Virus record (IMG/VR): IMGVR_UViG_3300035670_012704
Coordinates: 1-21,355 of that record
Length of the DNA: 21,355 bases
Direction: 5' to 3' (one strand)
Origin: a virus
The notes under the pieces were generated by a model. It did no database searches, had not been told where the DNA came from, and saw nothing but the letters and a program-made list of their open reading frames with translations. Both the position numbers and the translations under genes were made by a program. Of this stretch, positions 1 through 21,355 are shown one piece after another; position 1 is the stretch's first letter; every line of letters starts with the position of its first letter.

Positions 1-268
1 ATTGTTCAGTTGCCCCCTGATAGCTTTCTGCAAGTACGTCAGCGTGTCCAGGAAGAGCATCATATAATTCATTTAGTGCAGCATGTTGTGCATAAGAACC
101 TACTCCAGTTACTTTTAAGTGTAATTTATGAAAACTTGTAGCCGCATTCATAAATTCTGAAATCATATTAGCTACATCAGAATGACAACTTGATTTATTA
201 ATAATAATTTCAATACTCGGATTATCTTCTCCATTAAACTTATTGAATGTGATAAATTTATCTTCCAT
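1..268 (-). CDS. Dps/ferritin-like small phage protein (partial, C-terminus outside window)
   Basis: The reading frame opens at ATG 268 and runs off the left edge, so 89 residues are visible. The N-terminus (MEDKFITFNKF) is followed by helical sequence rich in His and acidic residues: SSCHSDVANMI, then SFHKLHLKVTG, then YAQHAALNELYDALPGHADV and AESYQG. This spacing of His/Glu helices resembles the Dps/ferritin-like phage proteins grouped as DUF5856, which would fold as a helical bundle and might bind iron or DNA. That assignment is from memory of the family and is tentative; the missing C-terminus prevents a length check. The gene lies 17 nt beyond the thioredoxin stop, and an AT-rich late-promoter-like box overlaps the end of thioredoxin 11 nt upstream of its start. 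It probably belongs to late leftward transcription. Confidence 0.55.
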   Translation of the reverse strand, partial: MEDKFITFNKFNGEDNPSIEIIINKSSCHSDVANMISEFMNAATSFHKLHLKVTGVGSYAQHAALNELYDALPGHADVLAESYQGATEQ

Positions 269-279
269 TTCTTGGATAC

Positions 280-294
280 TTTTTATTATTTATT
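280..294 (-). promoter_or_regulatory. Candidate late promoter box (AATAAATAATAAAAA)
   Basis: The minus strand reads AATAAATAATAAAAA, close to the T4 late promoter core TATAAATA. The same 15-mer occurs upstream of the protease-scaffold gene (4242-4256), with the same 11-nt gap to the start codon. It overlaps the last codons and stop of thioredoxin. It could instead be an A-rich ribosome-loading leader, since the genes here lack Shine-Dalgarno sequences. Confidence 0.4.
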
Positions 295-564
295 CGTTAA
301 TTCTTTAATCTGTTGTAAATTTTTAGTGCCAAGTGCCTTATTAATTAAGTCTCCCTCTTCTAAATAGATTAAAGTAGGTAGCGATCTAATTGCATAATCT
401 TGAGCAACTTTAAAATTTGCTGGATCTTCAATATCAAGTCTAACGACTTTTACATCACTTATCTCAGCTTCATATAAATCTAACTGTCTAGATACTATTT
501 TACATGGATTACACCATGTAGCGTAAAAATCTAATAATACTTTTCCTTTGGTAATATCTTCCAT
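286..564 (-). CDS. Thioredoxin
   Basis: A 92-residue thioredoxin-fold protein. The redox motif WCNPC lies at residues 17-21, after the strand VLLDFYAT, and the cis-proline loop (SLPTLIYL, Pro63) that packs against the active site is present. A thioredoxin of about 105 residues is usual; this one is slightly short at the N-terminus but has the whole core from the first central strand onward. It would reduce protein disulfides in the cytoplasm, or supply electrons to a phage or host ribonucleotide reductase; nothing in the window identifies the partner. The active-site dipeptide is NP instead of the common GP, so redox potential may differ. It is separated from the capsid gene by a strong terminator and has its own TATAAATA box 13 nt before ATG 564, suggesting independent late expression. 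Confidence 0.9.
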   Translation of the reverse strand: MEDITKGKVLLDFYATWCNPCKIVSRQLDLYEAEISDVKVVRLDIEDPANFKVAQDYAIRSLPTLIYLEEGDLINKALGTKNLQQIKELTNK

Positions 565-569
565 TTGTC

Positions 570-585
570 TTTTTATTTATTTATA
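570..585 (-). promoter_or_regulatory. T4-late-type promoter box upstream of thioredoxin (TATAAATA)
   Basis: The minus strand contains an exact TATAAATA (585 to 578), followed by AATAAAAAGACAA and ATG 564. TATAAATA is the consensus core of T4 late promoters recognised by gp55. It sits directly after the terminator of the capsid gene, the expected place for restarting transcription. The implied leader would be very short (under 10 nt), which is the main reservation. Confidence 0.5.
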
Positions 586-587
586 AC

Positions 588-615
588 AAAAAAAAGGGAT
601 CCGAAGATCCCTTTT
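588..615 (-). terminator. Rho-independent terminator after the major capsid gene
   Basis: On the minus strand the RNA would be a 10-bp stem AAAAGGGAUC / GAUCCCUUUU closed by a UUCG loop (the very stable cUUCGg tetraloop), followed by four more U, giving eight consecutive U in all. It begins 20 nt after the capsid stop codon. The A-run on the other side makes it formally bidirectional, but no plus-strand gene needs it. Confidence 0.92.
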
Positions 616-634
616 CCTTTATAGTTAGTTAATA

Positions 635-2221
635 CTAGCTAAAGTTAGCTGGAGCAACACTACCAGTAAGAACACCGATATCACCAAGGATTTCCATGTT
701 AACATACTGTGTTTCAGGGTGCCATCCTGCTTCAGTAATCGCGTAACGAGATTTCATACCGATTTTTGGAGAGAATGTACCTTCTGAAATAGTCTGAAGT
801 GATTCAGCCATGATGTACGGCATGAATTTAACTCCTGGCTCTTCGTCAGCACCTTTACGTCCGATAGAAACGCGAGTATCTGACCAAGATAAGTTAGGGT
901 CTACATAAACTTGTACACCGTAAACTTTACCAGCTGGGTATAAGTTACCTGCAACTCCAGCCATATCAGTTGGAACTTGTGCAATTGAGTAACCAGCAAC
1001 ATCAGCCAAAGCAGATGCGATACGACCGTTAGTTACCAAGAATGTACCAGCACCAAAACGACCACGGTGGTAGATAAGGTTAGCAAGTTCAAGAACTTTA
1101 GTAACGAAACGACGTTGCATAGTAGATACGTTTTCAAAACCACCAAGACCAGCGCTTAGATCTAATGCAGTAATACCTGTACCTTCTACTAGGTCGATTT
1201 GTGTGTTGTGAGTATCAGCCAATTGGAAGATGTTATCAACCAAACGCTTGTTGATAGATTGTGCAAGGTCATTAACTGCTACATTCTCCAACATAGAAAC
1301 TACGTCATAGTTCCAAACTCGGTTCAAGTCTTGGATTTGCTCAACAGTTGCAGAGATAGAAACTTGATCAGTTTCAGCTTCTACAAACTTAGTGAACATT
1401 TTAAGACCCATTTGACGGTATTTAGAAACTTCACCAGCTTCACGTTTCATAGATCCTGGTACTTGACCAGTAGCTGGCATATAAGAACCAGACCATCCAG
1501 TAGCTGCTGTCGAATCGTAATCAGCATCTGAAGTAGACGTAAATCCAGAGATGTGGTTTTCCAATGCAGAAACAAGTTCAACTGCTGCGCTTGCGTTGTC
1601 ATTGAATGTAGTTTTCAAGTTAGTTGAAAGTACACCAGAAGACTCAGCGATAATTTTGATGATTGGGCTACCGTCTACGCGGCTGTATCCTACGAATGCG
1701 TAAGAACCAGAACCATCGAAAGAACCTGGAGAAGCTTGAGTTGTAGCTGCGATAGTTGCTTTTTCAGCATCAGATACACCTACAAGTTTAACCATATAAG
1801 GTTGGAAGCCTGCACCAGTTTCAGTAGTGTTACCGCCAGTGTAAAGATAATCCAAATAAGGTAAGAAACCTACAGGAGAATCCATTGGGATAACTGGTAC
1901 CAAATCAAAACCGATAGTTTTAGCAGCAACTTGAATTGCAACTGGTAACAAAGATGGGAATTTATCGCCAGATCCATTTACTCCACGAGTAGCTGGATTT
2001 GCTTGTCCCATACCAACCAAAGAAGTTGGTTGTTGGAAGAATGTTCCTGGAGTAGATTCGAAAAGCGCAGAACCAGTGTTATCGAAGATCGCGTGGTTGT
2101 GAGCATACTCAGCTAACCAAGGAGTTTTCGCAACATCAGCACCATAACCTTCCAAAACTGGTGTCCATGTGTTTGTCAAGCTAGAATCGCTTGAACGTCT
2201 AAAAATTTTAGTACGTGCCAT
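635..2221 (-). CDS. Major capsid protein (T4 gp23-like)
   Basis: A 528-residue protein matching the T4 gp23 family in length (gp23 is 521) and layout: a charged N-terminal segment to be removed, then the HK97-fold region. The segment around residues 104-125 (FDLVPVIPMDSPVGFL) corresponds to the gp23 stretch with the conserved PMxSPxG motif, and the gene lies directly downstream of the protease/scaffold, as 23 follows 21-22 in T4. Two T4-type prohead protease sites, (L/I)-x-E, occur near the N-terminus: LAE (36-38) and LFE (53-55). Either could mark the mature end, with LFE the better match in position to the T4 site. No Shine-Dalgarno is present; the leader is A-rich (ATTTTAAACAATG). A strong terminator follows, isolating this highly expressed gene from thioredoxin. 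Confidence 0.93.
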   Translation of the reverse strand: MARTKIFRRSSDSSLTNTWTPVLEGYGADVAKTPWLAEYAHNHAIFDNTGSALFESTPGTFFQQPTSLVGMGQANPATRGVNGSGDKFPSLLPVAIQVAAKTIGFDLVPVIPMDSPVGFLPYLDYLYTGGNTTETGAGFQPYMVKLVGVSDAEKATIAATTQASPGSFDGSGSYAFVGYSRVDGSPIIKIIAESSGVLSTNLKTTFNDNASAAVELVSALENHISGFTSTSDADYDSTAATGWSGSYMPATGQVPGSMKREAGEVSKYRQMGLKMFTKFVEAETDQVSISATVEQIQDLNRVWNYDVVSMLENVAVNDLAQSINKRLVDNIFQLADTHNTQIDLVEGTGITALDLSAGLGGFENVSTMQRRFVTKVLELANLIYHRGRFGAGTFLVTNGRIASALADVAGYSIAQVPTDMAGVAGNLYPAGKVYGVQVYVDPNLSWSDTRVSIGRKGADEEPGVKFMPYIMAESLQTISEGTFSPKIGMKSRYAITEAGWHPETQYVNMEILGDIGVLTGSVAPANFS

Positions 2222-2250
2222 TGTTTAAAATGATTTTTTTAGTTTTTTAC

Positions 2251-3489
2251 TTATCGACGATTTTGAGCATTGATCTTCATCATCTCTAAGTAGCTTTGAG
2301 AGTAACCTCTCGTCATCTCAACTACCTGATTAACAGGAATCATACCTTCTGTACTTTGGCTTTCGTTGAGTTGTTGTAATTTTTGATTATTTTTTTGAAT
2401 CTCAATAGATTCTTGAATACGATTCATATCTGCTTCTGCCCAGAACGTTTTAGCTTGATATGGTGTACGAACATCATACAATTGAGCTTTAGCGTGGATT
2501 CTATTTTTAGCAGATTCATCCATTTGCTCCCAAGTTGCTTTATGCTCAGTTGGCATAAACTTCAAGTAAGCAGGGATATTTTGGTCTTTATGAGAAACTA
2601 CTGCTTCCATAATAGAAAGTAGATCAACTTCATTGAACCATACTGCTCCGTTTACTGCTTCAACAATTGCTTGTTTAGTAGTAGCTTCAAGGGAGAAGAA
2701 TTTTTGTTTGTTTTCTTCAGACATAACAGTTAAGAAAGGATATTTGCTTTCCAATACTGCTTTAGAAGACTTATCCGTAACTTCAGTAATTACTTGGTCT
2801 ACTTTTGAGATTAAAGCATCAACTGAAGTAGATTCGTTCATTTTACTTACACCATTCAATAGGTTACGGGAACCTGCAGCTCCTGTTCCATTAAGTGATT
2901 CAGCAATATATTCAGAGTAACCAATATTTTGTCCCAATTTCTCAGCAAGATATTGTGCATACTCACGGTTTAAGTTAACGTTTTCTGAAAGATATTCAGC
3001 AAACTCGATACCGCGATTAGCTCCTTCAGCCACATACTCAGTGTATTGGATATTTTTATCCAAGTTCTCAGCAAGATAGTTTTGGTACTTAATAGAGTTA
3101 TTCAAGGTTTCTTTAAGATACTCAGAATAGTTAATAGTTTGGTTAACTTTCTCAGCAACGTAATCTTGGTAACCAACTGATTGATTTAATTTTTCACCTA
3201 AATAAGTAGAATACTCAATTGCATTGTTAGTAGTTTCAGCTACATGTTCAGTATATTTAACTGACTCATTTAATTTATGAGATAAGTAGTCTGCATAGTT
3301 AATTACTCCCTCTAATGATTCAGCTAAGTAGTTTACAAAACCAGTTAACTTAGACTCATGAGATTCAGTATTTTGTGAAGACTCTAAAATTGCTTTTTGA
3401 GTATTAAGTTCTTTCTTAATACCTTCAAACTGCTGTTTCAATACTCCAGAGTACTTATCCATTTGTTCTCTTGTTACGAAATCGGACAT
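2251..3489 (-). CDS. Possible internally initiated scaffold protein within the protease fusion
   Basis: Codon 248 of the fusion is an ATG (3489) opening MSDFVTREQMDKYSG, a typical soluble N-terminus, right after a low-complexity linker. Its leader AACAAAAAAATAGCACAACA is A-rich like the leaders of the capsid and first sugar-operon genes. It would give a 412-residue scaffold without the protease, as lambda Nu3 is made within the C protease gene. There is no direct proof of internal initiation; the alternative is release of scaffold by self-cleavage. Confidence 0.45.
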   Translation of the reverse strand: MSDFVTREQMDKYSGVLKQQFEGIKKELNTQKAILESSQNTESHESKLTGFVNYLAESLEGVINYADYLSHKLNESVKYTEHVAETTNNAIEYSTYLGEKLNQSVGYQDYVAEKVNQTINYSEYLKETLNNSIKYQNYLAENLDKNIQYTEYVAEGANRGIEFAEYLSENVNLNREYAQYLAEKLGQNIGYSEYIAESLNGTGAAGSRNLLNGVSKMNESTSVDALISKVDQVITEVTDKSSKAVLESKYPFLTVMSEENKQKFFSLEATTKQAIVEAVNGAVWFNEVDLLSIMEAVVSHKDQNIPAYLKFMPTEHKATWEQMDESAKNRIHAKAQLYDVRTPYQAKTFWAEADMNRIQESIEIQKNNQKLQQLNESQSTEGMIPVNQVVEMTRGYSQSYLEMMKINAQNRR

Positions 3490-4230
3490 TGTTGTGCTAT
3501 TTTTTTGTTTTTGAGATGCTTCTTGGAAAGGAATTCCTGTAGCATTTTCTAATTTATTTATCTTGTAGACTTTATAATTATCTGCAAAATTTAAGCTTTC
3601 TGAAAGATCAACTAGGTTATTAGTTGAAACAATTGAATTTTCTTTTAGATGATTGTAACTTTCAGTAATCATTGAAAAGTCATTTTGAAGTGACTCAGCT
3701 ACTGATTGTTTTAATACTGCTTCTGTAAATCCAGGCTCTCCAACCAAGTCATAAGTAAAAATTCGTTGTAATTTTACAATTCCACTTTCATTTACTTGGC
3801 CAGCTGCTCTAGAAGAAATAGACAATTGAACTCCTCCATCGATAAGTGCTTTAGCAATTCGTCCGTTTGGAGTATTTTCTAAAATCTGAACTTTAATATT
3901 AACTCTGTCACCACCATCATAAGTAAGTCCTTTGATAATATGTGATGCATTTTTAAGAGAAACATCAAAATCATTTTTAGGATGATCTAATTCACCAACT
4001 AATTGATTTTTAGAGATTTTTTCTTGTAGATAAGTAAGATGAGGTAAATACTCATTCTTCTCATAAACTCGACGATTGTTATTCATTTGCCCAAATACTG
4101 CGCAAACTCCTTCCAATACAATTGCACCAGGCGTCGAATTTTGTACCTGTAGTTTATGTCCTACGTTTTCAACAATCAAGAGCACATCATTCTGATGTAC
4201 TGCTGAATTATTAAGACTTGAATTTGTCAA
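2251..4230 (-). CDS. Prohead protease fused to scaffold core (gp21-gp22-like)
   Basis: A 659-residue protein. Residues about 15-185 form a T4 gp21-type (S77 family) prohead serine protease: GELDHPKN gives the catalytic-type His83, SISSRAAG (137-144) the nucleophile-type serine, and FTYDLVGEPGF (158-168) the segment conserved near the domain end. Residues 250-659 are helical and highly charged, as expected of the gp22 scaffold, with eleven 14-residue repeats at 297-450. In T4 these are separate genes; here they are one frame. Start: no ATG is available before residue 48, which would cut the protease, so TTG 4230 is used; it lies at the same distance from an upstream AT-rich box as the ATG of the partial Dps-like gene does. 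An internal ATG (codon 248) with an A-rich leader could give scaffold alone. The product would shape the prohead, then cleave the capsid and scaffold proteins. Confidence 0.88.
   Translation of the reverse strand: MTNSSLNNSAVHQNDVLLIVENVGHKLQVQNSTPGAIVLEGVCAVFGQMNNNRRVYEKNEYLPHLTYLQEKISKNQLVGELDHPKNDFDVSLKNASHIIKGLTYDGGDRVNIKVQILENTPNGRIAKALIDGGVQLSISSRAAGQVNESGIVKLQRIFTYDLVGEPGFTEAVLKQSVAESLQNDFSMITESYNHLKENSIVSTNNLVDLSESLNFADNYKVYKINKLENATGIPFQEASQKQKNSTTMSDFVTREQMDKYSGVLKQQFEGIKKELNTQKAILESSQNTESHESKLTGFVNYLAESLEGVINYADYLSHKLNESVKYTEHVAETTNNAIEYSTYLGEKLNQSVGYQDYVAEKVNQTINYSEYLKETLNNSIKYQNYLAENLDKNIQYTEYVAEGANRGIEFAEYLSENVNLNREYAQYLAEKLGQNIGYSEYIAESLNGTGAAGSRNLLNGVSKMNESTSVDALISKVDQVITEVTDKSSKAVLESKYPFLTVMSEENKQKFFSLEATTKQAIVEAVNGAVWFNEVDLLSIMEAVVSHKDQNIPAYLKFMPTEHKATWEQMDESAKNRIHAKAQLYDVRTPYQAKTFWAEADMNRIQESIEIQKNNQKLQQLNESQSTEGMIPVNQVVEMTRGYSQSYLEMMKINAQNRR
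2881..3342 (-). repeat. Eleven in-frame 14-residue (42-bp) repeats in the scaffold
   Basis: Residues 297-450 of the fusion divide without gaps into eleven units of exactly 14 residues, pattern x-[YF]-x-x-[YH]-[LVI]-x-E-x-x-N-x-x-[IV]. Examples: EYSTYLGEKLNQSV, GYQDYVAEKVNQTI, NYSEYLKETLNNSI. Fourteen is two heptads, so a long continuous helix or coiled coil is expected. DNA copies have diverged while the protein pattern is kept, indicating selection on the protein. Confidence 0.9.
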
Positions 4231-4241
4231 AGCCCAAAGGT

Positions 4242-4256
4242 TTTTTATTATTTATT
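4242..4256 (-). promoter_or_regulatory. Candidate late promoter box upstream of the protease-scaffold gene
   Basis: The minus strand carries AATAAATAATAAAAA, identical over 15 nt to the box before the partial Dps-like gene (280-294) and with the same 11-nt gap to the start codon. The match to the T4 late core TATAAATA is imperfect at the first base. Its conserved spacing also supports TTG 4230 as the true start. Confidence 0.42.
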
Positions 4257-4281
4257 AGGACTTTTTGATATTTTTTGAGAT

Positions 4282-5265
4282 TTATTTAACGAGCTTTAAT
4301 AAATCATTAAATTTTGCTAATTCTTCTTCACTTAAAAGACTAAAGTTAGGTGCAATTACTTCAAATTTAATTAAATAGTCTCCACGTTTACCGTTTTCAC
4401 CAAATATACCTTCTCCAGGTATATTCATCTCAATTTTACTTAGGTTTTTAACCTTTTTAAGATTTACTGAGTATTTTTTACCTACAATTGTCTCTATTTC
4501 TAATGGTTCTTCGCTCAATATAGCATCATAGAGTGAAATTTCAGCTCGGTGAATGATTTTATTCGCTTCTAGTTTAATCCTATCAGATTTGTTAAAAGTT
4601 ACATTAATATAGACATCGCCAGCTAACTGTGTCGACTCCCAATCTCCCCACATATTTATTCCATCCAATACATCTTCATGTCCAAGCCTAGATAATCTCA
4701 CTTTTGCCACTAATTTGTCTCCTTCTTCCTTAATATTTAAGAAAATAGACTTTAGATCTAGTTTAATAGAGACTTCTTTTTCTTCTTCAACCTTTTCGTA
4801 TTGTAATCGATCTGCAACCTTACCTAAGTAGTTTACTTTTTGTCGTATAAATGAAATTGTGATCTCAACCCCATGTATTGCATCAGTTAGGTCTACTTCT
4901 TTTTCTAAATTGATATTTAAGTGTTCAGTAATTGGTCCTTTTTGAGTAGTCTGTTTTCTTTTTTGACTTTGTCGACTTCGAAAGCCATCATCTCTAAAAG
5001 TATTTTTAATAAAGTCATCAAATCCAAAACCTCCACCTCTCTTTTGTCCATTTGCGAAAGGATTTTGTTTAAGATCGTAATCTGCCCGCTTTTTTGAGTC
5101 CCCTAAGATTTGATATGCTTCACTTATTTGTTTAAACTTCTCTTCAGCGGAACCATCTCCTCCATTTTTATCTGGGTGGTATTTTAAGGCAAGTTTTCGA
5201 TAAGCTTTTTTAATTTCAGCTTCACTTGCAGTCTTGTTAACCTCTAATATCGAATAATAGTCCAT
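4282..5265 (-). CDS. J-domain protein (DnaJ/Hsp40-like co-chaperone)
   Basis: A 327-residue protein. Residues 2-66 are a full J domain: helix [10 protein letters not shown], helix [12 protein letters not shown], the essential HPD at 30-32, and helix [20 protein letters not shown] glycine/phenylalanine-rich segment (70-90, [10 protein letters not shown]) follows, then a beta-rich C-terminal region whose residues 280-310 ([23 protein letters not shown]) match the end of the DnaJ substrate-binding domain. The CxxCxGxG zinc repeats are absent, so it is of the type II (CbpA/DnaJ-B) layout. Known J proteins stimulate Hsp70 ATPase and deliver clients; here the Hsp70 would be the host's. It is the first gene of the leftward capsid block, which suggests help in folding capsid or scaffold protein. 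Start ATG 5265 begins directly with the J domain. Confidence 0.9.
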
Positions 5266-5325
5266 GCCTAAAATTTTTTTAAACTTTTGATAAAAATCTT
5301 GTATAATAAAAAAAACAAAAGTTTT
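5266..5325. promoter_or_regulatory. Divergent intergenic region with inverted repeat and candidate promoter
   Basis: Sixty AT-rich bases separate the divergent J-domain gene and the sugar operon. AAACTTTTG (5281-5289) and CAAAAGTTT (5316-5324) are perfect 9-bp inverted arms with a 26-bp spacer. Between them lies TATAAT (5302-5307), a possible -10 element for the rightward operon, which would give a leader of about 12 nt. The nearest TTGATA is only 9 nt upstream, too close for a sigma70 -35. The right arm ends at the base before ATG 5326, so the dyad could act as an operator or as an RNA hairpin at the start codon. Confidence 0.4.
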
Positions 5326-5940
5326 ATGTCTTTACCCAAATCTCTTGAAGATTTTATGGGAATCCACAAAGGTGAAAAAATTATAGTTTGTGGTTGCGGA
5401 ACCTCTCTGCCAGATATTCTTCCATATAAAGATGACTTTATTACAATTGGTGTAAATGATGTTCCTGCGCTATTTGATCCTACTTATTTATTGGTTACCG
5501 ATCATCCAAATAGATTTTATGGAGCTCGCAGAGACATAGTACAAAACGCAAAATCACGTTTTCTTTTTACCTGCACAAGCGGTTGGAGACACCCAAGATT
5601 AGTTAAATTTAATCTAGGCACTAAGGAACTAAAGTCGCTAGATAGTCCTAGAGTAATTGACCATTTCTTAAATTCTCCATATGTTGCAGCCAATCTTGCC
5701 TATAAAATGGGAGCAAAACATATTGGAATACTTGGAGTTGACTTTACCGACGGTCACTTTTATAATCCACACGATGGGCCTCATCCGATTTCTCCACAGC
5801 CTCATCTAAATAGGGTAAATACTTCATATCAAATCTTATTAAGTGCACTAGCTGATCGTGGTGTTACCTTACATAATCTTAGCCAAATTAGTAGACTTAA
5901 CCTCCCTAAAATAACTATTGAAAAATTTAAAGAACTATGA
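5326..5940 (+). CDS. GT42/DUF115-like putative nonulosonic acid transferase
   Basis: A 204-residue protein. It opens with a Rossmann-like nucleotide-binding strand, [11 protein letters not shown] (18-28), followed by FITIGVND (38-45), then YLLVTDHP (54-61), [20 protein letters not shown] (121-140) and near the end [14 protein letters not shown] (178-191). This order of motifs resembles GT42 sialyltransferases of the CstII type (GNGPSL, then an Asn-containing RCN, then LGYKEIYLSGIDF, then CPNSLL) and the related DUF115/flagellin Maf proteins. By that analogy it would transfer a CMP-activated nonulosonic acid. The overlap (ATGA) with a CMP-nonulosonate synthetase gene fits that role. Start: an upstream TTG (5287) gives 13 extra lysine/asparagine-rich residues with no homology value, so ATG 5326 with its A-rich leader is preferred. 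It is the first gene of the operon. Confidence 0.6.
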
Positions 5941-6566
5941 AAATTATTATTCCAGCAAGATTTGGTTCAAAAGGATTTCCTTTAAAAAATCGTCGACTTT
6001 TCGATCACACTGCCTCAATTATTCCAAAAGAGTTAAAAAATTCAGTTTGGGTTACCACTGATGACGTAGAAATAGTTAAAATGGCTCGAGAATACAATTT
6101 CAATGTTATTCTTCGACCTGAACACCTTGCTGGAGATACCGCATCAACTAAAGAGACTTTAATCCATGCAATTAAATCTGCTGAAATTGAAAACGAAGAA
6201 CTTGTTTGCGTTCTCTACTTAACCTATCCTCAGCGGACTTGGGAAGAAGTTATAACGTCAAGAGAATGGTTTCTTCAAAATACTGGAGACACCATTATTT
6301 ACTCTATGCTTTGTAAACAAGAGGTAAGTTCTCATCCTTATCTTTGTATGCAAGAAGAAGGTAATTTTGGTTCTCAAATAGTTGAGCACGACCTTTACCG
6401 ACGCCAAGACTATCCTAAATGTTTTGAAATAAGTCACTATATTATCTTATTTAAGTCTGGAAATATAAATGCGTTAAATAACAATATGTATAATCGATAT
6501 ACTCTATTTTATCCGATCAATAATGTAGTTGATGTCGATTATGAAAATGACTTAACTAAATTATGA
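5937..6566 (+). CDS. NeuA-like CMP-nonulosonate cytidylyltransferase
   Basis: A 209-residue nucleotidyltransferase of the CMP-Neu5Ac/CMP-Kdo synthetase family. The N-terminal CTP-binding signature IIPARFGSKGFPLKN (4-18) is nearly canonical (IPARxGSKGxPxKN). It is followed by VWVTTDDVEIVKMA (37-50), RPEHLAGDTAST (60-71) and LYLTYPQRT (93-101), where the family has LxPTSPLR or LxxTYPxRT. RRQDYPKCFEISHYIILF (155-172) corresponds to the RQxxPxxxxxNGxxYI segment, and DVDYENDL (199-206) to the metal-binding DIDxxxDL end. The reaction is CTP + nonulosonic acid giving CMP-sugar + PPi. Length is close to the 220-230 usual in bacteria. It overlaps its neighbours by ATGA on both sides, so it is translationally coupled. 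Together with the NeuB-like gene downstream it points to sialic-acid-like sugar use; which sugar cannot be told from sequence alone. Confidence 0.85.
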   Translation: MKIIIPARFGSKGFPLKNRRLFDHTASIIPKELKNSVWVTTDDVEIVKMAREYNFNVILRPEHLAGDTASTKETLIHAIKSAEIENEELVCVLYLTYPQRTWEEVITSREWFLQNTGDTIIYSMLCKQEVSSHPYLCMQEEGNFGSQIVEHDLYRRQDYPKCFEISHYIILFKSGNINALNNNMYNRYTLFYPINNVVDVDYENDLTKL

Positions 6567-8161
6567 TAGATATTGCTACTGAGCTTTTTGAAAAATCAAT
6601 AAAAGACTGCCAAAATACGATTTATCACTTTATTAAAAATAATAAGTGGTTTGTTGGCAAAATATACTTATTAACTACTTCTGATAGTTATCCTAGTACT
6701 TCTTCAATTGATTCTATTCGCAAAATTTATAGCAATATTGAGGTAATTAATACATCCTCTGATACTTCCTTCATTAATCTATTTCCTAACCAAGAAATAA
6801 ATCGTACTAATATTTGGAAATACTGTCTATCGATTGATACTTACCGACTTTTATACTTGTCAAACTATGTAGTAGTCTCAAATGATTTATCAACAATTAT
6901 TACTGAAACGAGTAGCTTTATTTCTGATAATTGTGATTTTATCTATTTTAATGGAAATAGAGATAATTTATCTAGCAGTTCAGCTGATTACGATATTATT
7001 GATTTTATTTTAAGACAGCCAACTTCAATTTCATTAGATAATTTGGTAGTATATAGCTCAACTATTCCAGATAAAATTTATGCGAGCTCTCTCAACATAT
7101 TAAAAAATTCAAGTGTTATTATTTTTAATACTTTAACTTCTAATTTTAGTTCATCTACTCGAGTTAACTCAGTTAGGCTACATAAAGTTAGAGAAACTCT
7201 TGCCTATTTGACCTCACCTTCTGCTAAGATTATCAAAAAACCAATATATACTCCAATACCTAAATCTGGAGTAGTTAACAATATAACTAAGGATGCAACA
7301 GTACCGACTCCAAAACGTGAGTCTAGATATATTTTAGATCCTGCAAAATTAAATGAAAGCCGTGCTGATCTTTTAAAAGTTACTCGCGCTAGGCATGTAG
7401 ATACTCTGCCATCTGGTAATTATCAGGTTGCGTGTATCATTGCATTTAAAGATAGACATACTATTGTTAAATTAAATATTGAGTGCCTTAATAATCAAAC
7501 TCTTAAGCCTGCAATAATTTTAGTTGCCTCAAATTTAGAGGATGCTGAATTTGCAATCAATTTAAGTAACGAACATGATAATGTATTTGTTACACTATTT
7601 AATAATTATCCGATCGGTGCGAAATGGCAAGCTGGTGTAGATTATGCACGTAAATTAAATACAAAGGGTGTTATTATTTTAGGTTCTGATGACATACTCT
7701 CTCTGGATTACATTAGAGCATGTTTTGATAAAATTGATAGTGGTCGTGGTTCTTCTGGCAATGGTGTTGATCTAGTTGGAAGTCGTTCTTGGTACATCTA
7801 TGATACTTCACATAATTTATACTATCTTCAATATACTAAACAGGTTCCAGTATTTTTAGGCGGTGGCCGCATGTTTTCTCGTCATTTCCTAGACTCAGTT
7901 GATTGGGTGATATTTGATAGATCTAAGCCAGTGCATCTGGATACGTATGGATATACTGCAGTCCAATCATTTAGTAATAGTCTGTATGAATTGGAAAAAA
8001 ATCACTCAATCGTAAGTATTAAAGGAAGTTGGGATATGATTAATTCAACTCAGCAGATACTTGCAGCAAATCGTCGAATTACTTCAAAAAATGTTACTCA
8101 AATAAAAGAAACTTTTTTTAATGATTTAAAAATACTTAACATTGATGGCTACCTTATTTGA
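6563..8161 (+). CDS. Two-part glycosyltransferase-like protein with C-terminal GT2-type domain
   Basis: A 532-residue protein in two halves. The C-terminal part (from about residue 287) looks like a GT-A family 2 glycosyltransferase: VACIIAFKDR (289-298) as the first strand, a region of the type PIGAKWQAGVDYAR, and VIILGSDDILS (370-380) with the DD pair that binds the nucleotide-sugar metal. GGGRMFSR (433-440) fits the acceptor-side loop. The N-terminal part (about 30-220) starts KIYLLTTSD and contains YCLSIDTYRLLYLSNYVVVSND, which loosely recalls GT8/GT32-type transferases (an R-x-x-x-L segment before the donor site), but no clear DxD is seen and that half may be inactive or of another family. 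A proline/lysine-rich linker (225-255) joins them. Overlaps with both neighbours place it inside the operon; donor and acceptor are unknown. Confidence 0.7.
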   Translation: MIDIATELFEKSIKDCQNTIYHFIKNNKWFVGKIYLLTTSDSYPSTSSIDSIRKIYSNIEVINTSSDTSFINLFPNQEINRTNIWKYCLSIDTYRLLYLSNYVVVSNDLSTIITETSSFISDNCDFIYFNGNRDNLSSSSADYDIIDFILRQPTSISLDNLVVYSSTIPDKIYASSLNILKNSSVIIFNTLTSNFSSSTRVNSVRLHKVRETLAYLTSPSAKIIKKPIYTPIPKSGVVNNITKDATVPTPKRESRYILDPAKLNESRADLLKVTRARHVDTLPSGNYQVACIIAFKDRHTIVKLNIECLNNQTLKPAIILVASNLEDAEFAINLSNEHDNVFVTLFNNYPIGAKWQAGVDYARKLNTKGVIILGSDDILSLDYIRACFDKIDSGRGSSGNGVDLVGSRSWYIYDTSHNLYYLQYTKQVPVFLGGGRMFSRHFLDSVDWVIFDRSKPVHLDTYGYTAVQSFSNSLYELEKNHSIVSIKGSWDMINSTQQILAANRRITSKNVTQIKETFFNDLKILNIDGYLI

Positions 8162-9020
8162 TATTATTACTTATGCTCAATCCAAGTTTTCAATAAAAGC
8201 TATTGTTAATCATGAAGAAACGCAAGTTATCACTGAGCCTTCTCAATTGATTGAAAATAATGAGGAAGATTTTCTACTTTTTTGGGTAAACCTTAAAAAT
8301 ATTGATAAAGCCGCTAGTCTAAATAATGGTATACTGATTTCGCCAATCGAGCTACCTGAAAATTTTAATTTTAAAGGAACTACTATTGTTTGCGACGATC
8401 CTAGATTACTATTTAGTTTAGTAGTTAAACGATTTTTTAGTAGACCTACTTCATTTCCAAGTGTTATTCCAAATTCTTCAAAAATTAACAAAGGGACCAT
8501 TATTGAAGATGGCGTAATTATTGGCAATCGAGTAACGATTGGTTATAATAACGTTATCCACTCTGGAACTATTATTGAAGACGATGTTATTATAGGATCA
8601 AATAATACAATTGGCGGAATAGGTTTCGGTTATACCAAGAGTTCTACTGGAGATTATGAATATATTCCACACATTGGTGGAGTTCTAATTGAATCAAATG
8701 TTGAAATAGGAAATAATACATGTATCGATCGTGCAGTATTGGGAAATACTCACATTAAAAGAAATTGTAAAATTGATAACCTTGTCCATATTGCACATGG
8801 TGTAACTATTGGTGAAAATAGCTTAATTATTGCAAATTCTATGATAGCCGGTAGTGTCGACATTGGCTCAAATACATGGATTGCTCCATCTACCTCAATT
8901 ATAAATGGTGGAAAGATTGGCAATGATTCAATGACAGGACTCGGCAGTGTTGTTATATCAAACATTGGTGATCGAGAACTTCATGTCGGCGTACCTGCAA
9001 AAAAAATAAAGACTATCTAA
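8145..9020 (+). CDS. LpxD-like left-handed beta-helix sugar N-acyltransferase
   Basis: A 291-residue protein. Residues 110-290 are hexapeptide repeats ([IV]GxxxxI type) forming a left-handed beta helix, for example GTIIEDGVIIG and GVTIGENSLIIA. The stretch IGGIGFGY (156-163), IPHIGGV (174-180), CIDRAVLGNT (193-202) and KIDNLVHIAHGVTIG (209-223) follows the LpxD signature closely, and His218 in IAHG is at the place of the LpxD catalytic histidine. The N-terminal 100 residues have an LpxD-like small domain (NGILISPIELP, then VCDDPRLLFS). E. coli LpxD is 341 residues and ends with an ACP-binding helix; here the protein stops after the family-like VGVPAKKIK. It may acylate or acetylate an amino sugar made by the neighbouring deacetylase rather than lipid A. 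ATG 8145 is preferred to TTG 8142; it overlaps the preceding gene by 17 nt. Confidence 0.82.
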   Translation: MATLFDIITYAQSKFSIKAIVNHEETQVITEPSQLIENNEEDFLLFWVNLKNIDKAASLNNGILISPIELPENFNFKGTTIVCDDPRLLFSLVVKRFFSRPTSFPSVIPNSSKINKGTIIEDGVIIGNRVTIGYNNVIHSGTIIEDDVIIGSNNTIGGIGFGYTKSSTGDYEYIPHIGGVLIESNVEIGNNTCIDRAVLGNTHIKRNCKIDNLVHIAHGVTIGENSLIIANSMIAGSVDIGSNTWIAPSTSIINGGKIGNDSMTGLGSVVISNIGDRELHVGVPAKKIKTI

Positions 9021-10771
9021 TGTGCGGGATTTCTGGCATTTTAAATAGATCACAGATAATTGCTGATCGTGATTCTCAAATTGAAATCATGCTAAATACT
9101 CAGCATATGAGAGGTCCTGATTCGAGTCAAATAGTTAGTGAAACTAATTTTACTTTAGCCCATAATCGACTCTCTATAATCGACCTTAATTCTACTGGAA
9201 ATCAACCTATGGAATCTGGTGATTGGCTTATTGTATTTAATGGTGAGATCTATAATTATCAAGAGATAAAAGCTCAATTAGAATTAGCTGGAGTTCAATT
9301 TAATGGATCATCAGATACTGAAGTACTCTTAAAATCAATTGAAAGGGATGGGATTGACCAAACTCTAGCTAAAATAAATGGTATTTTTGCTTTTTGTATC
9401 TATAATAAAATATCTGATGAGTTCTATTTAGTTAGGGATCGTCTTGGAGAAAAACCATTATTTTACTATTTTGATTCTGCCGGTTCTCTCTATTTTGCTT
9501 CAAATCCTTCATCCATTGTAAATGCTCTGCCTAATGTTGAGTGGATCCTAGATAGAGAAGCCCTTTGGGAATATTTTGCGATGGGAGGAATCTTTACTGA
9601 AAAAACTCTTTTTTCAAATATTAAGAGACTTGATTCAGCTTCAATACTGAGTGGTAATAATGCTGAATTTACTATTTCAAGATATTGGACTCCTCAGTAC
9701 CAACCAAATATTACTGATTCTACAATCGATACGTCAATTAAAGAATCAATTATGAGTCGAACTATTGCTGACGTTCCAGTTGTTTTATTCTTAAGCGGAG
9801 GCGTTGATTCATCAGCAGTTGCTGCTGTGATTAAAGACATTAATGCGGTTCACTTAATTTCGCCAGAAGTTGAATATGCTCAGCAAGTAGCTAATCAGTT
9901 TAATATAGATTTTCAGATAGTTACTCCAGAATCCTTTGATATTTCAAAAGTACTAGAAGAGTATGCTACTTTTTCCGGCGAGCCAACTATGGCTGGTTTT
10001 ATTCCATATATTACTAGTAAATACGTTAGTTCTGATTATAAAGTAGCAATTAGCGCAAATGGCGCTGACGAACTATTTTTTGGATATACTCGAATACCTA
10101 CTCCAAATCTTCGTAGCGGGTTTTTTGAAAAGAGACTACTTAATGAAAAGATCAATATTAATGGGCTTTCCTTTTCTCCAAGTGAACAGATTTTACATAT
10201 TTTTAGACACCCTTCTAATTTTAGTATACATATATTAGAGTCAACCAAAACTTATGCTGACCTGACTAATCTAGTAGAGACCATACCTAAGCTTTCTAAT
10301 GATTTCCCAAGCAGTTCTCAATTTAGATGGTTAGAATTGATGACTTATGTAAAGGGTGATCTAAATAATACTCTAGACTTTTCGAGTATGGCTAATTCTT
10401 TAGAAGTTAGAGCACCATTTCTAGACTATAAATTAATTCAAAACGCACTAAGCATTGATGAAACTCGACACATTAGTCAAAAACTTGGTCGCAAACACTT
10501 TTTAAAAAATATATTATTGCGAAATAATATTAATCAAAATGTATGGAATAGAGATAAACTTGGATTTAGCCTAGTTGATAGTTATTTAGAAAGTATTATT
10601 GATTTACGAAACACTGCTGTTTTAGAATTAAGCAAAGAAGGCATCTTAGATATTCATTGTACTGAAGGTCACTCTTCCCGTGACCTTGAATATTTAAAAA
10701 GTGCTGCCTTAGGGTTCTATCATTGGAAAAAAGTCTGGGTAGATACTGGTAAAGTAAAAATAGAAAAATAA
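9020..10771 (+). CDS. AsnB-like glutamine-dependent amidotransferase (asparagine synthase family)
   Basis: A 583-residue two-domain enzyme. The N-terminal class II glutaminase starts MCGISGIL, with nucleophile Cys2, Arg50 (AHNRLS), NGEIYN (74-79) and Asp99 (GSSDTEVLL). The C-terminal ATP pyrophosphatase domain has the P-loop SGGVDSS (259-265) and the pair SMANSLEVRAPFLDY and GRKHFLK seen in asparagine synthetases. The segment that is SGEGSDE in E. coli AsnB reads SANGADE (345-351) here, so the first acidic residue is replaced by Asn. O-antigen and capsule clusters use such homologues to amidate uronic acids, and with a UGDH-like gene close by, amidation of a sugar acid is an attractive role; plain asparagine synthesis is the alternative. 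The start overlaps the upstream stop (TAATG). Confidence 0.88.
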   Translation: MCGISGILNRSQIIADRDSQIEIMLNTQHMRGPDSSQIVSETNFTLAHNRLSIIDLNSTGNQPMESGDWLIVFNGEIYNYQEIKAQLELAGVQFNGSSDTEVLLKSIERDGIDQTLAKINGIFAFCIYNKISDEFYLVRDRLGEKPLFYYFDSAGSLYFASNPSSIVNALPNVEWILDREALWEYFAMGGIFTEKTLFSNIKRLDSASILSGNNAEFTISRYWTPQYQPNITDSTIDTSIKESIMSRTIADVPVVLFLSGGVDSSAVAAVIKDINAVHLISPEVEYAQQVANQFNIDFQIVTPESFDISKVLEEYATFSGEPTMAGFIPYITSKYVSSDYKVAISANGADELFFGYTRIPTPNLRSGFFEKRLLNEKININGLSFSPSEQILHIFRHPSNFSIHILESTKTYADLTNLVETIPKLSNDFPSSSQFRWLELMTYVKGDLNNTLDFSSMANSLEVRAPFLDYKLIQNALSIDETRHISQKLGRKHFLKNILLRNNINQNVWNRDKLGFSLVDSYLESIIDLRNTAVLELSKEGILDIHCTEGHSSRDLEYLKSAALGFYHWKKVWVDTGKVKIEK

Positions 10772-10772
10772 G

Positions 10773-11396
10773 ATGGATATTTTAATTCTTTCTCCACATA
10801 CTGATGACGCTGAATTAGGCTGCGGTGGAACTATCTCTAGGCTAACTAGAGAGGGTCATACTGTTTGGGTCGCAGTTTTTTCGTTATGTAATGACTCTCT
10901 ACCGACTGGCTTTCCTCCAGGTACATTGAAGTATGAATGTACTAAGTCATTAACTTCACTCGGCGTACTTAAGGAAAACATCTTTTTCTATGATTATCAA
11001 GTTAGAGTATTCAATTATTCTAGACAAGCTATTCTTGACGATCTAATCAAACTAAAAAAGAAGATAAATCCGGGGCAAGTCTTTATTCCATCAGTTGATG
11101 ATTATCACCAAGACCATAAAACTATTGCTGATGAAGGAGTTAGATGTTTTAAAAATAATTGTTCAATTCTATCATATGAACTTATTTGGAACAATACTGG
11201 ATTTAAAAATCAAATGTATTATGATTTAACTGAAGATGATATTAAAAATAAAATAACTGCATTGGCTAATTATGAAACGCAAAAACATAGAATATACTTT
11301 CAAAACAACTTTATCGAATCTCTTGCAACTGTGAGAGGAGCTCAAAATGGAATTCGATATGCTGAAGTTTTTGAAGTAATTCGATATAAAATATAA
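10773..11396 (+). CDS. PIG-L/LmbE-family N-acetylsugar deacetylase
   Basis: A 207-residue protein beginning MDILILSPHTDDAELGCGG, the zinc-binding PHxDDxxLGxGG signature of the PIG-L/LmbE family (His9, Asp11, Asp12). The second motif, YHQDHKT (111-117), supplies the HxDH-type histidines (His112, His115). VDD at 108-110 and the Rossmann-like strands fit the family length of 200-250. Known members remove the N-acetyl group from GlcNAc-type sugars (GlcNAc-PI, mycothiol and bacillithiol precursors, teicoplanin). In this operon it could free an amine for re-acylation by the LpxD-like enzyme two genes upstream. It starts 1 nt after the amidotransferase stop, so it is part of the same transcript. The substrate is not shown by the sequence. 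Confidence 0.85.
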   Translation: MDILILSPHTDDAELGCGGTISRLTREGHTVWVAVFSLCNDSLPTGFPPGTLKYECTKSLTSLGVLKENIFFYDYQVRVFNYSRQAILDDLIKLKKKINPGQVFIPSVDDYHQDHKTIADEGVRCFKNNCSILSYELIWNNTGFKNQMYYDLTEDDIKNKITALANYETQKHRIYFQNNFIESLATVRGAQNGIRYAEVFEVIRYKI

Positions 11397-11403
11397 AAGA
11401 AAA

Positions 11404-12006
11404 ATGGGACAAGAATTAAGTAAACACTGGTATGATGAAGTATTTGATCAGGGCGGAAGCGGAGGTATGTATTTTTTAAATTATCGTGAAACACCATGGT
11501 ATCCAGTATGGACCAGAATTATTGAAATATTAAAAGAAAACAATTCAACTAAGGTACTAGATATCGGCTGTGGTCCTGGTCAATTTGCTCACTGTATGCT
11601 TGATGTAATGTCAAGTATTGAATATACTGGTCTAGACTTTAGCTCTTCGGCAATTAATTCAGCCAAAAATATAGGTTTACTTGCTACTTTTATTGAAGCC
11701 GACGCTTTAACATTCAACTATTCTAATATTGAATATGATGTAGTTATCTCTACTGAATTTTTAGAGCATGTACATGGCGATAAAGAAATATTAAGTCAAA
11801 TTGCGTCAGGCACCTTAATTATAGCTACTCTACCTAATATGGACTCGGCTGGACATGTTAGATTTTTGTCAAAAGATTATAATGAAGCTATTTCTGAAAT
11901 AATTAATCGATATTCCGATATTTGCAATATTTTACATATTGAGTATTTTCCATATGAAAAAAATCCAAATAATGCAGATTTCTTAATTCAAATGGTTCGT
12001 AAATGA
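11404..12006 (+). CDS. Class I SAM-dependent methyltransferase
   Basis: A 200-residue protein with a seven-strand methyltransferase core. Motif I is VLDIGCGPGQ (51-60), the acidic second strand follows at YTGLDFSS, and DALTFNYSNIEYDVVISTEFLEHV carries motif II and the EFLEH motif typical of small-molecule and sugar methyltransferases. The N-terminus (SKHWYDEVFDQGGSGGMY) resembles sugar methyltransferases of the type found in O-antigen clusters. The likely role is O- or N-methylation of a sugar on the glycan, in the cytoplasm. It lies 7 nt after the deacetylase gene with an A-rich leader (AAAAGAAAAATG), and its stop overlaps the next start (ATGA). Confidence 0.85.
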   Translation: MGQELSKHWYDEVFDQGGSGGMYFLNYRETPWYPVWTRIIEILKENNSTKVLDIGCGPGQFAHCMLDVMSSIEYTGLDFSSSAINSAKNIGLLATFIEADALTFNYSNIEYDVVISTEFLEHVHGDKEILSQIASGTLIIATLPNMDSAGHVRFLSKDYNEAISEIINRYSDICNILHIEYFPYEKNPNNADFLIQMVRK

Positions 12007-12692
12007 AAGTGTTAGTAATTATCCCAATGTATAATGCTAGTCGATTTATTAGAGAGTGTTTAACTTCTATCCTTTCTCAAGATGTTGATTTACAGGTTAT
12101 TGTAATCGATGATTCTTCTACTGATAACTGTGCCTCAATAGTTAGTGAATTTCCAGAAGTGAAATTACTCACTAACTCTAAAAATATGGGAACCTACTAT
12201 TCAATTAATTTAGGTTTATTAGAAGCGTCAACTGACACATCATGGACTCATTACCTAATTCATGGAGCAGACGATGTTTCTAATCCTAATCGATTTAAAA
12301 AACAATTATCCTTATTTAAGTCAAGTACTCTAGCCGTTGGTTGTCGATTTGAAAGGGTTCACTATTTGACTGGCGCAAAAAAGATTAATAATCCTTGGGT
12401 AAATGAGTCAGTTTTATTAATGTCTCGTCAAATTTTTGAAACACTTGGATATTATGATACTAATCGTGCCGGCTGTGATACTGAATATCGAAATAGACTA
12501 TCCTTGGCTTTTCCAAATAGAATATCTCAAATTGATGAGGTCTTAATTAAGTCTTACTTGCATGATGATAATTTAACTAAAAAGATACCTATTGGTGGGT
12601 CTGAAAGGCGAGCCTATGTTGCCTCTTTTACCCGTATCCATGAGAAAATGAACAAATCAAAAGAGTTTTTCAAAAATTTTAAAAAAATATAA
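12003..12692 (+). CDS. Family 2 glycosyltransferase
   Basis: A 229-residue GT-A glycosyltransferase. The canonical GT2 start VLVIIPMYNASRFIRECLTS is followed by VIVIDDSSTDN (34-44) for nucleotide binding, LLTNSKNMGTYYSINLGL, and HYLIHGADDVSNPNRF with the metal-binding ADD. RAGCDTEYRNRL (about residue 155-166) resembles the ED-type acceptor/catalytic loop. No membrane segment is present, so it probably adds a sugar in the cytoplasm to a soluble or peripheral acceptor. It overlaps the methyltransferase by ATGA and is separated from the next gene by 4 nt. Donor and acceptor cannot be predicted. Confidence 0.88.
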   Translation: MKVLVIIPMYNASRFIRECLTSILSQDVDLQVIVIDDSSTDNCASIVSEFPEVKLLTNSKNMGTYYSINLGLLEASTDTSWTHYLIHGADDVSNPNRFKKQLSLFKSSTLAVGCRFERVHYLTGAKKINNPWVNESVLLMSRQIFETLGYYDTNRAGCDTEYRNRLSLAFPNRISQIDEVLIKSYLHDDNLTKKIPIGGSERRAYVASFTRIHEKMNKSKEFFKNFKKI

Positions 12693-12696
12693 TACG

Positions 12697-13515
12697 ATGA
12701 ATATTTCAGTTATTGGCCTGGGTTTTGTTGGCTCAGCAATGTTTAATAGTTTTAGGCAGAGGGGAGTACCTAACCTTTCCGGTTACGATAAATTTAAAAA
12801 TATTGGCAGTTTGGAAGAGTGTCTATCTGCTGATTTAATGTTTCTTGCCTTGCCGACTCCGTATCGAGAGAGTAGTGCAGAATACGACAAATCTGCTATT
12901 ATAGAGACACTTGAGCACCTTTCTCAAAACAACTTTCAAGGATTAGTTATTCTAAAAAGTACAGTTGAGCCAGAAACCACTATTTCTCTTGTTGAAAAGT
13001 TCCCTACCTTATCAATAATGCATAATCCTGAATTTTTAACAGAAAGAACTGCACTAGAGGATTTTAATAATCAATCACATATTGTTCTTGGTGTAAATAA
13101 CTCATGTTCTCCAGAAAAACGAATGAATATTCTTGAATTCTATTCAAAATTTTATCCTCATGCAAAAATATCAATGTGTACCTCTACTGAAAGTGAAAGT
13201 ATGAAAATTTTTGCAAATTCATTCTATTCAGTAAAAGTTCAATTTTTTAATGAGCTCTATTTTCTTTGTCAATCAATGAACTGTGATTTTGAAGTAGTTA
13301 AGGAACTTATGTTAGAAAATGGCTGGATTAATCCAATGCATACCCAAGTTCCAGGACCAGATGGTCTCTTTAGTTATGGAGGAAATTGTTTTCCGAAAGA
13401 TACTAATGCTCTCTTAAAGTACATGAAAAAGTATAACACTCCTAGTCGAGTACTTGAAGGAACTATTATTGAACGTGATGAGATACGTCCAGATAAAACT
13501 AATATTATTGATTAA
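12697..13515 (+). CDS. Short UDP-glucose/GDP-mannose 6-dehydrogenase-like protein
   Basis: A 272-residue protein with the first two domains of the nucleotide-sugar 6-dehydrogenase family. The NAD-binding fold shows GLGFVG (7-12); ALPTP (51-55) and KSTVEPETT (87-95) match the family's second half of that domain; NPEFLTERTAL (110-120) is the near-invariant NPEFLxEG motif. The catalytic lysine is in ESMKIFAN (Lys170), and the catalytic cysteine in YGGNCFPKDT (Cys231). Family members are about 390-450 residues and end with a third domain that helps bind the nucleotide; it is absent here. It may therefore oxidise an unusual sugar nucleotide to the uronic acid, or be impaired. A uronic acid product would be a natural substrate for the AsnB-like enzyme. 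The stop and next start overlap by one base (TAATG). Confidence 0.85.
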   Translation: MNISVIGLGFVGSAMFNSFRQRGVPNLSGYDKFKNIGSLEECLSADLMFLALPTPYRESSAEYDKSAIIETLEHLSQNNFQGLVILKSTVEPETTISLVEKFPTLSIMHNPEFLTERTALEDFNNQSHIVLGVNNSCSPEKRMNILEFYSKFYPHAKISMCTSTESESMKIFANSFYSVKVQFFNELYFLCQSMNCDFEVVKELMLENGWINPMHTQVPGPDGLFSYGGNCFPKDTNALLKYMKKYNTPSRVLEGTIIERDEIRPDKTNIID

Positions 13516-14342
13516 TGAAATTAGGTGTAAGTTATATTCTATTCGATGGCGTTGAACTTTTAGAGAGTTCAATTCGTCAAATAAGGGAACATGTCGATCA
13601 TATTACAGTAATTCACCAAAAGACTTCGTGGTTTGGTAATAGTGCATCATCGACGATTTTACCTGAACTTGCCAGGCTAGTTAACCTAAAATTAGTCGAT
13701 CAAATTATTGAATTTAAAAACTTTACTCCTAAATACTCTAAGACTCGAAATGACATTTTAGCAGTTAAAGATTTTGAAAGGACAAAGCGACAAGTCGGCT
13801 TAGATAATGCATTAGCTCATGGGTGTACTCATTATCTCTGCATGGATATTGATGAATTTTATAAGACCTCTGAGTTTAAAGCGGCAAAAGATTTAATAAT
13901 TCAGGAGGGTTACACAGCAACTGCTGCATCATTTATTAATTATGTTAATGTTCCAACTATCCATAGAGGTTATGATCCAAATAGGGTACCGTTTATCTGT
14001 AAAATAGAGGAAGGCTCCAAGATGACCAAATTCTTTTTCGTAAGATGCGACCCGACTAGAGGTATTTTAAATGGACTAACTAAAACTATTGACTTTGATC
14101 CTAATATAATTACTATGCACCATATGGAAACTGTTAGGAAAGATCTTACCTTAAAATATCAATCGACAACTCGAGGTATTTTTGATCGAGATCGTACACC
14201 AGAATTAGTTGAGCGAATCAAGAGAGTTTCTAAAAATACTCAAGTTTTTGATTTCAACAAAATTATTTTTCCAGGAGTAACTGAAAGTCGATTAACACAT
14301 TGCGAAAATATATTTAATATCCCTTATGAAAGCTGGAAATAA
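13515..14342 (+). CDS. Putative glycosyltransferase (GT-A fold, DxD type)
   Basis: A 275-residue protein of glycosyltransferase type. It begins with a short strand (GVSYILFDGVELLESSIRQI) followed by VDHITVIHQKTSWFG, an arrangement seen in GT-A proteins related to GT2/GT92. A DxD metal site is clear in HYLCMDIDEFYK (106-117, Asp111 and Asp113). Later, MHHMETVRKD (201-210) has the histidine expected to complete the metal site. RNDILAVKDFERTKRQVGLDNAL resembles the R...K..A...A helix that leads into the DxD strand. It is probably cytoplasmic, with no transmembrane segments. It overlaps the NeuB-like gene by 17 nt. The specific sugar is unknown, and a precise family could not be named. Confidence 0.72.
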   Translation: MKLGVSYILFDGVELLESSIRQIREHVDHITVIHQKTSWFGNSASSTILPELARLVNLKLVDQIIEFKNFTPKYSKTRNDILAVKDFERTKRQVGLDNALAHGCTHYLCMDIDEFYKTSEFKAAKDLIIQEGYTATAASFINYVNVPTIHRGYDPNRVPFICKIEEGSKMTKFFFVRCDPTRGILNGLTKTIDFDPNIITMHHMETVRKDLTLKYQSTTRGIFDRDRTPELVERIKRVSKNTQVFDFNKIIFPGVTESRLTHCENIFNIPYESWK

Positions 14343-15222
14343 AACCTTAATTATTGCCGAGATCGGAATCAACTACGCTTTTGGTACAAGTCAATCTGAC
14401 TTTATGGATAATATTAAGAAGCTGATTGATGTTGCCGTTGCTTCTGGTTGTGACTATGTAAAATTTCAAAAGCGAAACCCGGAAGACTGTATTCCGAAAG
14501 CAGAATGGAATAAAGCTAAGCAGGTTCCTTGGAGAAAGGAAGAGACTACTTATCTTCAATACAAAAAAGATATTGAATTATGGGATCGCGAATTTGATCA
14601 AATTGACGAATACTGTCGAGAAAAAGGTATCTTATGGTTTGCATCAGTTTGGGATAAGACTTCTTGTGACTTTATGCGACAATACCATACTAAACTTCCT
14701 AATGGGAAAATAGGAGTAATGGTAAAAATTCCATCAGCTTTAATCAATGATTTAGATTTAGTACTCTATGCAAAAGAGAGCTCAGATTTTTTACTTATCT
14801 CAACCGGTATGAGTACTCAACGAGAAATAGATGATGCAATTTCTGTTGGAGAACCTGATGTTGTTTTCCATACTAATTCAACATACCCTTCCCCAGTAGA
14901 AGAGTTAAATCTAGACTATATTACCTACCTTCAGCATATTCGTTCTGAGTTTGTAAAACCATATGCAGTTGGTTATTCTGGCCATGAATTTGGCCTCTCT
15001 ACAACAATTGCGGCTAATATGCTAGGTGCAGAATGGATAGAACGTCATCTAACCTTAGACCGAACCCTTTTCGGTAGCGACCAGATGGCCTCAGTTGAAC
15101 CTGCAGGCATGGTTAAATTGGTAAAAAGCATTAGAGATATCGAATGCGCCAGGGGTGGCTATGGCGCTCGTAAAGTATTAGCCTCAGAAAAAGCAAAACG
15201 TAAAACCTTAAGAGGAAAGTGA
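14326..15222 (+). CDS. NeuB-like nonulosonic acid synthase lacking the SAF domain
   Basis: A 298-residue TIM-barrel enzyme of the NeuB/SpsE family, which condenses phosphoenolpyruvate with a six-carbon amino sugar to make sialic, legionaminic or pseudaminic acid. Diagnostic segments are LIIAEIGINY (8-17), GCDYVKFQK (41-49), FASVWD (105-110), STGMSTQREIDDAI (159-172), FHTNSTYPSPVEELNL (181-196), VGYSGHEFG (215-223) and WIERHLTLDR (237-246) with His241. SVEPAGMVKLVKSIR matches the end of the barrel. The usual family length is about 340-360 because an antifreeze-like SAF domain follows; this protein stops at KRKTLRGK, where that domain would begin. The stop TGA overlaps a GTG start (GTGA) of a small ORF, and no SAF domain is encoded there. 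Start ATG 14326 overlaps the preceding gene. Confidence 0.9.
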   Translation: MKAGNKTLIIAEIGINYAFGTSQSDFMDNIKKLIDVAVASGCDYVKFQKRNPEDCIPKAEWNKAKQVPWRKEETTYLQYKKDIELWDREFDQIDEYCREKGILWFASVWDKTSCDFMRQYHTKLPNGKIGVMVKIPSALINDLDLVLYAKESSDFLLISTGMSTQREIDDAISVGEPDVVFHTNSTYPSPVEELNLDYITYLQHIRSEFVKPYAVGYSGHEFGLSTTIAANMLGAEWIERHLTLDRTLFGSDQMASVEPAGMVKLVKSIRDIECARGGYGARKVLASEKAKRKTLRGK

Positions 15223-15362
15223 AAGAGGAGTATTTAAGTTTATTGAAGTCTGGTATGTTTTGGGAATTTTACCCACAATTAACTGGCAATTGGGATAAGG
15301 ATAAAGGTGACTGGCGAAAAATTTGGTCCAACTTAAAAAAGACTAGAAATGTTAACGGGTAA
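15219..15362 (+). CDS. Small phage protein of 47 residues
   Basis: An open frame fills the apparent gap after the NeuB-like gene. GTG 15219 overlaps the NeuB stop (GTGA) and the frame ends at TAA 15360-15362, 14 nt inside the next gene. The product is strongly patterned: YLSLLKSGMFWEFYPQLTG, then NWDKDKGDWRKIWSN. The FWEFYPxLTGxWDKDxxxW pattern recalls small conserved phage proteins of unknown function. An internal ATG at 15255 would give 35 residues starting at MFWEF. Both ends overlap neighbours, consistent with a real coupled gene. Function unknown. Confidence 0.6.
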   Translation: MKEEYLSLLKSGMFWEFYPQLTGNWDKDKGDWRKIWSNLKKTRNVNG

Positions 15363-15630
15363 AAATATACTTAGTTTTATTGAAGGTTACACTAAGATGT
15401 TAGGTGATCAACTTCATTTAATACCTGAGCACGAAAGGGAACAGGTCCTCTATCGTGGTTCTATTTGTCGCGATGAATGCGTTAAACTCGGATATTGTGT
15501 CTATTGCGGTTGTGATGTTCCAGCAAAGCTCTATGTCAAATCGTCATGTAATGGTGGAGAGCGATTTCCAGATATGATGAATAAGGAAGATTGGGAAAAA
15601 TTCAAAGAAGAAAATGGTTTATTATATTGA
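15349..15630 (+). CDS. Small cysteine-rich protein, probable metal binding
   Basis: A 93-residue protein. Six cysteines lie at residues 40, 44, 50, 53, 55 and 67, in SICRDECVKLGYCVYCGCDVPAK and SSCNGGERFPDMM, suggesting a zinc-stabilised knuckle. The end, MNKEDWEKFKEENG, is charged and helical. The same layout (Cys-rich centre, then SCNGGERFPDMM and an EEWxxFK helix) is typical of small phage hypothetical proteins; no function is known to me. It overlaps the 47-residue ORF by 14 nt and the HAD gene by 17 nt, so expression is coupled. It may be an accessory to the HAD enzyme next to it, but that is only suggested by position. Confidence 0.7.
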   Translation: MLTGKNILSFIEGYTKMLGDQLHLIPEHEREQVLYRGSICRDECVKLGYCVYCGCDVPAKLYVKSSCNGGERFPDMMNKEDWEKFKEENGLLY

Positions 15631-15919
15631 TATTGACGACACGATTTGTCGACTGCTTGTCCCAATGGACTACCCTACAGCTGTTGTAATTCCAGAGGCA
15701 GTTGAAAAAATTAATGCTCTATATGCAGCTGGACATGAAATAAACTTTTGGACAGCTAGAGGTACTGTTACTGGTAAAGATTGGCGAGATCTTACTGAAA
15801 ACCAATTAAAATCTTGGGGTATTAATTATCATAATCTTTTCTTTGGCAAGCCTTCATACGATTATTTTATCGACGACAAAAATATAAATTCACGAGACTG
15901 GTTAAATGGCAGCAATTAA
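15614..15919 (+). CDS. Small HAD-superfamily phosphatase
   Basis: A 101-residue HAD hydrolase with the core motifs and no cap. Motif I is YYIDIDDTIC (nucleophile Asp6, acid/base Asp8), motif II is INFWTARG (Thr47), the lysine of motif III is in FGKPSYDYF (Lys79), and motif IV is FIDDKN (Asp87, Asp88). TVTGKDWRDLTENQLKSWG is the conserved loop of a family found in capsule, LPS and phage clusters. Capless C0 HADs of this size act on phosphosugars, such as Kdo-8-phosphate phosphatase. In this setting it could remove the phosphate if the NeuB-like enzyme uses a phosphorylated precursor (a nonulosonate 9-phosphate route), which is speculation. It overlaps both neighbours by 14-17 nt. Confidence 0.85.
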   Translation: MVYYIDIDDTICRLLVPMDYPTAVVIPEAVEKINALYAAGHEINFWTARGTVTGKDWRDLTENQLKSWGINYHNLFFGKPSYDYFIDDKNINSRDWLNGSN

Positions 15920-16505
15920 TGTTCTAGTTTTAGGAAATGATCCATTTATTAATCATATCGCATTTGATAAGATACATCCTAACGTTATTACATTAGGCGT
16001 AAATCGAATTTGGCTAAAACATATACCTGATTATTTCTTTTTTAATGATGTGCCAATTATCACTGAACTTAATAAAAATCCAGGAACTCTAAATCAATTA
16101 AAAAAGAAGAGCTTTTGTTTTTCAAGTGACTGGTTAGGATTTAAAAATCCGTCAGTTATTCCAGACTGGACGGCAGTCTATCCTCGACTATATCCAACAG
16201 GTTTACCAGATGCCGTAACGACAGCTATTAGTATTTTTTCAAAGGATTTAATAGTTGGAAAAGACATTACTTTTTATATTGCAGGGGTTTCGCTAAGATG
16301 GCAAGAACCAAGCCATTTTTGGAAAACCCTACCATATGATAGTTTAAATAAGCATGGTGAAGATTGGTATGCTCCCAGGTTCGAAGCCGTTCTAAAGAAT
16401 TTCAATAGATTAAAATCATCTGGAATCAAGATGGTTTCTGTTACTCCAAATTCAGCTTTGAATAAAATAATGAGATACGAAAAAATAGAAAACCTTTACG
16501 TATAG
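15906..16505 (+). CDS. GT42/DUF115-like putative glycosyltransferase
   Basis: A 199-residue protein with the same motif order as the first gene of the operon. VLVLGNDPFINHI (6-18) takes the place of the GNGPSL nucleotide loop, VITLGVNRIW (28-37) contains the Asn that contacts CMP in CstII, and HIPDYFFFNDV (39-49) follows. DAVTTAISIF with KDITFYIAGVSL (119-130) corresponds to the central helix-strand pair. IKMVSVTPNSALNKI (174-188) closely resembles the CPNSLL segment of GT42 sialyltransferases. His150, in NKHGEDWYAPRF, could be the general base by position. It is likely a second nonulosonic acid transferase or related transferase; identity to the first gene is low, so the two are distant paralogues at best. 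It is the last gene of the operon, and its stop is one base from the stop of the convergent baseplate-region gene. Confidence 0.52.
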   Translation: MAAINVLVLGNDPFINHIAFDKIHPNVITLGVNRIWLKHIPDYFFFNDVPIITELNKNPGTLNQLKKKSFCFSSDWLGFKNPSVIPDWTAVYPRLYPTGLPDAVTTAISIFSKDLIVGKDITFYIAGVSLRWQEPSHFWKTLPYDSLNKHGEDWYAPRFEAVLKNFNRLKSSGIKMVSVTPNSALNKIMRYEKIENLYV

Positions 16506-16506
16506 T

Positions 16507-17094
16507 CTATCCTGGTATTTTAGAGAGAACTCCAGTTACAGTAGCTAAGGTTGCAACCAATGCAGTTACCGCTTTTGGTAATTCAAACTTTAATTTATTA
16601 GCAAGCAACATTACCGCAGTTAGGGAACTTAATACGATATTTAGGGTCTTTAGCATGTTCTTTTTAGCCTGTAATGCAACGTTTAATGTATACAATGGAT
16701 TTGCGGCAGATGGTGGTGCTGATATTGCGGGCGGTATAATTGTGCCTGCCATTACTGATTTAACTTCATCTGGAATAGAATCAAGTGCCTCTTTTGCAAT
16801 TTTATATTCCTGTTTCATTTTAATAATATCTTCTTCGACAGATGGTTTAATACTCTTTTTTAGGTCTTCCACCATTTTTTCTTTGTCGGCTGCCACTGCT
16901 GCTTCAGCTTCCTCTTCAGACATGCCTCGATATATCTTTTCTTCTTTTGCAGCGTCCATCATCTCAAAATACTTACCTAAATTTTCATCTTTTTTAATTA
17001 GGTTTTCAATTACTGAGTCTGCATTAAGTCCAGGAATATCTCTACCAAGTTTTCCTAATTCAAGAATAGCTTTTTGTTGATCTGCAATTGCCAT
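16507..17094 (-). CDS. Baseplate-region protein with C-terminal hydrophobic helices
   Basis: A 195-residue protein of unknown function. Residues 1-115 are helical and very charged (KEEKIYRGMSEEEAEAAVAAD, then KSIKPSVEEDIIKMKQEYK), probably coiled coil. A proline/alanine linker (119-133, IIPPAISAPPSAA) leads to two hydrophobic stretches: 149-166 (KTLNIVLSSLTAVMLLAN) and 175-190 (AVTALVATLATVTGVL). This looks like a soluble helical stalk with a membrane-active or membrane-inserting end. It lies 2 nt downstream of the gp5-like spike gene, so it may be part of the hub and act during membrane penetration, or be a tail-assembly factor. No homologue could be named. It is transcribed leftward and terminates one base from the end of the sugar operon. 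Confidence 0.72.
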   Translation of the reverse strand: MAIADQQKAILELGKLGRDIPGLNADSVIENLIKKDENLGKYFEMMDAAKEEKIYRGMSEEEAEAAVAADKEKMVEDLKKSIKPSVEEDIIKMKQEYKIAKEALDSIPDEVKSVMAGTIIPPAISAPPSAANPLYTLNVALQAKKNMLKTLNIVLSSLTAVMLLANKLKFELPKAVTALVATLATVTGVLSKIPG

Positions 17095-17096
17095 AA

Positions 17097-17780
17097 TTAT
17101 TTAGTTTTTGTATTTCCGCTTAGAACACTATCCTTTAGTGCTCCGACTAATTGAACAGCCGGTGGCGCCCCAGCAGTTGGGTGAATATGACTATTAAATA
17201 GTGTTACGAAAGCTTCACCTTTTACAACAGCTTCTAATAGCGCAGGATTAGCCTCTGCTCCTAACTCGATATTTGGTGAGTCGACTACTACTTTATTATC
17301 AGTTTTAATTGTAATCAAGTTATCATTTGAGATATTAACACTTGCCTCTTTTACCTGAATAGTAAAACCTTTAGTTGGACTAAACCAAATCTTTAATTCC
17401 CGGTCTCCATCAAAAAGAACCACATGTGAACCTTCATATTCTCCTTCCTGACCGATTTCAGATTTAACGTCATCTGCCAACTCGTGGATTGCAAAATATT
17501 CAGGCGAATACGGGTTTCCATTATTGAATCGAATAGCAACAATTGAGCCTTTTTTAGGAATTGAGATAGATCCATTTTTACCAGCTGCTCCAAAGAAGGT
17601 TGAATTTTGCCGAGGATACGCCCATGGTAAATCTTCAGTTGGAATATCATCATAGACTCCAACTACTCTAACTCTAGCACGCCCTTCTTTTCTAGGATCT
17701 AAAATATCCTCAATGACTCCTAGGAATTGTTTATCCAGGAAATCACTAATATCTCTACCTGCTATATCGTGTCCACTCAT
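17097..17780 (-). CDS. Baseplate hub spike protein (gp5/gpV-like, no lysozyme domain)
   Basis: A 227-residue central spike protein. Residues 18-100 form the OB-fold collar typical of T4 gp5 and P2 gpV: FLGVIEDILDPRKEGRARVRVVG, then LPWAYPRQNS and the conserved KKGSIVAIRFNNGNPYSPEY. Residues 115-180 have short alternating strands (LKIWFSP, FTIQVKEASVNIS, NLITIKTDNKVVVDSPNIELG), as in the trimeric beta-helix needle. FNSHIHPTAG (195-204) near the end has a His-x-His pair, reminiscent of the iron-binding tip histidines described for gpV-type spikes. T4 gp5 has a lysozyme domain between the OB fold and needle; none is present here, so cell-wall digestion must be done by another protein. It is adjacent to the gp27-like hub and 423-residue baseplate genes. 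Confidence 0.87.
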   Translation of the reverse strand: MSGHDIAGRDISDFLDKQFLGVIEDILDPRKEGRARVRVVGVYDDIPTEDLPWAYPRQNSTFFGAAGKNGSISIPKKGSIVAIRFNNGNPYSPEYFAIHELADDVKSEIGQEGEYEGSHVVLFDGDRELKIWFSPTKGFTIQVKEASVNISNDNLITIKTDNKVVVDSPNIELGAEANPALLEAVVKGEAFVTLFNSHIHPTAGAPPAVQLVGALKDSVLSGNTKTK

Positions 17781-17812
17781 CTTTATATTATATCTTTATC
17801 TGCTTTTGGGTT

Positions 17813-19084
17813 TTATGGATATACATCTCCCAAGTCTGTGATAGGTTTTGCCGGTTTTGGATTTGCATAGTTATCGCCAAGTCCTGTAATAGGCTGCCCT
17901 GCAGGAATTGTTGGATATGTATCTCCCAGTCCAGTAATAGTACCTGGTGCCTGAAAGTCAGGATACTCATCGCCTAGCGACTTTACCTCAGCTCTCTTTG
18001 TAGGCTCTGGATATGCTTCTCCAATCGGTTTTGCGTCTTTAGTAATTGCTGCTCTTAGTGCATCTGGAACAAAGCCTCCTATTTTTTCAAGAGCTCTTTG
18101 TGATGCTGCGCCAACTTTATCAGTTACTCCTTTTATAAAAGGAAGATTTGAAACGCTATTTACCCTATCTCTAGCATTTTGCATTTGTCCTCTAAATGCC
18201 CAAGGATCATTAAGTCTTGCTTGAGTAGCGTTATCATAAATTTTAGTTCCATCAAAGAAACTAGCTTCCTCTTCAAAATAACCTATTTTTATTTTAAATT
18301 TACTAGTTGCTGGCGTTTTACCTGTTTCTATACTTAGTCTACCACTTCCATTTTCTGGAAAACTTTCTGAAAAGTCAAATTCACACTGTCTACATTTAAA
18401 TTTGACATATCCGAATTGTTCCATCGTACTTGTCGGATCAGTATTTCCAAAGCTTGAAGTAACTGTGCTTGCCGTTGTTACTAATGAATTTGTAAAACCT
18501 GCAATTCTATTATCATTTAAGAGATTTCCAGCTGCTCCAGGAATAGTATATCGCATATTTCTGGTTTCAGCAACATAAATGTCCATTGCAAACCATCGCA
18601 AATTATCTGGAACCCGCTCTCTTAAATTGTGTTTATCATAAATAGCATTACGATATAGACTTGCCAATTCCGTTATTCTTAAATCAACTGCCTCTAATGT
18701 TGTAATAGTGATTGGTGTCTCCTTAGTTCCGCTAGTAACATTAGTGCCTGCAGTCCACATATTGTCAAGTCCAGCAATTTCTTGAAAATACCATGGTGCT
18801 TCAAAGGTTAAGTACTTAAGAATACTTTTAAATGTTTTTAGCATTTCCTCCCTAGACTTTGAATACACTAAATCTGACCCTAAATATGCCATTGCACTAT
18901 TATTGTCACCATTTGGCTCTTCAAATAATGGACTGCATTCAATTGGGTCCATTATGCCATTACTTAAAGTTTCAAAGTGAAAATCTAGAGCAAATGTTAA
19001 ATATGTTGGTTCATCATAAGGATCTATAAATGAGCCCTTTTTAAAATTATTGATTTTATTTTGAACACCATAAAAATTGTGCAT
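17813..19084 (-). CDS. Baseplate/tail-tube protein with C-terminal 16-residue repeats
   Basis: A 423-residue protein lying between the gp27-like hub and gp5-like spike genes, so it is probably a baseplate or tail-tube initiator component (position comparable to gp48/gp54; no clear sequence match was recognised). The N-terminal 300 residues have a mixed fold with YLTFALDFHFET, LRWFAMDIYVAETRNMRY (162-179), YVKFKCRQCEFDFSES (226-241) and KFKIKIGYFEEEASF (262-276), the latter resembling a tube-type beta sandwich. CRQC is a possible metal or disulfide pair. From residue 352 to the end, five copies of a 16-residue unit carry GLGDxYP. The repeat ends exactly at the C-terminus. Start ATG 19084 is 3 nt from the stop of the gp27-like gene. 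Confidence 0.7.
   Translation of the reverse strand: MHNFYGVQNKINNFKKGSFIDPYDEPTYLTFALDFHFETLSNGIMDPIECSPLFEEPNGDNNSAMAYLGSDLVYSKSREEMLKTFKSILKYLTFEAPWYFQEIAGLDNMWTAGTNVTSGTKETPITITTLEAVDLRITELASLYRNAIYDKHNLRERVPDNLRWFAMDIYVAETRNMRYTIPGAAGNLLNDNRIAGFTNSLVTTASTVTSSFGNTDPTSTMEQFGYVKFKCRQCEFDFSESFPENGSGRLSIETGKTPATSKFKIKIGYFEEEASFFDGTKIYDNATQARLNDPWAFRGQMQNARDRVNSVSNLPFIKGVTDKVGAASQRALEKIGGFVPDALRAAITKDAKPIGEAYPEPTKRAEVKSLGDEYPDFQAPGTITGLGDTYPTIPAGQPITGLGDNYANPKPAKPITDLGDVYP
17816..18031 (-). repeat. Five tandem 16-residue (48-bp) GLGDxYP repeats
   Basis: Cores at residues 352-359 KPIGEAYP, 368-375 KSLGDEYP, 384-391 TGLGDTYP, 400-407 TGLGDNYA and 416-423 TDLGDVYP are spaced exactly 16 residues apart. 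Linkers are proline/alanine-rich (FQAPGTI, TIPAGQPI, NPKPAKPI). The last three DNA copies remain similar (TATCTCCC or TATCGCC with a following AGTCC-type run on the plus strand), suggesting fairly recent duplication. Confidence 0.9.
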
Positions 19085-19087
19085 ATC

Positions 19088-20575
19088 TTAGTAAATTATT
19101 TTAGATGGTCTCCATTCTCTTCGAGCTAGGAAAAACTCAGTATAAAATGGTTCAGATTTAGCAGCATCGTAATGATATTTAACTCCCTTTACATAGTATC
19201 TACCGCTCAATTGCTGGTCTGCCATTAAATCATCTCGGTTTAAGTCATTAGTATCTGCTGGATTATCTGTGCCTGATTCTTTCCCTGCTCTAAGATATTC
19301 TGCAACAAATTGTGTAATATGTGTAAAAATAGAATCTCCTTTAATTGTTTGTGGATTAATTCCTCTAGTTACTACTCTTAACTGAATTTTTTCCAATTCA
19401 TTTAAATTATGTGTATTTAAAAGACGCGCTGCATTCCATTGGCTATGAGTATTTCCATAATTAATATCCATCCATTTCTTAACACCAATTTCATCTAATC
19501 CTAAATCTTCAGGTATTAGCATGTGTTCGTCCGGTACCCCATTAGTATTAATAGGTGCCATGAAAAAATCTTGGAACTTATTGATTGGTTCATCATTAAG
19601 AACATGGTCATAATAATAAATTTTCTTTTTATATCCACTCTCCATCAATATTTTTCCTTGATTTGAAATAAGACTTGCCTCTAGTATATAATTTGCCATT
19701 CTAGCCATTCCAGGATCAGATGTTAATATTTTAACCATAGTATTTTGATCTTGACCTTTTTTGTTAGACTCTCCTTTAATTGCTTGATTGTAGTCCAATT
19801 CTCTTGAATTACTTAAAGCAATAAACGTTTCATCTAATTCTAATGAAGCAAGCTGGCGGTTTACTTCAATCATACATAAATTTAATTCCTTTGAAATATA
19901 TGCGTCATAAAAAGATTCTTCTCCTCCATATGCATGATTCACAACGTCTTTAATGAAGTTTAATGGGCTAGTATTCATATTAATCCACGTCATAGTATCT
20001 GACGTAATTACTTCATTTTCAACAAAACCTAGACCTAACTCTGATGCAATATTAATTAATGCATCCTTAGAAGTTACTGACTTATAGCTTTTTGATGTAT
20101 TATTATATATGTTTGGGACAAATAGTTCCCCTTTTATTAAATATGTTACTTCACTAGATATTCCTTTATTATTTTTATCAAAAGGTTTACTTAATGATTT
20201 AATTGAAGTTATCAAGAAATCAGTTCTAATTGAAAATAAGTTATCATTTGACGATTTAATATAGATACTCGCTAATAGTTTTTTCTTTGGGAACGCCGGT
20301 CCAGCGAATCCTCCACTCGTATCTTTAAAAATTAACGTAAAAACAGGTATAAACCCAGTCTCATCAATTACCAAATTTTCTATATTTTGAATAATTACTC
20401 CATTTATCTTAACAAATGGACTTTCTGAACCAGCTGATTGTTCAGTACTTGGAGTCTTTGGTCCGCTTGTAACTGCTGATCCTCTAGTGCTGCCTAGTGA
20501 ATCATCTAAATCAAATAATTCAACAATTGGAATCTTTGCCTTTTGTGTTCTTTTTAATATCTGACTAAATGCCAT
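19088..20575 (-). CDS. Baseplate hub protein (gp27-like)
   Basis: A 495-residue hub subunit of the gp27/gpD type. After a short N-terminus and a Ser/Gly/Thr linker (28-52), the first barrel begins FVKINGVIIQNIENLVIDETGF. The segment DALINIASELGLGFVENEV followed by WINMNTSPLNFIKDVVNHAYGG is diagnostic of these hubs (a LysM-like helix pair, then xWxxxxxSPxxFIxxxxxxxYG). FYDAYISKELNLCMIEVNRQL is the next conserved strand set, and YYVKGVKYHYD with EFFLARREW at the end completes the second barrel. Three copies would form the ring that joins the tail tube to the gp5-like spike encoded downstream. Its start overlaps the gp53-like stop by one base. The length exceeds T4 gp27 (391), with extra sequence in the middle. 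Confidence 0.85.
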   Translation of the reverse strand: MAFSQILKRTQKAKIPIVELFDLDDSLGSTRGSAVTSGPKTPSTEQSAGSESPFVKINGVIIQNIENLVIDETGFIPVFTLIFKDTSGGFAGPAFPKKKLLASIYIKSSNDNLFSIRTDFLITSIKSLSKPFDKNNKGISSEVTYLIKGELFVPNIYNNTSKSYKSVTSKDALINIASELGLGFVENEVITSDTMTWINMNTSPLNFIKDVVNHAYGGEESFYDAYISKELNLCMIEVNRQLASLELDETFIALSNSRELDYNQAIKGESNKKGQDQNTMVKILTSDPGMARMANYILEASLISNQGKILMESGYKKKIYYYDHVLNDEPINKFQDFFMAPINTNGVPDEHMLIPEDLGLDEIGVKKWMDINYGNTHSQWNAARLLNTHNLNELEKIQLRVVTRGINPQTIKGDSIFTHITQFVAEYLRAGKESGTDNPADTNDLNRDDLMADQQLSGRYYVKGVKYHYDAAKSEPFYTEFFLARREWRPSKIIY

Positions 20576-21159
20576 TAGAAATTATTAGTATTTTTAATTT
20601 GACTTTCTACTCTACTTCTAGCTAGTGACTTGTTTTTATTTAAAGACTCACTATTTGATATATTGCTTCCAAAAATAACTTTGCCGTTAACTATTTTAAC
20701 GTTTGATTCTCCAGTTAAGTTTACGTTTGGCGGCGTAATCTCTTTAATTTTCTTTTTAAGAGAATCCAGTCTTTTTTGATCTTTTTGTGTTTTTGGTTTT
20801 ACTGTTGCTGTACTATTTGTTTTAATCAAGTCTCCTCCTTTTTCAGGAATTATTTTAGGAGATCCAACCATTTTATCAAAAACCATATCTGCTGGCGCCA
20901 GTAATAAAGTATCACTATCTAATGAAAAAGGATTTGATACTCCATTAAATTTTAATAGAACATCCCATCTTTCTGGGTTTCCATACACCCTTTCGGCTAA
21001 TCTATCTGGTCGCATGACTTCGTCTGGTAAAACCAATACTGGCCCCAAACTAGCACCATTTGAATTAAATTTAAAGGTTGAACTAATTAAATCAATTATC
21101 CTTTCTCCATTTTCTTTGGTAAAAATCCTTTTTACTCTTAATATCTTACTAATTATCAT
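20575..21159 (-). CDS. Baseplate wedge protein (gp53-like)
   Basis: A 194-residue protein. Residues 49-70, MRPDRLAERVYGNPERWDVL, match the core of T4 gp53 (RPEELANAIYGNPQLYWVLL), which has a LysM-like fold and joins baseplate wedges around the hub. FNGVSNPFSLDSDTLLLAP (71-89) continues that domain. The C-terminal half (100-194) is basic, lysine- and asparagine-rich (KPKTQKDQKRLDSLKKKIKEI) and looks disordered; T4 gp53 has a different C-terminus, so only the first half is shared. It lies directly upstream of the gp27-like hub with a one-base overlap. Confidence 0.8.
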   Translation of the reverse strand: MIISKILRVKRIFTKENGERIIDLISSTFKFNSNGASLGPVLVLPDEVMRPDRLAERVYGNPERWDVLLKFNGVSNPFSLDSDTLLLAPADMVFDKMVGSPKIIPEKGGDLIKTNSTATVKPKTQKDQKRLDSLKKKIKEITPPNVNLTGESNVKIVNGKVIFGSNISNSESLNKNKSLARSRVESQIKNTNNF

Positions 21160-21164
21160 AATTA

Positions 21165-21355
21165 TTAATCTTTTGTTTTAATTTGATTAAAATAATCCGG
21201 TAATGCTCCAGAATTTCCAAACGTTGGTCCATACGCCCTAGCAACATTTTTACTAAAATATGAAGACAAGTTATTAGCTGCACTATTTTCTGAATTAGCT
21301 GAAGTCGTTACTGCACTATTAAAAGTATTTAAGCGGTCACTTACGTATTCTCCAT
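21165..21355 (-). CDS. C-terminal fragment of an unidentified tail gene
   Basis: An open frame enters from the right edge and stops at TAA 21165-21167, five bases before the gp53-like start. About 62 residues are visible, rich in Asn and Ser (LNTFNSAVTTSANSENSAAN), ending AYGPTFGNSGALPDYFNQIK. The spacing and strand make it the preceding gene of the same leftward tail operon. It is too short to assign; a baseplate or tail-tube-associated protein is likely from context. Confidence 0.65.
   Translation of the reverse strand, partial: GEYVSDRLNTFNSAVTTSANSENSAANNLSSYFSKNVARAYGPTFGNSGALPDYFNQIKTKD

Follow-up and report, generated by a model that had tools for sequence, protein, structure and literature searches.

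A prohead protease-scaffold fusion with eleven tandem units that resemble the T4 capsid-targeting sequence

We analysed a 21,355-nucleotide stretch of viral DNA (the window; IMG/VR record IMGVR_UViG_3300035670_012704) and found one open reading frame that almost certainly encodes a prohead protease fused to a scaffold and contains a genuine, conserved array of eleven 14-residue units. The core of the unit has the motif of the T4 capsid-targeting sequence (CTS), by which that phage brings proteins into its head and which is then cleaved off, and in relatives the same motif is enriched at the N-termini of proteins other than the scaffold. As the best explanation, to which we assign a probability of roughly 0.6, each unit would serve as a core-assembly module that is also a cleavage site, and N-terminal tags on cargo proteins would imitate one such unit. 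The sequences thereby suggest one code for building the core, loading cargo into it and clearing it out.

A fused protease-scaffold gene and its repeat array

The 659-residue product matched Peptidase_S77 above cut-off (PF03420, 4.7e-10), the S80 family (PF20034, 2.9e-8) and the head maturation protease family PHROG 207 (1.5e-31). Its first ~190 residues matched T4 gp21 in PDB 5jbl both by profile (1.9e-6) and by predicted fold, with herpesvirus proteases next, and the candidate catalytic residues H82, H96, S138 and S139 were invariant across 26 sequences. The protease domain is followed by a linker, the array and a C-terminal helical domain (Table 1). Like T4 gp22, this is a core protein that lies beside a protease and a capsid gene and is mostly helical, the helix being a low-confidence prediction.

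Table 1. Positions of the head-gene features in the window.
Feature	Position	Strand	Basis or remark
Fused prohead protease-scaffold gene, 659 aa	2251..4230	-	TTG start as called, putative
Protease domain, S77 family, about aa 14-190	3661..4191	-	Profile and fold matches; invariant GELDHP and SSRAAG blocks
Conserved internal ATG (Met248), candidate start of a protease-free scaffold	3487..3489	-	Conservation in relatives
Eleven tandem 14-residue units, aa 297-450; core Y-x-E-[YF]-[LIV]-A-E, resembling the T4 CTS	2881..3342	-	
Scaffold C-terminal helical domain, about aa 466-659, kept in relatives	2254..2835	-	
Major capsid protein, gp23-like; N-terminal arm with candidate cleavage sites	635..2221	-	PF07068, 1.1e-34
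DnaJ-type co-chaperone, upstream of the scaffold in the window's clade	4282..5265	-	PF00226, 1.5e-29

The gene shares with the T4 prohead core (gp21 and gp22; PF03420, PDB 5jbl) a homologous protease, an adjacent gp23-type gene and a helical scaffold rich in L/I-x-E, but here protease and scaffold occupy one frame and the repeat is strictly 14 residues long, whereas the sites in T4 gp22 are irregular. A single 'prohead core scaffolding protein and protease' has already been annotated in bS21 phages of up to 331 kb, and the repeat is not described in the part of that report consulted (PMC9723584). Tenacibaculum phage PTm1 is likewise annotated with a joint prohead core scaffolding protein and protease; it matches the window's protease domain but, like the Lak phages that we also checked, lacks the 14-mer array. 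Neither these repeats nor tandem CTS units were described in the literature searched, which covered few subscription journals.

Several neighbouring genes were also recorded. The DnaJ-type gene lies upstream of the scaffold in L002-L025 wherever the sequence covers that stretch, and its product is 28-45% identical within the window's clade, far under the scaffold and capsid proteins. A thioredoxin-like protein (286-564, minus strand; PF00085, 4e-16) is encoded downstream of the capsid gene. Between the head and baseplate genes lies an 11 kb opposite-strand block of cell-surface sugar genes (5287-16505, plus strand) encoding a cytidylyltransferase, a NeuB-type sialic acid synthase, a UDP-glucose/GDP-mannose dehydrogenase, an asparagine synthase, a PIG-L deacetylase, a hexapeptide transferase and a methyltransferase.

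The first-pass annotation had described the repeat region as 154 residues dividing perfectly into 14-mers, and the translation bears this out, with eleven exact units and no remainder. Comparing array residues at fixed offsets, we obtained an identity of 0.32 at lag 14 against ~0.06-0.08 in the flanks, a value reached by none of 100,000 shuffles (shuffle maximum 0.20), and identities of 0.41 and 0.42 at lags 28 and 42. The plus-strand frame over the same positions is crowded with stops. The tetrapeptides of units 1 to 11 are YLAE, YLSH, HVAE, YLGE, YVAE, YLKE, YLAE, YVAE, YLSE, YLAE and YIAE, so that the earlier tally of [LI]-x-E in register in 7/11 units, V-x-E in 3/11 and one unit ending in H (unit 2) was correct; the accompanying statement that every unit reads Y-[LIV]-x-E holds for the position within the unit but fails at unit 3, where the aromatic is H and not Y. 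An off-register L-N-E in unit 2 (aa 320-322) is the eighth [LI]-x-E of the array, against 3.0 expected (shuffle p = 0.001). At the DNA level TRF found no tandem repeat at the array, and the mean nucleotide identity between the eleven units is 0.53. Because the repeat has decayed in DNA yet is intact in protein, the array must be old and maintained at the protein level. We discarded the Pfam and PHROG families that matched the repeat (PSCyt2, FERM_F2 and others) as weak hits to low-complexity helix, and a scan of plasmids for the array gave no match.

Scans of IMG/VR and phage records turned up ~200 full-length homologues, which group into 20 clusters at 70% identity and include those of huge phages of 462, 635, 636, 642 and 735 kb. 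All 20 members of the window's clade carry 11 units and other groups 9-17, apart from one degenerate group with 5 strong units. Spacing is nearly always 14 residues, and most departures from it are multiples of 7 (21, 28, 42). Among 246 units from cluster representatives, Y2 was present in 94%, Y5 in 95%, [LIV]6 in 100%, A7 in 89% and E8 in 95%. With the degenerate group excluded, E8 was kept in 232/241 units and was never replaced by D or Q, and other polar-face positions were variable; V stood at P3 in about 13-14% of units.

The huge phages LR745206, LR756500, LR756501, LR756502 and LR756504 (462-735 kb) encode a homologous protein with 5-14 units, most of them near-perfect YSEY[LI]AENLDKNI. 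They differ from the window's phage in their larger genomes, and two also bear units outside the scaffold: about four in 66 aa from an internal Met in LR745206, and three in a 210-aa protein of LR756501. The latter protein (L051, 3552-4184) combines its three CTS-like units with GxSG repeats and ends in DPYGEEDWSV, and the similar ending DPYGEENWSE of a protease paralog in that phage (L053) may point to a shared C-terminal signal. Paralogs of the protease domain occur elsewhere in three huge phages, LR756500, LR756501 and G014 (L052 at ~2754-3161, reverse; L053 at ~3142-3687, reverse; L054 at 3016-3669).

Likeness to the T4 targeting sequence and predicted cleavage

T4 IPII and IPIII begin with the 10-residue CTS, MKTYQEFIAE (NC_000866), and an A follows its P1 Glu. 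When we built a matrix from positions 2-8 of the scaffold repeats alone, the CTSs of IPII and IPIII ranked first and second of 50,759 T4 ORF heptapeptides. The full 14-position matrix did not single out the CTS in T4, so the likeness is limited to the 7-residue core. Repeat positions Y2, Y5, [LIV]6 and E8 correspond to CTS Y4, F7, I8 and E10, with the same aromatic spacing, hydrophobic P3 and Glu at P1. Suppressor mutagenesis in T4 assigned CTS residues 4 and 7 mainly to targeting and residues 8 and 10 to processing (PMC9026906), and both pairs of positions match. The T4 CTS is a single copy at the extreme N-terminus of its cargo, however, whereas the repeat forms eleven tandem copies inside a scaffold, and we suggest that the array works like a CTS and is not itself one. 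Reading the units purely as cleavage sites, as the first-pass annotation did, leaves the conserved tyrosines unexplained, and the likeness to the CTS would account for them.

Scanned with the repeat matrix, T4 gp22 contained no strong CTS-like unit (best score 2.6, against 10.7 for the internal proteins), so mimicry of the scaffold would not be the whole story in T4. The phiKZ-like giants (proteases SPN3US gp245 and phiKZ gp175) also cut after Glu and have N-terminal propeptides that have been likened to the CTS, but these propeptides are much longer and a gp22-like scaffold is unconfirmed (PMC5694885). A 54-aa T4 ORF (NC_000866, 18966-19130, minus strand) starts MKTFKEFIKED and is also CTS-like, and the neighbouring ORF at 17935-18963 contains YREYIFE.

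The T4 protease gp21 recognises L/I-x-E (PMC9026906), and T4 gp22 is cut into small peptides at such sites. We counted 16 [LI]-x-E motifs in T4 gp22 against 5.8 expected, with gp21 and gp68 enriched too and no enrichment in gp17, gp18, gp19 or gp20; the window's 659-residue protein has 20 against 8.6 expected. In the N-terminal arm of the major capsid protein, 110 of the 121 distinct arms share an [LIM]-x-E at a fixed site, where the other 11 have I-x-D; arms of the window's clade have I-x-D there and [ILV]-x-E a few residues on. An alternative capsid motif, W[LM][AS]E, was dropped as a conserved cut site, one clade having WLSK/WLTK, and conservation is better at the [LIM]-x-E further along. 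The sites of the array and of the capsid arms fit a gp21-like specificity, and cutting at several of the repeat sites is very probable.

The earlier proposal that the scaffold is a helix chopped into ~14-residue peptides is supported in that the protein is a prohead scaffold, the array is predicted to be helical (at low confidence) and its conserved sites fit cleavage. The peptide length is less secure: cuts at L/I-x-E alone would give array fragments of 18, 24, 28, 14, 28, 14 and 14 aa, and mostly 14-mers would follow only with cutting at V-x-E, which falls outside the T4 L/I consensus. Across the 13 distinct arrays in the window's clade, unit 2 never has the Glu and units 5 and 10 sometimes lack it, so not every unit need be cut.

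Cleavage could also explain the shared motif by itself: the motif would be no more than what the prohead protease recognises, the repeats would be evenly spaced cut sites for removing the scaffold, and resemblance to the CTS would stem from a common protease and not from a common docking surface. The T4 gp23 cut site also reads F-x-x-F-L-T-E, so that aromatics may be part of recognition, and both the L/I-x-E motif of gp21 (PMC9026906) and the [LIM]-x-E retained in the capsid arms of this group agree with such an account. In T4, however, the aromatics matter for targeting and not for processing (PMC9026906), most gp22 sites lack them, and the Glu-less unit 2 still has both Y2 and Y5. We therefore regard cleavage alone as unlikely, if the most credible of the alternatives.

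N-terminal tags and a proposed core-loading mechanism

Because a repeat that acts as a CTS predicts single copies on cargo, we sought tags on other proteins, counting [YFW]xx[YF][LIVM]xE in the first 20 residues and elsewhere with the scaffold excluded. With the crude ORF calling on which these counts rest (longest ATG ORF), enrichment at the N-terminus was significant in three of the four relatives tested: G005, a 176 kb contig of the window's clade (10 N-terminal vs 8 elsewhere, p 2.6e-7), G018 (25 vs 41, p 2.8e-11) and LR745206 (27 vs 50, p 2.3e-9); in G014 it was weak and borderline (p 0.05). Neither T4 (p 0.2) nor the array-less PTm1 showed significant enrichment. Variants of the tag with either aromatic removed, with E changed to D or with the motif reversed gave no comparable N-terminal enrichment, and an E-to-K variant was mildly enriched in LR745206 (p 7.5e-4).

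Once the tag is removed, the four genomes' 70 tagged ORFs fall into 55 unrelated families, on which ground we rejected paralogy as the source of the tags, and the tag was kept in 12 of the 16 tagged LR745206 proteins that have a G018 match. Its commonest form is (I/L)-K-K-[YF]-x-[QED]-F-[IL]-x-E-S. Candidates with family matches include an RNA ligase, a protein matching 2'-5' RNA ligase/Acb1, an exonuclease and a SMODS-associated NUDIX protein. Searching the 21 kb of the window, we found no tagged genes. A 491-aa protein of LR745206 (L294, 3271-4746, minus strand) has YTEYLAE at position 474, near its C-terminus, perhaps a C-terminal version of the tag.

A purely structural account would make the repeat an amphipathic 14-residue helix (four turns of 3.5) for bundling, with helix-friendly Leu and Glu and with cutting incidental. 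AlphaFold2 draws aa 290-435 as a single helix, at low confidence (pLDDT ~50), and the hydrophobic positions 2, 5, 6, 10 and 14 form one broad face of it. E8 is nevertheless far stricter than the other polar-face positions, and the presence of the same motif at protein N-termini, where all four key positions are needed, is left unexplained. Identity at lag 7 is 0.06, which is background, so by sequence identity a plain heptad coiled coil is not supported. Structure alone thus seems to us improbable, more so than cleavage alone.

Our preferred reading, in which one unit serves assembly, targeting and cleavage, can be put as a sequence of steps. The gene product would form a T4-like prohead core, in which a scaffold fused to a gp21-type protease has a long helix of 11 tandem CTS-like units at its centre. 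In each unit the aromatics Y2 and Y5 would hold the protein in the core, scaffold chains packing through their aromatic faces, and the [LIV]-x-E at positions 6-8 would be cut by the prohead protease. Proteins with one N-terminal motif would dock in the scaffold lattice as surrogate units and so be carried into the head. Once the shell is complete, the protease would cut behind the Glu both in most units and in the tags, dismantling the core and freeing the cargo in one step. From the sequences we infer both the cutting and the docking by mimicry, and packaging of the tagged proteins into heads would follow the same route. In our judgement the odds are about even, or slightly better, that array and N-terminal tags form a single element serving both core assembly and cargo loading. 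More tentative, at somewhat under even odds, is the wider proposal that the CTS mimics the scaffold repeat, that throughout this widespread lineage of large to huge phages tandem CTS units make up the core lattice, that dozens of unrelated proteins enter by means of the tag and that a single proteolytic event both breaks down the core and releases the cargo.

Protein placement in the T4-type prohead core has been called 'mysterious' (PMC9958956), and scaffold repeats that double as cargo tags would offer a simple, testable answer. If true, the motif would also be a sequence signature predicting which proteins of the largest known phages may travel inside the head and be delivered together with the DNA; the tagged RNA ligase, 2'-5' RNA ligase/Acb1, exonuclease and SMODS-associated NUDIX proteins would fit delivered counter-defence enzymes.

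Copy number and a candidate nested scaffold gene

The suggestion of the first-pass annotation that copy number might set head length, by which the array would act as a ruler, is unsupported and very improbable: clades do differ by whole units, and a 735 kb genome has 14 units, genomes of 634-642 kb have 11-12 and the 462 kb genome has 5 strong (about 10 weak), but this trend rests on five complete genomes (5-14 units), too few and too related, the 11 units found throughout the window's clade equal or fall one below those of the 634-642 kb phages, one cluster (L041) spans 11-16 units at 70% identity, and contig sizes are lower bounds on genome size.

The fusion may also contain a second, nested gene. 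A Met shortly before [FY]V[TN] is present in 20/20 cluster representatives (16 found by pattern, 4 by eye), and in those 16 the leader before it is 46-71% A, against 37% in the window's gene. Within the window's clade, synonymous conservation just upstream of Met248 is 0.79-0.88 compared with a mean of 0.59. T4 needs far more scaffold than protease (~580 gp22 vs ~55 gp21), and in lambda the scaffold Nu3 is supplied without the protease from an in-frame internal start (the nested C/Nu3 genes). The conserved Met248 suggests a comparable separate synthesis of protease-free scaffold.
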